64,000 bases of DNA, from positions 124,001 through 188,000 of the forward strand of contig NZ_CP025066.1 in NCBI RefSeq assembly GCF_002952775.1, read 5' to 3'. The stretch's first letter is position 1. Every line of letters begins with the position of its first letter. The notes under the pieces were generated by a model. That model saw only the letters and a list, made by a program, of their open reading frames with translations, was not told the DNA's origin and made no database searches. Both the position numbers and the translations under genes were made by a program. This DNA is from Halalkaliarchaeum desulfuricum. GTDB taxonomy: Archaea; Halobacteriota; Halobacteria; Halobacteriales; Haloferacaceae. Positions 1 to 64,000 of the stretch are shown here, piece by piece.

Positions 1-2
1 AG

Positions 3-419
3 TACCCGCTGCTGTTCACCGACGTGTTCGTCGAGCAGATGTCTCGCGGACACTGTCAGGCGCTGCCCCAGTCAGTCGAAGAGTACCAGGACCGTTACGG
101 CTTCGACAGCTCCGATTACGGGGGCAACTTCCTTCACATCAACCCCCAGGACGCACGTCCGCGGAACATCCAGAACGGGGATATGGTCCGCGTGGAGTCC
201 CGCGACGACGCCATCGAGCTCCCGGCGAACGTCTACGAGGGCGTCCGCCCCGGCTGGGTCGGCACCGAGAACGGCTTCGGAGAGGGGTCGTCCCATCCCG
301 AGGAGGCAGGTGCGAACTCCATGATGCTCAACAGGGAACGACACGTCGAACCGGTGTCGGGCCAGGTCGACAGGAACCATCCTGTCGAAGTAACGAAGAT
401 CGGAGGTGACGGCGCATGA
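3..419 (+). CDS. Molybdopterin oxidoreductase (DMSO reductase family), C-terminal part
   Basis: The gene is cut by the left edge of the window; the frame is open from base 3. The visible 138 residues match the C-terminal molybdopterin-dinucleotide-binding beta-barrel of DMSO-reductase-family enzymes: a segment reading INPQDARPRNIQNGDMVRVES (dinucleotide-binding region) followed by a small barrel. It should be the catalytic subunit of a membrane-bound respiratory reductase or oxidase. Its stop overlaps the start of the ferredoxin subunit (ATGA), so the two are translationally coupled. The substrate (DMSO/TMAO, polysulfide, thiosulfate, arsenate or other) cannot be told from this fragment. The fragment holds none of the N-terminal Fe-S or Mo-ligand residues. 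Confidence 0.85.
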   Translation, partial: YPLLFTDVFVEQMSRGHCQALPQSVEEYQDRYGFDSSDYGGNFLHINPQDARPRNIQNGDMVRVESRDDAIELPANVYEGVRPGWVGTENGFGEGSSHPEEAGANSMMLNRERHVEPVSGQVDRNHPVEVTKIGGDGA

Positions 420-1036
420 GCCGCCAGTGGGCCTTCTACTTCGACACCCAGAAGTGCATCGGCTGTCACGCCTGCTCGCTGTCGTGTCGCGTCCGCAACG
501 ACATCGACGCCGACGGGCCGAAGTGGCGCCGGATGGAACACGTCGCCGAGGGGTCGTTCCCCGACTACGAAGAGACGTCGGTGTCGATGTCGTGCTTCCA
601 CTGTGCGGAGTCGCCGTGCCGGCAGGTCTGTCCCACCCACGCGATCGAAAAACGCGAAAGCGACGGGATCGTCACCGTCGATCGCGACAAATGTATCGGC
701 TGTCACTACTGTGCGTACGCGTGTCCGTTCGGCGCCGCCCTGTACGACGACGAAGGGCTGCTCTCGAAGTGTCACCTCTGTCTGGGCGAGGGCGCCGGCG
801 ACGGACACGGCAAGCCTGCGCGGCAAAAGCCCGAGGACGGCGGCGCCACGCCAGCGTGTGTCGACAACTGTGTCGGCGACGCACTGAAGGCCGGCCCGAT
901 CAACGAGATCCTCCGGGAGGCTTCCAAGGAGGCGGCCAACCGCTACAGCGAAAGCGATGTCGGGCCGGCGCTGGTCGTCGAACCAGTGACCCAGGAATCG
1001 CACGACTCGATCGAAACCACCGACCCGACCGGGTGA
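416..1036 (+). CDS. Four-cluster [4Fe-4S] ferredoxin subunit (DmsB/PsrB/NrfC-like)
   Basis: A 206-residue electron-transfer subunit. Sixteen cysteines fall in four groups: C14/C17/C20/C24, C60/C63/C68/C72, C93/C96/C99/C103 and C119/C122/C148/C152. This is the DmsB/PsrB pattern and predicts four [4Fe-4S] clusters wiring the membrane quinol site to the molybdenum subunit. No signal peptide is seen, as is usual for a subunit exported with its Tat-targeted partner. It starts inside the stop of the large subunit and ends 6 nt before the NrfD-like anchor, so the three genes form one operon. The last 30 residues are acidic and unremarkable. Confidence 0.93.
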   Translation: MSRQWAFYFDTQKCIGCHACSLSCRVRNDIDADGPKWRRMEHVAEGSFPDYEETSVSMSCFHCAESPCRQVCPTHAIEKRESDGIVTVDRDKCIGCHYCAYACPFGAALYDDEGLLSKCHLCLGEGAGDGHGKPARQKPEDGGATPACVDNCVGDALKAGPINEILREASKEAANRYSESDVGPALVVEPVTQESHDSIETTDPTG

Positions 1037-1042
1037 CACCAC

Positions 1043-2113
1043 ATGCCCTACCACCCTGACGGGTTGATCTGGATACTCGAGCACCACTGGGACCTGAAGA
1101 TCGCGATCTACCTCTTCTTCGGGGGCCTGGCCGGTGGTGCCTACCTCACCGGCTTTGCCGCAGACGTGTTGAGCCGGCGGGAAGACGGGACAAAAGCCGA
1201 AGCACTGCGGGCCACGAGCCGGTGGGGGATGATCGCCGCAGTCGTCGGTATCGCCGTCGGCGGGGTCATCCTGTTTACCCACCTGGGTGCGCCCCTGCGC
1301 GCGCTGCTGTTCCCGATCCTGTTCGTCAACTTCGAGTCCTGGCTGGTGATCGGCACCTGGACGATCGTGCTGTTCACCCTGGTGGCAATGATACAGGCGT
1401 TCTGGCAGATCTGGGGCCAGGAGACCGACGACGATCCCAGCACCTTCGCCCGGTGGATCACCCGCTGGATCGAGACACGGTTCGAGGTACCCCTCGAACA
1501 CTGGCTCACCAGGCTGGGCCGGCTCACCCGTCCCGGAGAGCGTCTCCGGCTGGCGGTCCACGCCGGAGGCGCGTTTCTGGCGGTGTTGCTCGTGGTGTAC
1601 ACGGCGCTGTTGTTGAGCGAGGTAGCGTGGCTCTACCCCGCCTGGGACGGCACCCTTCTGCCGTTCCTGTTTCTCGCCAGCGGCCTCTCGATGGGCCTTG
1701 CCGCCACCGCCGGCCTCACGGGCATCTTCGAGGGCGTCTTCGGCACCGGCGTCCACGAGTTCAGCCTCGTCGACGACCTCGTGATCCTCGCGGAGATTGT
1801 CATCCTCGGATCGCTCGTGTGGACCCTCTCGCAGGGCGGCCCCGCAGCCCAGGCCACCTTCGAACTGCTGAGGACCGACATGGCACTGCTGTTCTGGGGC
1901 GGCGTCGTCGCCCTGGGACTCCTCGCGCCGCTGGTCCTCTCGGCGGCGCTCCTCGTCGCCGAGTGGCGCATCGACCTCCAGGCGACCCCGAAACTCCAGC
2001 GACTCGCACAGGCGACGTACACGGCCAAGTTCGGCCTGGTCGTACTGGGTGGGCTCCTCCTGCGATACGTGGCGCTTTTCATGGCCGTGAAAGCGCCACT
2101 CGTGGTCGCCTGA
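1043..2113 (+). CDS. NrfD/PsrC-type membrane anchor subunit
   Basis: A 356-residue hydrophobic protein with about eight or nine predicted membrane segments, matching the NrfD/PsrC/DmsC-like polysulfide reductase anchor family. Such subunits oxidise or reduce quinones in the membrane and pass electrons through the ferredoxin subunit to the molybdenum enzyme. The N-terminus (YLFFGGLAGGAYLTGF) carries the glycine-rich first helix typical of NrfD proteins. It lies 6 nt after the ferredoxin gene. The combination large subunit-ferredoxin-NrfD plus a TorD-like chaperone marks a complete complex iron-sulfur molybdoenzyme operon. Direction of electron flow and substrate remain unknown. Confidence 0.92.
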   Translation: MPYHPDGLIWILEHHWDLKIAIYLFFGGLAGGAYLTGFAADVLSRREDGTKAEALRATSRWGMIAAVVGIAVGGVILFTHLGAPLRALLFPILFVNFESWLVIGTWTIVLFTLVAMIQAFWQIWGQETDDDPSTFARWITRWIETRFEVPLEHWLTRLGRLTRPGERLRLAVHAGGAFLAVLLVVYTALLLSEVAWLYPAWDGTLLPFLFLASGLSMGLAATAGLTGIFEGVFGTGVHEFSLVDDLVILAEIVILGSLVWTLSQGGPAAQATFELLRTDMALLFWGGVVALGLLAPLVLSAALLVAEWRIDLQATPKLQRLAQATYTAKFGLVVLGGLLLRYVALFMAVKAPLVVA

Positions 2114-2211
2114 GAGGCAAGCCCTCTCCCGCTGCGCTGTCCCGCTGACTCCTCTCGTCTCTCCCTCGCACCGTCGCAGAAACACCGACGCGAAATCCGA
2201 ACCGATAACCC

Positions 2212-2940
2212 ATGACGAATCCCGACGCGACCACCGAACCCGTTCCGGAACTGGCGAACAGCGACGACTGGGCGCAGCTGTGCAGCCTGCTCGCCGAGTG
2301 TCTGAAACACCCCGACGAGCGGTTCTTCACCGACGTCGAGGCGGGACTGCTCGACACGGAGATCGACATGCTTGTCGATCGCCTGGATCTCCCCGAACCG
2401 GAGGGCGGCCCCGCGACCGAACTGCTGCCGGAGACGGTCGGCTCCCTCGACAACGAGTACATCCGGCTGTTCGAAGGGCTCGAATCCCCGTACGCGATCC
2501 CGGTGGAATCCCCCTACCGGGAGTGGCACGCCGGCACCGGACGCGAAGGCCTCCTCGAGGGACCGCCCGCCGACGAGATGCGCCGACGCTACGACGCGCT
2601 CGAAGCCGAGATTCCCGCCGCGTATCCCCCCGACCACCTCGCGCTTTTGCTCGATTACGCCTCCGTGCTCCTGGAGTCGGGCGGCCCCGACGAGTATCGT
2701 CCGTTCTTCCGGGACCACTTCGACTGGCTCCCGGCGTTCCAGCGGCTGCTCGAAACCGCCGAAGCCGACGCACCCTTCCACCGGTGGTGTGCGAGGCTCG
2801 CCTGCGAGTGGATCCCGATCGCTCGAAACCGACTCGACCTCCCCGAACCCACGGCCGGGGAACTCGACGAAATGGTCGAACGCGTCGACGCCACCGCCTC
2901 CAGCACCGGCGTCCCCGACGAAAAACAGTTCCGAGAGTAG
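2212..2940 (+). CDS. TorD/DmsD-family molybdoenzyme chaperone
   Basis: A 242-residue acidic, all-helical protein of the TorD/DmsD/NarJ family. Family hallmarks include the LDNEYIRLFEGLESPYAIPVESPYRE stretch (residues about 83-108, the Y-x-R-L-F then P-x-x-SPY pattern) and a late acidic helix around EYRPFFRDHF. These cytoplasmic chaperones bind the Tat leader of a molybdenum subunit and hold it until the cofactor is inserted. It follows the anchor gene by 98 nt on the same strand, so it probably serves this complex. The gap may contain its own promoter, though no strong TATA is seen. Confidence 0.85.
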   Translation: MTNPDATTEPVPELANSDDWAQLCSLLAECLKHPDERFFTDVEAGLLDTEIDMLVDRLDLPEPEGGPATELLPETVGSLDNEYIRLFEGLESPYAIPVESPYREWHAGTGREGLLEGPPADEMRRRYDALEAEIPAAYPPDHLALLLDYASVLLESGGPDEYRPFFRDHFDWLPAFQRLLETAEADAPFHRWCARLACEWIPIARNRLDLPEPTAGELDEMVERVDATASSTGVPDEKQFRE

Positions 2941-2967
2941 ACCAAGCTTCGTCGGCTGCCTGAAAAG

Positions 2968-5900
2968 TCAATCCCAGAACGACTGTGTTCGGGCGTACTG
3001 GCGCTCCTGCTCGAGAATGTCCCGGTAGAAGTCGTCCTCGTTTTCCCGAAGCTTCGCGATGATACGCGCGGCGTTGTGCGGCCCGACCCCGCGGGCCGCC
3101 ATCGCGATCACCGCCTGCTTGCCGTGGCTCTGGACCAGGTTTGCCGAACGATACGCCCGTTCGGTGAGTCGGCGCTGTTCCTCGTCCTTCTCGCCGGACC
3201 GGACCGCAGCCGGCGTCTCCTCGTCCCACGGGTTGAGCGCGGCGATCCTGGTGGAACCGCAGTCGGGACAGTCCGGCTGGTCTTTCACCCGACGGACGGC
3301 TCGAGTTCGCTCCCACTCGAGACAGTGGAGACACAGGAGCCTGACGCGATCGTCCATGATCCGGTCCCGCACGGCGTCGATCACCGACGCGTCCGCGTTT
3401 TCGGGCACCAGGAACTCGCGTCCGCCGGACCGTCCTCCGGTGCCGAGTGGGGTCCGTTCGCCGACGATCGCGAGTTCGAGCGTCCGATCGCCGTTTCTCT
3501 CTTCGACGTCGTCGTTCGGGTCACCTCCTCCCTCCGCCGGCGTCCGAAGGCGACCCAGAAGCTCCGCCGTCGGCTCGACAGCCAGATCTCGATGGAACAC
3601 TTCCCGAACAGCCTCCTCGAACACCGGCGTGTCCGAAAGCGCAGCGAGCAGCCGATCGGCGCCGAACCGGTGATCGCCCTGGTAGCGTTTCAGGGCGCCG
3701 AACTTCGCGGCCACCTGCGCGAGAGTGAACTTCAGGGTGTCCGACCGCTTCAAGGCGAGTTCGAGCAGCGGCTCGAGGTGGTCCGGGTCGGTTTCGAGAA
3801 GCACCTCCCGGAACGTCGACGGCCCGACCGACGGCGGCACCTCGAAGGAGATCCGGTAGGGATCCACCTCCATGCCGACCGACGAGCCGGTCCGCTGGCC
3901 GACCAGCGCCGCGAGCAGCCGTCCCAGCGTCTCGTTGATCTCGTGGCCGAACGTCGCGTTCAACGCGACTGTCCGCGCCTCCCCCTCCAGCAGGAGCCGT
4001 CGGTCGGTCGGCAGCGGCGCCCCCGACTCGACGTGTCGCTCGATCGGTTCGAGGGCGTCCGCGATCGTCCGCGCGTCCGCGGGGTATCGGCGGGCGAGTT
4101 CCCGGGCGACAGACTTCCGACTGCCGCCGGCCGCGATCTGCCTGCCGGCGACCCGGCGCAGTTCGCCGACCTCGCATGCCACCGCCGCCGGCACCGGGAT
4201 CTCCTGGCCCACCCAGGAGGGAACCTCCCCGCCCGGGTCCTCTACCGGCGACACTTCCACCCGGCTCTCCTCGTCGTCGATCTTCGTGATCCGCCACATC
4301 TCCCCGCGCTGGATAAACGTCGCCCCCGGCTCGGCGAAGTTGACGACGAACCGCTCGTCGAGGGTTCCCACGCCCGTCCGCGAGGAGACGTCGTACACCT
4401 CGTAGGTCTCCTCGTCGGGGATCATCGAGAGGTTGGCGTAGAAGTACTGCCAGGAACCGCCGGTCTTCTCGATCCGGTCGTGATCCGTCTCGTTCCAGAC
4501 GAGCCGGTTGCCCGCGATCTCGTCGATCACTTCCCGGAGTTGTTGCTCCGTGAGCTCCCGGAACGGGTACGCCGCAGTGAGTATCTCGTGGGCGTCGCCG
4601 ACGGCGATCTCCCCGAAGTCCATCACGAACCCGACGAGCTGGTTCGCGACGACGTCGAGGCTGGCGTGATGAATCGCCGAGGGTTCCACCTCACCGTCCC
4701 GGGCTCTACGGGCGATCGCGAGCGCCTCGAGCGCGTCGTCGGGATCGCTCGTCAGGATCGTTCCCCGCGAGACCTCGTCGCGTCTGTGGCCCGCCCGGCC
4801 GACCCGCTGGAGCAGCCGGGCGACCTCTCGGGGACTGTTGTACTGGACGACGTGATCGACCCGCCCAACGTCGATCCCCAGTTCCATCGAGGAGGTGCAC
4901 ACGAGCGCGTCGATCTCGCCGGTCTTGAACCGGTCTTCCACGTCGATCCGGACTTCCTTCGAGAGCGATCCGTGGTGAACTTCGATCGGCGCATCGAGCT
5001 GTTTGAACCGCGATCCGAGCGCCTCGGCGGTCTGTCGGGTGTTGACGAATATCAACACCGATTCGTTTTCCTCGACTACGTCCCGGATAAATCGGACGTG
5101 GCTTGCGATCTCGGGATCGGTCGCGAGTTCGCCGGCGAGCCGCTCGTCCTCGTCTGTTACCATCGGTTCGGTGACGGTGAACTCAACGCGGCTGCCGACG
5201 TCGATCTCGACGATTTTACAGTCGCGGTCCGCCCCTCGCGGCCCCCCCTCGTCTTCGGTCGCCGGGTCCACGGCGGCGGCCGGGTGATCCGAATGCGGGG
5301 TTCCGACGCCGACCAGGAATCGGCCGACTTCCTCGGGATCGCCGACCGTCGCCGATAGTCCGATCCGCTGTGACGGTCCGGCGACAGCCCGGAGTCGTTC
5401 GAGTCCGACGGTCAACTGGGCGCCTCGTTTCGCCGCAGCGAGTTCGTGGACCTCGTCGACGACGACGTGATCGACGTCGGCAAGCGCCTCGCGCATCCGC
5501 GATCCAGTCAGGATCGCCTGGAGGCTTTCGGGCGTCGTGATCAACACGTCCGGGGGATCCTCTGCCTGTTTCTGACGCTGGTAGCTCGTCGTGTCGCCGT
5601 GACGAACCGCGATCTCGACGTCGAGCCGCTCGCCCCACCACTCGAGTCTGTCCATCATGTCGCGGTTGAGCGCCCGCAACGGGGTGATGTACAGCGCCCG
5701 AATCCCCCCGAGCGGTTCTTTCCCACGATCTCGGGTGCGCGCCCGGCGACGGACGATCGCATCGAGCACCGGCAACATCGCGGTTTCGGTCTTTCCTGTG
5801 CCGGTGGGTGCGACGACTAGGGCGTTTCGACCCGTCGAAAGCGTCGGGATCGCCAGGCGCTGTGGCTCCGTGGGGGTGGTGAACCCGCGGTCGGACAGCG

Positions 5901-5970
5901 CCTCGCGGACGGAGGTCCCGAGCGCGGCGAACGCGTCCATCCCGGCATCGACCGATCGCCCCTCTGGCAT
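2968..5970 (-). CDS. Lhr-type large DEAD/DEAH-box helicase
   Basis: A superfamily-2 helicase of about 1000 residues. Visible motifs are the Q-motif region PTEPQ (33-37), Walker A APTGTGKTE (54-62), DEVH (172-175), SAT in motif III, the IFVNTRQTAE segment and the motif VI region QRVGRAGHR. The long C-terminal half with the Lhr winged-helix and beta-barrel region plus a CxxC...CxxC zinc ribbon near the end (LCLHC and CPDCG) fits the archaeal Lhr-core group, 3'-to-5' DNA/RNA-DNA helicases of repair. I chose the ATG at 5970 rather than a TTG 6 nt upstream because a TATA-like CTTAATCG lies about 27 nt before it. Monocistronic and convergent with the chaperone gene. Confidence 0.92.
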   Translation of the reverse strand: MPEGRSVDAGMDAFAALGTSVREALSDRGFTTPTEPQRLAIPTLSTGRNALVVAPTGTGKTETAMLPVLDAIVRRRARTRDRGKEPLGGIRALYITPLRALNRDMMDRLEWWGERLDVEIAVRHGDTTSYQRQKQAEDPPDVLITTPESLQAILTGSRMREALADVDHVVVDEVHELAAAKRGAQLTVGLERLRAVAGPSQRIGLSATVGDPEEVGRFLVGVGTPHSDHPAAAVDPATEDEGGPRGADRDCKIVEIDVGSRVEFTVTEPMVTDEDERLAGELATDPEIASHVRFIRDVVEENESVLIFVNTRQTAEALGSRFKQLDAPIEVHHGSLSKEVRIDVEDRFKTGEIDALVCTSSMELGIDVGRVDHVVQYNSPREVARLLQRVGRAGHRRDEVSRGTILTSDPDDALEALAIARRARDGEVEPSAIHHASLDVVANQLVGFVMDFGEIAVGDAHEILTAAYPFRELTEQQLREVIDEIAGNRLVWNETDHDRIEKTGGSWQYFYANLSMIPDEETYEVYDVSSRTGVGTLDERFVVNFAEPGATFIQRGEMWRITKIDDEESRVEVSPVEDPGGEVPSWVGQEIPVPAAVACEVGELRRVAGRQIAAGGSRKSVARELARRYPADARTIADALEPIERHVESGAPLPTDRRLLLEGEARTVALNATFGHEINETLGRLLAALVGQRTGSSVGMEVDPYRISFEVPPSVGPSTFREVLLETDPDHLEPLLELALKRSDTLKFTLAQVAAKFGALKRYQGDHRFGADRLLAALSDTPVFEEAVREVFHRDLAVEPTAELLGRLRTPAEGGGDPNDDVEERNGDRTLELAIVGERTPLGTGGRSGGREFLVPENADASVIDAVRDRIMDDRVRLLCLHCLEWERTRAVRRVKDQPDCPDCGSTRIAALNPWDEETPAAVRSGEKDEEQRRLTERAYRSANLVQSHGKQAVIAMAARGVGPHNAARIIAKLRENEDDFYRDILEQERQYARTQSFWD

Positions 5971-6047
5971 CGTCAACGGTAACGGGGCGACGCGATTAAG
6001 GCCACCGCTTCGACGGTTCCCAGTCCCAGCCCCAGGGATTGCCCGAC

Positions 6048-6055
6048 CTTATAAG
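6048..6055 (+). promoter_or_regulatory. TATA element for the TIM-barrel isomerase, flanked by CCGAC/GTCGG
   Basis: CTTATAAG is centred 27 nt upstream of the ATG at 6079, the position expected for a leaderless archaeal transcript. It is embraced by inverted CCGAC and GTCGG, which could bind a repressor over the TATA box. The repeat is short and may be chance. Confidence 0.5.
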
Positions 6056-6078
6056 TCGGTCGCGTCCGGCGATCCAGT

Positions 6079-6855
6079 ATGGACCTCGGGCTCACGGTCG
6101 GGGACGAACTTGAGCGGATCGACGCCGCGGATGGTCGATACGCCTTCCTCGAACTCTCGATCGGGGACAGCTTCCTCCCGCCGACGTCGATCGACCGCGA
6201 CCGTCTCGAGACGGCGCTCGACGGACGCGACCTGTACGTCCATCTGCCGTTCGACCAGCCGGTCGTGACACACGTACAGGAACTGAACGAGGCGATCGTC
6301 GACTACCAGACCCGGCTGCTGTCGTGGGCCGGGGACGTCGGCGCCCGGAAGGCGGTGTTGCACGGAACCACTGCCGACCGGGACGACGTCGACCTGCGGG
6401 AGCGGTTCGCCGAGCAGCTTTCCGTCGTCGTCGACGCGGGCGAACGCGCGGGCGTGGAGGTGGTCGTCGAGAACGTCGGACACCAGCATCACGGCGTCCA
6501 ACTGTCCGTCCTGGGCGAGGTCGCCAGGGAAGTCGATGCGCCGGTGTGTTTCGACGTGGGGCACGCGTACATGGAAGCTGGAAACGACGGAATAACGCGA
6601 TTCCTGCGGAGCCACGGCGATCGAGTCACTCACCTGCACGTTCACGACGCGCGTCGGCGTGGGGACACTCACATCCCGGTCGGCGCCGGCGAGATCGACT
6701 ACGAGATCCTCTCCGAACAGCTCTCCGGGTTCGACGGAAGCGTCGCCGTCGAGGTGTTCACCGACGACGCGGCGCTTCTCTGGGACTCCGGGAGACGAGT
6801 GCGCGATCGACTGACGCCCGGTTCGACGACATCCGACGAGAAGGGAAGTTCTTAG
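6079..6855 (+). CDS. Sugar phosphate isomerase/epimerase family TIM-barrel protein
   Basis: A 258-residue protein of the xylose isomerase-like TIM-barrel / AP endonuclease 2 superfamily. Recognisable strand ends with putative metal ligands are VVVENVG (Glu), CFDVGHAY (Asp and His), THLHVHDARRRGDTHIPVGAGEIDY (His, Asp, then the G-x-G-x-x-D turn) and VAVEVF (Glu). That ligand set is intact, so an active metal enzyme is likely. Substrate is unknown: members act on sugars, inositols or abasic DNA, and this length fits the sugar isomerase branch. The start is fixed by a TATA box 27 nt upstream. It ends 24 nt before the FNT-USP gene and may be co-transcribed with it. Confidence 0.82.
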   Translation: MDLGLTVGDELERIDAADGRYAFLELSIGDSFLPPTSIDRDRLETALDGRDLYVHLPFDQPVVTHVQELNEAIVDYQTRLLSWAGDVGARKAVLHGTTADRDDVDLRERFAEQLSVVVDAGERAGVEVVVENVGHQHHGVQLSVLGEVAREVDAPVCFDVGHAYMEAGNDGITRFLRSHGDRVTHLHVHDARRRGDTHIPVGAGEIDYEILSEQLSGFDGSVAVEVFTDDAALLWDSGRRVRDRLTPGSTTSDEKGSS

Positions 6856-6879
6856 TTCCCACGCGGTGTTGACCCGGCA

Positions 6880-8679
6880 ATGAATAGCGACGGAACGTCG
6901 CCGGTCGACGAGCCGGCGGCGAGAACCGAAGGCGGAATTCCTGTCAGGGGCGAAGTCATCGCCGACCGGTTCTCCTCCGACGAAGTGTTCCAGCGGATCG
7001 TCGCCGACGCCGACCACGAAATCACCTCCAGCGTCCGAGAACTGTTTTTCAGCGGCGTCGCAGCCGGATTCGCGATCACCATCACGTTCCTGCTGTACGC
7101 CTCGATGACGACCAAGACGGACAGCAGTATCGCCGCTGCACTACTGTATCCGCTCGGGTTTATCTACATCATCATCGGCGGCTATCAGTTGTACACCGAA
7201 AACACGCTTCCCCCGGTAGCGCTGACGCTGGAGCGGCTGGCCTCGATTCCCGCGCTGTTGCGTCACTGGTCGATCGTGCTCGCGGGCAACTTCGCCGGCG
7301 GGGCAGTCGGCGCGGTCGCGCTCGCGTACGGCGGCGTGTTCAGCCCGGAGGCCACAGCCGTCGCGATCGATCTCGCAGAAAAAGGCGTTGCGACCCCGGC
7401 ATGGGATCTCTTTTTCAAGGGCGCGTTCGCCGGCCTGATCGTCGCCGGCGTCGTGTGGATAAACTTCGCCTCGCAAGACACCATCTCCCGGTTAATTGTG
7501 GTCTATCTCGCGTTTCTGGCGATCCCCCTCGGCGACCTCTTTCACGTGGTAGTCTCCTTTACCGAAGCGCTGTATCTGATGATGGTGGGTGATCTCGGAT
7601 TCGTGGTCGGCATGTGGGGGTTTGTTATTCCGGTTCTGCTCGGCAACACGATCGGTGGGGTGTTGCTCGTCACCGTCGTCAACTACTACCAGACCAGCGA
7701 GCGGCGACTCGAAGTCGAGCGGTTCGAACACGTTCGCAGACTGTCGATCCGCGAGTGGCTGCTGGGTAATCTCGCCGGACGGTCGTACGTCCCGGTAGTC
7801 GATACCGTCGAGGACATCGTTCGTGATCCCGACGACTATCGGATTCTGGTTCCGATAGCAAACCCCCGTACAGAATCGAACCTGATCAAACTGGCCAGTG
7901 CGATCGCCGAGACCCGAGGGGTCGGGACCGTCCACGCCGTCAACATCGTCCAGGCACCCGAGCGGATGACCACCGGATCGCAAGCGAGGCGAATTACCCA
8001 CGAATCGGAGCAATTGCTCGAGGACCTCGAACGCCACACCGACGGTTATGACGTCACGTTCGAGTCGTCGACGATTGTCTCCTCCAGATCGTTCGAGGAG
8101 GTGTTCGACCGGGCGAGGCGGACGCGTCCCGACCTGGTGCTCCTGGGGTGGGGACCTGACCGCCTGTGGGACTCTGCCCGCGCCGAACGCCCGATCGACG
8201 AACTGACCAACACACTCCCGTGTGACTTCCTCGTCGTGAAGGACCGTGGACTCGACCCGACGACGATCCTCCTTCCGACCGCCGGTGGGCCTGATTCGGA
8301 CCTGAGCGGGGAAATCGCCTGGGCGCTTCAGGAGAGCGTCGATTCGGAGATCGAACTGTTACACATCGTTGATGGCGAAGATGAGCGAAAGACCGGCGAA
8401 CAGTTCCTCGAACGGTGGGCAGAGAAACACGACATCGAGGAGGCCATCCGGACCGTGGACACCTCCGGCGACATCGAGAGGACGATAGAACGGAAGGCCG
8501 AAGACAGCACGATGGTCATACTGGGTGCAACCGAGCGTGGCATGCTCTCGCGGCTGGTGACCGACTCGTTGCACCTCAAGATCGTAGACGAAGTGGACGC
8601 CTCCGTCCTTCTGGCGGAGCGCCCCGCCGATAGATCGCTCGTACAGCGGTTGTTCGGTCGCGGACGGCGACGGAAGTGA
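6880..8679 (+). CDS. Formate/nitrite transporter family channel fused to two USP domains
   Basis: A 599-residue fusion. Residues about 45-300 have six membrane segments of the FNT (FocA/NirC) channel family. Residues about 320-590 are soluble and contain two universal stress protein folds; the strand-loop segments DYRILVPIANPR and TTILLPTAGGPDSDLSGE open them, and the second ends with the nucleotide-loop-like VILGATERGMLSRL. FNT channels pass small monovalent anions such as formate, nitrite, lactate or acetate; the USP tail probably senses nucleotide or energy state in the cytoplasm. Fusion of haloarchaeal permeases to USP domains is known; the permease at 14757 has the same design. A GGGAA/TTCCC inverted repeat lies at 6843-6860 before the start. 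Confidence 0.87.
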   Translation: MNSDGTSPVDEPAARTEGGIPVRGEVIADRFSSDEVFQRIVADADHEITSSVRELFFSGVAAGFAITITFLLYASMTTKTDSSIAAALLYPLGFIYIIIGGYQLYTENTLPPVALTLERLASIPALLRHWSIVLAGNFAGGAVGAVALAYGGVFSPEATAVAIDLAEKGVATPAWDLFFKGAFAGLIVAGVVWINFASQDTISRLIVVYLAFLAIPLGDLFHVVVSFTEALYLMMVGDLGFVVGMWGFVIPVLLGNTIGGVLLVTVVNYYQTSERRLEVERFEHVRRLSIREWLLGNLAGRSYVPVVDTVEDIVRDPDDYRILVPIANPRTESNLIKLASAIAETRGVGTVHAVNIVQAPERMTTGSQARRITHESEQLLEDLERHTDGYDVTFESSTIVSSRSFEEVFDRARRTRPDLVLLGWGPDRLWDSARAERPIDELTNTLPCDFLVVKDRGLDPTTILLPTAGGPDSDLSGEIAWALQESVDSEIELLHIVDGEDERKTGEQFLERWAEKHDIEEAIRTVDTSGDIERTIERKAEDSTMVILGATERGMLSRLVTDSLHLKIVDEVDASVLLAERPADRSLVQRLFGRGRRRK

Positions 8680-8721
8680 ACCGCGGAGCGGACAGAGAGT
8701 GCCGTCGCTGTCGGTGCAAAA

Positions 8722-9489
8722 TCAGATGGTCCCGAAGGGTCCGAGACGCGTCCCGTCCAAGAGGTAGGCGTCGGCGTCGGCGAGTCCCACCGGCAGAAAC
8801 GGTGAGAGAAACGACTGTCCATCGACGTTCACCCATGTCCCCCCCGACCGGTCGTTGAACGCCGGAAAGACGACGAGTTCGCTTCCCGAAACGGCGGCTC
8901 CGTCGGCGATGATTCCTTCCTCGCGGAACGGTTCCGGATTGAGTTGGCCGCGGAGCCACGCCCGCTCCATCCGGGTGCCACCCACCTCGTCCCGGAGCCT
9001 GACCTGCGGGTGTTCGTGTCCCATACAGACGACGTCCGCCTCGAATACCTCGGGTGCGGGCCAGGTGTGGCCGTGGACGAGTCCGACGTCGCCATAGACG
9101 GTCCCGTCGGTAGGTGTCACGTCGATCCGGTCGGCGAAGGCGGCCGCGACGCCGCCGTCGTGGTTCCCCTGCACGAGCGTCAGGGGGACCCGGTCGGTCA
9201 CTGCATCGATCAGCGTCTCGATCTCCTCGCGCTCCTCCCCGTCGGGGGCGCGGATCCGGTGGGCGAGATCGCCCAGCACGATCACCCGATCCGCTGCCGT
9301 TCGGTCGAGAAGCGACAACAGTCGCTCTCTGCGACGGTCGGCCGCCGATTCGAGTTCGACGCCGCGTTCGTACCTGAGTCCGATCTCGATGCCGGCGTGG
9401 TAGTCCGCGACTGCAAGCGCCCGCTCCCCGTCGCCGTCGACGATCGCCGCCGCCGCGTTCGCCACCGGCTCGACTGGCGTGGGCGTCAC
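8722..9489 (-). CDS. rpe: RPA-associated metallophosphoesterase (Rpe-like)
   Basis: A 255-residue calcineurin-like phosphoesterase. The metal-site motifs are all present: DYHAG (D and H), LGDLAH, GNHDGG and the two late histidines in HGHTW and GHEHPQ. It belongs to the SbcD-like small phosphoesterases. The gene is third in rpa1-rpap1-rpe, separated from rpap1 by 5 nt, and begins with GTG. The same gene order is known in Haloferax volcanii, where rpe encodes the RPA-associated phosphoesterase. A nuclease or phosphodiesterase role linked to single-stranded DNA is inferred from context; its substrate is not established by the sequence. Confidence 0.85.
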   Translation of the reverse strand: MTPTPVEPVANAAAAIVDGDGERALAVADYHAGIEIGLRYERGVELESAADRRRERLLSLLDRTAADRVIVLGDLAHRIRAPDGEEREEIETLIDAVTDRVPLTLVQGNHDGGVAAAFADRIDVTPTDGTVYGDVGLVHGHTWPAPEVFEADVVCMGHEHPQVRLRDEVGGTRMERAWLRGQLNPEPFREEGIIADGAAVSGSELVVFPAFNDRSGGTWVNVDGQSFLSPFLPVGLADADAYLLDGTRLGPFGTI

Positions 9490-9494
9490 CGTCG

Positions 9495-10988
9495 TCAGAT
9501 CGCCTTCAGACGGTCGTCTCCGGGTTCATAACAGAGGCCGCCCATCAGGGCGTCCTGGATCGCGTCCTCGACTGCACCCGGATCGACACCGTACTCGTCG
9601 ACGACGCGGGCAACGACCGCCTCCCTGTCGGCGCCGTCGCCGTCGTCGATCGCCTCGATCGCCTCGATCGTCGCCGATTCCAGGTCGACGTCCGCCGATT
9701 CAGGCTCGTCGGTCGCCTCGGGTTCTTCAACCGCCTCCGGTTCGGAGGCGTCGATGTCCGCGGTTTCGTCGGTGTCACCCGAATCGATAGCCTCGTCGAC
9801 AGTTTCCGCATCGCCCGCCTCGTCGCCGGCGCCCGCCTCGTCGCCGGCGCCCGCCTCGAGTTCGGCCGCCAGTTCGTCGGCGTCGGGGACGTCGATGTCG
9901 GCCTCGCCGGGGTCGTCGATCTCGGAGCCGGTTGTGAACTCCGCCCCGTACTCGTCTTCGACCTCTTTCCGCTCCTCCTCGTCGAGTTCGTACATCCCGC
10001 CGTCGTCGAGGTCTTCGTCGACGTCTTCGTCTTCGAGGTCTTCCCCGCCCGCGATGTCGTCGTCCGACGACCCACCGACCTCGGTGTCCTCGATCGGCTC
10101 CGTCTCGGCTGCACTCACGTCAGCCGCTGCCTGCGTTTCGTCGAGTTCGGATTCCTGCGTTACAGCCGTCCCATCGTCCACGTCCGCGATCGTGACGTCG
10201 GTCTCCGGCAACGGACCGATCTCCGTGAGACCCACGTCGCCCGGTTCCCCCGGCGCGAGCGAGGGACGAGTCACCTCTTCGCGATCGCCGGCAACGAGTT
10301 CGAGCGCCTCCACGGCCGTCCGACGGATCGCCTCGACGTAGGCGGGCGAGGTGTCGTACGTCTCCAGTGCCTTCGGGATCCCGGCCGCAAGCGCCGGGGA
10401 GGCCCCGCCCGCAGCCAGTGCCTCCCGGAGCCGATCCCCGCGGTGCTGTGACTCCAGCGCGCGGACGAACACCGCGAGCCGGTCGAGAGTGGCTTCCGCA
10501 GTCGAGACGACCCAGCGATCGCGCGTCCGGGCGTCGACCGCGTTGAGACTCTCCGGGCGCACCGACGTGAACACCCGATCGGAGTCCTCCGGTTCGAACG
10601 TCCGGGCCTTCCCGGTGAGCGCGACGAACGCCGGTGGGTCGGCACGCTCGAGGAACGCAGCCTCGTCCGGCTGGTACTGTCCCGCGTACGTGACGAACGC
10701 CCCCGTCGGGTCCACGATCCGTCCCCGGCTCGTCTCCTCGTTTACCGCCTCGACTTCCGTCAACACGCCCACCGCGAACAGCCGGTTGACCCGCGCTCCG
10801 GTCGGCGTCACGACGTAGTTCGGGGCGCGCTCCTCGTCGCTTTCCGAGTACGACAGCGTCGCGTCGTCGAACTCCGCGGCGAACAGCCTGTGGGCGATCT
10901 CCCGTCCGCCACCACCGAAGGATCCACCGTCGCCCGATCCGCCATCGCCCGATCCGCCGTCGCCCGAACTTCCCTCGCCGGCGCTCAT
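9495..10988 (-). CDS. rpap1: RPA-associated protein Rpap1 (OB-fold, COG3390-like)
   Basis: A 497-residue partner of the haloarchaeal single-stranded DNA-binding protein. The N-terminal ~190 residues carry an OB-fold region (REIAHRLFAAEF, then YVVTPTGARVNRLFAVGVLTEVE and a VTYAGQYQPDEAAFL turn). Residues about 285-430 are an extremely acidic, low-complexity linker. The C-terminal ~60 residues form a small helical domain (AVVARVVDEYGVDPGAVEDAI). It starts inside the stop of rpa1 (ATGA overlap), so the two proteins are coupled, as expected for subunits of one complex. An 18-bp tandem repeat at 9813-9858 in the linker codes for a repeated Ala-Gly-Asp-Glu motif and is a likely length-variable site. 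Confidence 0.85.
   Translation of the reverse strand: MSAGEGSSGDGGSGDGGSGDGGSFGGGGREIAHRLFAAEFDDATLSYSESDEERAPNYVVTPTGARVNRLFAVGVLTEVEAVNEETSRGRIVDPTGAFVTYAGQYQPDEAAFLERADPPAFVALTGKARTFEPEDSDRVFTSVRPESLNAVDARTRDRWVVSTAEATLDRLAVFVRALESQHRGDRLREALAAGGASPALAAGIPKALETYDTSPAYVEAIRRTAVEALELVAGDREEVTRPSLAPGEPGDVGLTEIGPLPETDVTIADVDDGTAVTQESELDETQAAADVSAAETEPIEDTEVGGSSDDDIAGGEDLEDEDVDEDLDDGGMYELDEEERKEVEDEYGAEFTTGSEIDDPGEADIDVPDADELAAELEAGAGDEAGAGDEAGDAETVDEAIDSGDTDETADIDASEPEAVEEPEATDEPESADVDLESATIEAIEAIDDGDGADREAVVARVVDEYGVDPGAVEDAIQDALMGGLCYEPGDDRLKAI
9813..9858. repeat. 18-bp tandem repeat, about 2.5 copies, inside rpap1
   Basis: GCCCGCCTCGTCGCCGGC occurs at 9813-9830 and 9831-9848 with ten more matching bases to 9858. 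Being 18 bp, it keeps the rpap1 frame and encodes a repeated acidic six-residue unit in the linker. Confidence 0.9.
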
Positions 10989-12295
10989 CGGCGCTCACCT
11001 CCGTCGGCAGCGGGACCGCCAACTGGAGTCGAACCCAGTCGTTCCAGGGCCGCTTTCGCCTCCTCGGCGGGATCGTCCGCTACCGGCTCGAACGCCTCGG
11101 CGTTGAGGTTGGCGCCGTAGTCGTCGACCGAGAGGTTCCCCCGGACACGGAACGTTCGTCCCTCGATCCGGTTTGCGATCTCCGCCGCGACGACCTCCTT
11201 GTCCATCGCGTCGCGCGCGGCGGATTTCGCCTCTTCGATACCGCCGCCGTACACCTCCGCGGTGAGTTCGGTTCCCAGGATCGCAGTTAACGTCCCTGTC
11301 CCGTCGTCGACGATCGCCTTCACCCGGAGGTCGTCCTCGGCCTCGACCGCCCCGTGGCTCCGGCACTGTCCACCCTGAACCACGCGTCCACACTCGGGAC
11401 ACCGCTCGATCAACCCCGAGCCATCCCGCAGTTGGATCACGGTGCCGACGACTTCGACGTCGTACATCCCGCCGGTCTCGACCGCCCGTCCGACCGACAG
11501 CTGGGGGGCGTCCTCGCGCACCGCGACCGCCTCCGGCAGCGGTGTGACGGTCGTAAACTCCGAGAGGTTCACCGACGGCACGCCGCGGAACTCCCGGACA
11601 TACACGTCCTCGATCCGGAGGTCGGCGCCGGGCTCGATCTCGGCTCTGGGCGACCAATCGGTGAACGGCAGCCGGCCGGTTTCGTCGCCGACCTCCCCCG
11701 AGAGGATCTCGGTTTCCCCGTCCCGGCCGTCGATCGTCCGCCGCTCCATCTCGAGGACCCGAACCTCGATCGTCCGCCCGCGATCGCCGGGTTCGAGGTC
11801 GATCAGGCTCGACTCCCCGCCGACCTCGTAGGGAACCTCGAGGTCGTCGGCCACCGCGACGCTCGTGTTCTCGCCGAGGTTGAGTTCCGGCTGTCCGTCC
11901 CACTCGCGAACGCCGGCGTTGCCCACGGTGATCGAGTCGCCGGGTTCGAACCCGAAGTCCTGCCAGGCGGTGTAGGAGATCACACCGGTCTCGTCGGCGA
12001 GTTCCCCCTCTCGGATCTCGACGTCTTCTCCCTGATAGCGAATCGTCCGTCTGCCCACGGTCAACACTTTCCCGGTGACGGTGACGTTCGATTTATCGGG
12101 CGTCACCTCCGCGACGTCAAGGGAGACGGGTTCGGCGGAGCCGCCACCGCCGTCGCCGTGTTTGCGCCGGATCGACTGTTTGGCTTCCTCGATCGGTACG
12201 CTGTACTGGAGCAGGTTCTCCAGGTCGGATCTGACCTCCGATTTGTCGACGCCGAGAGCGGAGGCGAGCTCCTCGGCATGTTTGTCTACGTCCAT
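10985..12295 (-). CDS. rpa1: Single-stranded DNA-binding protein Rpa1
   Basis: A 436-residue replication protein A homologue. Three OB folds can be placed at about residues 60-150, 165-255 and 275-390. The last contains a zinc site, C299-x2-C302-x8-C311-x2-H314. The protein binds single-stranded DNA in replication and repair in the nucleoid. The first ~50 residues form a helical N-terminal region common to haloarchaeal Rpa1. The start is supported by TTTATA on the minus strand at 12326-12321, centred 28 nt upstream. It heads the rpa1-rpap1-rpe operon, matching Haloferax gene order. Confidence 0.93.
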   Translation of the reverse strand: MDVDKHAEELASALGVDKSEVRSDLENLLQYSVPIEEAKQSIRRKHGDGGGGSAEPVSLDVAEVTPDKSNVTVTGKVLTVGRRTIRYQGEDVEIREGELADETGVISYTAWQDFGFEPGDSITVGNAGVREWDGQPELNLGENTSVAVADDLEVPYEVGGESSLIDLEPGDRGRTIEVRVLEMERRTIDGRDGETEILSGEVGDETGRLPFTDWSPRAEIEPGADLRIEDVYVREFRGVPSVNLSEFTTVTPLPEAVAVREDAPQLSVGRAVETGGMYDVEVVGTVIQLRDGSGLIERCPECGRVVQGGQCRSHGAVEAEDDLRVKAIVDDGTGTLTAILGTELTAEVYGGGIEEAKSAARDAMDKEVVAAEIANRIEGRTFRVRGNLSVDDYGANLNAEAFEPVADDPAEEAKAALERLGSTPVGGPAADGGERR

Positions 12296-12320
12296 CGGCC
12301 GGGAATTGGTCGTGGCTTCC

Positions 12321-12326
12321 TATAAA
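12321..12326 (-). promoter_or_regulatory. TATA box of the rpa1 operon
   Basis: Minus-strand TTTATA centred 28 nt before the rpa1 ATG, consistent with a leaderless transcript for the three-gene operon. Confidence 0.65.
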
Positions 12327-12378
12327 GGATTGTTCGCTCAGGGGGTCGATCGGTGGCTCGTTCGATCACGCCGTCGGA

Positions 12379-13224
12379 TCAGGCCGTCCGCGGCGGCGGG
12401 ACGAGAAAGACGTTCCCGTTCGCACGCGCGACCACGTCTTCGGAGACGCTGCCCAAAAGGAGCCGCCGGAGCCGACTGTGTCCTCGTGATCCGAGCAACA
12501 CCGCCGTCGGGTCGTACTCGGACTCGGCTGCGAGGATCTCTTCGGCGGGATCGCCCCGGCGAACGTCGGTCTCGACCTCGATGTCCCACTCGTCGAGCCG
12601 TTCGGCGAGTTCATCCAGGCGATCTGCCGGGGAGAGTTCGCCCTCGGGATCCGGATCCTTCGGCGATCGGACGTGTACGAGCGTCGCCTCCTGTGTGGCG
12701 TGCCGGAGATACGAAAACGACTGGAACGCACGGTCGGCGTTCTCGGAGAAATCGGTGGCAAACAGCACGCGCTGGAAGAGATGTTTCCGGACGACCTCGG
12801 GATCCTCGGCCCCGCGTTCGACCCGGTTGACCACCAGCGGCACGACCGTCGTCCTGGCGAGGTTCCGGGCGGTCGAACCGATCACCCGGTTCTCGAGCGG
12901 GCTCTTCCCGCGGGAACCGACGACAGTCAGGTCGGCGTTGACCGTTCCGGCGACCCCGTTGATCCGTCGGTGTGGCGTCCCGCGGACCACGTGCGTCTCG
13001 ACGTCGAACCCTGCGTTCTCCATTGTTCGACTGTATCGGGCGAGTCCCCGCTTTCGCCGCCCCTCGAAGTCCAATCCGGGCATGCCCGCGTGGACGTTCG
13101 AAGGGACGACAGTTACCAGATGCACCTCCTCGACGCCGATGCGGCCCAGACAGCCGAGACAGGTCTCGTTTTCGATCGCCGCCTCGCTGGCCGCAGAAAG
13201 GTCAGTAGCGTACACCGCTTTCAT
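12379..13224 (-). CDS. Tandem universal stress protein (two USP domains)
   Basis: A 281-residue cytoplasmic protein made of two USP domains, residues about 1-135 and 145-281. Each has the opening strand (MKAVYATDLS; VLFATDFSENAD) and the ATP-loop pattern G-x2-G-x(9)-G-(S/T): VVGSRGKSPLENRVIGST and LLGSRGHSRLRRLLLGSVS. ATP-binding USPs help survival under energy or redox stress. I start at the ATG at 13224, not the longer frame reaching 13350, because the USP fold begins exactly there and ATATAATAT lies 26 nt upstream. Near an FNT-USP and an APC-USP fusion, it belongs to a window rich in this domain. Confidence 0.88.
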   Translation of the reverse strand: MKAVYATDLSAASEAAIENETCLGCLGRIGVEEVHLVTVVPSNVHAGMPGLDFEGRRKRGLARYSRTMENAGFDVETHVVRGTPHRRINGVAGTVNADLTVVGSRGKSPLENRVIGSTARNLARTTVVPLVVNRVERGAEDPEVVRKHLFQRVLFATDFSENADRAFQSFSYLRHATQEATLVHVRSPKDPDPEGELSPADRLDELAERLDEWDIEVETDVRRGDPAEEILAAESEYDPTAVLLGSRGHSRLRRLLLGSVSEDVVARANGNVFLVPPPRTA

Positions 13225-13555
13225 ACTCGTGTTACGGACGGGGGATATAATATTGTTTTGATAACCCAATATCGGTGAGTCGAAACGCTCCAGTTTGCGC
13301 GGGGGAGATCGGCGGCCACCTCCGCAGATACGCCCGTCTGGTTTCATCAAATCCCCCCATATTTCGGAAACTTATGCGGATATTCCCGTGGGATATCGAT
13401 GGCATTCTTTGCAGTAATATTGTCTATCAATCCCAAAACTGTTATTACACCGCGTCGGTTATGAACGAGCGAGTGAGAACGCGTGATTCGCACACGATCC
13501 GACAGCACGCGAGGTGGCAACGAATGACAACTAAACTGAAGGGAGGTGAACGCGA
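13225..13555. promoter_or_regulatory. 331-nt intergenic region with divergent promoters
   Basis: The left edge holds the minus-strand TATA element for the tandem USP (ATATAATAT at 13245-13253). The right side is AT-rich and carries TTATTACA at 13442-13449, a possible promoter for the small membrane protein and TauE genes, giving a leader of about 85 nt. A 32-codon frame from ATG 13461 ends in the TGA at 13557-13559, overlapping the next start; it contains the Shine-Dalgarno sequence and could be a short leader peptide, but nothing else supports it. Confidence 0.5.
13542..13549 (+). promoter_or_regulatory. Strong Shine-Dalgarno deciding a GTG start
   Basis: GGAGGTGA matches the full anti-Shine-Dalgarno of archaeal 16S rRNA and ends 6 nt before the GTG at 13556. 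It is the main proof that the 49-codon gene is translated. Confidence 0.8.
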
Positions 13556-13705
13556 GTGATCGAGGCGCTCGGACTGCCGGCATGGTTGCAGGCTGCACTA
13601 CTCGTCGGCGTCGTGCTCGTCGAGGCCGTCCTGCTGTACGTCGGCTACGGCTATCTCGAAGACCGGGCTGCACCACGCGTGATCGAGACGATACAGAACG
13701 CCTGA
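13556..13705 (+). CDS. Small single-span membrane protein (DUF7512-like)
   Basis: A 49-residue protein with one membrane helix (residues about 11-33, from WLQAALLVGVVLVEAV to VGYGYL) and a short charged tail. It has a perfect Shine-Dalgarno and ends 3 nt before the TauE/SafE gene. I recall small proteins of this form, annotated DUF7512, directly upstream of TauE/SafE exporters in haloarchaea; the family number is from memory. A role as accessory subunit or assembly partner of the exporter is inferred from the constant pairing. Confidence 0.75.
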   Translation: MIEALGLPAWLQAALLVGVVLVEAVLLYVGYGYLEDRAAPRVIETIQNA

Positions 13706-13708
13706 TCG

Positions 13709-14755
13709 ATGGAGCTACTTGGACTTACCCCAGAACTGCTTGCACTGTTCGTCAGCTTCGGGTTCATGGTCGGGGTGTTCTTCGGGTTCTTCGGCATGGG
13801 TGGTTCGTTTCTGGTCACCCCCGCGCTGTTGATCCTGGGGTATCCCGCACCGGTCGCGATCGGTTCTAGCATGGCGTTCGTCTTCGGGACCGCCGTCATC
13901 GCGACGCTGAAACACCACGACGTCGGCGAAGTGGACTACAAACTCGGCGCCCTGATGTTCGTCGGGATCGCGCTGGGCATCGAGGCGGGGAAGATGATCG
14001 TGCTGTTTCTCGATCGGCTCGGTCAGGCCGAACTCGTGGTCGGGATCGCCTACATCCTGTTGCTGGCGGCGATCGGCCTCATCTTCACCCGAAACGCCCT
14101 CAAAAAGAACAGCGAGAGAGACGCAAACGACGAGTCCGGTGACCACGGGACACCCGACGACGAAGACGACATCCCCGACATCGCCAAAAAGATCAAGTCG
14201 TACAACGTTCCGCCGATGGTAACGTTGACGGACGGAAGCAAGGCCTCGATGTGGACGATCTCGGGTGTCGGCGGCGGCGTCGGGGTCGTCTCGGGTTTCC
14301 TCGGAGTGGGCGGCGGATTCATCCGCATGCCCGCGATCTACTACCTGATCGGCGTCTCGCTCACAGCCGCGGTCGGCACCAGCCTGTTCGGCGCGCTGAT
14401 GTCCGGCGCCGTCGGCGCGTTCACCTACGGACTCTCCGGCGTCATCGACCTGGGTGTCGTCACGGCGCTTCTGGTCGGCAGCGCGCTGGGCGCCCGGATC
14501 GGCTCGGCTTCGACGGCGTACGTCGACGAGGACGACGTCACGATCTACTTCGGGATCATGCTGCTTCTGGCCAGCACCGCCGTCGCGTTCGGCGAACTCG
14601 CCACCTGGTTCGAAATGCCGATTCTGGACACCGTGAGCTTCGTTCTGCTGATTGGCTCGTCGGTGTTCGTAACGGCCGTGATCCTCTATTACGGCGGCGT
14701 GGCGTTGCGGGAAAAGAAGGCGACGACGACAGTCGCTCCGGGAGGTGACGACTGA
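13709..14755 (+). CDS. TauE/SafE family sulfite/organosulfonate exporter
   Basis: A 348-residue membrane protein with eight or so membrane segments in two halves. The halves carry the family's glycine-rich repeats: FFGFFGMGGSFLVTPALLILG early and VSGFLGVGGGFIRMPAIYYLIG in the second half. A cytoplasmic acidic loop of about 50 residues (NSERDANDESGDHG...) separates them. TauE/SafE proteins export sulfite, sulfonates or sulfoacetate, or act in sulfur-compound traffic. It lies 3 nt after the small membrane protein and overlaps the Shine-Dalgarno of the permease, so the three genes form an operon. Substrate is not determined here. Confidence 0.88.
   Translation: MELLGLTPELLALFVSFGFMVGVFFGFFGMGGSFLVTPALLILGYPAPVAIGSSMAFVFGTAVIATLKHHDVGEVDYKLGALMFVGIALGIEAGKMIVLFLDRLGQAELVVGIAYILLLAAIGLIFTRNALKKNSERDANDESGDHGTPDDEDDIPDIAKKIKSYNVPPMVTLTDGSKASMWTISGVGGGVGVVSGFLGVGGGFIRMPAIYYLIGVSLTAAVGTSLFGALMSGAVGAFTYGLSGVIDLGVVTALLVGSALGARIGSASTAYVDEDDVTIYFGIMLLLASTAVAFGELATWFEMPILDTVSFVLLIGSSVFVTAVILYYGGVALREKKATTTVAPGGDD
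14741..14748 (+). promoter_or_regulatory. Shine-Dalgarno for the APC permease
   Basis: GGAGGTGA lies inside the last codons of the exporter gene, 8 nt before ATG 14757. It argues for this ATG over the GTG at 14745, which would sit within the Shine-Dalgarno itself. Confidence 0.75.
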
Positions 14756-14756
14756 A

Positions 14757-17033
14757 ATGGTCACGGAACTCCGGCGTGACCTCGGCCTCCCGGCGACGAC
14801 TGCGATCGCGATCGGCGCCATGGTCGGCTCCGGTATCTTCATCCTCCCCGGTATCGCGTACGCGGCGGCCGGGCCCGCCGTCGTGGCGGCGTACCTGATT
14901 GCGGGGATCCTTGTGCTCCCTGCGGCGCTGTCCGCCTCGGAGATGGCGACCGCGATGCCCGAGGACGGCGGGTCGTACGTGTACGTCGAACGCGGAATGG
15001 GACCGATACTCGGAACCATCGCGGGGATCGGAAACTGGTTCATGCTCTCGTTTAAAGGGGCGTTGGCACTCGTGGGCGGGGTTCCGTACCTGGTGTACGT
15101 GGCCCCGACACTCGCGGAGTACATCCTGCTGATCGCGCTGGGGCTCGCGGTGGCGTTCACCGTACTCAACGTCGTCAGCACGAAATCGACCGGCGGCCTG
15201 CAGTTCGCCATCGTCGGGATCATGATACTCGCGATGGGATACTTCGTGATCGGCGGCGTCGGCGGGATCTCGCCCGCACAGACCGCCGGATCCTTCGATC
15301 TCGCCTCCGAGGGGATCCTCGCGGCGACTGGGCTCGTGTTCGTCTCGTATGCGGGCGTGATCAAGATCACCGCCGTGGCAGAGGAAGTGAAAGATCCCGG
15401 ACGGACGATTCCTCTCGCGATGATCGGTGCGCTGGCGTTGACCACCGCAATGTACGTGCTGGTCGTCTACGTGGCGATCGGCGTCGCGCCCGACCTCTCG
15501 CCGGGCGGGGAGTTCGTCCCGGCCGGCGGCGAGGAGGTCGCCTCCATCGCCTACGCCGCAGACGCCGCCCTCGGCGACATCGGCGTCGCGATCGTCGTCC
15601 TCGCGGCGCTTCTCGCGCTCGCGTCGACCGCAAACGCTGGATTGCTTTCGGCCTCGCGGTTCCCGTTCGCGATGGCCCGCGACGGGCTCGCGCCGCCGCA
15701 GTTCGAGCGACTCAGCCAGCGGTTCAAGACGCCCGCGCTGGCTGTCGGCATCACCGGCGGGATGATGATGGTGATGATCGCGACGCTGCCGATCGAGCAG
15801 GTCGCAAAGCTCGGCAGCGCGTTCCAGATCCTCGTGTTCGTCCTGGTGAACCTCGCGGTGATCGGGTTTCGGGAGGGCGCCGTCGAGAACTACGATCCGG
15901 AGTTCGTCGCGCCGCTGTATCCGTGGATGCAGGTGTTCGGCATGGCCGGCGGGCTGATCGTGTTGACCCAGATGGGAACCGTCCCCCTGGCGGGGGCGGC
16001 GCTCATCACGGTCGTCGCGATCGGATGGTACTTCGTCTACGCACGCCCGCGGGTCGACCGAGAGGGAGCCGTCCGGAAGGGCGCCCGCGAGAACGTCGGC
16101 AACCGAGCAATCGAGGAGACTCGACGGCTGTTCGAGTCGGACGAAACGTTCGACGTTCTGGTCGCGATCACCGACGACACGTCTCCGGCAATGAAACGAG
16201 AACTGGTCCGAACTGCGAACGACATCGGTCGACTCCGGACGACCTCCGTCTCAGTTGTCGAGTTCGTCGACGTCCCCCACCAGATGTTTGCCGAAACCCA
16301 TCCCACCGTCTCGACGGAGGCGCCTGAGTGGTTGAATGGTGTGCGAGCCGACGGCGGATCGCCGGCGAACAAAGGCGGCCTCCAGTACCGACGGATCGAG
16401 GCAGAACACCCCGCACAGTCGATGGTCGACTACGCCACCTACGAGGGCCACGACCTGCTGGTGATGGAACGTGACAGGGCCGACTTCCACAAGCGGCTGT
16501 TCGGCAAGGGAACCGACTGGATACTCGAGAACGCCCCCTGTGACGTGCTCCTGGTCGACGAAGGCTCCGATCCGGCGGCGAACGACCATCCCGGCGTAAA
16601 CGACGTCTCGGAGGTGGCGGTGGTCGCAAACCGCGGGCCGTACGACCCCGTGAAGCTCCTGATTGCAGACTCGATCGCCGAGGAAGCCGGCGCCGGAATC
16701 CATCTCCTGCAGGCGATTCCTGCGGACGCCCCCGAAAGTAGACGGGAGACGATCGAGTCGTACCACGATCGGTTGATCTCGACGTTGACCGTCCCGACCC
16801 GATCGACGGTGATCGAAACCGACGACGAGATCACGGGACTCGCGCGGTTCGTCGGCGACGCGGAACTACTCGTCACCGGGGTCGACCGTACGGGACTCAC
16901 CGCACGACTGCTCGGGCGGCCGGGCAACCGGCTCGTCGACTCCGTCGAGGCGAACGCCGTGATGGTGAAAAGCCACGCCGACCGGAAACCGGGGCTGGTT
17001 CAGCGGTTCCTGATGGACCACGTCTTCGGGTGA
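14757..17033 (+). CDS. Amino acid/polyamine/organocation (APC) permease fused to USP domains
   Basis: A 758-residue fusion. Residues 1 to about 430 form a 12-span APC-superfamily permease; the first helix has the typical broken-helix motif IGAMVGSGIFILPG. Residues about 455-755 are soluble and hold two USP-like domains, one starting FDVLVAITDD and the other after VAVVANRGPYDP. The second ends with LLVTGVDRTGLTARLLGRPGNRLV, a remnant of the USP nucleotide loop. Such transporters take up amino acids or related cations with protons or sodium, and the USP tail is thought to regulate them. Translation is coupled to the TauE/SafE gene. Substrate is unknown. Confidence 0.88.
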   Translation: MVTELRRDLGLPATTAIAIGAMVGSGIFILPGIAYAAAGPAVVAAYLIAGILVLPAALSASEMATAMPEDGGSYVYVERGMGPILGTIAGIGNWFMLSFKGALALVGGVPYLVYVAPTLAEYILLIALGLAVAFTVLNVVSTKSTGGLQFAIVGIMILAMGYFVIGGVGGISPAQTAGSFDLASEGILAATGLVFVSYAGVIKITAVAEEVKDPGRTIPLAMIGALALTTAMYVLVVYVAIGVAPDLSPGGEFVPAGGEEVASIAYAADAALGDIGVAIVVLAALLALASTANAGLLSASRFPFAMARDGLAPPQFERLSQRFKTPALAVGITGGMMMVMIATLPIEQVAKLGSAFQILVFVLVNLAVIGFREGAVENYDPEFVAPLYPWMQVFGMAGGLIVLTQMGTVPLAGAALITVVAIGWYFVYARPRVDREGAVRKGARENVGNRAIEETRRLFESDETFDVLVAITDDTSPAMKRELVRTANDIGRLRTTSVSVVEFVDVPHQMFAETHPTVSTEAPEWLNGVRADGGSPANKGGLQYRRIEAEHPAQSMVDYATYEGHDLLVMERDRADFHKRLFGKGTDWILENAPCDVLLVDEGSDPAANDHPGVNDVSEVAVVANRGPYDPVKLLIADSIAEEAGAGIHLLQAIPADAPESRRETIESYHDRLISTLTVPTRSTVIETDDEITGLARFVGDAELLVTGVDRTGLTARLLGRPGNRLVDSVEANAVMVKSHADRKPGLVQRFLMDHVFG

Positions 17034-17096
17034 GCGGCGGACGATCGACCACGGCCTCACAGAGCCTTTTTGGGCCCACGACCGATCGAAACAGGT

Positions 17097-17549
17097 ATGC
17101 GAGTGAGCGTGATCGGCGGGAGTTCGGTCCCCGAACGGACCGCAAAACAGGCGGAGACGGTGGGGCGGCTACTGGCCGAACGGGGTCACACGGTCGTCTG
17201 TGGCGGACTCGGCGGGGTGATGGAGGCGGTCTGTCGGGGTGCCCGCGAAGCCGACGGTGAGACGATCGGCATCCTTCCGACTGACCGTCCCAGCGACGCA
17301 AACGACCACGTCGAAACCCCGATCGCGACGGGGCTGGGTCACGCAAGAAACGCGCTCGTGGTGATGAACGGCGACGCAGTGATCGCGATCGACGGCGGTC
17401 CAGGAACCCTCTCGGAGCTCGGACTCGCCGGTGTCTACGATCGGCCGATAGCCGGGCTCGGAACCCACGACGTCGGTGACGTGACCGGTATCGAACCAGT
17501 GGACGCGCCGGAGGCGGCGGTATCGTACGTCGAACGGTCCCTCGATTGA
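17097..17549 (+). CDS. TIGR00725-family (LOG/DprA-like Rossmann) protein
   Basis: A 150-residue protein with the nucleotide-binding Rossmann fold shared by LOG (lysine-decarboxylase-like) proteins. It shows VIGGSS near the N-terminus, VVCGGLGGVMEAVCRGA (GG-x-GG-VM-A) and AIDGGPGTLSELGLA, the equivalent of the PGG-x-GT-x-x-E motif with the glutamate kept. Larger LOG relatives cleave nucleoside monophosphates to release a base; whether this short form does is unknown. The start at 17097 is supported by TTTTTGG 27 nt upstream. The gene stands alone between the permease and an MBL-like gene. Confidence 0.8.
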   Translation: MRVSVIGGSSVPERTAKQAETVGRLLAERGHTVVCGGLGGVMEAVCRGAREADGETIGILPTDRPSDANDHVETPIATGLGHARNALVVMNGDAVIAIDGGPGTLSELGLAGVYDRPIAGLGTHDVGDVTGIEPVDAPEAAVSYVERSLD

Positions 17550-17609
17550 AATCATGGGGACGTCGGGCGCCCGAACAACGGTTAACACCGCGGAAGCCCA
17601 AAGTGGGGT

Positions 17610-18323
17610 ATGCCAATGAAAGGCTCCGGGGCGGCCGAACTCGATGTCATCGATCGGTGGGACGCCGGCGTCGGGTGGCTGGCGTATCCAGCAGAGACCA
17701 TGCAGCGGGCGAGTCACGCGGTGGCGGTCGACGGGGACGTGTGGGTACTCGACCCGCTCGACGCCGATGGAGTCGACGAACTGCTCGAGGAGTTCGGCGA
17801 CGTGGCGGGCGTCGTCTGCTGTCTGGACCGCCACAAACGCGACTGTGCGGCGATCGCGAACCGACACGACGTCCCCGTGTTCCTCCCCGAGTGGATGACC
17901 GGCGTCGCCGACGCGTTCGACGCGCCGACGCGCCGGTTCGGCAGGTCGCTTGCCGACACCGGGTTCCGGTCGATCCGGATCCGGAACTCGACGGTGCCGC
18001 CCTGGCAGGAAGTCGGGCTGTACGCCCCACCGGGGGACGATCCCGAGGAGGATCCGGTTGCAGGAACCCTGTACGTTCCGGAGGCTGTCGGCACGTGCTC
18101 GTACTTCCGGACGGACCAGGAACGCCTGGGCGTCCATCCGATGCTCCGACTGTTCCCGCCTCGGGCGGCACTCGAGGGGCTTCGTCCCGAACGAATACTG
18201 GTCGGCCACGGCGAAGGCGTGATGGAAGACGCTCACCGGGAGCTTCGGGCGGCGCTGGAACGGTCCCGGAGTGAAACGCCGTCGCTGTACCTGAAAACGC
18301 TCAAAAGCGCGGTTCTCGGGTGA
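17610..18323 (+). CDS. Metallo-beta-lactamase-like protein lacking the metal motif
   Basis: A 237-residue haloarchaeal protein. Its outline resembles an MBL-fold hydrolase: an early strand pair (GWLAYPAETMQRASHAVAVDGDVWVLDPLD), a region where the metal motif would be, and a C-terminal GHGEGVMEDAHRELRAAL helix typical of MBL proteins. The H-x-H-x-D-H motif is absent; the matching place reads CCLDRHKRDCAAIANRH. So it is either a non-catalytic relative or uses other residues. Function unknown. A TTAAC element at about 27 nt before the ATG suggests a leaderless transcript. Confidence 0.65.
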   Translation: MPMKGSGAAELDVIDRWDAGVGWLAYPAETMQRASHAVAVDGDVWVLDPLDADGVDELLEEFGDVAGVVCCLDRHKRDCAAIANRHDVPVFLPEWMTGVADAFDAPTRRFGRSLADTGFRSIRIRNSTVPPWQEVGLYAPPGDDPEEDPVAGTLYVPEAVGTCSYFRTDQERLGVHPMLRLFPPRAALEGLRPERILVGHGEGVMEDAHRELRAALERSRSETPSLYLKTLKSAVLG

Positions 18324-18395
18324 GAACGTCGCGGAAAAACGGGGGCTGACCGACAGTCGCCGGTGTTTTTATCCGGGCGGTGTAACCCGTCGGCG

Positions 18396-18716
18396 ATGGC
18401 AGTGAGACCTCCCGGGGACGATTCGGATCCGGATCACATCGAGTTCGGTATCGCCGCGCTCGCCGCGAGACTCGAGGAGGCCGACATCGAGTACCCGGCG
18501 ACGGCCGACGAGATCTGTGCCGCCATAGACAACACCGAGGTTCCCTACGACGGATCGGGCAACACGCTGGAGCTACGGGAGGGTCTCTCGGAGCTGGAAA
18601 CCGAGCGGTTCCAATCGGAGGCGCAACTCCTCGAGGAGATCCATCCGGTGTTCGAACGACACCGCCGTGCCGGCGGCGGTCTTATCGACCGGATACGGGG
18701 ACTGCTTCCGTTCTAG
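18396..18716 (+). CDS. Small acidic haloarchaeal protein (DUF5789-like)
   Basis: A 106-residue soluble protein with the pattern of a long helix, DIEYPATADEICAAIDNTEVPYDG, then LREGLSELETERFQSEAQLLEEI and a basic C-terminal helix. The YPA-x-x-x-E-I arrangement recalls small haloarchaeal DUF5789 proteins, a tentative match from memory. TTTTTAT centred 28 nt before the ATG at 18396 fixes the start. Function unknown. Confidence 0.6.
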   Translation: MAVRPPGDDSDPDHIEFGIAALAARLEEADIEYPATADEICAAIDNTEVPYDGSGNTLELREGLSELETERFQSEAQLLEEIHPVFERHRRAGGGLIDRIRGLLPF

Positions 18717-18731
18717 CCCGTCGGTTCGAAC

Positions 18732-19652
18732 TCAGTCGCTCTCGATTTGCTCGATTCGGTCGAGTTGTTCCCGGTGGAGCGTGAGGATCAGATCCGACAG
18801 CACCCCGAAAATCAAGAGTTGGACCCCAAAGAGGATTCCGAACGCCGCAACGAGCGCGAGGACCTCGTGGCTGATGCCGACCACGAACCAGCGATATCCC
18901 ACGTACAGCCCTATGAAAGAGCCAACCACCGTCGAGACGAGTCCGACAGAGCCGAAGTAGAAAAGCGGATTGTTCGTCTTCGTTCGTCGGTACAGCTCCA
19001 GGAAGATGATTCCCCCGTCGCGGATCGGATGCAGGTTGGTGCTCGATCCGTCGGGGCGGGGAAGATACGAAATCGGAACGACAGCCACCTCGAGGTCCTG
19101 CCTGGCGCATTCGACCGCGAGCTGCGTCTCGATGCCGAAACCGTCCGCGGTCACGTTCATCTCCCGGAACGACTCCCGCGTGAACGCCCGATAGCCGGAG
19201 AGAATGTCCCCGTACGATTGGCCGTGGATGGCCGCAAACGATCGGTTTATCGCCCGGTTACCGATCCGGTTGAGCCGGGTCATTGCACCCTCTCGCATGT
19301 CCGCGAACCGGTCTCCGACGACGTGATCGGCCTCCCCGGAGAGCAACGGCTCGAGCATGGCCTGGGCGTCTTCGGGCCGATAGGTGCCGTCGCCGTCGAC
19401 CATCAACACGTACGACGCCTCGACGTGCTCTGCAACCGCCTCGCGGACCGCCTGCCCCTTCCCGGACCCGGACTGCTCGATGACGCGTGCACCGGCCTCG
19501 CGGGCGAGTTCCCGGGTGTCGTCGCTCGAACCGCCGTCGACGACGAGGATCCGGTCGAACCCCTCCTCCCGGAACCCGGCGACGACGTCGCCGATCGTCT
19601 CGGCCTCCTCGAGCGTCGGAACGAGAACGCAGACGTCGTCGGTCGAACTCAT
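18732..19652 (-). CDS. aglJ: AglJ-like dolichyl-phosphate hexosyltransferase (GT2)
   Basis: A 306-residue family 2 glycosyltransferase with a C-terminal membrane anchor. The GT-A domain has VLVPTLEEAETIGDVV, the strand VVDGGSSDDT, and the D-x-D region MVDGDGTYRPEDA. Two hydrophobic segments at about 235-260 and 265-295 anchor it with the active site facing the cytoplasm. Length and layout match Haloferax AglJ, which adds the first hexose to dolichol phosphate in S-layer protein N-glycosylation. It lies beside the nucleotidyltransferase gene, so both probably feed glycan assembly. A minus-strand TATA (AGATATACG) sits 27 nt before the start. Confidence 0.8.
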   Translation of the reverse strand: MSSTDDVCVLVPTLEEAETIGDVVAGFREEGFDRILVVDGGSSDDTRELAREAGARVIEQSGSGKGQAVREAVAEHVEASYVLMVDGDGTYRPEDAQAMLEPLLSGEADHVVGDRFADMREGAMTRLNRIGNRAINRSFAAIHGQSYGDILSGYRAFTRESFREMNVTADGFGIETQLAVECARQDLEVAVVPISYLPRPDGSSTNLHPIRDGGIIFLELYRRTKTNNPLFYFGSVGLVSTVVGSFIGLYVGYRWFVVGISHEVLALVAAFGILFGVQLLIFGVLSDLILTLHREQLDRIEQIESD

Positions 19653-19722
19653 CGTGAGGGTCGTCTACGCACGGGCGTATATCTCTGTTCGTTCGCGCCG
19701 GGCCGCACGCCGGACGAGGTGA

Positions 19723-20502
19723 TCACTCGCCGTCGGCGGCTTCGACGGGTTTTTCCTCGTCGCCGGACGCCGACTCCGCTTCGACCTCGGCAGCCCCGGT
19801 CAGTCGGCGCTCGGCCTCGTCGCGGTCCTCCGGGTAGCCGACGTCGATCCGCCAGCCGTCCATCCGGATCGCGTCGATCGTCCGCCCGCTTTCGATCAGT
19901 AGATCGATCGCCTCGCTGATCTCGTACTCGCCACGGTTGGACGGCTGGACGAGATGACACGCGTGGAAGATCGCCGGCGTAAACGTATAGAATCCAGTCA
20001 TCACGAGGTTCGTCGGGGGCTCTTCGGGCTTTTCGATCACGTTCGTGATCTCGCCGTACTTGTTCGTGTCACACACTCCGTATCGGGAGGCCTCCTCGTA
20101 GGGGACCTCCTCAACGAGGAACGCCGCGTCGGCGCGTTCCTCCCGCTGGCGGCTGACCACGTCGCCGAGGTTCGCCCGGAAGACGTTGTCCCCGAGCATC
20201 AGCATGAAGTCGTCGTCGACGTGTTCCTCTACGGTTAACAGCGCGTGGGCGAGCCCCTTCTGCTCCCGCTGGTGGGTGTAGGTGATCGGAACCCCGCGGA
20301 ATTCGTCGCCGTAGTGGCTGATGATGTCCTCCTTCCGGTAGCCGACGACGACGACGAACTCGTCGGCGTCCATCTCTGCGAGCTGTTCGAAACAGTGGGT
20401 CAAAAGGGGCTTGTCCGCGACTTCGACCATTCCCTTCGGTTTGTCGTCGGTGAGTGGCCGGAGTCGGGTCCCCTTCCCGGCGGCGAGCACGACAGCTTTC
20501 AT
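19723..20502 (-). CDS. aglF: Glucose-1-phosphate nucleotidyltransferase (AglF-like)
   Basis: A 259-residue sugar nucleotidyltransferase. The N-terminal signature LAAGKGTRLRPLTDDKPK (residues 6-23) is the nucleotide and phosphate loop, followed by KPLLTHCFEQL and LGDNVF (the metal-binding Asp). It makes an NDP-sugar donor from a hexose 1-phosphate. The size agrees with Haloferax AglF; the final ~25 residues are an acidic tail. Next to the AglJ-like gene on the same strand with about 70 nt between them, it probably supplies UDP-sugars for N-glycosylation. Confidence 0.78.
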   Translation of the reverse strand: MKAVVLAAGKGTRLRPLTDDKPKGMVEVADKPLLTHCFEQLAEMDADEFVVVVGYRKEDIISHYGDEFRGVPITYTHQREQKGLAHALLTVEEHVDDDFMLMLGDNVFRANLGDVVSRQREERADAAFLVEEVPYEEASRYGVCDTNKYGEITNVIEKPEEPPTNLVMTGFYTFTPAIFHACHLVQPSNRGEYEISEAIDLLIESGRTIDAIRMDGWRIDVGYPEDRDEAERRLTGAAEVEAESASGDEEKPVEAADGE

Positions 20503-20678
20503 AATTTTGACTCTCTTGGCTCGTACACAAATACTTTCGGCTCTGTGATTTGTGCCACCTCCCTCGAGAAACTGATTCGCGTCCCGTGTTACCAGTTGAC
20601 TTGCGATTTTCGAAATTTTGCTGCGAATATCGTATTATATCGCCGGCCTTATTACGATGAACACACTGTAGACTGGTG

Positions 20679-23600
20679 ATGACCGACGAGAACTCCCCGG
20701 GTGGAACCCACGCGGGGTCGGACGACCGGACCATCCTGCTCATCGGTAGCGGACCGATACAGATCGGACAGGCTGCGGAGTTCGACTACTCCGGCGCGCA
20801 GGCCTGTCGAGCCCTGCAGGAAGAGGGTGCCCGAGTCGTTCTCGTCAACTCGAACCCGGCAACCATCATGACCGACCCGGAAATGGCCGACCGGGTGTAC
20901 ATCGAGCCGATCACGACGGAGGCGATCTCGGAGATCATCCGGATCGAGGAGCCCGACGGCGTGATCGCCGGCCTCGGCGGACAGACTGGCCTCAACGTCA
21001 CAGCCGAACTCGCCGAGCAGGGCGTACTCGAGCAGTACGACGTCGATATCATGGGGACGCCGCTGGACACGATCTACGCCACGGAGGACAGGGATCTCTT
21101 CCGCCAGCGGATGGAACGGATCGGCCAGCCGGTCCCACGCTCGACGACTATCTCGCTTTCGGCGGGCGAGTCCGTAACCGAATTCGACGAAAGAGCGCTC
21201 AGAGAGCGCGTCGAGGCGGCCGTCGAGGAGGTCGGCGGGCTCCCGGTGATCGCCCGGACGACCTACACCCTCGGCGGCTCGGGGTCCGGGGTCGTCCACG
21301 AGATGGACGAACTGGTCGAGCGGGTCCGGAAGGGACTGCGCCTTTCGCGCAACGACGAGGTGCTGATCACGGAGTCGATCGCCGGCTGGGTCGAACTCGA
21401 GTACGAGGTGATGCGCGACGCCGGCGACTCGTGTATCATCATCTGCAACATGGAGAACATCGACCCGATGGGGATCCACACCGGCGAATCGGTCGTCGTC
21501 ACCCCCTCGCAGGTGATCCCCGACAGGGGCCACCAGGAGATGCGCAACGCCGCACTCGAGGTGATCCGGGAGCTGGGGATCCAGGGCGGCTGTAACATCC
21601 AGTTCGCCTGGCGCGACGACGGCACGCCCGGCGGGGAGTACCGCGTCGTCGAGGTCAATCCCCGGGTGTCCCGGTCGTCGGCGCTCGCCTCGAAGGCGAC
21701 GGGATATCCGATCGCCCGCGTGACCGCGAAGGTCGCGCTCGGCAAGCGGCTCCACGAGATCGAAAACGAGATCACCGGCGAGACGACCGCCGCCTTCGAG
21801 CCGGCGATCGACTACGTCGTCACGAAGGTGCCACGCTGGCCGAAGGACAAGTTCGACGACGTCGAATTCGATCTCGGGACTGCAATGAAGTCGACCGGCG
21901 AGGCGATGGCGATCGGCCGGACGTTCGAGGAGTCTCTTTTGAAGGCGTTGCGCTCCTCGGAATATGATCCGGCAGTCGACTGGGAGGACGTGAACGATTC
22001 CGAGCTCGAAGGTGAGTACCTGGAGACACCCACGCCGGACCGTCCGTACGCGATCTTCGAGGCGTTCGAGCGGGGGTACACGATCGAGGATCTGGTGGAA
22101 CTCACCGGAATCAAAGAGTGGTATCTCGAGCGGTTCGAGCGCGTCGCCGACGCCGCCGAACGCGCTCAGGACGGGGAGTTCACGCCGGCGGCGACCGCCG
22201 GCTACACCGACGCTGAAGTCGCCGCGGTCGCGGGAGCGGATGTCGGAACCGTCGAATCGTCGGTCCCCGATCGGGCTTTCAAGCAGGTAGACACCTGCGC
22301 GGGCGAGTTCGAGGCGTCCACGCCGTACTACTACTCCTCGCGTCTGCCGGAGTTCCTCGCGGGGGGCGACGACGACACTACCACGGGGACCGACGAGCTC
22401 CAGGTCGACCGGGACGCCGAAAGCGTCGTCGTGGTCGGCGGCGGACCGATCCGGATCGGCCAGGGCGTGGAGTTCGACTACTGTGCCGTCCACGCGGTGA
22501 CGGCGCTGCGGGAGCTGGGAATCGACGCCCACGTGGTCAACAACAACCCCGAGACGGTGTCGACCGACTACGACACCTCCGATGGGCTGTTCTTCGAGCC
22601 GATCAGCCCCGAGGAGGTCGCCGACGTCGTCGAGGCGACCGGTGCAGACGGCGTGATGGTGCAGTTCGGTGGCCAGACGTCTGTCAACGTCGGGGCGCCG
22701 CTGGAGGCGGAACTCGAGCGCCGGGGACTCGACTGCGAGATCATGGGAACAGGCGTCGAGGCGATGGACCTCGCGGAGGACCGCGATCGCTTCAACGTCC
22801 TGATGGACGAACTCGGGATCGCCCAGCCGGAGGGCGGCACCGCGACGAGCAGGGATGGTGCGCTCGAGCTCGCTCACGAGATCGGGTATCCGGTGCTGGT
22901 TCGTCCCTCTTACGTGCTGGGCGGCCGGGCGATGCGGGTCGTGCGCGACGACGCCGAACTGGAGACGTACATCGACGAGGCGGTTCGGGTGGCACCCGAC
23001 AAGCCGATCCTCGTCGACGACTTCCTCGAGAACGCTATCGAGCTGGACGTCGACGCCGTCTCGGACGGCGAACGCGTGCTGATCGGCGGCATCATGGAAC
23101 ACGTCGAGTCGGCGGGCGTCCACTCGGGCGATTCCGCCTGCGTCATTCCGCCCCGGTCGCTGGATTCGACGACACTCGGCCGCGTTCGCGAGGTGACCGA
23201 AGAGATCGCCCGGGCGCTGTCGACGGTCGGGCTGTTGAACGTCCAGCTCGCGGTGACCGGCGTCGGCGATCCGAACGCGGCGGCGACCGTGTACGTACTG
23301 GAGGCGAACCCCCGCTCCTCGCGGACCGTCCCGTTCGTCTCGAAGGCGACCGGCGTGCCGATCGCCAAGCTCGCGGCGAAAGTGATGGCGGGCCGGTCGC
23401 TGTCGGAACTCGACGCCGAAGAGCGGATCCCGGAGCACCACAGCGTCAAGGAGGTCGTGCTCCCGTTCGACCGCCTGCCGGGCTCGGATCCCCGCCTCGG
23501 GCCGGAGATGAAGTCCACCGGCGAGGTGATGGGCACCGCCCGGTCGTTCGGCAAAGCCTACGACAAGGCACAGTCGGCTGCCGGTTCGGGGATTCCCCGG

Positions 23601-23942
23601 GCGGGAACGGCGGTGGTCGATCTGTCTGCGCCCTCGGTGCTGGGAACCGAAACGGACCCGGAGACGGAGTCGGCGCTCCGGGATGGGTTCACACAGCGGT
23701 TCGACCTCGCGGAGTACGACGACGAGACGGCGCTTTGCGACGCGCTTCGGGCCGGCGAGATCGATCTTTTGGTCACCCGGGATCGGGAGGCGCTTTCCGT
23801 CGCTGTCGAGGAGGACGTGCCGTACTGTTCGACGATCGCGAGCGCCCGGGCTACCCTGGAAGCGCTTGTACACGCCGACGAGCCGCTCGACGTGATGGCC
23901 GTCTCCGACCGGCCGCGCCGGGTCGGCGAATGGGGCCGGTAG
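20679..23942 (+). CDS. carB: Carbamoyl-phosphate synthase large subunit
   Basis: A 1087-residue CarB with the two homologous synthetase halves. The first opens with LLIGSGPIQIGQAAEFDYSG, the second with VVVGGGPIRIGQGVEFDYC. Each has its ATP-grasp region (ending VVEVNPRVSRSSALASKATG and VLEANPRSSRTVPFVSKATG). The C-terminal ~140 residues are the MGS-like allosteric domain (DLAEYDDETALCDALRAGEIDLLVT). It forms carbamoyl phosphate from ammonia, bicarbonate and two ATP for arginine and pyrimidine synthesis. The small subunit gene carA is not adjacent. ATG 20679 is preferred over the GTG 3 nt upstream; TTATTACG lies about 28 nt before it. Confidence 0.96.
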   Translation: MTDENSPGGTHAGSDDRTILLIGSGPIQIGQAAEFDYSGAQACRALQEEGARVVLVNSNPATIMTDPEMADRVYIEPITTEAISEIIRIEEPDGVIAGLGGQTGLNVTAELAEQGVLEQYDVDIMGTPLDTIYATEDRDLFRQRMERIGQPVPRSTTISLSAGESVTEFDERALRERVEAAVEEVGGLPVIARTTYTLGGSGSGVVHEMDELVERVRKGLRLSRNDEVLITESIAGWVELEYEVMRDAGDSCIIICNMENIDPMGIHTGESVVVTPSQVIPDRGHQEMRNAALEVIRELGIQGGCNIQFAWRDDGTPGGEYRVVEVNPRVSRSSALASKATGYPIARVTAKVALGKRLHEIENEITGETTAAFEPAIDYVVTKVPRWPKDKFDDVEFDLGTAMKSTGEAMAIGRTFEESLLKALRSSEYDPAVDWEDVNDSELEGEYLETPTPDRPYAIFEAFERGYTIEDLVELTGIKEWYLERFERVADAAERAQDGEFTPAATAGYTDAEVAAVAGADVGTVESSVPDRAFKQVDTCAGEFEASTPYYYSSRLPEFLAGGDDDTTTGTDELQVDRDAESVVVVGGGPIRIGQGVEFDYCAVHAVTALRELGIDAHVVNNNPETVSTDYDTSDGLFFEPISPEEVADVVEATGADGVMVQFGGQTSVNVGAPLEAELERRGLDCEIMGTGVEAMDLAEDRDRFNVLMDELGIAQPEGGTATSRDGALELAHEIGYPVLVRPSYVLGGRAMRVVRDDAELETYIDEAVRVAPDKPILVDDFLENAIELDVDAVSDGERVLIGGIMEHVESAGVHSGDSACVIPPRSLDSTTLGRVREVTEEIARALSTVGLLNVQLAVTGVGDPNAAATVYVLEANPRSSRTVPFVSKATGVPIAKLAAKVMAGRSLSELDAEERIPEHHSVKEVVLPFDRLPGSDPRLGPEMKSTGEVMGTARSFGKAYDKAQSAAGSGIPRAGTAVVDLSAPSVLGTETDPETESALRDGFTQRFDLAEYDDETALCDALRAGEIDLLVTRDREALSVAVEEDVPYCSTIASARATLEALVHADEPLDVMAVSDRPRRVGEWGR

Positions 23943-23943
23943 G

Positions 23944-24453
23944 TCACGCGAGCCGGTCGATCTGTCGCGCTATCTCGTCGTAATCGGGGAATTCGGGCCA
24001 CTCCGAGGCGACCCAGGCGTACTCGATCGTCCTGTCGGTGTCGAGCAGAAACACTGCCGGTCGCGGTTCCTCGATTCCGGCCATCCCGTCGAGGTCGTGG
24101 GCGATTCCGTACGCCTCGGCGACGCCGTTTGCCGGATCCGAGAACAGTCGAGAGTCGATTCCCCGTTCTTCGACGAACGACGTGTGCTCGTAGGGCGTCG
24201 AAATGGAGACGCCCACGACGGTGGCTTCGGTTTCCCACCCTCGATCGCGGATCTCGTTCCAGAGATACGTCGCCGGGAACGCACCGTCCATCGGATGAAA
24301 GACCAGAACCGTCGGCTCCGGCCCGACCAGTTCCGAGAGGGACCTGTCCTCCCAGTACTCGTCGTTCACCAGCGGCCGGGTGAAGTCGGGGGCCGTCTCC
24401 CCTTCAGTCGGGTGATCCGCCGGCGGGAGATCGACGACGTCGAACTCGACCAT
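23944..24453 (-). CDS. Peroxiredoxin-fold protein without cysteine
   Basis: A 169-residue redoxin-domain protein with the AhpC/TSA layout (GETAPDFTRPLVND, then PTVLVFHPMD, VVGVSISTPYEHTSFVEERGI, and FLLDTDRTIEYAWV). The peroxidatic site P-x3-(T/S)-x2-C is replaced by PMDGAFPATY and the whole protein has no cysteine. It therefore cannot work as a normal peroxiredoxin; it may be a chaperone or binding subunit. Its start overlaps the stop of the glutaredoxin-like gene (ATGA), which argues for a shared job. It is convergent with carB, with almost no gap. Confidence 0.8.
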   Translation of the reverse strand: MVEFDVVDLPPADHPTEGETAPDFTRPLVNDEYWEDRSLSELVGPEPTVLVFHPMDGAFPATYLWNEIRDRGWETEATVVGVSISTPYEHTSFVEERGIDSRLFSDPANGVAEAYGIAHDLDGMAGIEEPRPAVFLLDTDRTIEYAWVASEWPEFPDYDEIARQIDRLA

Positions 24454-24707
24454 CAGTTTTCCCCGTACGTTCGCTGCAGGTACTCTACGATGTTTCCGCT
24501 CTCGGACATCGTGACACCCGTGTTATCGTCCACGATCGCCGGGACGCTCCGTTTTCCGGAGGCGCGTTTCACTACGTTCCGGTCGGAGTGCATCGGTTCG
24601 ACGAACCGGGATCGGTACGGCAGATCGAGTTCGCGGAGGAGTCGCACGACGCGTTCGCAGTACGGACACGCCTGGAGCCTGTACAGGGTGATGTCGGCCG
24701 AGGTCAT
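24453..24707 (-). CDS. Glutaredoxin / GST N-terminal-like protein (CPYC)
   Basis: An 84-residue thioredoxin-fold protein with the dithiol CPYC at C14 and C17, a cis-proline VPAI and the C-terminal GST-like SESGNIVEYLQ. These are features of glutaredoxins and the N-terminal domain of glutathione S-transferases. It should reduce disulfides or mixed disulfides, probably with a non-glutathione thiol such as gamma-glutamylcysteine in haloarchaea. I start at ATG 24707, where the fold begins; the longer frame to 24791 adds a basic stretch without support. Translationally coupled to the Cys-less peroxiredoxin. Confidence 0.85.
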   Translation of the reverse strand: MTSADITLYRLQACPYCERVVRLLRELDLPYRSRFVEPMHSDRNVVKRASGKRSVPAIVDDNTGVTMSESGNIVEYLQRTYGEN

Positions 24708-24813
24708 GGCATGACTGTCGGGCTGCATCCGGGTAACGGCTTCGACGGCGGGAATCCGTTCCGAGCGCGAGTTCCGCAACCGAGCCCGCACATCCGGGTG
24801 CGGAGGGCAATCC

Positions 24814-24821
24814 TTAATTTT
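24814..24821 (+). promoter_or_regulatory. TATA element of the CNNM/CorC gene
   Basis: TTAATTTT is centred 27 nt before ATG 24845 but only 16 nt before ATG 24833, so it supports the downstream start and a leaderless transcript. Confidence 0.55.
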
Positions 24822-24844
24822 CCCGCCCAGGAATGACTAACGGT

Positions 24845-26227
24845 ATGGGCTTGTCGCTGTCGACTTCGTCTGCGCCTGCAGTGGTTGGTGATCCACCGGC
24901 CGTGCTCCAACTTCTGGGGTCGGATCCGACCACGATCACAATCCTTGGCAGTATCACGATCCTGGTGTTGCTCGGGCTGTCCGCCTTCTTCTCCTCTTCG
25001 GAGATCGCGATGTTCTCGCTGCCCCGCCACCGGGTCGACACACTCGCCAACGAGGGCGTCAAGAACGCCAAGACGGTTCAACATCTCAAGGACAACCCCC
25101 ACAGGCTGCTGGTCACGATCCTGGTCGGCAACAACATCGTCAACATCGCGATGTCCGCGATCGCGACGACGCTTTTTGCGATCTACATGAGCGAGGGCCA
25201 GGCCGTGCTGGCGACGACGTTCGGCATCACGGCACTTGTGCTACTGTTCGCGGAGACGGCGCCGAAATCGTACGCGGTCGAACACACCGAATCCTGGGCG
25301 CTGCGGATCGCGCGTCCCCTCAAGTACTCCGAGTACGTGCTGCTCCCGCTGGTGATCATCTTCGATCACCTCACGCAGGCGATCAACAAGATCACTGGGG
25401 GCCGGGCCGCGATCGAGTCGACGTACATCACCCGCGACGAGATCCAGGACCTCATCGAAACAGGCGAACGCGAAGGTGTAATCGAGGAAGAGGAACGCGA
25501 GATGCTCAACCGGATCTTCCGGTTCAACAACACCATCGCGAAGGAGGTGATGACCCCCCGGCTCGACGTGACCGCCGTGCCGCGGGACGCGACCGTCGAG
25601 GAGGCGATCGAGACGTGCATACAGTCCGACCACGAGCGCGTCCCGGTGTACGAGGGTAACCTCGACAACATCGTCGGCATCGTCACCGTCCGCGATCTGG
25701 TCAGAGAGCAGCGATACAGCGAGGGGGAGCCGTCGCTCACCCGGGTCGTGAAACCGACGCTGCACGTCCCCGAGAGCAAGAACGCCGACGAACTGCTCGA
25801 GGAGATGCAGGACAACCGGCTCCAGATGGTGATCGTCATCGACGAGTTCGGGACCACAGAGGGACTGATCACGCTCGAGGACATGGTCGAGGAAATCGTC
25901 GGGGACATCCTCGAGGGCGACGAGGAGGAGCCGATCGAGTTCGTCGACGACGACGAGGCGCTGGTTCGGGGGGCGGTGAACATCGACGAGGTGAACGAGG
26001 CGCTCGAGTTAGAGATCCCCGAAGGCGAGGAGTTCGAGACGCTCGCCGGCTTTATCTTCAACCGGGTCGGCCGACTGGTCGAGGAAAGCGAGGAGATCGA
26101 GTACGACGGGATCACGATCAAAATCGAGGAGGTCGACAACACCCGGATCATGCTCGCGCGGATCGTCATTCACGAGCGACCCGGCGACGGCGACGACGGG
26201 GACGCGACCGTCGAAGTCGAGGACTAA
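24845..26227 (+). CDS. CNNM/CorC family ion transport protein (DUF21-CBS-CorC_HlyC)
   Basis: About 460 residues. Residues ~20-200 form the DUF21 membrane domain (three or four helices, SSSEIAMFSLPRHRV), ~210-335 a CBS pair (TPRLDVTAVPRDATVEEAIE; MVIVIDEFGTTEGLITLEDMVEEIVGDI), and ~360-450 the CorC_HlyC domain (VRGAVNIDEVNEALELEIPEGEEFETLAGFI). These proteins export or regulate magnesium or other divalent cations; the 'hemolysin' name is historical. The CBS pair probably binds Mg-ATP. The acidic tail is typical of the host group. Monocistronic. Confidence 0.9.
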   Translation: MGLSLSTSSAPAVVGDPPAVLQLLGSDPTTITILGSITILVLLGLSAFFSSSEIAMFSLPRHRVDTLANEGVKNAKTVQHLKDNPHRLLVTILVGNNIVNIAMSAIATTLFAIYMSEGQAVLATTFGITALVLLFAETAPKSYAVEHTESWALRIARPLKYSEYVLLPLVIIFDHLTQAINKITGGRAAIESTYITRDEIQDLIETGEREGVIEEEEREMLNRIFRFNNTIAKEVMTPRLDVTAVPRDATVEEAIETCIQSDHERVPVYEGNLDNIVGIVTVRDLVREQRYSEGEPSLTRVVKPTLHVPESKNADELLEEMQDNRLQMVIVIDEFGTTEGLITLEDMVEEIVGDILEGDEEEPIEFVDDDEALVRGAVNIDEVNEALELEIPEGEEFETLAGFIFNRVGRLVEESEEIEYDGITIKIEEVDNTRIMLARIVIHERPGDGDDGDATVEVED

Positions 26228-26259
26228 CAACTCGGCGACGTTCGGTCCGGGGCAGTGAA

Positions 26260-27456
26260 TCAGCCGACGATCAGATCGACCGCAGAGAAGATTCCGAACC
26301 CGAGCCCGAGCGCCAGCGCGAGCGAACCGACCCACGCGAGGACCGTATACCCCATCTTCCGGCGCGACACGCCGGCCTGGCCGGCCGCGTAGCCGGCGCC
26401 GACGATCGCGGAGACGATGATCTCGTTGAACGAGACCGGGATGCCGAACGCGACGGCGGTCTGGGCGATCGCAAACGACGGGATCAACGCCGCAATCGAC
26501 CGTCGCGGACCCATCGAGGCGTAGTCCTGGGCGATCGCCTTGATCATCCGCGGGGCGCCGGTCCAGGAGCCCAGCAGCAGTCCGAACCCGCCCCCGACCA
26601 AAAGCGCAAGGAGGGGAACGCCGCTCCCGTCGAACAGCGGCACCAGTGGGCCGATCGCGAGGCCGACCTGCGATCCGCCGGCCGAAAAGGCGACCAGTCC
26701 CCCCATCACGAGGAGGAACCGACGCTGTCCCCCCGCGAAATCGCGTCGCAGATCCGCAGCGAGCAGTCCGGTCGCGAGCAGGGCGATCCCGAGTGTCGCC
26801 GCCGGCACGCCGGGATCGATCCCCGCGGCGTTCGGCAATGAGACCGCCGCCGCGACGGTTCCGGCGATCGAGCCGTCCTCGCCTGCCGGCCCGAGCACGG
26901 CGAAACCGACGTTGGCCAGAACGGCACCCACGACCCCGGCGAGGCCGGCCGTCACCCGGCGTTCGTCGAGCCGCCCCCAGTCGAGTAGTTTGACCGTGCC
27001 GTACGCGACTCCGCCGCCGACGAACGGGGTGAGGACCCACAGCGCGAGGATCTCGGCGTACTTCGCCCAGGCGGGGTCGCCGCCGAGCGCGAGGCCGACA
27101 CCGACGACGGCGCCGGTGACGGTGAAGGCGGTGGCGATCGGATAGCCGCTGAACACGCCCACGGCAACCAGCGTCGCGGCGACGACGAGCGCGACGATCG
27201 CGGCGGTCGCAGAGAGGCTGACCCCGCCGATCAGCTCCGTGCCCACTGCCTCAGTCACGTTCGCCCCCTGCAGTACAGCGCCGAGGAAGCCCAGAATCCC
27301 GACGATCAATCCCGCCCGCAATACCGAGATCGCGTTCGCCCCGACCGCCGGCGCGAACGGCGTCGATCCCGATGAGCCGGCGCCGATCGCCCACGCCATA
27401 AACAGGCTCGCCATTCCCGCGACCAGGAAAGTCGCCGCCGCCTCGATCCCGACCAT
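26260..27456 (-). CDS. Inorganic phosphate transporter, PiT family
   Basis: A 398-residue protein with about ten membrane segments and the two PiT repeats. The first contains AWAIGAGSSGSTPFAPAVGANAIS, the second the matching SWTGAPRMIKAIAQDYASMGP segment. PiT carriers move phosphate with sodium or protons. Its ATG is 4 nt after the stop of the small membrane protein, so the two are co-translated. No PhoU-like (DUF47) gene is adjacent. Confidence 0.9.
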   Translation of the reverse strand: MVGIEAAATFLVAGMASLFMAWAIGAGSSGSTPFAPAVGANAISVLRAGLIVGILGFLGAVLQGANVTEAVGTELIGGVSLSATAAIVALVVAATLVAVGVFSGYPIATAFTVTGAVVGVGLALGGDPAWAKYAEILALWVLTPFVGGGVAYGTVKLLDWGRLDERRVTAGLAGVVGAVLANVGFAVLGPAGEDGSIAGTVAAAVSLPNAAGIDPGVPAATLGIALLATGLLAADLRRDFAGGQRRFLLVMGGLVAFSAGGSQVGLAIGPLVPLFDGSGVPLLALLVGGGFGLLLGSWTGAPRMIKAIAQDYASMGPRRSIAALIPSFAIAQTAVAFGIPVSFNEIIVSAIVGAGYAAGQAGVSRRKMGYTVLAWVGSLALALGLGFGIFSAVDLIVG

Positions 27457-27460
27457 CAGG

Positions 27461-27595
27461 TCACCGCCGTTGACCGTCCTGGTAGCCCTCTCGGAGACCC
27501 ATCAGCGTCCGGCGGACCAGGAGGTACGCGAAGAAGAACAGCCCGAGCAGGAACAACAGCAGGAGGATAAAGACCAGATCCAGATCGGTTAGCAT
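27461..27595 (-). CDS. Small single-span membrane protein paired with PiT transporter
   Basis: A 44-residue protein, almost all one helix (residues 4-28, VFILLLLFLLGLFFFAYLLV), ending in a basic tail RRTLMGLREGYQDGQRR. It lies 4 nt upstream of the PiT gene on the same strand. Position and size suggest an accessory subunit of the transporter or a membrane tether. I know tiny proteins in this place in other haloarchaea, but no function. Confidence 0.7.
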   Translation of the reverse strand: MLTDLDLVFILLLLFLLGLFFFAYLLVRRTLMGLREGYQDGQRR

Positions 27596-27666
27596 ACCCG
27601 GCGATATCGCGCCCGACGGCAAAGGCGTTTCGCCACGCCGCACTGAGCGGTCGTCCTCGGGGTCGA

Positions 27667-28239
27667 TCACTCAGACGGGTTCGAGACACCGTCGCTACCG
27701 CCGGTCGCGTGGGCCTGCGAGAGGAGATCCGCCACGGGCTCTTCGTAGGCGTAGCCGGGGATGATACCCTGGACGTACGTGCCCTCGACGTAGTTGACGA
27801 TCGCGACGGCGTCATCGACGCCCCGTCGAGTGTCGCGATCCCGGAGGGTCGCCTCGACGACAGCAATCCGAGTTTCGGCATCGTCGATCGACCGACGGAC
27901 CGACGGGGAGACATCTCGATCGGCTTTCAGTACGCCGGCGACATCGGCGACGCGGAGTTCGAACGTCTCGTACCAGCCGTCCTCGACGACGTCGGCGACG
28001 CGATCGCTCGTCACCTCATCGAGCATCGGGACGCGGACGGAGATCTCAAACCTGACGACATCTCGATCGTCGGGATCAGGACTGTCGACGGCAGGATCAT
28101 CATCCACGTCGCTGGTTGACGCCGTCACGGTTGCGTCGAACGGCGTCGACGTAGCCCGGAACCGGCCGGGCTCTGGTGCGGGTTCGAAGGACGGGTGCTC
28201 GCGGAACGCCCGCCGGACGCGTTCGGGGAGTTCACTCAT
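27667..28239 (-). CDS. Conserved haloarchaeal protein (DUF5813-like)
   Basis: A 190-residue soluble acidic protein starting MSELPERVRRAFREHPSFEP, then a two-part alpha/beta body with a mid-protein acidic loop (STSDVDDDPAVDSPDPDDRD). A conserved-looking C-terminal segment reads YVEGTYVQGIIPGYAYEEPVADLL. I associate this with DUF5813, from memory. The start at 28239 rather than 28305 is chosen because the homologous N-terminus begins there. Function unknown; no operon partner on this strand. Confidence 0.68.
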   Translation of the reverse strand: MSELPERVRRAFREHPSFEPAPEPGRFRATSTPFDATVTASTSDVDDDPAVDSPDPDDRDVVRFEISVRVPMLDEVTSDRVADVVEDGWYETFELRVADVAGVLKADRDVSPSVRRSIDDAETRIAVVEATLRDRDTRRGVDDAVAIVNYVEGTYVQGIIPGYAYEEPVADLLSQAHATGGSDGVSNPSE

Positions 28240-28356
28240 GGCGAGGGAGAGGGGATCCGGCGACAAAAGCGTCGCGTTCGGCGTCACCGAGCTGCGGTCG
28301 AACAACCGGTCGACGTTGCCACTCGCGAGACGTTTTACTATCTGGATCCCCTGGAT

Positions 28357-29016
28357 ATGTCAATGACCGACAGGGGAGCAGACCGCGAGGATCCGATCGG
28401 TAAGCCCGTCGTGCGCTCGGATCCGGCGGTCACCGGCGAGCGGGCCGCGGAGGCGGTCGGATTCGATCCGGACGATCCGGACGACCTGGAGGCGGCCGCA
28501 CGGACCGTCCGGGAGTTCGCGAGCGACGCCATCGGCGACGATCACGTGTTGATGCTCCGGGGTGCGGCCGCCTGTGCGGCGCTGGTTCGGGGGCTCGATT
28601 CGTACACGGCGGCGGCCGAGCGCGCTGGCGACGGGGTGTCTGTGGCGTTCGTCCGCAAGTGGGCCCGGGTACACGCGCTCCCGCAGTCGATCCGGCGGCA
28701 CGTCGCCCGCGGGGAGATCGCCCCCAGCGCGGCCAAGCACATCGCCCGCGTGTCGGGCGAGCCGCGGTACGTGCTGGCGTTTGCGATCCTCGATGGCGGC
28801 CTCACCGTCAGGGAGGTGCGGGCGATCGCCTCGGAGGTGAACGACGGGCGACCGATCGCGGAGGCACTCCAGGAGCGGGACGTCACGCTCGGGGAGGTTA
28901 CGGTCGCGCTGCCGGAGGGGACCTACGTCGAACTTCGGCGCCGAGCCTCGATCGAAAACACCGACCCTGGTGAGATCGTCGCCGAGGCGCTGTCGGCGTA
29001 CTTCAAGGAGAAGTGA
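28357..29016 (+). CDS. Conserved haloarchaeal helix-turn-helix-like protein (DUF7119-like)
   Basis: A 219-residue protein. Residues 70-150 are helical and read like a DNA-binding ParB/HTH-type segment: YTAAAERAGDGVSVAFVRKWARVHALPQSIRRHVARGEIAPSAAKHIARVSG. The end, YVELRRRASIENTDPGEIVAEALSAYF, looks like a ribbon-helix-helix motif. Together this suggests a chromosome-binding or regulatory protein; I recall the family as DUF7119. TTTTACTA at 28333-28340 is 27 nt before the second ATG (28363), so the true start may be there. Confidence 0.7.
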   Translation: MSMTDRGADREDPIGKPVVRSDPAVTGERAAEAVGFDPDDPDDLEAAARTVREFASDAIGDDHVLMLRGAAACAALVRGLDSYTAAAERAGDGVSVAFVRKWARVHALPQSIRRHVARGEIAPSAAKHIARVSGEPRYVLAFAILDGGLTVREVRAIASEVNDGRPIAEALQERDVTLGEVTVALPEGTYVELRRRASIENTDPGEIVAEALSAYFKEK

Positions 29017-29113
29017 GCGTCGCGTTTTCGAGGCCAGCTCATCGCGGTTCCGTCCGGCGACTGTCGGGAGAAGTCAGAAACGTTAAACGCACGGCGGTGA
29101 TATCCCGGCGTGA

Positions 29114-29186
29114 GGGCGCGTAGCTCAGCGGACAGAGCACTTGGTTCCGGACCAAGATGCCGCGGGTTCAAATCCCGTCGCGCCCG
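29114..29186 (+). tRNA. tRNA-Arg (anticodon CCG)
   Basis: A complete 73-nt cloverleaf. Acceptor GGGCGCG pairs with CGCGCCC plus discriminator G. The D-stem is GCTC/GAGC. The anticodon stem CTTGG/CCAAG encloses TTCCGGA, giving anticodon CCG for codon CGG. The T-stem is GCGGG/CCCGT with loop TTCAAAT. No intron is seen and no CCA is encoded. Its 3' end is the integration site of the accessory region that follows. Confidence 0.95.
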
Positions 29187-29187
29187 T
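29172..29187 (+). repeat. att core, copy 1 (3' end of tRNA-Arg)
   Basis: ATCCCGTCGCGCCCGT: the 3' half of the T-arm and acceptor stem plus one base. It is repeated exactly at 29245-29260, the form expected of an integrase target and its duplicate. Confidence 0.75.
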
Positions 29188-29244
29188 TCGTTCACTTCGT
29201 TCACTCACGAGCGCGACTTACCCCCGCTCGCTCCGCTCGCGGGG

Positions 29245-29260
29245 ATCCCGTCGCGCCCGT
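29245..29260 (+). repeat. att core, copy 2
   Basis: A second exact copy of ATCCCGTCGCGCCCGT, 73 bp after the first. The 57 bp between hold only short repeats (CGTTCACTTCGTTCACTC and CGCTCGCTCCGCTCGCGG). The sequence turns AT-rich immediately afterwards. No integrase gene is seen next to it. Confidence 0.7.
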
Positions 29261-29756
29261 CAACTTCTAACCGCATGACGGTGGCGGGGTGTTTGCCGTG
29301 ATATCGAAAGGCGCATGCTTTCGTTCGATGGTCGAACGCTCAATGGTGTCCCAGTAGGGCTCACGTACATCCAAACTGGAGTGTGGAGTGAAAATCAATC
29401 GCCGATTGAGTCCATTAGCTCGCTTGCTCGAAGAGCGAGTCTGAATTCTCTTGGAGCCCACCTACCAGATCAAGAATAACTTTCTTGGGAATGTCCTCAC
29501 CAGACACGATCCCGTATGAATCAATTGGTGACTTCGGACTGCGTACTGACTGCTAGAACGTCTCTCAGTTTTAGAGATGTTCTGAGCGCCGTACAAGATG
29601 TAACGCGCGAGTCTTGCATTGGAATTGTTTCCATTTGAACTCATATCTTATCTGGAATGATGTGTATAGACCATGGACACATCAATTCGCAACTATTCTT
29701 CCCATCCAGTATCCTCTGAAACAGCCGATCAATAGGTTTGCGAATTGACTACTCTT
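29261..29756. other. AT-rich stretch without a recognisable gene
   Basis: About 500 nt just inside the accessory region. Composition falls to near 45 % GC from about 65 % in the core. Only short, unconvincing frames are present. It may be decayed element sequence. Confidence 0.5.
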
Positions 29757-30101
29757 TTAAGCGGGTTGTGACGTCGTGTATCGAATTCCAGCAAAGTATA
29801 GGCCACAGACAATCACACTAATCAGAAACCCAGTCGCGACACTTACTGTTACCCACTCGTACGGTGAGATAGTAATCGCTCTCGATTTGAGAAGCTGGAA
29901 GTATATGTATCCAAGTTGATCTCCGTATGCGTACGGAATGAGAAATCCTCCGAAACAACTGGTAGCAAAGCCAATTGCCAATAGTAGACGCTTTGCTGAA
30001 GAGAATCCACGCTGACTGGTATCAAGGTAGATTCCGACGAAGACGAGGATACCGACGAGTAAACCCCCGCCGATCAGGATTCCCAGATAGATGTTACTCA
30101 C
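29757..30101 (-). CDS. Hypothetical membrane protein
   Basis: A 114-residue protein with about three membrane segments (residues ~5-25, ~37-57 and ~85-108: YLGILIGGGLLVGILVFVG, LLLAIGFATSCFGGFLIPY, VTVSVATGFLISVIVCGLYF). It starts with GTG. TTAATAA at 30126-30132 on the opposite reading is centred 28 nt before it, supporting a leaderless transcript. No family recognised. Its codons are poorer in GC than core genes, in keeping with acquired DNA. Confidence 0.55.
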   Translation of the reverse strand: MSNIYLGILIGGGLLVGILVFVGIYLDTSQRGFSSAKRLLLAIGFATSCFGGFLIPYAYGDQLGYIYFQLLKSRAITISPYEWVTVSVATGFLISVIVCGLYFAGIRYTTSQPA

Positions 30102-30385
30102 ACAAGATACTCTGCAGCCTACTCGTTAATAAGGTGGGATTCCGTTATTGATACGTCTGATCTCGCTATCATCTGAATAGACCGATCTGAATCGTCGATC
30201 TTCATCGAACACTCAGTGCAAGACTCGCCCCTTGGACACAGCAGTGGTTGAGTGTCAACTCGAATTTACGAATTGAATCGATTGAGGCAGACAGATCTTA
30301 AACTTCAATTTGTGACTTTTCATTCACAGAACTCTCTCTAATACCGTCGATCAATAGGAATGCATAATCTGGGATGACAAGTGAC
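30102..30385. other. AT-rich intergenic stretch
   Basis: Apart from the promoter of the left-hand membrane protein at its left edge, nothing with coding or structural character is seen. Confidence 0.4.
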
Positions 30386-30715
30386 TCAGAGGAGACTACT
30401 AATCCACATCAGAATGGAAACGACAAATCCGCTGATAAATGCTACCAACAGGAAGATAGCGACCCACCGTCGTCCGTTATCTGGGAGATATGGGATCTCA
30501 CTTGGGTAAATTGGGGAAAGTGTCCCTTTTTTATCTGAACCGCGTCCATCCATATACTGAGAAACAGACTCTACACTATTGTTACTTCTGCTGCCGGTAG
30601 TGAACGATCTCAGCAAGACTGATTTCCATATTTCTTGGTGATGTGTTCGCCCAATGTACACATCAGGCTGTTTCTGACAGGATACTGCAATGAGAAACTT
30701 CGTCTGCAACATCAA
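30386..30715 (-). CDS. Possible small protein with C-terminal membrane anchor
   Basis: A 109-residue frame. Residues ~85-107 (WVAIFLLVAFISGFVVSILMWI) form a clear membrane helix after a charged stretch. The N-terminal ~50 residues look less like a real protein, so the true start may be the ATG at 30553 (55 residues). No homologue recognised. A tail-anchored small protein of the integrated element is the best reading. Confidence 0.35.
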   Translation of the reverse strand: MMLQTKFLIAVSCQKQPDVYIGRTHHQEIWKSVLLRSFTTGSRSNNSVESVSQYMDGRGSDKKGTLSPIYPSEIPYLPDNGRRWVAIFLLVAFISGFVVSILMWISSLL

Positions 30716-30819
30716 TCCTCTGTATCTTGTACAGCTGTCTTACCAGTTGGTGGATAGTTCGGAGTGTCCCGCGTTAGATCGTTCCTCTGTGCGGACCAGA
30801 ACCCAGTTCAGATATATCT

Positions 30820-31775
30820 CTTTCTGAGGCTCCATTGAATCGCCAGACATCGCCGTAGTAAGTCGTAAAATCGAAGAAGTTGAGGCGAGTGAGTAGCAGT
30901 TTGGATGAACCTTACCACCCGCCTCACCGAGGAATTAGTCTCGCTCGCCAAAAGTTATTCCGACGATGCTGAGGAAGCTGCCGCCCCGGAAGGTGGCGGC
31001 AGCTTCGCTGAATGGGCGATGATTTCGCTTCACGGCTTGCGAATTTTCCTTGAGAAATCCTACGTGATGACAATCGACCTGTTAGAGACAATGACGCAAA
31101 TTCTGGAGATTATTGGCCTTGAACCGGACGATCTCCCGGCACCATCCACGTTGAATAAGTGGCTCGACAGGATTGAGATGGCAGTTTGGCGAGTGCTGCT
31201 GCGCCACTCGGCGCAGTTGCACAATCCCTCTCCCGACGCTGCCGTTGACGCTACCTACTACGAACGCTCTCCGGCCAGCAAACACTACTGTGACCGCACG
31301 AACTACCGCGTTCAGACCATCGAGGCGACGAAACTCGTCGATACAGAGACGCAAGCGATCCTTGACGTACACTGCACCACGACCAGAGAAGGGAGTGACG
31401 CCGATGTCTGTGCGCAACTCGCCCGGCGCTACCCGGGCGAGTTACGCACGCTTGCCGCCGATAAGGGCTACGACAGCCAAGAGTTACGCGAGCAACTCCG
31501 TGAACTCGGCATCAGACCACTCGTCAAACATCGTGTGTTCGCGCCCTACGATCACGCACACAACGCCCGAATTAACGACGATCTCTACAATCAGCGCTCG
31601 ATGACCGAAACCGCCAACTCCTCGGTCAAGCGCTCGTACGGCTCGGCCGTCCGAGCGCGTGAATGGTACCGCGAGTTCCGCGAGATTGCCCTGATGTGTC
31701 TCGTCTACAACATCAAACGCTACGTCAAACCATGAATTCTAACGTCTTACAGCGATTCAATGGAGCCCTTTCTGA
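30820..31775 (+). mobile_element. Intact IS5-family insertion sequence with 8-bp target duplication
   Basis: The element spans 30828-31767 (940 bp). Perfect 16-bp terminal inverted repeats GGCTCCATTGAATCGC lie at 30828-30843 and, inverted, at 31752-31767. The 8-bp direct repeat CTTTCTGA flanks it at 30820-30827 and 31768-31775. It carries one uninterrupted transposase gene. An 8-bp duplication and this size fit the haloarchaeal (ISH1-like) part of the IS5 family. Perfect ends and duplication indicate a recent, probably active insertion. Confidence 0.9.
30905..31735 (+). CDS. IS5-family DDE transposase
   Basis: A 276-residue transposase. Putative catalytic residues are D115 (VDATYYER), D186 (AADKGYDS) and E235 (RSMTETANSSVKRSYG), the IS5 DDE pattern, with the Y-x2-R-x3-E-like signature after the glutamate. 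Residues ~35-105 are the helical N-terminal DNA-binding region. It is intact and lies wholly inside the element. Confidence 0.9.
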   Translation: MNLTTRLTEELVSLAKSYSDDAEEAAAPEGGGSFAEWAMISLHGLRIFLEKSYVMTIDLLETMTQILEIIGLEPDDLPAPSTLNKWLDRIEMAVWRVLLRHSAQLHNPSPDAAVDATYYERSPASKHYCDRTNYRVQTIEATKLVDTETQAILDVHCTTTREGSDADVCAQLARRYPGELRTLAADKGYDSQELREQLRELGIRPLVKHRVFAPYDHAHNARINDDLYNQRSMTETANSSVKRSYGSAVRAREWYREFREIALMCLVYNIKRYVKP

Positions 31776-31781
31776 GGATTT

Positions 31782-31800
31782 CAACAAAGCCGCTTTGTTG
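31782..31800. repeat. 19-bp near-perfect palindrome beside the IS5 element
   Basis: CAACAAAGC, one C, then GCTTTGTTG: a 9-bp inverted repeat with a one-base centre, 6 nt after the target duplication. It may have been a terminator or operator near the insertion point. Confidence 0.6.
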
Positions 31801-31847
31801 GATCAACAGATTCTCGAAGTACTCGGCGTGCTCCTCGCAGGCAGTCG

Positions 31848-32186
31848 CTATTCACCGACGCTGTTGAGCGCGCTGTTCAGCTCAAAGAGTTCACGAACCA
31901 CCTCGCTGTCTGCGACCCGGTATCGGTGCGGTGACGTGTTCGGAACTTCCTCGATCAGTTCGACCTCAATCAAGAGGTCGGTGTAGTTACCAACGGTCTG
32001 GCGCGTTACACCAGCGTGTTCTGCGAGTTCGGTTTTGTTGAACTCGCGGTTCGGCGGAAGATCGAGCAACGCGTCTACGAGAATCGGGATCGCGTCGTGT
32101 TGCGTGAGGTAGAGCCACCCGCTCGGGTGTTCCTTCCGGAGCTGCTTCTTCGCTCCCCGGTCATCCGCCTGCTCCATACTGCTCAT
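31848..32186 (-). CDS. Winged helix-turn-helix regulator
   Basis: A 112-residue DNA-binding protein. The winged-helix core is PILVDALLDLPPNREFNKTELAEHAGVTRQTVGNYTDLLIEVELIEEVPNTSPHRYRVAD (residues ~30-95), a pattern common in haloarchaeal accessory regions. The start at 32186 is fixed by TATAAT at 32211-32216 (read on the minus strand), 27 nt upstream. Target genes unknown. It sits between the IS5 and IS6 elements. Confidence 0.8.
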   Translation of the reverse strand: MSSMEQADDRGAKKQLRKEHPSGWLYLTQHDAIPILVDALLDLPPNREFNKTELAEHAGVTRQTVGNYTDLLIEVELIEEVPNTSPHRYRVADSEVVRELFELNSALNSVGE

Positions 32187-32281
32187 ACAGAGAGACACCA
32201 GTCGAGTGTGTATAATTGTTCCCACTGGCGTAAACGGTCATTAACAGTCTTTATATAAGAGTGGATTCATCTCCCTCTATG

Positions 32282-33034
32282 GGGCACTGTTAAATCGAGA
32301 GTGAAGTAGATGGGAGTTCTTCATTCGAGTGTCCATGCTCGAAGAACTCCCACTCGATCCAACGGAGTCATCAGATGTAGCGTTTTTGGATGATGAGCGC
32401 ACGCCAGCCTGGTTGGTTCGGCTGGCGTGCGCAGCTCATGCTGCGTCGGCGTCTCTGTCAGAATGTAGTGACCTGCTTGCCTGGTTCGGCGTTGATCGAA
32501 CCAGGCAAGCGATTTGGTACTGGTATCAAGCCTACGGAGAGTACCATGACGAGGAATTCACGGCCGAACCAGATCGCGTTGCTGTCGACGAAAAACAGGT
32601 CAAACTCGAAGGTGGTGAGAAGGTCTGGTCGTATGCAGCGATCGACGTTGATTCGAAGATCGTGCTCCACGTCCAACTTTCGGAACATCGGGGAACTGAC
32701 CCTGCTGCGGAGTTTCTCGTGAGCTCAAAGAGAAACACCGCGTCACCGACGCGGAGTTTCTCGTCGATGGGATGGGCTACTTGACAGCTCTTGCTCGGAC
32801 TGGACTCGCTGGTGACCTCAACTACTCTGACCGCAACATCGTTGAAAAGCTCTTCCAGACCTTCACCATGCGAATCGGGCGTTTTCACGAGATTTGGAAC
32901 GGCAGTCAGGCCAGCGCTGAACGCTGGCTGACTGCCTACACCGCCTACTATAACCACTTCCGAAGTCACCAAGCACTCGACAATGAACCCCCGATTAAAC
33001 ACGCTACATTAGCGGATGCAATTTAACAGTGCCC
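32282..33034 (+). mobile_element. IS6-family element (frameshifted)
   Basis: Perfect 14-bp terminal inverted repeats GGGCACTGTTAAAT (32282-32295) and ATTTAACAGTGCCC (33021-33034) bound a 753-bp element. The 8-bp flanks (CCTCTATG and GTCGAGTG) do not match, so one side has been rearranged since insertion or the element came in by co-integrate resolution. The transposase is broken by a one-base loss. Confidence 0.82.
32335..33026 (+). pseudogene. IS6-family transposase, frameshifted
   Basis: The N-terminal part reads to GTDPAAEFLV, then the frame is lost at about 32719 and picks up as DGMGYLTALARTGLAGDLNYSDRNIVEKLFQTF to the stop at 33026. Adding one C in CTCGTGAG near 32719 would restore a protein of about 230 residues. 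The IS6 DDE residues are visible: VDEK, DGMGYL and NIVEKLFQ. Rearranged as it is, the gene cannot make a full transposase unless the loss is a read error. Confidence 0.85.
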
Positions 33035-33116
33035 GTCGAGTGAATGCGCAATTTTCCCAACGTGGACGGTTCCCGAACACAAATACGTCTTGCCCTCGCA
33101 CGTTCTCACACGAACG

Positions 33117-34106
33117 ATGCCCCACGAGTGTGATGCCTGCGGCGACACGTTCACCACGCTGAGTCGCATTCGCCTGCACGACTGTCCGGCAGAGGACTCA
33201 GAGAGTCAGGATTCACTGTCTTCGTTTGACGCCTTCCTCGATTCGATTTCGGACGCGCTCGAAGCGGACATGCAGCGAAACGTACAGGAGCGTGAGAAGC
33301 GAGGGCTGGACGCCGCGAGCGAGACGTTGAAAACCAACCTCGAGACGGCCGCCCAGGGAGACGTCGACGCTGCGTACAGGTTGATTGGCCAGTACGAGCG
33401 AGAACTCCAAGAGTACCACGCCGCCGAGGACTACGACACGTATCGCGGGATTTTCTGGGCGTTTTACGAACCGGCCACGGAGACTCTCGACGAAATCGCC
33501 GCGCGCGAGGGATGGGAGTTTCTCACGGAACTGATCGAAGCCTACCCGCGCGTGAGTACCGACGACGAGCCCCTCGCGAGTCCGGTCATCGAGAACGTCG
33601 TCGGGAGACACGTCATCCGGACACGTCTACGCGATGGTGTCGAAGCAGTCCCTGTTGATGCGCTCGTATATCTCGGTTCGTTCTGGGAATCGATGGGTGA
33701 AACCAGTGGCGAAGAGTCGTTCGCGTACGGCTGGGGTATCGGCCATCCGGATCACTCTGTTGCGGATCACGTCCATGATGTCGTCACTGAGGACCTGTTC
33801 TGGGTTCGAGGTACGCTTCCGCACGCGTTCTACGCCGACCAACACGCCGCGGCCGATCTACTCGAATCGCTGCTCACCACGGATCGAATCGACTACGAAG
33901 ATCGATACATGCTGGCGTCGATTCTGGCCACGGTTGACCAAGATTCGACGCCGAAAATCCCCCGCTACTGGGACGTTCGCGAGGAACTGGACTACCGCTT
34001 CGAGTGGGACGAGTCGACCAGGGCTCGATTACGTGAGACCATCGAAGACGAGAGATTTCACGAGCGTCTGCCCAAAAACTGGACGTTCGGCGATATGGAA
34101 GTATGA
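33117..34106 (+). CDS. Hypothetical protein with N-terminal zinc knuckle
   Basis: A 329-residue protein. Residues 3-23 hold C5-x2-C8-x12-H21-x-C23, a C2HC-type zinc finger; the remaining ~300 residues are helical, acidic and unmatched. ATG 33117 is chosen over a TTG at 33090 because a TATA-like CAAATACG lies about 33 nt upstream and the zinc motif follows at once. Its stop overlaps the next start (ATGA). Function unknown; it and the broken gene after it may be one unit. Confidence 0.65.
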   Translation: MPHECDACGDTFTTLSRIRLHDCPAEDSESQDSLSSFDAFLDSISDALEADMQRNVQEREKRGLDAASETLKTNLETAAQGDVDAAYRLIGQYERELQEYHAAEDYDTYRGIFWAFYEPATETLDEIAAREGWEFLTELIEAYPRVSTDDEPLASPVIENVVGRHVIRTRLRDGVEAVPVDALVYLGSFWESMGETSGEESFAYGWGIGHPDHSVADHVHDVVTEDLFWVRGTLPHAFYADQHAAADLLESLLTTDRIDYEDRYMLASILATVDQDSTPKIPRYWDVREELDYRFEWDESTRARLRETIEDERFHERLPKNWTFGDMEV

Positions 34107-35504
34107 GCGACACAGAGAAGTTACTCGAAGAGATGCCGCCGGAACTGCTCCGTGGGTTTCTCGCCCGGGAGCTGGAAACTGATCCGGATCTCGAACGCCG
34201 ATTGCATTCTTTTCTGAACACGTCCGACCTCGATGTCTACGAACTCCGAGCCGAAATCGAGTCCAAGTACGGGTATCAGACGGCCCCGAACTTCACCCAG
34301 CACGAAAAGCGAGCAGAGTCGTACATTGAGAAGGGACGATATCGCGACGCGGAGACCATCTACCGCGCGATGTTCGAGGCGATGCGCGATCACCTCCACG
34401 AGTTCGACTCCCATCGAGGTGGATTCGAACACGACGAAACCTTTCAGGACGCGATCGCGAGCTACGCAACCTGTATCCACGACGCGAACCTCCCACACGA
34501 GGAGAAATGCGAGTACATCGAGTACTGTTTTGACCAGTGGGTCGACGAACACGAAGAAGGAGGCTTCCCACAACATTTCAGGGAAGCACTCTGGGAGATG
34601 TGCACGACCGAAGACGACTATCGCTACTGGCATCCCTGCTGAGGGGTCGACTTGACGAGCGGCTCGAGTCCGATCGCATCTACGGTGAGCACTACGATGA
34701 CGACACGGATGCATGGCGTCGCGGTGATCTCACTACTCCCGCCGACGAGGACGAGTTACTCGACGGCTACACCGAAACCGCATGGCTGCGGGGCTTCGTC
34801 GAACTGCTCGACCGCCTCGACGAGGAGGCGGAACTCGGGGGCATTCTCGCACGACACTATCCAGCATCTCGACACCTCTGTCTCCGATACGCTCGTTTCC
34901 TCGCTGATGAGGGCGAACAGGAGGCAGCCGTTACCGTCGCCGAGTATGGGTCGACTCGTTCTCGGGGTCGGATACGGTACCGCTCCGCGAATTTCTTGTC
35001 GATCGATACGAGGCGACTGACCCCGATGCCTTCCGAGAAATGTTAATCGATCTGTTTGCCGAGCGAACCGACTGGACGTACTACGACCGGCTGAAAGTGG
35101 CAACCCCAAACGACGAGTGGGATCACGTCGTCGACACGATCGTCGATCGACTGGACAGGCGGTGGGCCGCCGAGACGATCGTAGAGATCTATCTGCGAGA
35201 GGAACGCATCGAGGACGCATTCGAGACGGTTACCGATGTTCAGGATCTTGACCTGTTCGAGGCGTATATCGATCAACTCGGAGATCATGATCCCGCTGCG
35301 TACTTTGATGCGTATCGTCGGGAGATCAAGAACGCCGCTGCCGACGCAAGTCGACGAAAGTACTACCGACAGGTCGCCGAGCACCTCCAGACCATACGGA
35401 CGCTGGGGCGTGATCGCCGGTTCGAGAACCTGGTCTCATTCCTGCGAGACGAGTACTCGAACCGGCCGGCGTTTCTCGATGAATTAGAGAAGGTTGGAGT
35501 CTAA
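34103..35504 (+). pseudogene. Helical-repeat protein related to SWIM proteins, two frameshifts
   Basis: Three consecutive frames read as one protein of about 465 residues. The first ends at RYWHPC (34642) and continues as LLRGRLDERLESD one frame back; the second break is at about 34947, after which VDSFSGSDTVPLREFL runs to VGV at 35504. Both breaks are one-base losses in runs (CCCC to CCC near 34635; GGGG to GGG near 34948). The C-terminal repeats (ETIVEIYLREERIEDAF, then YYRQVAEHLQTIRTLGRDRRFENLVSFLRDEY) resemble the C-terminus of the SWIM protein at 36645. Two losses of one kind also fit sequencing error. Confidence 0.7.
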
Positions 35505-35519
35505 GTCTCGATTTCCGTC

Positions 35520-36008
35520 TCATCTGAAGTAGCTCGGAATGATGCCATATGTTCTGGCAACTGAGACGATCTCTTCGCGAAACTCCTCGGAGTCCTCACC
35601 GTGCGAGTCCGCAAGTGCTTCTACGTCGTCGGAATACGCCTCGCGGATCGCTCTGGCTTCGGCCCGTCCCTCGACGGTCGGTTTCCAGACGGCTGTCGTA
35701 CCATAGTCACCTGGCTCGAACGGTGGACCGGGGCGCTCGCGTTCCCCGACACGCTCGATCAGGCCCCGGTCTTGCAGTGTTTGAAGGGCGGCTTCGACCT
35801 CGGGTTCGAGTTCCGCGTCCATCGAGAGAAGCTGCTCGAGTGACGGCCATTCGGACCCACCTTCCGTCATGATGGCATCGAGTTGTGTACAGGCTGCCAC
35901 AAGATCGTCAGTCGTCTTTTCAATACCACCGTAGTCGTGTTTGTATCGTCTATCGTGGGTGGTGAGTTGGACGATGAGTAGCCGCTCGATCCACGTCTCG
36001 GTTTCCAT
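35520..36008 (-). CDS. Hypothetical acidic protein, third gene of SWIM operon
   Basis: A 162-residue soluble protein with no recognised family. The middle looks like a winged helix: PSLEQLLSMDAELEPEVEAALQTLQDRGLIERVGE (residues ~55-90), followed by a predicted sheet and a helical C-terminus. It lies 73 nt after the 180-residue gene on the same strand and is convergent with the broken helical-repeat gene. Confidence 0.6.
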   Translation of the reverse strand: METETWIERLLIVQLTTHDRRYKHDYGGIEKTTDDLVAACTQLDAIMTEGGSEWPSLEQLLSMDAELEPEVEAALQTLQDRGLIERVGERERPGPPFEPGDYGTTAVWKPTVEGRAEARAIREAYSDDVEALADSHGEDSEEFREEIVSVARTYGIIPSYFR

Positions 36009-36081
36009 GTCTGTATCCTACAATCGGAGCCTACAAAGCGTGTCGTACGATGCTGCGTGTCGGAAAGAACAACGTCCACTG

Positions 36082-36624
36082 TCAGTCAAGTTCTGCCTGC
36101 TCTTTCAGCTCACCGATTAAGAGATCGAGAATCGCTTCTTTGTCTTCGTCGGGGACCGGTCTCCCATCGAGTTCGTCGAACTTCTCTTCCCAGTGGTCGA
36201 TCCACGATTCGAACACGTCGTCGAAGGCCGCTTCCGGATCGTCTGCAGCCCTCACGTCCTCGATCCCCATTTGGATCATCTCTTGGGGTCCTCCGGCCCC
36301 AAGCTCGGCTTCGATCACCAGCCACGGCTCGTACTCGAAGGTCGAAGAGAGCTCTTCGATATGCCACGTCTCGTCGGTCAGGTCCAGTTGGTACTCCGTC
36401 AGAACGTGAAATCGGGCGGGTGATGTATCGACTCCTGGCGCACCCATGTCCGAGAGGTACATCGTCGGATGGCGCTCGATCCGAAACGAGAGCATCTCGC
36501 CTGATTCAAACTGAAATCCGAAGGCCCGTTCACGAATCTTCTCCAGTGTCAGTCCATCTTTGGGCAGGTCGATGCCATACTCGTCCAAAGCGGTGAGAAC
36601 GCGGTCTCTGGTAGTCCTGTCCAT
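36082..36624 (-). CDS. Hypothetical acidic protein, second gene of SWIM operon
   Basis: A 180-residue soluble alpha/beta protein, no family recognised. Strands such as GFQFESGEMLSFRIERHPTMYL and WHIEELSSTFEYEPWLVIEAELG alternate with an acidic helical end (DDVFESWIDHWEEKFDELDG). It starts 20 nt after the SWIM gene, so the two are co-transcribed and possibly act together. It shows no membrane segment or metal motif. Confidence 0.6.
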   Translation of the reverse strand: MDRTTRDRVLTALDEYGIDLPKDGLTLEKIRERAFGFQFESGEMLSFRIERHPTMYLSDMGAPGVDTSPARFHVLTEYQLDLTDETWHIEELSSTFEYEPWLVIEAELGAGGPQEMIQMGIEDVRAADDPEAAFDDVFESWIDHWEEKFDELDGRPVPDEDKEAILDLLIGELKEQAELD

Positions 36625-36644
36625 CCTTTCTCACCTGGGTTCGA

Positions 36645-38456
36645 TTACTTCGCGAATTCCTCCAACAGTTCCTCAAGCATCGGACGGAGCTTGTACTTTT
36701 GATAGTGTTCGTCCCGGAGATCCTCGACGTAGGTACGCCACTCGTCGAGTACGCCTGCGGCCTCGGCTGCTTTGCCAGCGATTTCCAGCCAATTCACGGC
36801 GTGATGATACTGCTGTGATTGGCCTTCATCGATGATCGGCTCGGCCTGCTCCTTGCAGACGTCGATCGTCCAGTGTGGGTGCTCCTCCCAAACGTCCTCG
36901 ACGACCGGCTCGACCACCTTGTAGTCGTCAAAGCAGTCTGCGATGGCGATCGCCTCGTCGTACCGGTCCGCATACAGGAAGATCTCGGCGTGTCGCGGCG
37001 CGACCCGCTGGGTCGTGTCCTTGTTTCGAAGAGACGTCAGTAACTCCTCACGAACGTCCGGCCACTCTTCACCGGCGAGTTCCTCCGTTGCTTGGTAGGC
37101 CGAAAGCGTCGGGGAGGCGTTGAACGCCGCGATAGCCGCCTCCAGTGCGACCTCGCGTTCGCCCAGACTGCTGGCTCGGTCGCGCAGCCATTCGGCCAGT
37201 TCCGCCTTCCCGCTCCCCTCGAGAGTCAACCCATTCTGGGCGATCTCCAGGGCTGCCTGTGGCCGGTCGTGGTTCCGGAGTGCTCTGGCCAGCGTGAGTG
37301 CTTCGTCTGGCGAGTACAGGTTGTTATGGCCGTACTCAATCGCCTCGTCGATCCGGCCTTCCTCGACGAGCTTGGTCACGTACGCGTCGATCAGGTCGGC
37401 GGCCGCCGCCAGATTCAGGTACTCCTCGATGCGGTCCTGGCGTTCGAGGACGTTGAGGCGGGCTCTGATGAACTCCTCGGCGTACCAGGGTGGATCGCCT
37501 TCCCAGAGGTCGGCGTAGCTGGCATCGCCGCGCATCGCTCGCTGGACCGGCTCGAAGTTCCACCCCCGCTGGGCGGCTTCGAGGGCGACGCTGTACGGTG
37601 GCTGATGCGTATAACTCCCCATCTCGTTCTCCCACCGCCAGAGGCGGTCCTCCCAGTCGGCGCGTCCCGATTCCGAGAGATCGGTTGTGAGTAGCGCTTC
37701 GGCCAACGCCCTGTCGACCTCGTCAAAAAATTCGAAGATTGCGTTGGAATCGTCGTATGAAAGGGCCAGCCACTCTCCGTCCATCAGTTCGTCGGCGAGG
37801 GGTTCGAGGATGTCCAGCGCCGTCTCGCCATCGCCGGCGTTGATCGCGGACCACGCTTGGTGGAGGAGATCCCGGAGCTTCCCGACGTCGGTCTCGACGG
37901 CCGCATACGGGTCGTACGCGTGGGCGCTTTGTCCTTCCGTTGGACGAAGGACGTACTGCACCTGCTGTCGGATCGACTCCCGGTTGATGTCGGGTGTTCG
38001 GTCGTATGAGTCGCCGTCTACGTCTCCGGATTCTGCTGTTTCGAGTCGAGATTCGACCTGGTCTGCCAGTTCCGGGTACTTCTCCACGAGATCGACGAGC
38101 AGATCCCGCAGCAGTTCGGGATCCGTATCGGCGATCAACTCAGAGGTGGGCGGTCGCTGATCGATCTCGTCGGGATCGCGGACGTACGTCAGGAGGACGG
38201 CGACGCGATGCTTGCAGATCCCGCCGTGATCGTACGGACAGGAACACGCCGTGTCGACGATACCGGTTTCATCGAGTTCGATCTGCACTTGGTAGGGTTC
38301 GTACTGGCTCCCCTCGACCTCGGCTCGCAGCAGAGTACCACGGCGAGCAGCGTCGATGACTGCGCCCCGCTCGTAGTAGTCTTCACCCCGATCAAAGGAC
38401 TGCGACCGTGCCAGACGCTCGATTGCTGCTTCAGTGAGTGTCGGGTTCTGTTCCAT
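36645..38456 (-). CDS. SWIM zinc-finger protein with helical repeats
   Basis: A 603-residue protein. Residues 71-83 form the SWIM motif C71-x-C73-x7-C81-x-H83 in a beta-strand context. Residues ~110-600 are a solenoid of TPR/HEAT-like helix pairs. SWIM domains bind DNA or proteins and occur with helicases, recombination factors or kinases; here no enzymatic domain is fused. The following two genes on the same strand (20 and 73 nt apart) make a three-gene operon, and the broken gene at 34103 looks like a partial relative. Role unknown. Confidence 0.85.
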   Translation of the reverse strand: MEQNPTLTEAAIERLARSQSFDRGEDYYERGAVIDAARRGTLLRAEVEGSQYEPYQVQIELDETGIVDTACSCPYDHGGICKHRVAVLLTYVRDPDEIDQRPPTSELIADTDPELLRDLLVDLVEKYPELADQVESRLETAESGDVDGDSYDRTPDINRESIRQQVQYVLRPTEGQSAHAYDPYAAVETDVGKLRDLLHQAWSAINAGDGETALDILEPLADELMDGEWLALSYDDSNAIFEFFDEVDRALAEALLTTDLSESGRADWEDRLWRWENEMGSYTHQPPYSVALEAAQRGWNFEPVQRAMRGDASYADLWEGDPPWYAEEFIRARLNVLERQDRIEEYLNLAAAADLIDAYVTKLVEEGRIDEAIEYGHNNLYSPDEALTLARALRNHDRPQAALEIAQNGLTLEGSGKAELAEWLRDRASSLGEREVALEAAIAAFNASPTLSAYQATEELAGEEWPDVREELLTSLRNKDTTQRVAPRHAEIFLYADRYDEAIAIADCFDDYKVVEPVVEDVWEEHPHWTIDVCKEQAEPIIDEGQSQQYHHAVNWLEIAGKAAEAAGVLDEWRTYVEDLRDEHYQKYKLRPMLEELLEEFAK

Positions 38457-38691
38457 CGCGTACTCCCTCTTTATCCGATCAAAAACCTCGTCGCTCTCAA
38501 AATAGTGTTTGAACAGGTACTCCTCGTCGACCTCGAAGACGTTTACGGAAATTCGAGGCGAAGGCCTCGCGGTTCACCGCGGGGATGAAGCCGTCACCTG
38601 AAGCGGGATCCACGCCCGGATCCGTGGGAGGATATTCCACGGAGAGGAGTCATCCGCAACTATTATGTAAGAAACCATACGACGCTTACAT

Positions 38692-39957
38692 ATGTCGAAT
38701 CAGGTCGTCACTCGGACGTTCAAAGCGAGTATCTGCAATCACTCGCAAGTCCGTGAGGACCTCGATTCGCATGGCTTTGCCGCATCGAAACTGTGGAACG
38801 TCGGGCGGTGGACAATCCAACGTGTCTGGGATGCCATCGGCCAGATTCCCAGTGGGGACGATCTCTGTTCGTATCTCAAACACCACGACTGCTACGGGGA
38901 TTTGCACTCACAATCCAGTCAACGAGTTCTTCAGGAACTCGGTGAAGCGTTCGACTCGTGGTACGGGCAGGACGACCCGGATGCGAACCCCCCCGGCTAC
39001 CGCAAACACGGCGACGACCATCCACGCTCGACGGTGACGTGGAAAAACCACGGCTTCAAACTCGACACCGAGCACAGCCGTGTTCGTCTCTCCAAAGGGA
39101 CGAATATGAAAGCCTCTCGGTACGCCGCTGACTACATCCTGTGTGAATACAGGCTCCAGACGGACGACGGTCGGACGCTAGCTGCTGTCGACAGCGTTCA
39201 GACCGTCCGTGCTGTCTGGACTGGCGAGCAGTGGGAGTTGCACTTCGTGTGTAAACTGCGGAGTGAGACCGCCGAGTCTCCCGGTGAGAAAACCGCGGGC
39301 GTCGACCTCGGGATCTGCAACACTGCAGCTGTCTCTGTCGGTGACGAGACGCTGTTGTATCCGGGAAACGCGCTGAAAGAAGACGCCCACTACTTCCGGC
39401 AGGAAGAATACGACACACAGGGCGAAACCGGGCCGAGCCACCACGCACAGTGGGCGCGAGAGAAGAACTCCCGACGGAAAGATCACTTTCTGCACGCGGT
39501 ATCGAAAGATATTGTCGAGCAGTGTGGTGACCGGGATGTCGGGACAATCGCAGTCGGGGATCCGAAAACCGTTCGTGAGGACCAAGACTGGGGACGCCAC
39601 GGGAACAAGCGGTTGCACGACTGGGCGTTTGAAACGCTTCTCAGCTACATTGAATACAAGGCCGAAGACCGTGGGATCGAGGTTGAACGGGTGGATGAAG
39701 CGGGACTGAAAACGTCGAAAACGTGCTGTGTGTGTGGGAGGGAAGCTGATTCGAACCGCGTCGAGCGTGGGCTGTACGTCTGTGATGAGTGTGGACTGGT
39801 GGCGAATAGTGATCTGAATGGGGCGGAGAATATGCGAGCGACGGTAACTCCGAATCCCGCACGGGATAGGAGTAACGGCTGTTTGGCACAGCCATCGGTG
39901 CGCCTGTTCGACAAATCAACGGGGCAAGTCGCCCCACAAGAACAGGTCGTCTCGTAA
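38692..39957 (+). CDS. tnpB: RNA-guided nuclease family protein TnpB
   Basis: A 421-residue TnpB. RuvC-I is GVDLG with D205; RuvC-III is NSDLNGAEN with D374; the zinc finger between is C345/C346-x2-C348... with CDECG (C364, C367). At RuvC-II, where TnpB normally has Glu-Asp, the sequence is AVGDPKTV, so the catalytic glutamate place holds G289 with D290 next to it. Many haloarchaeal IS1341-type TnpBs share this form. TnpB uses an omega-RNA from the element's right end to cut DNA next to a target motif. If the site is inactive it may act as an RNA-guided repressor. Confidence 0.85.
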   Translation: MSNQVVTRTFKASICNHSQVREDLDSHGFAASKLWNVGRWTIQRVWDAIGQIPSGDDLCSYLKHHDCYGDLHSQSSQRVLQELGEAFDSWYGQDDPDANPPGYRKHGDDHPRSTVTWKNHGFKLDTEHSRVRLSKGTNMKASRYAADYILCEYRLQTDDGRTLAAVDSVQTVRAVWTGEQWELHFVCKLRSETAESPGEKTAGVDLGICNTAAVSVGDETLLYPGNALKEDAHYFRQEEYDTQGETGPSHHAQWAREKNSRRKDHFLHAVSKDIVEQCGDRDVGTIAVGDPKTVREDQDWGRHGNKRLHDWAFETLLSYIEYKAEDRGIEVERVDEAGLKTSKTCCVCGREADSNRVERGLYVCDECGLVANSDLNGAENMRATVTPNPARDRSNGCLAQPSVRLFDKSTGQVAPQEQVVS

Positions 39958-40026
39958 ACCCTAATATCCCAATCAAGCGGTGCGGGGCCGTGGGAATCCT
40001 CGCGCTTCAGCGCGCGGAGGATGTCA
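39958..40026 (+). ncRNA. Putative omega-RNA (reRNA) scaffold end of the TnpB element
   Basis: TnpB guide RNAs overlap the 3' end of tnpB and run across the right end. Here the 3' flank folds into a strong hairpin (39996-40022) and stops with TCAA; the guide would be the host bases that follow (starting CTGTTCTTG at 40027). The RNA itself is inferred. Confidence 0.45.
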
Positions 40027-40223
40027 ACTGTTCTTGACTTGCTCGGCGGAATCCCACCATTTCATATGTCAGAAAGTCCCATACATTATTGAATTTTCCG
40101 TCAGTAGCGGTTCTGACTTCCGTTTTCCGCGTACTACGAACCAGTTGGGAGACAAACAGACGATGTATCGTAGGGCCTGACGACATCTTTTCGATCGGTC
40201 TCATCAAACTGGCGGGGAGGCGA
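40027..40223. other. Intergenic stretch, no gene seen
   Basis: About 200 nt of mixed composition between the TnpB element and the end of the deoxyribosyltransferase-like gene. No convincing frame or repeat. Confidence 0.4.
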
Positions 40224-40892
40224 TCAGTCGAGGCGATCGAGCGAGCCATAGAGCTCTTCGTTCTGAATGTGGGTACAGAACTGCGCGCAGAGTCGACAGC
40301 AGTCCTTGGCATCGGTAAACGTCCGGACGCTGGCGTCCCAGCGGGTATTGACGGCTCCAAGCATTGCACTTCGAACCGATGGTTCGGTCGCGACCATGAT
40401 CCGCCGTGCGCGCTCTGGTGGGGTCGCGTCGGCTGCGGGGCCTCGCATCGCATCCGTTGATAGGAGATCCTCGAGGACGCTTCCGATCTCGATCCCGACA
40501 CCGAGGTTATCGCCGACCTGCGGGGCAATGAAAATTGTTGCATTACTCGCCTGCGCAAACGCGATACTCTGTGTGGCGGCATCTATCTCATCGAGGGAGA
40601 TTCCGACGTCGATCGCGAGGAAGGCATTGAATCCACGGTCGCGGAGACAGTCTCGAGTTTCCTGAAGGAGCCGCAAGACGTCGTCTTCGGCGTACTCCCC
40701 GCTGGTCTCGTCCCACGTAGCAAACGACGGGGCATCGGTTTCGACATCGGCGTCTGCCGGAAGCAGCGCGTCGACATCGAACGTCCGGTACGGTCCCATC
40801 AGGTAGACGAGAAACTGTTCCCGCCGGACTGGGGCAAGCGCATCCGAGTCCCTGGTAGCACGAGGGAGATTGTCGATAATCCGTTGCCGCAT
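40224..40892 (-). CDS. Nucleoside deoxyribosyltransferase-like protein (DUF7509-like)
   Basis: A 222-residue protein with a Rossmann-like core. The motifs FLVYLMGPYR (strand 1 and loop), NAFLAIDV, the helix IDAATQSIAFAQASNATIFIAP and GDNLGVGIEIGSVLE recall the 2-deoxyribosyltransferase / TIR-like fold, where the last segment's Glu is catalytic. I know similar haloarchaeal proteins as DUF7509, from memory. Start 40892 (ATG) is set by TATATAA at 40918-40924, about 29 nt upstream. It is divergent from a winged-helix gene, the usual arrangement of a regulated pair. Function unproved; a nucleotide-cleaving role is an inference. Confidence 0.62.
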   Translation of the reverse strand: MRQRIIDNLPRATRDSDALAPVRREQFLVYLMGPYRTFDVDALLPADADVETDAPSFATWDETSGEYAEDDVLRLLQETRDCLRDRGFNAFLAIDVGISLDEIDAATQSIAFAQASNATIFIAPQVGDNLGVGIEIGSVLEDLLSTDAMRGPAADATPPERARRIMVATEPSVRSAMLGAVNTRWDASVRTFTDAKDCCRLCAQFCTHIQNEELYGSLDRLD

Positions 40893-41003
40893 TCGAGTCA
40901 CCCGTTCGAAACGGCAGTATATAACTATCGGTGTTCTCAGGAATATTCTAGTCGAGAACGACTAAGTATGTAGCGTCCCAACGTACACTCGAGGCACCCC
41001 CAG
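40893..41003. promoter_or_regulatory. Divergent promoter region
   Basis: A 111-nt spacer holding TATATAA at 40918-40924 for the minus-strand gene and CTAAGTA at about 40958-40964 as a weaker plus-strand box. The two boxes are about 40 bp apart, close enough for one regulator to control both. Confidence 0.5.
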
Positions 41004-41396
41004 ATGTCCGAAACCGATCGCCATCCAACAGCGGACGTTCGCCAACCGGAGCCGCCGCTTCCCGAAGAGAGTGGGCTGACGCTTGAGGAGTACCTCGCGA
41101 TGCAACAGGCGATCGGACATCCGACTCGATTTCGGATCCTGCGCACGATCGTCGCCAACGACGAACTGAGCGCCTCGGATCTCAAGGCTGCGGTTGACGT
41201 CGAATCACACAATTTCCATTACCATCTCGACGAACTGGTCGATGTCGGACTCGTCGACAAGCGCCAGCGGCGGACTGCTGACAGCCACGGCTTCTACACG
41301 TATTATCGACCGACAGCGATGGGGAGCGGCATCCTCGAACACGGTGTCGAGGAGCTGATGCGCCGTGAACGAGAGTTCAACGACGCTTATTCTTGA
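41004..41396 (+). CDS. ArsR-like winged-helix regulator
   Basis: A 130-residue DNA-binding protein. The ArsR-type winged helix covers residues 30-100: QQAIGHPTRFRILRTIVANDELSASDLKAAVDVESHNFHYHLDELVDVGLVDKRQRRT. The last 25 residues are a helix that may mediate dimerisation. Divergent from the deoxyribosyltransferase-like gene, so it probably controls that gene and itself. Confidence 0.82.
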   Translation: MSETDRHPTADVRQPEPPLPEESGLTLEEYLAMQQAIGHPTRFRILRTIVANDELSASDLKAAVDVESHNFHYHLDELVDVGLVDKRQRRTADSHGFYTYYRPTAMGSGILEHGVEELMRREREFNDAYS

Positions 41397-41698
41397 GATC
41401 CTCCTCCATATTGTCGTAGAAGTAACCGTTTCTTTTAACCAACAATTGATTCTCTTTATGAGTCTGTTGGTTAATTCGATCAATAGAATTCTCTCTTATT
41501 TCTTTGTTACGAAAGATATATATTATTAGAATATGCTGCGGAATGATATGGTGAAAGAGAAGAATCAGCTTTTAGATGAGGAATGCAATCTAAACAATAT
41601 CGGTAGTTCCCATCACTCCAGATTCCTGACTGGATTTCTGGGGAAGTCTGAGGGAGATTAGATTGACTCTTTCGCTGGGTTGGACAGAGACGGCGATC
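41397..41698. other. AT-rich stretch at the edge of the ISH3 remnant
   Basis: About 300 nt, very AT-rich from 41440 to 41600 (TTATGAG..., TATATATTATTAG). No frame of note. TTAGATT occurs at about 41659 and, inverted, near 43001, which may be remains of the ISH3 terminal repeats. Confidence 0.4.
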
Positions 41699-42984
41699 TC
41701 ACGCCAGTGAGAACGCCGTCAAGCCTGCCAAGACGCGAAGCCATCGCTCAGTAACAGGGCATTCGCTGGACGCGGGCCAAATCAGCCCGCGTCTAGCTGG
41801 CTGTATGTTGGGGGAATTCCGACACGGTTGGTCGGTGCTTCCCACTTCCGATCTAGGTGCTTCCCACTTCCGATCCAACGTGTCGTCGAGTGCGTGGTCA
41901 ATCCACTCACGAAACACCTCAAAACGGAACCAGACGGGCAGTGCTCGCCCGCCGCGTCGCGGCGTGGCGAGCACGCCCCATCGAACGATTACCCACAGAT
42001 TCCGCAACAGAAAGCTCACCAGCATGAATAACAACCGAACGACTGGATCCGTGGTACTCGTCCGTGCACGCGCTTCGCGCATGGTCCGGAACGCTGTCTC
42101 GATGGCTGAGCGTTTCCGGTAGAGGGCTTCGACTTCCTTCGGCGTGCGATCGGTCAGATCGCACGCCACGGACGCTCGGACGAGTAAGCCGTGCTTGTCT
42201 CGCTTGCCCTGCTGGTAGGAGACACAGACCGCGAGCGGGAACTCCGCTTCCGCTCGCTTCCTTCGTACATCACGTACTCCGTCCAGTAGGAGACCGTGGT
42301 GTCGAGTTTCTCGGCCATCTGTTTTCCACGACGAATGACTGGAAGAGCGACTGGCGCGACGGCGTCCAGTCGCTCGATGGACGTTCCGTCGTAGAAGCCA
42401 CGATCAGCGAGGAGGCCAGCTACGTCGAACGGAAGGGCCGCGACGTGGTCGAGCAGACGCTCGACCGCGTCGCTTTTGGGTTCATCGCCACGAACTGGCG
42501 TAACCGCGACGACGAGTGGTTTTGCCCGACAAAGAACGAATCCAGCGAGGTAGCGATGGCACTGGGAGGTGCCATCGCGGGGTTTTGTGCGACAGAGTTC
42601 GCTAGCGTCGGTGTGTGGACAGCCGTGGTAATGGATATCGACGAAGTCGACGCAGATGATCCTCGGCCCCGGCCCGAGGATCATCGACACTTGCTGAGCG
42701 AACAACTCGTTGACGATAGCTTCCAATTCGTCCGGTGGAACGGTGTGCAACTGAGCGAGAGTGTAGTCGTCAGAATACGTTCCACGAGTGGTATCAGTGA
42801 CGGCCTTGATCGATTTCTGATCGACGGTAGCTTGGAGGAGCGTCCGTCGAATGATCCCGGAGTCGAAGCTACAGCCTTCGACTCCGGGGATCGGAATCTC
42901 TGCAAGTAGACCAAGCGCTAACGTTTCAAGGTCAGAGGCCGTAAGAACGGTGTCTGGGTGGTATAGGCAATTCACAACACCCAT
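41699..42984 (-). pseudogene. ISH3-family transposase, frameshifted and duplicated
   Basis: The N-terminal 230 residues (MGVVNCLYHPDTVLTASDLETLALG to EYVMYEGSERK) and the next part (EAEFPLAVCVSYQQGKRDKHGLLVRASVACDLTDRTPK) are in different frames; one missing G near 42260 would join them. DDE residues are visible: CVDFVDIHYHG, LLADRGFYDG and RSAIETAFR. Further down, a 22-bp tandem duplication (41834-41877) shifts the C-terminus again. The full protein would be about 390 residues. Assigned to ISH3 by the ADRGFY and RKRSAIET signatures. Confidence 0.82.
41834..41877. repeat. 22-bp tandem duplication in the ISH3 transposase remnant
   Basis: GGTGCTTCCCACTTCCGATC plus two bases occurs twice at period 22 (41834-41855 and 41856-41877), with one base difference in the last two. 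As 22 is not a multiple of three, it breaks the C-terminal frame. Confidence 0.85.
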
Positions 42985-43037
42985 CCAGACGCTTTCTGAG
43001 AATCTAAGGCTGTCACTACTGACTATCCGCTGACTCG

Positions 43038-43394
43038 ATGGGAACTACCGAATGTCCAAAGTATCGCCACTCAGTGCTTGATGAGATAGAACAGTCGTTA
43101 GATACATCGTTCAGAGAGGTGTGTAACGAGTACAACTACGAGATATTATCGTTGCATATCTCGCCCGACCACGTACATCTGTTTGTTTCAGCACATCCGA
43201 AGAATTCCCCGAGCGAGATTGCACGGAAAATCAAGAGCATTACAGCCAGAGAGATGTGGCAGCAACACGAATCTCTTTTGGAAAACTACTTCTGGGGTGG
43301 TGGATTCTGGGAAGAGTCGTACTACATTGGAACGGCTGGTGAGGTATCTAGCCAGACGATTGAACAGTATATCGAACGTACTGAACACGTCTAA
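43038..43394 (+). pseudogene. tnpA: IS200-type TnpA (Y1 transposase), 5' truncated
   Basis: 118 residues. The HUH motif is D44-H45-V-H47-L-F-V and the catalytic tyrosine is Y111 (TIEQYIERTEHV), so the catalytic core is whole. The usual N-terminal 15-20 residues (ending V-W-CPKYRRSV) are missing: the match begins at C6 of CPKYRHSV, where the ISH3 remnant's flank joins. So insertion or rearrangement beside ISH3 removed the start. It is probably inactive, though a short product from ATG 43038 could be made. Confidence 0.8.
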
Positions 43395-43413
43395 TAGAGC
43401 TTACGGCATTCAC

Positions 43414-43488
43414 CCTCGGGGTCAAGTCGTTCGAGAATCGGAGATTCTCGTGATCCCGAAATTCTCTGATTTTCGGACGACCCCGAGG
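43414..43488 (+). repeat. Three-stem cruciform structure after tnpA
   Basis: The outer 10-bp stem CCTCGGGGTC (43414-43423) pairs with GACCCCGAGG (43479-43488). Inside are CGAGAATC-GGA-GATTCTCG (43432-43450) and CCGAAA-TTCTCTGAT-TTTCGG (43456-43476). The whole forms a three-way junction ending right at the point where the cysteine desulfurase fragment begins, so it is probably the right end of the IS200-type element. Confidence 0.75.
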
Positions 43489-43779
43489 CACTCTGCCTGC
43501 TTTCTCTGTAGACGTGACCAGGTGTCCACGCGTGTTGTGATCGAACACGCCTTTGAGTGCGAGGTTATCGGCTTCACTTCCTCCACCGGTCACGACAATT
43601 GATTCCGTCGATGTCCCAAGCAGGTCTGCCACCTGTTGTCTCGCCGTTCGGACCCCGTCAGCGGCACTCGACGCGTACTGGGCGGACGGGTTGTGATACT
43701 GCTCTCGCAAGTACGGCTCCATAGCCGCAATAACGTCGTCGTGGGGTTTCGTCGTCGCAGCGTGATCGAGGTAAATCAT
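43489..43779 (-). pseudogene. Cysteine desulfurase, N-terminal fragment
   Basis: The first ~92 residues of a NifS/IscS-type cysteine desulfurase: MIYLDHAATTKPHDDVIAAMEPYLREQ, NPSAQY, VTGGGSEADNLALKG and GHLVTST. The match ends there, exactly at the IS200-type right end; the rest of the PLP enzyme (the Lys and Cys sites) is gone and does not appear on the other side of the mobile DNA. A deletion rather than simple insertion is implied. The remnant lies downstream of the MFS and rhodanese-MBL genes on the same strand. Confidence 0.85.
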
Positions 43780-43804
43780 ATATCGGTATTGAGAGAGTGT
43801 CTAC

Positions 43805-45088
43805 TTAATCGTCTGCCTGTGAGAGCGATGGCCGTTCGTGCGTTCCAAACTCCGGATGCGTTTCCTCCAGCAGCAGGACAACCAGCCCACCGGAGATGAA
43901 CATCGCTATCGCAGTTCCATAGAAGGCTGCCTCGATGTACAGCAGATCCATCGTGAGACCGATCAGGATTGCTCCGACCGCGTAGCCAAGGTCGCGCCAC
44001 AACCGATAGACCCCCAGGCCCGTCGAACGCCAAAGGGGATGGGCAGCATCGCTGGCAACCGAAATCAGGTTCGGGTAATGTAACGCCATTCCCACACCGG
44101 CGATGCCGGACATCACGGCCCAGGCCAGATAGCCTTCGACAAACATCATTCCGAGGATGCCGCCGCCGGCAAGGAAGAACCCGACGACAATCGGTGGCTT
44201 TCGACCGATCTGGTCACCGAGTCTGCCGGTATACACCTGCAAGAAGTACGCCGCACTGTGGACACCGACGACGACACCGATCTGTGCCGTGTCAAGACCT
44301 TGTGCAAAGAGGAACAGCGGGAAAGCGATCCAGACGAGTGTATCCACGAAGTTTTCGACGTGGCCAGCCTGCGCAGCAGTAAACAGTGTCCGGTCGCCGT
44401 AGGTCGCCTGTTTGACGATTTCCGCGAACGGGAGATCCGCATCGTCACTCGGTTGCTCGTCCCCACCGTCGGGTTGTGCGGCTTCCGCCTTCGCATACGG
44501 CAGCGTCTCCTCGATAAAGAAGATGGCAATCAGCATGGCAACGATAAGCACCAACAGCAGGAAGTAGAACGGTTCCGGTCGGAGACTGTAGGCAGCGGCG
44601 ATGACGCCGGTCAGCCACGCCCCGACAGCGACGCCGGTGTAGCCGAACGCCTCGTCGATGCCGGCTGCCAGCCCACGCTGCCCTGGACCGGCGAGTTCGA
44701 TCTTCGAGATCATACTCATGCTCCAGGCGACACCCTGGTTGACGCCGAGGAGAAGGTTTCCGGCGACGATCCACTCCCAACTCGGAGCGAAGATCAGAAT
44801 GAACGGGATCGGGAGTGCCGACACCCACCCCAGAATCAGGATCGGCTTTCGACCGTACGCATCCGCCCATTTTCCGGAGTAAAGATTGAGAACTGCTTTG
44901 ACGATGCCGAAGCTCACGACGAACGATCCGATGACGAGGAACGATGTGATTCCGAACGTCTCCTCCCCCATAACGGGTACGACGGTTCGTTGTGACCCCA
45001 TCGTGAGACCGACCGCAAACACCGTCAGCACCTGGAGCAAGAACTGCGTCCAGTTTGCTCGAATCCCTTGTGTGTAGCCCGAACTCAT
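43805..45088 (-). CDS. MFS transporter of the sulfur module
   Basis: A 427-residue major facilitator superfamily protein with 12 predicted helices. The loop 2-3 motif is GKWADAYGRKPILILGW, with the second-half equivalent GRLGDQIGRKPPIVVGF. A cytoplasmic acidic loop (KAEAAQPDGGDEQPSDDADLP) lies between halves. Its start is 3 nt from the stop of the rhodanese-MBL gene, so it shares that operon, followed by a truncated cysteine desulfurase. By neighbours it may export or import a sulfur compound or thiol-reactive agent; this is inference. Confidence 0.82.
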   Translation of the reverse strand: MSSGYTQGIRANWTQFLLQVLTVFAVGLTMGSQRTVVPVMGEETFGITSFLVIGSFVVSFGIVKAVLNLYSGKWADAYGRKPILILGWVSALPIPFILIFAPSWEWIVAGNLLLGVNQGVAWSMSMISKIELAGPGQRGLAAGIDEAFGYTGVAVGAWLTGVIAAAYSLRPEPFYFLLLVLIVAMLIAIFFIEETLPYAKAEAAQPDGGDEQPSDDADLPFAEIVKQATYGDRTLFTAAQAGHVENFVDTLVWIAFPLFLFAQGLDTAQIGVVVGVHSAAYFLQVYTGRLGDQIGRKPPIVVGFFLAGGGILGMMFVEGYLAWAVMSGIAGVGMALHYPNLISVASDAAHPLWRSTGLGVYRLWRDLGYAVGAILIGLTMDLLYIEAAFYGTAIAMFISGGLVVLLLEETHPEFGTHERPSLSQADD

Positions 45089-45091
45089 AGA

Positions 45092-46204
45092 TTATTCAGC
45101 AGCACAGCGGTTCGGTCCCAGTTCGAGACTTGATAGCTCGTCATCATCGACGGATTCGTCCCCAATATTAACTCGCTTGACACGCTGGAAATTTGGGGGG
45201 TGGTCCGGAATATCGGACGCAAGATCTTCGATGAACGATTCGCGGTTTCGTCCGAGGTCGTCGTTCTGCGCTTCGACCTCGCTCAACCGTGCCGTAACTG
45301 GAGGTTCGGGAGATGCCGGATCATGTGCCGGAAGAACTAATGGATTACCGCTACGCTGCCGGAGTCGCTGTAGGCTCTCGTACAGCGTGGCTGCATTCTC
45401 TTCAACATCCGTGTCTTCGATGCCCGCTTCGACACCGAGTTCGACCCGTCCGACGCTTTTATGGAAGAGCGTATCGCCGGTCAGGAGTCCATCACCACCG
45501 ACTGCGTACGTTACGCCACCCGGGCTGTGTCCCGGTGTATGGATCACCTCGACACTCACGTTCCCGATAGTGAGCTGCTGACCGTCTTCCAGTGATGTCG
45601 CATCAAGCAACGTTGCATCCGCGGGATGAAGATGGTACGGCACGTCATTTCGGTCAGCAAGGTCGCGTCCGCCGGAGACGTGATCGGCGTGAGCGTGCGT
45701 ATCGAAGACGCCAACGAGTTCTGCACCCTCGTCTTCGATACGTTCTTCGTACTCTTCCGGATAGTGTGAGGGCTCGAATACAGCCGCCTCACCATCCGAG
45801 ATAAGAATGTACGAGAGACAGCCTTTGCCCGGGCGGGCGACCTGTAGCAGGTTTCCGTCGATATCGATATTCACAGGTGCGGAACGATGCACGCGACTCC
45901 AGCCGTTCATTCCATCGACGAGCGTCAGTGCGTCCCGTCCCATCTCTTCGAGGAGTTCAGTCGCCGTCTGCGAAACACCGCCAGCAGCACAGACCGTCAC
46001 GATATCCTGATCGGATGGGAGCTCTGAAAGCTGCGATCGGGCCGCTTCGGCGTCTTCTGTGAGTTCATCGTAAACGTCGATGTTTTTGCTTTCGGGAATA
46101 TGCCACTCCTCGAACTCATCACTGTGCCGAATATCCAGAATCAAGGGTGGTTCCTGGCTGCCGAATAGCCGATTTCCGAGTGTGCCGGGTGTAATCGATG
46201 GCAT
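45092..46204 (-). CDS. Rhodanese-MBL fusion protein (persulfide dioxygenase-like)
   Basis: A 370-residue fusion. Residues ~10-105 are a rhodanese with active-site Cys72 (VTVCAAGGVSQT). Residues ~115-320 are a metallo-beta-lactamase domain with H170-x-H172-x-D174-H175, H226 (HTPGHSPGG) and D244 (LLTGDTLF), the ETHE1/persulfide dioxygenase layout. Such enzymes oxidise glutathione-like persulfides to sulfite or move sulfane sulfur. The start at 46204 rather than 46303 is fixed by GTATATGA 28 nt upstream. It heads the operon with the MFS gene and is divergent from the HTH-10 regulator. Confidence 0.88.
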   Translation of the reverse strand: MPSITPGTLGNRLFGSQEPPLILDIRHSDEFEEWHIPESKNIDVYDELTEDAEAARSQLSELPSDQDIVTVCAAGGVSQTATELLEEMGRDALTLVDGMNGWSRVHRSAPVNIDIDGNLLQVARPGKGCLSYILISDGEAAVFEPSHYPEEYEERIEDEGAELVGVFDTHAHADHVSGGRDLADRNDVPYHLHPADATLLDATSLEDGQQLTIGNVSVEVIHTPGHSPGGVTYAVGGDGLLTGDTLFHKSVGRVELGVEAGIEDTDVEENAATLYESLQRLRQRSGNPLVLPAHDPASPEPPVTARLSEVEAQNDDLGRNRESFIEDLASDIPDHPPNFQRVKRVNIGDESVDDDELSSLELGPNRCAAE

Positions 46205-46229
46205 CGTACTATCTGTAGTGCCAAGAGGG

Positions 46230-46237
46230 GTATATGA
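46230..46237 (-). promoter_or_regulatory. TATA element of the rhodanese-MBL operon
   Basis: GTATATGA, read on the minus strand, is centred about 28 nt before the ATG at 46204; leaderless transcript expected. Confidence 0.6.
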
Positions 46238-46278
46238 GTACTGCAGGCTATAACCGGCATTCCTAATTGATTGGACGA

Positions 46279-46294
46279 CATACGGGCCCGTATG
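46279..46294. promoter_or_regulatory. 16-bp perfect palindrome over the regulator start codon
   Basis: CATACGGGCCCGTATG is its own reverse complement and ends with the ATG (46292-46294) of the HTH-10 gene. A TATA-like TCCTAATTGATT is centred about 27 nt before that ATG, so the palindrome covers positions about -13 to +3 of a leaderless transcript. A protein bound here would block start-site use: a likely operator. Confidence 0.65.
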
Positions 46295-47029
46295 GGACTC
46301 CATCAGGCGTCATTTCGTATCCGCCACGAGTGTCCGTATCGAGAACTCGCAGAACGATATCCTGACCTGACGATCCGTGAGTGGTATTTGAGCGACTGTC
46401 AGGTGCTGGAGCTCTCTTCGGCTTCGGCCCCAACCGAAGACCTTCTTGGTGACATCGGTCATCTCGGCACAGTACTCCATCAGTCGGTCGATGATTCAGG
46501 ATTGCACGTCGTGATGCAGTCGTGTCTGTGCTCACTGGAGGATTCGATCATCGAACTGTTCGAGAAACATAACTGCCTGTACCAACCACCGACCGTCCAT
46601 CGTCACGGCTGGGAACACTACACAGTAATCGCATTCGAAGAGGAGGCTATCCGTACTGTATACGAGGAGCTCGAAGCCGATCGGGAGATTGAGGTGCTTT
46701 CCAAGACAGGCCTGGAGGAAACACAGATTCCCCACACCATGTTAGCGCCCGTCGATCAACTCTTCGAGAGCATTACTGATCGGCAACTCGAGGCCCTCCG
46801 TCTCGCGTTGGATAATGGGTATTACGAGCAACCGAGACAGACGTCAATCACCGATCTCGCAGCGCAGACAACAGTCGCTCGTTCGACGTACGAAGAGCAT
46901 CTCCGGAAGGCTGAAAACAAACTCATCAAGAACGCCGGACAGTTTGTCCGCCTTCTGATCGGCACTGAAGGATCGAGTGGTCTTGATGCGACCACGTCTT
47001 CCACAGTCCCAGTCGCTGAAACTGACTGA
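46292..47029 (+). CDS. HTH-10 family (Bat-like) regulator of the sulfur module
   Basis: A 245-residue regulator. The C-terminal HTH-10 domain covers ~LTDRQLEALRLALDNGYYEQPRQTSITDLAAQTTVARSTYEEHLRKAENKL (residues ~168-220). The N-terminal sensor part contains conserved-looking cysteines and a FRIRHECPYRELAERYPDLTIREWYLSDCQVLE segment, which could sense thiols, sulfane sulfur or metals. Divergent from the rhodanese-MBL operon with only about 90 nt between starts; it probably controls it and itself through the palindrome at its start codon. Confidence 0.85.
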   Translation: MGLHQASFRIRHECPYRELAERYPDLTIREWYLSDCQVLELSSASAPTEDLLGDIGHLGTVLHQSVDDSGLHVVMQSCLCSLEDSIIELFEKHNCLYQPPTVHRHGWEHYTVIAFEEEAIRTVYEELEADREIEVLSKTGLEETQIPHTMLAPVDQLFESITDRQLEALRLALDNGYYEQPRQTSITDLAAQTTVARSTYEEHLRKAENKLIKNAGQFVRLLIGTEGSSGLDATTSSTVPVAETD

Positions 47030-47374
47030 GCCTGCACAGTACTGGCTCGTTTTGACCGCATTCGATTTCGGATTTGTCCCCTATTTTAACGGTGGTCCAA
47101 ACCCGTGGACGATTCATTCGACAGTCCAATTGCGCCTGTCGCGCCCGCTTTCTGTCCGAACGATGTGGGACGAAAGCGATATCCAAGGATTTGAATGAGG
47201 CCAGACGCGGCCGCGTATTGTTCAGGTAACCGAATTCATGAGGACGAAATTCAATATAACTACTCGTCGGTGGTTGTTATTTCGAGTTTTCGAACCTACC
47301 GGTGCTAAGCACGGAAAAGGCCTCCCCGCAGGTTGGGAGTCACGCCAAAGGACGCGGCGGAGAACCCCTGTAGT
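47030..47374. other. Intergenic stretch before the organomercurial lyase gene
   Basis: About 345 nt, no convincing frame. AT-rich around 47240-47290 (AATTCAATATAAC), perhaps a promoter with a long leader. A chance ten-base match to the att core occurs at 47138. Confidence 0.4.
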
Positions 47375-47737
47375 ATGTCACAGGACTCGTGTTCCTGCTG
47401 TGGTGCCTCCAACGAAGAGACCGAAACAACCGAAAAAAACACGACAAGTGAATTCACGGACAGACGAATCGTGGATTCGGCCCCGCTGAAAACGGAACTT
47501 CCGCCGGAATTACGGTCGGCTCTGGGCCGCTTTCTCGGGGTCGAATCCGTCGATACATTAGGTGCCTGGGCGAGGGCGGTTCGACAACGCCTCGATGGTG
47601 ACTCGATCAGTATCGAAGAACTCTGTCTGACTAACGAGCAGACCCCACACTGGGGAACGATAGACGACGAACGATACCATTTCGCGTGTTCGCTCATCCC
47701 GACCAGTCGTAACTTCCAGTAGCGACGAGTCCATTAG

Positions 47738-48633
47738 TTGCTGTTGATGGATAGGGATTCGGTAGAAGTGTTCCTTCCTGATCCGGACGAGTGTTATGAG
47801 CGACTCCGTCGCGCCCGCTTCGGCGCGACGGTGTCGTGCGTCTACTGCGGGGAGAGTGATCCGGTCATCAAGAAAGGAACGACGGGGAAAGGCGCCCAAC
47901 AGTACCGCTGTAAGGAGTGCGAGACGTATTTTAATGATCTCACGGGCTCGTTTTTCGAGCATCGGAAGTTCCCGATCGAGGAGATGTTCTACATGATCAA
48001 GGAGATGCGATCTGTGCCGACCGCACAGATCGCCTCGGAGCTTGAACGGGACTACGAGGCGGTGTTGAACTTCCGCCACGATCTGCAGGAGTTGTGCGGT
48101 GAGCTGGATGATCTTGTGCTTTCAGATGTGTGTGAAGCCGACGAGATCTATGTGACGGCAGGTGAGAAAGGGATCGAAAAGGAAGATGAGAGTCCGCGCT
48201 CGCGCGGACTCAAAAAAAGGGACGAGGAAGCTTCGAGTCGGACAAACCGCCAGTCGTGACACTCGTCCGTCGGAGCGACGGACGAGTTGAGTTTCTGGTG
48301 CGAGAGAATCTCCAAGATGTGGACGAAGAGATCGCCGACAAAGGTGACAAGACGGTAATTCTGTGTACGGACGATTACACGATCTACGATGAGATCGACG
48401 AGTACGACGGGATTGATGCTCATCTGGCGATCACGCACGATGAAACGTACGTGATCGGCGACGCTCACGTCAACAGCTGCGAGAACCGCCATAGCTTCCT
48501 TCGCCAGTGGCTGGCGAAGTTCAGAGGCGTCTCGAAGCATCATCTTCAGGGATACCTCAACTTTCTGTCGCTCTTGTTGAACGATCGAACCGACTGGTTC
48601 AGCAAAATCTTGAGTTACGAGTCATCGAGATGA
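47738..48633 (+). pseudogene. IS1595-family transposase in two overlapping frames
   Basis: The first frame (to 48259) has the N-terminal zinc ribbon C-x2-C ... C-x2-C (CVYCGESD, CKECETYF) and the first DDE aspartate in EADEIYV. The second frame (from about 48220 to 48633) has TDDYTIY and the end HVNSCENRHSFLRQWLAKFRGVSKHHLQGYL, with the N-x-x-E/H part of the ISXO2-like domain. The frames join one base back at CAAAAAAAGGG (48210-48220). A -1 ribosomal slip at A-AAA-AAA would make the whole 298-residue protein; otherwise one A has been lost. Confidence 0.8.
48210..48220 (+). promoter_or_regulatory. Poly-A slippery site at the transposase frame junction
   Basis: A run of seven A followed by GGG, exactly at the place where the two transposase frames meet with a -1 shift. 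Programmed -1 frameshifting on such runs is known for several IS families; a lost A is the simpler alternative. Confidence 0.4.
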
Positions 48634-49076
48634 GCGTCGCGTGTTTTTACGACGCAGTCATCCTGGCTGCGCTCTCGGATCGGGAGGTCGACATTCGCAC
48701 TGAAAGTCCCGACGGGACTGTCATCGAAGCGCGTGCCGTCGGGAGTGACCAGCTTACGGTAACACCCGGGGGCGCCGTGTTTTCCTTCGGAATCGACGAG
48801 GGTGTGAACCCCCCACCAGACGGGGGACCCACGCTCGAACAGGGATACGCGGCGATCTGCCCGTACGTCAAAGCGTTTCCGAGCCGTGAAGCATACCGAC
48901 GCTGGGCCGAGACCGTCCCTGCCGCCACTGTCGCGATGCCGCTTTCGGGGGCCACTGAACTGGCGGGAGAACTCGTGGGAGACCAGTCTTCGTGACTGGA
49001 CTTATAAACCATCCCCAGACGCTGGGAGCAATCGTCTGGTGGGGCCAGTACGTCGATAGGGATAGGTGAACCAGCC

Positions 49077-49967
49077 ATGACGGAATCAGACACCGATGCT
49101 CGGAATAACGAACGGACGGACGAAACGAACGCCAGCTGTGCGATCACCCCGGGCGAGGACGGAGACGCGGGGATATCAGCCGACTGGGCGAAGCGGGTGT
49201 GGTCGGCCGGGTCCTACGCGGAGACCGCTCCCAGCTACCTCTCGATGGCGGCAGCGCTGGTGGAAAAGACAGCCGTCTCCCCGGAGGACGAGGTGCTCGA
49301 CGTCGGCTGTGGCACTGGAAACGTCGCCATCACTGCGGCCCGTCGAGGAGCAAGCGTAACCGGGATAGATATCTCGCCCACGCTGCTGGAGCAGGCCCGA
49401 ACCAACGCCGAAACCGCCGGTGTCGAGGACGTCTCCTGGCAGGAGGGGGACGCCACGGCCCTCCCGTTCGAGGACAACTCGTTCGACGTGGTGCTGTCCA
49501 ACCTCGGTCACATGTACGGGGATCCCCCCGAGGCAGCGACCCGAGAACTCCTCCGGGTAACCCGGCCAGGTGGACGGATCGGCGTTACCTCCTGGACGCC
49601 CAGCAGCCTGTATCCGTCGATGGGTGGCGTGGCCATGTCACTCCTTACGCCGGAAGACCTCCCGGACTTTTCGGCACCGCCGTTCCTGTGGGGCGACCCC
49701 GGAACCGTCCGCGACCGGTTCGGGGACGCGGTCGAGACGCTCCAGTTCGAAACGGACACGGTACAGTATCCGGCCCTCTCTCCGGACGCCTTCCGAGAAC
49801 AGACGGTGTCGACCTCGGGACTGTTCATCGAGATTCTCGATGGCGTCGACGACAGTGACCGTCAAACTCTCCGAAAACAGCTGACCGAAACCATCGAGCC
49901 ATACTTCGACGAACGGGCGAACGCAGTCGAACTGGAGTATCTGCTCTCGACGGCAACCGTCAACTGA
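49077..49967 (+). CDS. Class I SAM-dependent methyltransferase
   Basis: A 296-residue Rossmann methyltransferase. Motif I is VLDVGCGTGNVAI, post-I GIDIS, then GDATALPFEDNSFDVVLSNLGHMY (motifs II/III) and LRVTRPGGRIGVTSW. It belongs to the UbiE/Methyltransf_11 group acting on small molecules. The substrate is unknown; the position right after the MerB-like gene raises a metal or metalloid link but does not show one. The start at 49077 precedes 30 acidic residues. Confidence 0.82.
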   Translation: MTESDTDARNNERTDETNASCAITPGEDGDAGISADWAKRVWSAGSYAETAPSYLSMAAALVEKTAVSPEDEVLDVGCGTGNVAITAARRGASVTGIDISPTLLEQARTNAETAGVEDVSWQEGDATALPFEDNSFDVVLSNLGHMYGDPPEAATRELLRVTRPGGRIGVTSWTPSSLYPSMGGVAMSLLTPEDLPDFSAPPFLWGDPGTVRDRFGDAVETLQFETDTVQYPALSPDAFREQTVSTSGLFIEILDGVDDSDRQTLRKQLTETIEPYFDERANAVELEYLLSTATVN

Positions 49968-49993
49968 TCGGATCTGGGCGATCTCACCCTCAT

Positions 49994-50497
49994 TCAGAAA
50001 CGTTCCTCACAGTCGAGCGTGTCACTGTCGTACGACTGGTCGCGAGCGACGACCGTGTCGGGTTCGAACCGGATGAACCGCCACCGTGTTTCGTCCCACG
50101 GTCCAGTGAATCGCTCGTCCCAGCCAGTCTGGTCGTCGCCCAGGTACTTCCCCAAGAGTCGTTCGACCCGCTGTTCGTCCAGCCCTTCGAGTGTCGCCGC
50201 TCCCCGCATACCGACGTGCTGGACGAGGCCAGTCGCGGGATCGAAATCGACGATCGCGATGGCTGTCCGTGGATTGTGCTCGACCCTTACTGGATACGAC
50301 TTCGTTTCCATGTCCGCGAGGATCTGTCGTCGACGATTTCCATGGGTGAAACTGTGACTGAGTCCAGAAAAATTGTCTCCACACCCACAGTCGGTTATCA
50401 TCATCGCTATTGTTGTCATTATTGTAACACCGAGGGAATGCTGCCGGTCCACCACGAGGGGGAAACGAACTGGAGCCCCGAATCGAATGGCGGACAC
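49994..50497 (-). pseudogene. Pyridoxamine 5'-phosphate oxidase-like flavoprotein, 5' truncated
   Basis: From about residue 60 the match is clear: METKSYPVRVEHNPRTAIAIVDFDPATG (FMN-binding strand pair), VGMRGAATLEG and DETRWRFIRFEPDTVVARDQSYD. The ~50 N-terminal residues that carry the first FMN strands in this family are replaced by unrelated low-quality sequence (MSAIRFGAPVRFPL...). ATG 50311 would give a 105-residue product lacking part of the fold. Probably a decayed gene convergent with the methyltransferase. Confidence 0.6.
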
Positions 50498-50515
50498 CCA
50501 AACCGTCTCCGGGGG

Positions 50516-51151
50516 CTACTCGAGGATCTCACTCAGTACGTTCCGCTCGGCGCGCTGGAGATGCTCCGCGACGGTCGAGGGATCGAGATCCAGTTCGGCG
50601 GCGACGTCGTCGGTCGAGGCTTCGCGTGGGACCTCGTAAAAACCCATGTCGTAGGCGGTCTGGATAACCTCGTGCTGGCGATCAGTGAGTGTATCCCCCG
50701 GATTGTCTGTTCCCTCGTAGCTCCCGAGTTTCCGGAGGTCGGGAGACACTCCCGCTGCTTCGTACTCGCGGATCGTCCCGGAGATCGACTCCTGGGAACC
50801 GACGAGCGACATTGTCGTTTCCTCCGCCGAAAGCTCCGGATCGCAGGTACCGATCAGGTCTTCGGCCGCCGATGCGAGGCTCTCAGGGAGTTCCGGCGCG
50901 GTGAACTCGATGACGTACAGATGTCCGTCATCCGTCTCCGAAACGTACTCCCAGTCGTCGACACACGAAAGCTCCGCGAGTCGTTCCTCGTCGTACCGCG
51001 ACTCGACGACTACCTGCACGATCGCGCCGGTGCCCCGGCAGGCGAGTTCCTCGAACTCCCGGATTCCCGCCTCCCGTCCGAGCGCGATCAGTTCACCGAT
51101 CCCCATCGCCTCGAACTCCCCGTCGCTGACAGAGACGTTAGCTTCTCTCAT
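50516..51151 (-). CDS. HTH-10 family (Bat-like) transcription regulator
   Basis: A 211-residue regulator beginning MREANVSVSDGEFEAMG. The C-terminal HTH-10 domain is LTDRQHEVIQTAYDMGFYEVPREASTDDVAAELDLDPSTVAEHLQRAERN (residues ~155-205); the rest is the sensor-like domain of bacterio-opsin-activator relatives. ATG 51151 is used, not the upstream frame to 51220, because CTATAG lies about 24 nt before it and the typical N-terminus starts there. A 16-bp palindrome upstream suggests autoregulation; the next gene upstream is an MFS transporter. Confidence 0.85.
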   Translation of the reverse strand: MREANVSVSDGEFEAMGIGELIALGREAGIREFEELACRGTGAIVQVVVESRYDEERLAELSCVDDWEYVSETDDGHLYVIEFTAPELPESLASAAEDLIGTCDPELSAEETTMSLVGSQESISGTIREYEAAGVSPDLRKLGSYEGTDNPGDTLTDRQHEVIQTAYDMGFYEVPREASTDDVAAELDLDPSTVAEHLQRAERNVLSEILE

Positions 51152-51192
51152 AGTCTTGTGCTCCGTTCTGTCTATAGCCGCTAAAGAATTGT

Positions 51193-51208
51193 GCCCAATA
51201 TATTGGGC
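51193..51208. promoter_or_regulatory. 16-bp perfect palindrome upstream of the HTH-10 gene
   Basis: GCCCAATATATTGGGC is a perfect palindrome 42-57 nt before the ATG of the regulator, just upstream of its likely TATA box. It also lies 52 nt after the stop of the MFS gene. A regulator binding site is the natural reading. Confidence 0.65.
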
Positions 51209-51259
51209 CCCACACGTCAATCGGTTGTCGACTCGAATACCCGATAATAATCTCGAGCG

Positions 51260-52462
51260 TTACCGTCCAGTAATGCTAAAGTCGGGCTCGGAGTCGAGTT
51301 CCCGACGAAGCAACCAGAGGGAGCCGAGACCGACCACCACCCCGACGAAGAGGGTTCCGAACGCGGCAGCAAATCCCGATCGATCCAGTGCAACACCGAA
51401 GACGACCGGGGAGATCATTCCCGGGATAAATCCGAGAAGGGACTGCCCGGCGAGCGCCGCGCCGACGTGGTCGTCGTCTGCGATTTCGCTCATCGCGGTC
51501 GAAAGGGGCGCGCTGTCGGCCGCGAGAACGATCCCATACACGAGGATAACGCCCGCGAGAACGGCGACGATCGTCCAGTCGAAGATCCCCAACGAGACGG
51601 TGATCACACCGCTGGCTGCGAGCGCACCGCCACTCGTGGGGATGCGACCGAGCCGATCGCTGAGCCACCCCCCGAGCACGTTCCCCGGAGCACCGAACGC
51701 GACGAGAACCCCACCGAGAACGCCGGCAGTTACCTCCGGTGATCCGGTGGCAACCACCGCCGGCGTGGCGACGAGGAACGCGACGATCCAGTTTTGGACG
51801 CCGAACAGCTCCCAGTTGTGGCTGGCATACGCGGTTGTCACGTAGAGGTACTTCTTCTCCCGGAATACCGAGAAGTCGAACGCGACGTCACCAGTCCCCG
51901 TCCCTGTGGCGTCGGCAGCCAACCACAGAACTGCGAGGCCGGCCGGAACGGCGACGCTGCTCGTGACGGCGATCGCGAATCGCCAGTCGTCGACCGTCGC
52001 CAGCCACGTCGAGAGGGGATAGGCGACCCCGCTTCCGAGCGAAAGGACACCGACATAAAGACCGAACGCTCGCCCGCGGTCCCCGGCGTCAAACCAGTCG
52101 CTCAGCAGTTTCATTCCCGGAACGTACACGCCCGCGAAACAGGCGCCGGCGAGGATGCGAAACACACTGCCCGTGACGACGCCGACAGTGAGATACGCGA
52201 ACGCGACGCTGAAAACCCCGGTACCGATGGCGGTGATTCCAACCAGTCGGCGTGGGGAGTCCCGATCCGCAATGATCCCGGCCGGCAGAATAGCCAGGAC
52301 GTATCCCACGAAATACGCCGAATAGATAACGCCCGCTTCAGTTCCCGAGAGAGTCAGGTCCGCAACGACGAGGGGCAACACAGCGGAGTAATTCGCCCAA
52401 CTGAACGAGATAACGCCGACCGACAGGCTCAAAACGACCAGTACCCGCGTCCGAATCTGCAT
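51260..52462 (-). CDS. MFS transporter
   Basis: A 400-residue, 12-helix MFS protein of the cyanate/nitrate-type (CynX/NimT-like) or OPA-like group. The signature loop after helix 2 is PAGIIADRDSPRRLVGI and its second-half partner is GGWLSDRLGRIPTSGG. It ends 108 nt before the HTH-10 regulator start on the same strand. The linkage to the regulator suggests efflux or uptake of the regulator's signal. Substrate unknown. Confidence 0.82.
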   Translation of the reverse strand: MQIRTRVLVVLSLSVGVISFSWANYSAVLPLVVADLTLSGTEAGVIYSAYFVGYVLAILPAGIIADRDSPRRLVGITAIGTGVFSVAFAYLTVGVVTGSVFRILAGACFAGVYVPGMKLLSDWFDAGDRGRAFGLYVGVLSLGSGVAYPLSTWLATVDDWRFAIAVTSSVAVPAGLAVLWLAADATGTGTGDVAFDFSVFREKKYLYVTTAYASHNWELFGVQNWIVAFLVATPAVVATGSPEVTAGVLGGVLVAFGAPGNVLGGWLSDRLGRIPTSGGALAASGVITVSLGIFDWTIVAVLAGVILVYGIVLAADSAPLSTAMSEIADDDHVGAALAGQSLLGFIPGMISPVVFGVALDRSGFAAAFGTLFVGVVVGLGSLWLLRRELDSEPDFSITGR

Positions 52463-52604
52463 TCCCGTTACATCTCCATCGGCGGGGAGGTAGTTTCTTC
52501 GGTTGATCAGCGGATTGAGCCGTCAGACGCCCAGATGCAAATGGTGCGATGGAGCGGTGGAACGGCGGAGTAGCAAAGCGGGGGATCGAAGAATAGTTCC
52601 CGGC

Positions 52605-54140
52605 TCAGCGTTGCGCTCGACCCCGAAGATTCGTCCAGTACCCCATCGCGAGTTCGCGAACGACGAATCGGTCTCGAGGATCCACACCGAGGACGTGTAA
52701 CGCCGCCAGATAGGTCGCGATCCCGACGACGATCCCGGGAACGACTGCGAGGCCACCGGGAATCGCGAGTCGGATCGCCCACATCCCGACGCCAGCCATC
52801 ACGCCGGCCGCGATCGGGGTGAGGAACGTCCGGTCGAACAGCCACAGTCCCTCGAACCGGCGCAACAACACTACCTGGATCCCGTTCTGCACGGAGATGG
52901 CGATGGACGTTCCGAGGGCCGCGCCGACGAGTTCGAACTGCAGGATGAACGCGTACGTCAACACGACGTTCAACACCGCGAGCAGCCAGTCGAGGATCAT
53001 CCGGGCGTACTGGTGATCGGTCATCATCAGCAGCCAGCCGGTCGCCCCGACTGCGCTACCCACGAACACGCCGCCGAGGTACACGACGAGCGGGACGTAC
53101 CCCTGCGTGTAGGTCGGCCCGAACAGCGCGAGAAGTTCCCGCCCGTAGACGACGAGAACCGCGAGGAAGGGAACGACGGTGGTGACGATCAGCCGAGTCA
53201 CCGACGTGTAAATCGCGTTGAGCGTCTCCATCCGATCGTCCGAGTACAGGTTCGAGGCGACCGGCGGCAAAAGCATATTGAACGACTGGAGCGGGATCCA
53301 CGCGATTGCGATCAACACCAGCAGGGCGTTGTACACGCCGGCCGCGACCGCCGTGAGCAGCGCCCCGACCAGAATGACGTCGATCCGGTTTTGAAACACC
53401 TTGCCGAGGCTACTCATCGCGACCGGGGCCGCGTGGTTGTAGAACCGCTCTGCCTCGCTTCTGACCGCTCGCAACGACGGTCTGATCGCCGTCACGCGTG
53501 CCGCAATCGGAACAGCGACAACCGCAAGAATCCCCGTCCCGACGACGATTGCGCCAGCGACGCCAACCACCGAGTAACCGAGCGCGAGTGCGACCGTCGC
53601 ACCGACGAGGCGAACCCCCGGCCGGAGCAGTTTGTTGAACAGCACTTCACCGCGAGCGGAGCCGATCGCCCGGAAGATGGCGGACACGATCATGACGACA
53701 CCGAGGAGAACCACGAGAAATCCGAACCACCGCATCGTCGGGACGAACGCCGGCTGGTCGACGGTGACGGCGCCGATCCATGGCGCCAGCCACCACACGC
53801 CCGCCGCGATAACGGCGCCGAACCCGACAGTGGTCGCGTAGGCCAACCCGACGACGGTTGCCCGGCGGTTTGGATCGTCGTCGTAGGCGGGGACGTATCG
53901 CTGCAGCGCCGGCACGCTCCCGAACGTGACTAGCCGAACGAGGATCTGTGCGATCCGCCAGGCCAGCGCGTACACGCCGTAGGCTGTCGGACCGAGCCCT
54001 CGTGCGAGGACGACCTCGACGGCGGTGATCAGCGCTCGCTGGGCGGAGACCCCGCCGGAGGTGACGACGGCGCCGTGTGCGATCGTCAGCAGGGCCTCGC
54101 GTTCGTCCTCGGGAATCGCCTCTTCGCCGTCTCGACGCAC
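52605..54140 (-). CDS. Oligosaccharide flippase (MOP/Wzx-like)
   Basis: A 511-residue protein with about 13-14 membrane segments of the polysaccharide biosynthesis/MATE-like (MOP) superfamily. A short acidic N-terminus is followed by VSAQRALITAVEVVLARGLGPTAYGVYALAW, the typical first two helices. Such proteins flip lipid-linked sugars to the cell outside; in haloarchaea AglR is a related candidate. It stands alone, 32 kb from the AglJ/AglF-like genes, so a direct link is only possible. Confidence 0.83.
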   Translation of the reverse strand: MRRDGEEAIPEDEREALLTIAHGAVVTSGGVSAQRALITAVEVVLARGLGPTAYGVYALAWRIAQILVRLVTFGSVPALQRYVPAYDDDPNRRATVVGLAYATTVGFGAVIAAGVWWLAPWIGAVTVDQPAFVPTMRWFGFLVVLLGVVMIVSAIFRAIGSARGEVLFNKLLRPGVRLVGATVALALGYSVVGVAGAIVVGTGILAVVAVPIAARVTAIRPSLRAVRSEAERFYNHAAPVAMSSLGKVFQNRIDVILVGALLTAVAAGVYNALLVLIAIAWIPLQSFNMLLPPVASNLYSDDRMETLNAIYTSVTRLIVTTVVPFLAVLVVYGRELLALFGPTYTQGYVPLVVYLGGVFVGSAVGATGWLLMMTDHQYARMILDWLLAVLNVVLTYAFILQFELVGAALGTSIAISVQNGIQVVLLRRFEGLWLFDRTFLTPIAAGVMAGVGMWAIRLAIPGGLAVVPGIVVGIATYLAALHVLGVDPRDRFVVRELAMGYWTNLRGRAQR

Positions 54141-54254
54141 GCGTCGTAATCATCCGAATTCACCGGGGTCAAAATAAAAATGGGTCGATCTGGATGGCGG
54201 TACAGCATTTCGACTGTGTTTGTATTTTTCGAAGAATAGTTGGTAGCAAAGATA

Positions 54255-54268
54255 TTTGTTCGAACAAA
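54255..54268. promoter_or_regulatory. 14-bp perfect palindrome before the PD-(D/E)xK-like gene
   Basis: TTTGTTCGAACAAA lies between the TATA-like GATATTTG (54251-54258) and the ATG at 54283. Overlap with the core promoter makes it a likely operator. Confidence 0.6.
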
Positions 54269-54282
54269 ATGATATCAAAACG

Positions 54283-55305
54283 ATGTATCGGTTCACTCCG
54301 GACGAAATCGATCGCGAACGCTCCCACCACCAAGCCGTCATCCAGGGATCCAATAACCTGGACGTAAAGCGTATCGGGAACCTCGGTGAACTCGCGTTCG
54401 AGCAGTTCTGTCGCGAGTACTTGCCTGTCGAAATGTGGGAGTGGAAAAATGAGGAAGCGATCCGGCGGTGTAACTCCGAGAGTTTCTCCGGTCACGATTT
54501 CGAAGTGTTTGGTTACAAAGTGGACGTGAAGTCGTCACGCGATGTCTCGGCGTTTCTCCCATCCTCCCTCGTGGAGCGAGATCCAGACGACGACATCGTG
54601 GTGATGATCTGGCACCGGGACAACGAAGACAGCCTCATGTTACTCGGCTGGGAACGACTGGAGACGCTCAAATCGAAGGTCAAAACTGAAGACGAGTATT
54701 CCGGTGAATCACCTGAAAAGCTCGATCACCTCGCGGCCCGACCGATGAACGAAATGATCGAACTCGGGCCGAACACCGCCCACATGAACCAGAAGCCGAA
54801 AAACCCGTTCCAGCCGGGCGATCGTGTTGTGAAAAACAGCGACGATGATCAGTCAGTGGGAGTCGTTGTCGAAGTAATGCCTCCCGAGAAAAACACCGGA
54901 GCCTTCGGACAAGAAATGGATGGAGAAGCGGTGAAAGTTGCGTTTCCGAGTTCGCTCGACAAGGGGCCAGGCGACTGGCGCAGCTATCATCCGGCTATCC
55001 TCGCGTCCTACTGCGACGATCAAGAAATCAAGCTCTGGACGTACAAACACGAGAACCTCGAGTTCGCGGAGAACCCGTACGTTCCGGGCGATCGAGTGAT
55101 CAAGACCAGCCACGACGACCCCAATACGGCCGTCGTGGTCGAGAGTCCGGGTGGTGCCGGCGGTGAAGAGGTTACGGTTGCGTTTTTGGGAGATTTCGAG
55201 GAGGAAGATGTCTGGCCGGGGGAATTGAGGGAACACTGTGAAGAAAACGGGATCAAGTCCTACACGTACGAACACACGGAACTCGAGTATTCGTCGAACG
55301 TATGA
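54283..55305 (+). CDS. PD-(D/E)xK nuclease-like protein with two C-terminal repeats
   Basis: A 340-residue protein. The N-terminal domain (residues ~28-125) has a restriction-nuclease-like pattern: E36 in GELAFEQF, D72 in GHDFEVFGY and D81-V-K83 followed by SS, a candidate E-D-(D)xK site. Residues 174-263 and 264-335 are two copies of a beta-rich unit that begins NPFQPGDRVVK / NPYVPGDRVIK, passes VKVAF / VTVAF and ends with TYKHENLE / TYEHTELE. ATG 54283 is set by GATATTTG 28 nt upstream. No partner gene is in the same operon. Activity is an inference from motif spacing. Confidence 0.62.
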   Translation: MYRFTPDEIDRERSHHQAVIQGSNNLDVKRIGNLGELAFEQFCREYLPVEMWEWKNEEAIRRCNSESFSGHDFEVFGYKVDVKSSRDVSAFLPSSLVERDPDDDIVVMIWHRDNEDSLMLLGWERLETLKSKVKTEDEYSGESPEKLDHLAARPMNEMIELGPNTAHMNQKPKNPFQPGDRVVKNSDDDQSVGVVVEVMPPEKNTGAFGQEMDGEAVKVAFPSSLDKGPGDWRSYHPAILASYCDDQEIKLWTYKHENLEFAENPYVPGDRVIKTSHDDPNTAVVVESPGGAGGEEVTVAFLGDFEEEDVWPGELREHCEENGIKSYTYEHTELEYSSNV

Positions 55306-55473
55306 GCAGCTGTCTGCTGTACTGATATCCGCACTCCGAATCGATAATCAGATACCGTGTTACGCAATCAAAAGAGGAGTTACAGAAGGGCATCAGAGAC
55401 GGAATAGAAGTCACCCACCGAAGGCAACCGTCCTCGGGAGAGGAGTTTTATTCGCTGAACCAAAGCAGTCTGC

Positions 55474-55863
55474 ATGCCCGAACGGAACGTTCTGGGAGAC
55501 GAACTCGAACCCTGTAGTGTTGACCCGGTGACCGGCTTCGAGCGCGACGGCTGCTGTGGAACCCATCCGAACGATCGCGGGAGACACGAACTCTGTGCGA
55601 TGATGACCGACGAGTTCCTCTCCTTTAGCGAACAGCAGGGCAACGACCTCGTCACGCCGCGCCCAGAGTTGCAGTTTCCCGGGCTCGAACCGGGCGATCG
55701 CTGGTGTCTCTGTCTCGACCGCTGGATCGAGGCGCTCGAAGCCACCCGAACCCACCGCCTTCCGGAGACGACTGTCCCACCCGTGATTCTGGAAGCCACG
55801 AACGAGGCAGTGCTGGACTCGGTCGAGAAGGAGACGCTCGAAAAACACGCTTACGACGTGTGA
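55474..55863 (+). CDS. DUF2237 family protein
   Basis: A 129-residue soluble protein with the DUF2237 pattern: NVLGDELEPCSVDPVTGFERDGCC, then LCAMMTDEFLSFSEQQGNDLVTPRPELQFPGLEPGDRWCLCLDRWIEA. The clustered cysteines (GCC, LCAMM, WCLC) are conserved in the family and may bind a metal or flavin; no function is established. The ATG at 55474 follows TTTTATT at about 25 nt. Marks the return of core-like composition. Confidence 0.88.
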   Translation: MPERNVLGDELEPCSVDPVTGFERDGCCGTHPNDRGRHELCAMMTDEFLSFSEQQGNDLVTPRPELQFPGLEPGDRWCLCLDRWIEALEATRTHRLPETTVPPVILEATNEAVLDSVEKETLEKHAYDV

Positions 55864-55932
55864 TATCGGACGGCACTTGGTGACTGCAGCGTCCACGAGG
55901 TATTTACTTCCGACGGCCCGAAATTAATCAAA

Positions 55933-56490
55933 ATGCAGCCGCTGAACGAGGATTCGGTGATGGCCGAGCTGATCGAGGTACACGGGGACGTGACGGTAGA
56001 GCCGGCGGAGGACATGTTTCGACGCATGACCGTCTCGATCATCAACCAGCAACTCTCGACTGCCTCCGCCCGGGCGATCCGAGAGCGGGTGTTCGACCAC
56101 GTCGAGGTGACGCCCGAAGGAATACTCACAGCCGAACCAGAGGAACTCCACGACCTGGGGCTCTCCGAGTCGAAGGTCGAATACCTCAAAAACGTCGCCG
56201 ACGCGCACGTCGAGAACGGCTATTCTGTGGCCTACTTCGAGGGGATGACCGACGAGGACGTGATCGCAGAACTCACCGAAATCAGGGGCGTTGGAACGTG
56301 GACCGCGAAGATGGCGCTCATATTCTGCCTTGGCCGAGAGGACGTCTTCCCCGTCGAGGATCTGGGAATCCGTCGAGGGATGGAAACAGCCTACGGGATC
56401 ACCGAGCGGGACGCCATGGTTCAAAAGGCCGAGGAGTGGGCTCCATACCGGAGCTATGCGAGTCGGTACCTGTGGCGTGCTGTCGATTAA
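55933..56490 (+). CDS. AlkA-type DNA-3-methyladenine glycosylase
   Basis: A 185-residue HhH-GPD base-excision glycosylase. The helix-hairpin-helix is EIRGVGTWTAKMAL (residues ~115-128) and the catalytic aspartate follows in FPVEDLGIRRG. The opening (MTVSIINQQLSTASARAIRERV) matches AlkA. It removes alkylated purines from DNA. At 185 residues it is the short archaeal type without the N-terminal AlkA domain. GTATTTAC lies 28 nt before the start. Convergent with, and overlapping by 4 nt, the LiaF-like gene. Confidence 0.88.
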   Translation: MQPLNEDSVMAELIEVHGDVTVEPAEDMFRRMTVSIINQQLSTASARAIRERVFDHVEVTPEGILTAEPEELHDLGLSESKVEYLKNVADAHVENGYSVAYFEGMTDEDVIAELTEIRGVGTWTAKMALIFCLGREDVFPVEDLGIRRGMETAYGITERDAMVQKAEEWAPYRSYASRYLWRAVD

Positions 56491-57227
56491 TCTCGAACCG
56501 ACGCCTCGCCGAACGCGACGAACCCGGTGACCACGAGATCAACACCGTCGCGATCCACGGTCGCACCCTCGAGTTCCACGGTCATATCGTCCCCGATCGC
56601 TCGGCGTGGACGATCGTCCGCGGCCGAGCCGAGTATGGGTATGACTTCCATCTGGACTACCCAGTCCCGGGGAACGATTACCTGGGCCTCACCGAAGAGC
56701 ACCGTCAGGTCGACCCGGGCGGGCCGATCCGTGAGCTGGGCGTCCCGGAGATCCAGGGTGGTTTCGCCGAAGATGGTCGTCAGATCACCGCCGACGAACG
56801 CCTCGGAGGTGTTCCGCTTCTCGACGCCGCCGAATACCGTCACCCCGGAGGAGTAGCTCGCGTCGGAACGCCGGACGCTTGATCGGTACTGTCCCATCGC
56901 GATCGACAGGCCGAGTGCGATCACCAGCACGGGCCAGTAGACGACAAGCTGCTCGGCGGTGGCGTACCCGAGAACGATCAGCTGAACGGCACCGGCGACA
57001 CCGACGATGACCACCGGGCCCACGAGGCTCCGGAAGCCGCTCTGGACGAACAGCCAGATTCCCAGCAGGACGAACAGCGAGGGAACGTACTGTAAGAGCT
57101 GTCGGGTCTCGAAGACGCCGGTAGTCTGGAACAGCAGGAGCACACCCACCAGAATGACCAGCGCTCCGAGGAGGAACCGACCGGTGGGGAGGCGTTGCGA
57201 TCGTATCGTGGAAGATACAGTAGACAT
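56487..57227 (-). CDS. LiaF-like membrane protein
   Basis: A 246-residue protein. Residues ~15-110 hold about four membrane helices (FLLGALVILVGVLLLFQ and YVPSLFVLLGIWLFV and others); residues ~130-246 are a soluble beta-helix like the LiaF/DUF2154 C-terminal domain (VTVFGGVEKRNTSEAFVGGDLTTIFGETTLDLRDAQL, LTVLFGEAQVIVPRDWVV). LiaF proteins are membrane stress sensors that regulate envelope-stress responses in bacteria; the role in archaea is unknown. ATG 57227 opens the conserved part. Confidence 0.78.
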   Translation of the reverse strand: MSTVSSTIRSQRLPTGRFLLGALVILVGVLLLFQTTGVFETRQLLQYVPSLFVLLGIWLFVQSGFRSLVGPVVIVGVAGAVQLIVLGYATAEQLVVYWPVLVIALGLSIAMGQYRSSVRRSDASYSSGVTVFGGVEKRNTSEAFVGGDLTTIFGETTLDLRDAQLTDRPARVDLTVLFGEAQVIVPRDWVVQMEVIPILGSAADDRPRRAIGDDMTVELEGATVDRDGVDLVVTGFVAFGEASVRD

Positions 57228-57562
57228 AACAACCATACGACGGAAGAGGAGATATAGCCATACTATCAGTATCATTCCGCGGGAGGTGCGCCGTTGTCAC
57301 ACGGTGCATGGCTTCGGAGTGAAAGGAGACCCGGCGTCCGCGATGGTGTATCACCCATTTATAAGCCATCCCACATCGAAACGACGACAGAACGCCGAGG
57401 AGGCCGAGACTCATCGATGACCTGGAACGGAACCGGACCCACCGCCGCACGCTGTGTCGGCCACCGCTTCCCACGCCGCCCCGCTCGTTGCTTCACACGC
57501 CGGCCCGCACGCCTCACTCGCAATATGAACGCGGGAATGACCCGATACGGGGGAGGTGACCG
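57228..57562. other. 335-nt intergenic region
   Basis: Holds an AT-rich promoter area for the LiaF-like gene on the left and TTTATAAG at 57358-57365 as a likely promoter for the GIDE-like gene. A frame from ATG 57417 is basic, Cys/Arg-rich and unlikely to be real. GGAGGTGA at 57552-57559 precedes the next start. Confidence 0.45.
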
Positions 57563-58279
57563 ATGTTCGCGACTGTCGCCGGACTCCTCCTGATCGCGCT
57601 CGGTCTCGCGATGGGGTGGTACGGCATCCGACCCCTCCTCGCGGTACCGCGGCTGCTCGCGACCGAAGTCCGCGAGCCCCGAAGTCTCAGGGCGACTGGC
57701 GGGTTCGTCGCCTGCCGGGGGCGGGCTAGTGCGGTCGAGGAGCCGATCGAGGCGCCGTTTTCGGGCACCGACTGCCTGGGGCTCGAGTACGAGGTGACCG
57801 AACGGCAGCCGTTCGGAATCGCCTGGCCGTGGATCGACGCGTATCTCGACGACGGGGTGGCTACAACAGCGTTCGACCTCGTAAACGACCGGGGGAGGAT
57901 CCGGGTCGATCCCGCCCCGCATCGGTTCACACTCGACGTATCGGAGGAGGTCATCTCCTTCGCTACCGAGAACGCTCTCCCGGATCGGGTCCGCCGGTTC
58001 CTCGAGATCCGTGACGTCCCCGACACGCCCGAGTGGCTACAGTCGATTCCGGGCCTCGGGCGGCGACGGTTCGTCGAACGGCGGATCGATCCCGGCAGGG
58101 AGTACGTCGTCTTCGGGCGGATCGAGCGCCGGGACGGAACCGTCGCCCTCGGGGGCGATCTCGTGATCGGCGAAGGGAGCCCCTCACAGATCGCCATGGG
58201 GAGGATCTGGTCGGCGGCGTTTCCTCTCGGCGTCTCGCTCGCGTTCCTGATCGGCGGCGGACTGCTGCTTTTCGCGTGA
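57563..58279 (+). CDS. Membrane protein with GIDE-like domain
   Basis: A 238-residue protein. A membrane helix lies at ~3-25 and another at ~215-237. The part between (VEEPIEAPFSGTDCLGLEYEVTERQ, then RIRVDPAPHRFTLDVSEEV and YVVFGRIERRDGTVALGGD) resembles the beta-rich domain of GIDE/MULAN-type proteins, without a RING finger. A strong Shine-Dalgarno precedes the ATG by 3 nt. Function unknown in archaea. Confidence 0.65.
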   Translation: MFATVAGLLLIALGLAMGWYGIRPLLAVPRLLATEVREPRSLRATGGFVACRGRASAVEEPIEAPFSGTDCLGLEYEVTERQPFGIAWPWIDAYLDDGVATTAFDLVNDRGRIRVDPAPHRFTLDVSEEVISFATENALPDRVRRFLEIRDVPDTPEWLQSIPGLGRRRFVERRIDPGREYVVFGRIERRDGTVALGGDLVIGEGSPSQIAMGRIWSAAFPLGVSLAFLIGGGLLLFA

Positions 58280-58354
58280 CCGTCGGACAATTCGCCGGAC
58301 CGGACCGTTCGCCGCCTCACGAACCCTTTTGAATGCTGACGTGGAGTTTCAGCC

Positions 58355-59098
58355 ATGCACTACGCGAGATTCCGCGATCCAGCCGGCTCGGTCCGGAACG
58401 GAACGTTCGATCCCGACGCCGAAACCGTCTCGTTCGGGGGGGCGAGCTACGAGGTCGAGGATTCCGATATCGACGTCCTGCCACCGTGTGAGCCGTCAAA
58501 GATCGTCTGTGTCGGGCGCAACTACGCCGACCACGCCGAAGAGATGGGAAGTGACGTCCCGGACCGGCCGCTTCTGTTTTTGAAGCCACCGAACGCGCTC
58601 GCGGCCCACGGCGACACCGTCACCGCCCCCGCCGACAAGGAGCGCATCGACTGGGAGGCGGAACTCGCGGTCGTGATCGACAACCAGTGCCGGAACGTCG
58701 ACGCCGCCGACGCGATGGACGTCGTGGCCGGCTTCACCTGCATGAACGACCTCTCGAACCGGGAGGACCAGCGACAGGAGCAGAACTGGGTTCGGGGGAA
58801 GGCGTTCGACAACGCCGCACCTCTCGGCCCCTGCGTCGCGACCCCCGAGGAAGTGCCAGACGACGCGGCCGTCCGGTTGCGTGTGAACGGCGAAACGAAA
58901 CAGGACGGCTCCCGGGCGCAGTTCATCTTCGACGTCCCGACGCTGATCGAGGAGATCACCGCGTATCTCACCCTGGAGCCGGGCGACGTCATCGCCACCG
59001 GCACACCGGAGGGCGTCGGCGCGCTCGCGGACGGTGACTCCGTCGAAATCGAGGTCGAAGGCGTGGGAACCCTCGAACACGACGTCGTCGTTCCGTGA
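58355..59098 (+). CDS. Fumarylacetoacetate hydrolase family protein
   Basis: A 247-residue FAH-family enzyme. CVGRNYADHAEEMG opens the catalytic domain; the metal ligands fall in DWEAELAVVI (Glu-x-Glu) and the aspartate in FTCMNDLSNREDQ. The end, VIATGTPEGVGALADGDSVEIEVEGVG, is typical. These enzymes hydrolyse or decarboxylate acylpyruvates and related 2-keto acids in aromatic or central catabolism. The substrate cannot be read from sequence. Monocistronic. Confidence 0.9.
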   Translation: MHYARFRDPAGSVRNGTFDPDAETVSFGGASYEVEDSDIDVLPPCEPSKIVCVGRNYADHAEEMGSDVPDRPLLFLKPPNALAAHGDTVTAPADKERIDWEAELAVVIDNQCRNVDAADAMDVVAGFTCMNDLSNREDQRQEQNWVRGKAFDNAAPLGPCVATPEEVPDDAAVRLRVNGETKQDGSRAQFIFDVPTLIEEITAYLTLEPGDVIATGTPEGVGALADGDSVEIEVEGVGTLEHDVVVP

Positions 59099-59104
59099 AA
59101 TCAG

Positions 59105-59893
59105 ACCGCTTTGCCCGTCAGTTGCGATCGAGTTGGCCGTTTCCATCAGCCTCGATCGGTCGATCCGGATCGGACAGTCCCCCCCGTTCGACAGGGCGTC
59201 GACCTCGGACAGGAATCCGACGAAATGGGTGACCTCCCCGGCTTCGTTTCCGATCGGAGCGACGTCGATTCGGGCCTGGAGTTGCGTTCCGTTCTCCCCG
59301 TAGCCGATCAGCTCTCCGGAAACCGTTACCTCTGCCAGGGTCGCCTCACAGAGCCGCCTGACCGGATCGTTCGCGGAGCCGTTCTCCAGGATCGATCGAC
59401 AGTCCCGTCCCAGAATATCACCGGAATCAAACCCGGAGAGTTCTCGAAACCTGGCATTGGCGTACACCACTGACTTGCGTTCCTGGCGTACGTCCGCCAG
59501 AAGAACCCCGAAGGGCGCGGCGTCGAGCGCCCGATAGCCGCGTTTCATCCGCGTCTCCGCCCGGTGCTGGGAGACGACGTTCCGGATCCTGTTCGCGAGC
59601 ACCTCGTACTGTTCGGTGCCGGACTCCTTTTGAAGGTACTCCGTGACGCCCAGCGAGATCGCATCGCTTGCGATCTCCTCGGGTCCTTTTCCGGTGAACA
59701 GGACGAACGGAGTATCGACGCCCCGTTCTCGCAATACTTCGAACAGTTCGAGCCCGTCGAGTCGCGGCATCTGGTAGTCGCTGACGACACAATCGAACAC
59801 CCGTGCGGTCAGGAGTTCGGCCGCTTTTTCGGGATCCGTCGTCGTCAACGTGTAATAGTTAGAAATACAACCACTACGAAACAAATATAACAC
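59105..59893 (-). pseudogene. Response regulator-PAS protein, truncated at both ends
   Basis: The receiver domain starts late: the first ~25 residues with the conserved acidic pair are missing and the frame begins LTTTDPEKAAELL. The phospho-acceptor is retained in VVSDYQMPRLDGLELF, and the Lys in YLQKESG. A PAS domain follows (LDAAPFGVLLADVRQ to EVTHFVGFLSEVDAL). The usual C-terminal kinase is absent and the frame then runs without a stop into the antisense of the FAH gene (to 58496). So it is a remnant of a receiver-PAS-kinase gene. It may be silent. Confidence 0.7.
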
Positions 59894-59964
59894 AGCTAAC
59901 AGGTGTTCCGAAAACGTGAGAGAGAGGTCGTGAAAAACCGGCCGCGAAAGACGAAATCCGGTGG

Positions 59965-60330
59965 TCAGGCCTGTTCTTCGATGACGTCCCCGTCGCTCTC
60001 CGGCCCGATCTCGATTTCGAGATCCTCGCCATCGCTTCGGAACCGGCGTGCGGCGATGCCGACAACAGAGATGATCGAGACGACGCCCACGAGTGTCAGG
60101 AGTGTCCGGAACCGTCCTCGGCCGGATCGTCCCTCAGCCGTTTCTGGTTCCGATTCCATTTCCGTTTCCGGTTCCGATTCCATTTCCGTGTTCGTTTCCG
60201 TGTCCATCTTCATTTCGTCGCCCGAAGCGTGCGCTTCGATCGCGGCAGTATCATCGGTGAAGTCCAGACTGGAGGGGCCGATTTGAGCGCCGTCAAAGTG
60301 CAGTTCGAACATGGTGATTTTGCGTGCCAT
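59965..60330 (-). CDS. Small acidic protein with a central membrane segment
   Basis: A 121-residue protein: a short N-terminal strand region (MARKITMFELHFDGAQIGPSSL), an acidic middle with repeated Glu-Thr/Met-Glu-Ser-Glu-Pro-Glu, a membrane helix at about residues 72-92 (LLTLVGVVSIISVVGIAA), and an acidic tail. ATG 60330 is selected because TATATATAT at 60352-60360 is about 26 nt upstream. No family recognised. Confidence 0.62.
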   Translation of the reverse strand: MARKITMFELHFDGAQIGPSSLDFTDDTAAIEAHASGDEMKMDTETNTEMESEPETEMESEPETAEGRSGRGRFRTLLTLVGVVSIISVVGIAARRFRSDGEDLEIEIGPESDGDVIEEQA

Positions 60331-60351
60331 ACATACAGGACGCGCTCTGAG

Positions 60352-60360
60352 TATATATAT
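60352..60360 (-). promoter_or_regulatory. TATA element of the small acidic membrane protein
   Basis: TATATATAT centred 26 nt before ATG 60330 on the minus strand; leaderless start. Confidence 0.6.
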
Positions 60361-60433
60361 TCGTACTGACACCGAATAGCAGGAGTGCCCGATCCGCCGG
60401 GACGCGGTAACGAAAATCAGCTATCTGTTCCCC

Positions 60434-60857
60434 TCACGGCTCCGGGACGTTACGGTCTGGGAACTGCTCGCGGAGGTCTTTCGCCCGGATGTCTATCTGC
60501 CAGTCGTCCGTCAGGTCACGTGGCCCCTCCTCGGTTGAGACGATTCTGAGTCCGGATCCACCCCGGTTGATCGTCGCCCGATCGCCGAACTGCAGCCGGT
60601 TGAACGTCCGGCGTGGAACGAACGATGTCGGGATACGCTGCGGGCTCCCAGCCGAACACCCGGCTGTGCCCATCCGACCACAGCCAGCAGAGTGCGGCGC
60701 CGTATCCCCGACCGTCCGCGTCGAGCCATCGCACGCTGATCGCTTGATAAGAGAGGACAGCGTCCTCGAATCCGGGAATCCTCCCGAGACAGCCGCCGAT
60801 CGTGGGGAGCAGGGACGCCCCGAAGGCCGTTCCGAGCAGTGTTCGTCGCGTCGGCAT
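60434..60857 (-). pseudogene. Tat-exported lipoprotein, frameshifted
   Basis: The N-terminus MPTRRTLLGTAFGASLLPTIGGCLG has the twin-Arg motif and a lipobox-like GGC, so the product would be exported by Tat and lipid-anchored. The frame holds to about AAYPDIV, then must shift at roughly 60625-60640 to give VPRRTFNRLQFGDRATINRGGSG... ending PDRNVPEP at 60434. One extra base (or two missing) separates the frames. Intact, it would be about 140 residues. Function unknown. Confidence 0.6.
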
Positions 60858-60914
60858 TCAGCTGTGACAGCTTCGTATCGAGAGGATATGTCTGCAGCGG
60901 ATCGCCCCGAGCGT

Positions 60915-63608
60915 TCAGTTCCACAGCGCCCGGAACGGCTTGAGTACCGCGAGCGTGTAATCCTCGTGGGGATCGTACCCGCGGAACGCAAGCGAGTTCG
61001 CCATCACCGACACCGACGAACCGGCCATCGCCAGCCCCGCCAGCGCGGGGTTCAACAGTCCGAGCGAGGCGACCGGAATGAGCGTCGCGTTGTAGGCGAA
61101 CGCCCAAAAGAGGTTCTGCCGGACCTTCGAGATCGTCGCCTCGGAGATCCGCAGTGCCTTCAACACGTCCGCCGGGTCGTCGCGCATCAGGGTTACGTCC
61201 GCAGACTCGATTGCGACGTCGGTGCCCGAACCGATAGCGATACCGACATGGGCGGCGGTGAGCGCCGGCGCGTCGTTGACGCCGTCGCCGACCATCACCA
61301 CGCGGGAGCCGTCCGCCTGGATGTCGTCGACCACGTCCGCCTTGTCCTCGGGGAGCACCTCCGCACGGACGTTGTCGGCCGGAATGCCGACCTCCTCGGC
61401 TACCGCCCGGGCGGTCCGCTCGTTGTCGCCGGTGAGCATGTGAACGGCGATCCCGCGGTCGGACAGCGCCTCGACAGTCCGCTTTGCGCTCTCCCGGACC
61501 GTGTCCGCGTTCGCGAGCACGCCCAGCAACTGCCCGTCGAGTGCGACGAGCATGGCAGTTTTCCCGTCCCGTTCGAGTTCGAGCAGCGTTTCCTCGGCGG
61601 GTTCGGGGTCGATCCCCTCCTCGCGAAGCAGTTTGCGATTCCCCACGAGTACCTCCCCGCGGGGGATAGTCGCCCGAATGCCGTGGCCGGGAACGTTCTC
61701 GAATTCGATGGGGTCATCGAGATCGAGTCCGCGCTCGCGAGCGCCGGCGACGATCGCCCGCGCGAGCGGGTGTTCCGAGCCCGACTCGGCGCTTGCAGCG
61801 ACCGCGAGCAACAGCGACTCGGCGTCGAGCGAGTCACCCGGAGATTCCGAGCCTGTGGCCTCCGAGGGATCGGCAGTCTCCGTAGGATCGCCGACCTCCG
61901 AGGGGTCTGCCGTTGCCCCACCGTCCGCGTGGGGCTCCAGCGCGACCACGTCGGTGAGCTGCATCTCGCCGTGGGTCAGGGTGCCGGTCTTGTCGAAGAC
62001 GACCGCGTCGACGTCGCGGACCTTCTCGAGTACGTCGCCGCCTTTGAACAGGACGCCGTTGGTGGCCGAGATCGTCGACCCGACCATCGTCGCCGCCGGC
62101 GTCGCGAGCCCGAGCGCACAGGGACACGCGATCAAAATCGCGGAGGCGAGCACGACCATCGAGAACTCGATGATCGGAATTCCGCCGAGTTCGACGCCGA
62201 TCGGACCCCCGCCAACCGGACCCCACAGCGGAAGCGACGTGACGAACGCGTACAGCGGTTCGGGAAACAGGAACCACAGCGTCGACCAGAGCACCGCGTT
62301 GAAGATGACGGCGGGCACGAAGTAGGCGCTGACTTTGTCGACGAGCCGCTGGATCTCCGGCTGACGCGACTGCGCCTCCTTTACCCGCTCGACGATCTGC
62401 TGGAGCGCGGTGTCGCGGCCGACCTTCGTCGCCTCGACGACGAGCACGCCGTTTTCGTTCACGGTCGCCCCGACGACCTCGTCGCCGGGCGACTTCTCTA
62501 CCGGGACGGACTCCCCGGTCAACATCGACTCGTCGACCGCGGAGTCTCCGTCCACCACGACCCCGTCGACGGGAATCTTCTCACCCGGTCTGACCTTGAC
62601 CCGGTCGCCGACCTCGATCTCTTCTACGGGTACCTGGTGCTCTTCCCCGTCCCGGATCACCGTCGCCTCGTCAGCCTGCATCTCCAGGAGTTTGCGCAGG
62701 GCGTCGCTTGCCTGCGCCTTCGAGCGCGCCTCGAGCCAGTTGCCCAGCGTGATGAACCACAGGATGAACGCGACCGCCTCGAAGTAGAGGCCCCCGGCGA
62801 CCTGGTAGCCGATCAAGGCAGGGGCGGCAAGGACCGCCGTCGAGTAGACGTAGCCGACGCTCGTCCCCATTGCCACAAGCGTGTCCATGTTCGCTTGACG
62901 GCTCTTCGAGAACGCGCGCCAGGCGCCCCGGATGAACTCCCGACCGAGCGTGGCCATCAGGAGCGTCGCCAGCACGAACTCCAGCCAACCGACGCCGACG
63001 GAGAGACCGAAGACCGGGATCGCGTCGGGCAGAAAGCCCGGATAGAACATGTCGATCATCACCAGGACGAACGGCGCGGTCAACACGCCCCCGCCGACGG
63101 TGAGCTTCCACTGCTTGCGCATTTCCCGCCGGGCGGCGGACTCCCGTGCCCCAGACTCTCCCTCCCCGGTGCCGTCGTCTCCCTCCGCGTCCCGGATCGG
63201 CTCGTAGCCGGCGTCCTCTACGGCGGCGTAAATCTCCGACAGTGAGACGTCGACGGGGTTGTACCGCACCCGAGCCTCGTCGGACGCGAAATTGACGTCC
63301 GCCGAAAGCACGCCCGGCAGTGCCTCGATCGCCGTCTCGTTCGCCTGCGAACAGTTCGCACACGACATGCCCGCGATGCCGACCGTTCGCGACTCCGTGA
63401 GCGGCTCGTACCCTGCCTCGGTGATCGACTCGAAGATCTCCTCCAGCTGGACGACCTCGGGGTCGTACTCGACGGTCGCCTCGTCGGTCGCGAAGTTGGC
63501 GTCGGCCGCCGAAACGCCCTCGAGCTCGAGGGTCGCGTCCTCGACGGAGGCGGAACACGTCGCACACGACATGCCCGTGATCTCGATGTGCGCTCTGCGA
63601 ATACCCAT
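60915..63608 (-). CDS. copA: Copper-translocating P1B-type ATPase
   Basis: An 897-residue heavy-metal P-type ATPase. Two N-terminal HMA domains carry GMSCATC (C15/C18) and GMSCANC (C83/C86). Eight membrane segments lie from residue ~165; the ion path is C495-P-C497; the phosphorylation site is D539-KTGT; the P1B HP is [11 protein letters not shown]; the hinge is GDGVND. It exports Cu(I) with ATP. An acidic Asp/Glu/Pro-Ser insertion of about 40 residues after [14 protein letters not shown] is a haloarchaeal adornment. TTTAAC about 29 nt upstream fixes the start. No CopZ-like gene is next to it in the window. Confidence 0.95.
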
Positions 63609-63814
63609 TACGAATACTACTATGGGGTGCCTCGTTAAACCGGGTTGTGGTTTCGTCCGTAAATATTTTCGACGATAAAACGTTGGGGATGGCGGATCTT
63701 CCGATCCGAATCTTTCGCATCCAAACCGGCCGCCGCGGACCGCCCCTTGCGATGGTTGTGTATAGTTGGAGCAATATCAAAACGTACATACGCGGGACGT
63801 GCGAACGGAAGGGT

Positions 63815-64000
63815 ATGTCGGAAGACGTGGTCGAACACCGCAAGCTGATCATCGCGGGGACCGGGATCGCCGGTCTCAGCGCTGGCATCTATGCGGCTCG
63901 CGCGAACAACGAGCCGCTGTTGATCGAGGGCGACGAACCGGGTGGACAGCTGACGCTCACCACAGACGTGGAGAACTACCCCGGATTCCCCGACGGTATC
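63815..64000 (+). CDS. Thioredoxin reductase-like NAD(P)/FAD oxidoreductase (5' part)
   Basis: The first 62 residues of a gene cut by the right edge. [20 protein letters not shown] is the dinucleotide-binding G-x-G-x-x-G loop of FAD, followed by [24 protein letters not shown], the thioredoxin reductase signature. It should reduce thioredoxin-like proteins with NAD(P)H; the CxxC active site lies beyond the window. Divergent from copA with 206 nt between. Confidence 0.88.

Follow-up and report, generated by a model that had tools for sequence, protein, structure and literature searches.

The window analyzed here, a 64,000-nucleotide stretch of the Halalkaliarchaeum desulfuricum genome, contains a tRNA-Arg(CCG) gene whose 3′ end is repeated shortly downstream. 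The 16-mer ATCCCGTCGCGCCCGT occurs exactly at 29172-29187 and again at 29245-29260, a period of 73 bp, as the original prediction had stated. These two copies, both at the tRNA-Arg(CCG) locus, are the only exact ones in the whole 3,313,120-bp (3.31 Mb) genome. The second copy (X2) closes a 73-bp unit in which a hairpin (spacer a), an inverted tRNA end (X′), another hairpin (spacer b) and the direct copy follow one another. The features of the locus are:

29114..29186, + strand: tRNA-Arg(CCG) gene (ARAGORN), of which the last 15 nt are the direct copy X1
29187..29259, + strand: type A tail unit of 73 bp, inserted directly 3′ of tRNA-Arg(CCG) (relatives have the same flanks without the unit)
29187..29208, + strand: spacer a (TTCGTTCACTTCGTTCACTCAC), an imperfect hairpin (from sequence; homologous spacers are known in the family)
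29209..29217, + strand: X′, GAGCGCGAC, the tRNA acceptor end in inverted form (agrees with the reverse complement of GTCGCGCCC at 8 of 9 bases)
29221..29244, + strand: spacer b, palindromic hairpin CCCCCGCTCGCTCCGCTCGCGGGG (sequence and fold)
29245..29259, + strand: X2, the tRNA 3′ end repeated exactly (together with the T at 29260 it makes up the 16-mer)
29261..29409, + strand: conserved tRNA-Arg(CCG) flank, directly following the tRNA in three genomes that lack the unit
29410..47137, no strand: accessory DNA between the tRNA array and a displaced tail, with imprecise ends; it includes a SWIM protein, an MFS transporter and a lactamase-rhodanese protein
30905-31735: DDE transposase, in the accessory DNA
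38692-39957: TnpB, in the accessory DNA
47138..47212, + strand: degraded tRNA-Arg(CCG) tail, a type B unit made up of 10 nt from the very end of the tRNA, then spacer a, X′ (GGATTTGAA) and the beginning of spacer b

In other genera the tRNA-Arg(CCG) gene has GTCGGGTCCG or GTCGAGCCCG as its 3′ end, and the X′ and X2 found there vary alongside. Judged by sequence comparison, the 73-bp repeat is one copy of a haloarchaeal palindromic repeat family located behind tRNA genes, and not the scar of an island.

Both empty and filled sites are found among relatives. For Halorubrum trapanicum, Haloparvum sedimenti and Halorubrum sp. JWXQ-INN 858, the alignment runs to the end of the tRNA and resumes at 29245-29409, with exactly the unit missing. 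A second flank context is found in Halorubrum sp. CSM-61, which has the unit, and in H. californiense, which lacks it. One genome (G012) has both copies of the 16-mer and none of the accessory DNA of the window; the gene adjoining its unit looks like one for a cold-shock protein. In H. californiense and others, the unit is absent although low-GC DNA sits there too. Thus, the unit and the accessory DNA are gained and lost independently of each other. Positions 29316-29409, within the conserved flank, form a dispersed repeat of about 95 bp; elsewhere, in G000 (the genome studied here), G201, G205 and G139, it is found as pairs with a spacing of about 1 kb.

GC content falls from 69% at 28-29 kb to 51% and then 47% in the two kilobases that follow. 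The drop in composition described by the original prediction is real, but the first ~150 bp behind the second 16-mer are conserved tRNA-Arg flank and not island-specific DNA. Compared with the sister species (G001), the window is variable between the tRNA and about 56.5 kb. The degraded tail at 47138-47212 lies 18 kb downstream of tRNA-Arg(CCG), behind the accessory DNA, and its best match outside its own genome is the unit directly behind tRNA-Arg(CCG) in the sister species (62 bp at 91.9% identity). Because the relic resembles the sister's tRNA-Arg(CCG) tail, its position suggests that incoming DNA split an older tail array. The proposed entry of accessory DNA at this tRNA thus gains support from the displaced, 92%-identical relic, although the 73-bp unit is no scar of that event. 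The 16-mer has no exact far copy in the genome, but the statement that no far copy is visible has to be corrected, as 10 nt of the core persist in the degraded tail. The reported lack of an integrase also held: no match to PF00589 (tyrosine integrase) occurs within the window, and the nearest is ~475 kb past its end. Several Halorubrum genomes have low-GC accessory DNA behind tRNA-Arg(CCG), whether the unit is there or not, and so the site is a hotspot.

Similar units are common behind other tRNA genes. In the genome studied here, 16 of the 42 tRNA genes (~40%) are followed by a full direct copy of their own 3′ end; this is the unbiased figure, as filled loci are overrepresented in a larger set of 228 haloarchaeal tRNA genes. 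Within that larger set, 88 genes have an exact 12-nt copy of their own end within 300 nt downstream, compared with a mean of 0.1 when tRNA ends were exchanged between genes, which excludes chance at the level of the family. Among 125 distinct haloarchaeal tRNA genes, 52 had a direct copy of their 3′ end less than 700 nt downstream, and 3 had one upstream. The direct copy (X) is always the host tRNA's own 3′ end. Type A units, as at tRNA-Arg(CCG) here, have an inverted acceptor end, and type B units have an inverted T-loop plus a copy running from the T-loop to the tRNA end. Units occur in rows of one to at least five, with five behind tRNA-Arg(CCT) of the sister species, so that the family includes tandem units ending in a tRNA 3′ end. 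At gathering score the only Rfam family matched was tRNA, and the tail units matched no other described RNA family. We also noted an orphan unit with inverted and direct T-loop copies, kept in both species (G000:C1:1642369-1642425 and G001:C2:287843-287899) and with no tRNA seen adjoining it in G000. In two further regions (G000:C1:1498038-1498358 and 2306000-2308200), tail units accompany tRNA-like 3′ ends that were missed by the tRNA model search; possibly these are intron-bearing tRNA genes.

Of the 195 genomes of the order, 153 contained a strict X-X′-X pattern built on the T-loop consensus, and none contained its reversed version. Across the phylum, the pattern was found in 40 of 43 halobacterial genomes and 0 of 204 others, whose tRNAs the T-loop consensus may not fit. 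The family is thus likely restricted to Halobacteria, as far as the pattern search indicates. The 80 viral stretches listed as matches were tRNAs or bacterial palindromes, with no recognizable haloviral unit among them, and a viral source of the units was rejected. Viral contigs L185, L197, L211, L213 and L230 have near-perfect palindromes, GGATTTGAACC..GGTTCAAATCC, and look like bacterial proviral sequences. Our search of the open-access literature, with subscription papers outside its scope, found no description of these tail units.

Copy number behind the same tRNAs differs strongly between the genome studied here and its sister species of the same genus (0 vs 5, 1 vs 4, 0 vs 3 and 1 vs 0, with one genome compared per species). 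In the sister genome, seven kinds of tRNA are followed by b spacers of a single type, with identities of 82-92%. For the same two tRNA-Lys genes, the b spacers of G000 resemble that type at only 54-64%. The copy-number differences and the near-identical spacers behind different tRNAs of one genome indicate that units spread. Some units, such as those behind tRNA-Gly(TCC), whose b spacers are 92% alike in both species, are plainly inherited by descent, to judge from these alignments. Therefore, units both spread among the tRNA genes of a genome and are inherited.

The inverted copy follows its host in part. Base 57 of the T-loop in X′ agrees with the host tRNA in 63 of 66 units, but X′ matches the host well only at the loop and the first (inner) stem bases. 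Agreement at the outer T-stem positions is above control, though weakly, and the acceptor part is barely matched. A full host match of X′ was considered and weakened on checking. By fold prediction, the X′-b-X hairpins are far more stable than shuffled sequences (mean z -5.0; 95% below -2), and spacer a alone is modestly so (-1.3). Inverted T-loop copies (GAAC..GTTC) bound this strong, imperfect hairpin.

From the anatomy of the units, their host match, the empty and filled sites, the arrays, the distribution and the near-identical b spacers, we infer a process acting on DNA, which we consider to have about an even chance of being correct: tail units would be copied at the DNA level between the T-loops of tRNA genes and multiplied or deleted by recombination, and the locus studied here would later have been split by accessory DNA. 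Each unit leads from spacer a through X′ and spacer b to X; X repeats the 3′ end of the tRNA that it follows, and X′ is a shorter, inverted version of that end. The existence of an orphan unit also speaks for this process. The conserved T-loop sequence, direct and inverted at the two ends of b, could let a replicating or repaired strand switch template from one tRNA tail to another. Such a switch, or conversion, would carry b to a new tRNA, with X supplied by the host, and recombination between identical X copies could then add or remove units. The tail would be tolerated because X1 is always complete and the tRNA stays intact. At tRNA-Arg(CCG), later accessory DNA would have broken the older array and left the relic at 47138. 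Short palindromic elements, and deletion of DNA between short direct repeats, are known from haloarchaea (PMC3119063), and such deletion fits the instability of the tail units. Against copying it may be held that some units are inherited, that neither an enzyme nor a replication intermediate was identified, and that spread is deduced from one genome per species. The class-wide persistence of the tails could mean function rather than tolerance.

The main rival to DNA-level copying, which we regard as unlikely, is a non-autonomous mobile element, for which a trans-acting recombinase or transposase would place the a-X′-b hairpin at the tRNA T-loop or 3′ end, with X as a target duplication or attachment core. 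The enzyme could be a tyrosine recombinase working on the folded hairpin, as with integron attC sites, or an HUH enzyme, as with PATE/REP elements. The exact placement of the insertion 3′ of the tRNA, its long direct repeats, the inverted T-loop copies around a strong imperfect hairpin, and the same modules behind different tRNAs would all be expected of such an element. The T-loop is also a 7-nt loop between inverted stem halves, a layout called recombinase-friendly in tRNA genes, where it was stated for the anticodon loop (PMC8371274). The confinement of the X′ host match to the loop and first stem bases, awkward for copying, also fits a mobile element with generic ends. However, a plain element would not bring an X′ fitted to each new host, the PF00589 search revealed no linked enzyme in the window, and the listed viral stretches held no haloviral copy.

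A functional RNA tail seems improbable as well. The array would be transcribed with the tRNA, its hairpins acting in termination, 3′ processing or control of tRNA maturation, and X′ would pair with X1 or X2. The hairpins are very stable, X′ follows host base 57, and the tails persist across the class. Yet most tRNA genes of the same genome have no tail, tails are unstable between sister species, and T-runs after the tRNA differ little between filled (23%) and empty (15%) loci. With its own complete tail, the tRNA is predicted to form its acceptor stem with X1 at 0.03, compared with 0.60 with shuffled tails, because X2 replaces X1; this takeover of the acceptor strand is predicted in 96% of units. 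Shuffled or foreign spacers allow the same hand-over, which is thus unspecific and gives no evidence for a designed switch, and an RNA switch of this kind was dropped. The smaller effect of tails consisting of a-X′-b without X2 (0.14 vs 0.60 with shuffled tails, also without X2) is the part of the folding predictions that, alone, points to X′ itself.

We are doubtful of a bolder possibility, that Halobacteria hold a dedicated and still active system copying folded units, of DNA or RNA, from one tRNA 3′ end to another; this would be integron-like, with the T-loop as the recombination core and the host end rebuilt each time. Integron attC sites are imperfect hairpins bounded by inverted core sequences. 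The tail-unit hairpin is similarly bounded, here by GAAC..GTTC, but the core is the tRNA T-loop, and we saw neither an integron integrase nor gene cassettes with the units.

Archaeal tyrosine integrases (SNJ2, SSV and others) form tRNA-integrated genomic islands, and tRNA 3′ ends are their usual targets (PMC8371274). The original prediction took the 73-bp repeat for an attachment scar of this kind, and in its general form, with every tRNA-end copy left by a tyrosine-integrase element since lost or trimmed, we consider this very unlikely. As in such islands, a copy of the tRNA 3′ end lies downstream of an intact tRNA gene with accessory DNA close by, and the displaced relic at 47138 would fit too. 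Unlike in such islands, the window has no integrase, an unexpected inverted copy lies between the direct ones, and the short spacers are one recurring set of structured hairpin modules common to unrelated tRNAs, not remnants of diverse elements. Units without an island and accessory DNA without units both occur; the original prediction had itself set island-less relatives with both 16-mers as evidence against it, and G012 is such a genome. For the 73-bp unit, the comparisons of empty and filled sites largely refute a scar, and together with the spacers common to other tRNAs they led us to rule it out. The least probable reading is that rows of tRNA ends act as decoys drawing integrating elements away from the tRNA: the multiple intact copies of the usual target and the apparent splitting of an older array agree with it, but X1 is fully intact and an equally good target, and the inverted copies and conserved b motifs are left unexplained.

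In Escherichia coli, the rtT repeats are tandem repeats behind tyrT, and each unit closes with the 3′ end of that tRNA. By that description they would be the nearest known idea, as tail units are likewise tandem downstream of a tRNA gene and end in its 3′ end. However, rtT is one locus, whereas the haloarchaeal units occur behind ~40% of tRNA genes in the genomes checked and throughout the class, each with an inverted copy, with spacers common to several tRNAs and with tRNA as the sole Rfam match. PATEs, MITEs and other small mobile repeats described for Haloquadratum (PMC3119063) are, like the tail units, short, non-coding, palindrome-bearing and haloarchaeal, but they lie scattered and are either linked to the ends of transposons or of unknown origin, whereas tail units adjoin tRNA genes and carry the host 3′ end. 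A family marking tRNA genes across the class, with differences between sister species, would account for duplicated tRNA ends that might otherwise be mistaken for island scars. It can be tested in genetically tractable haloarchaea and, if active, would be a new example of short palindromes spreading via the borrowed conserved sequence of an RNA gene.

A second, intergenic repeat family, with hairpins and T runs on both strands, shares the GAGCGAAGCGAG loop with the tRNA tails. Its sites lie near 201.7, 514.4, 1552.8, 1866.0, 1919.0, 2421.0 and 3263.7 kb of G000:C1, and in layout it resembles a two-way terminator.
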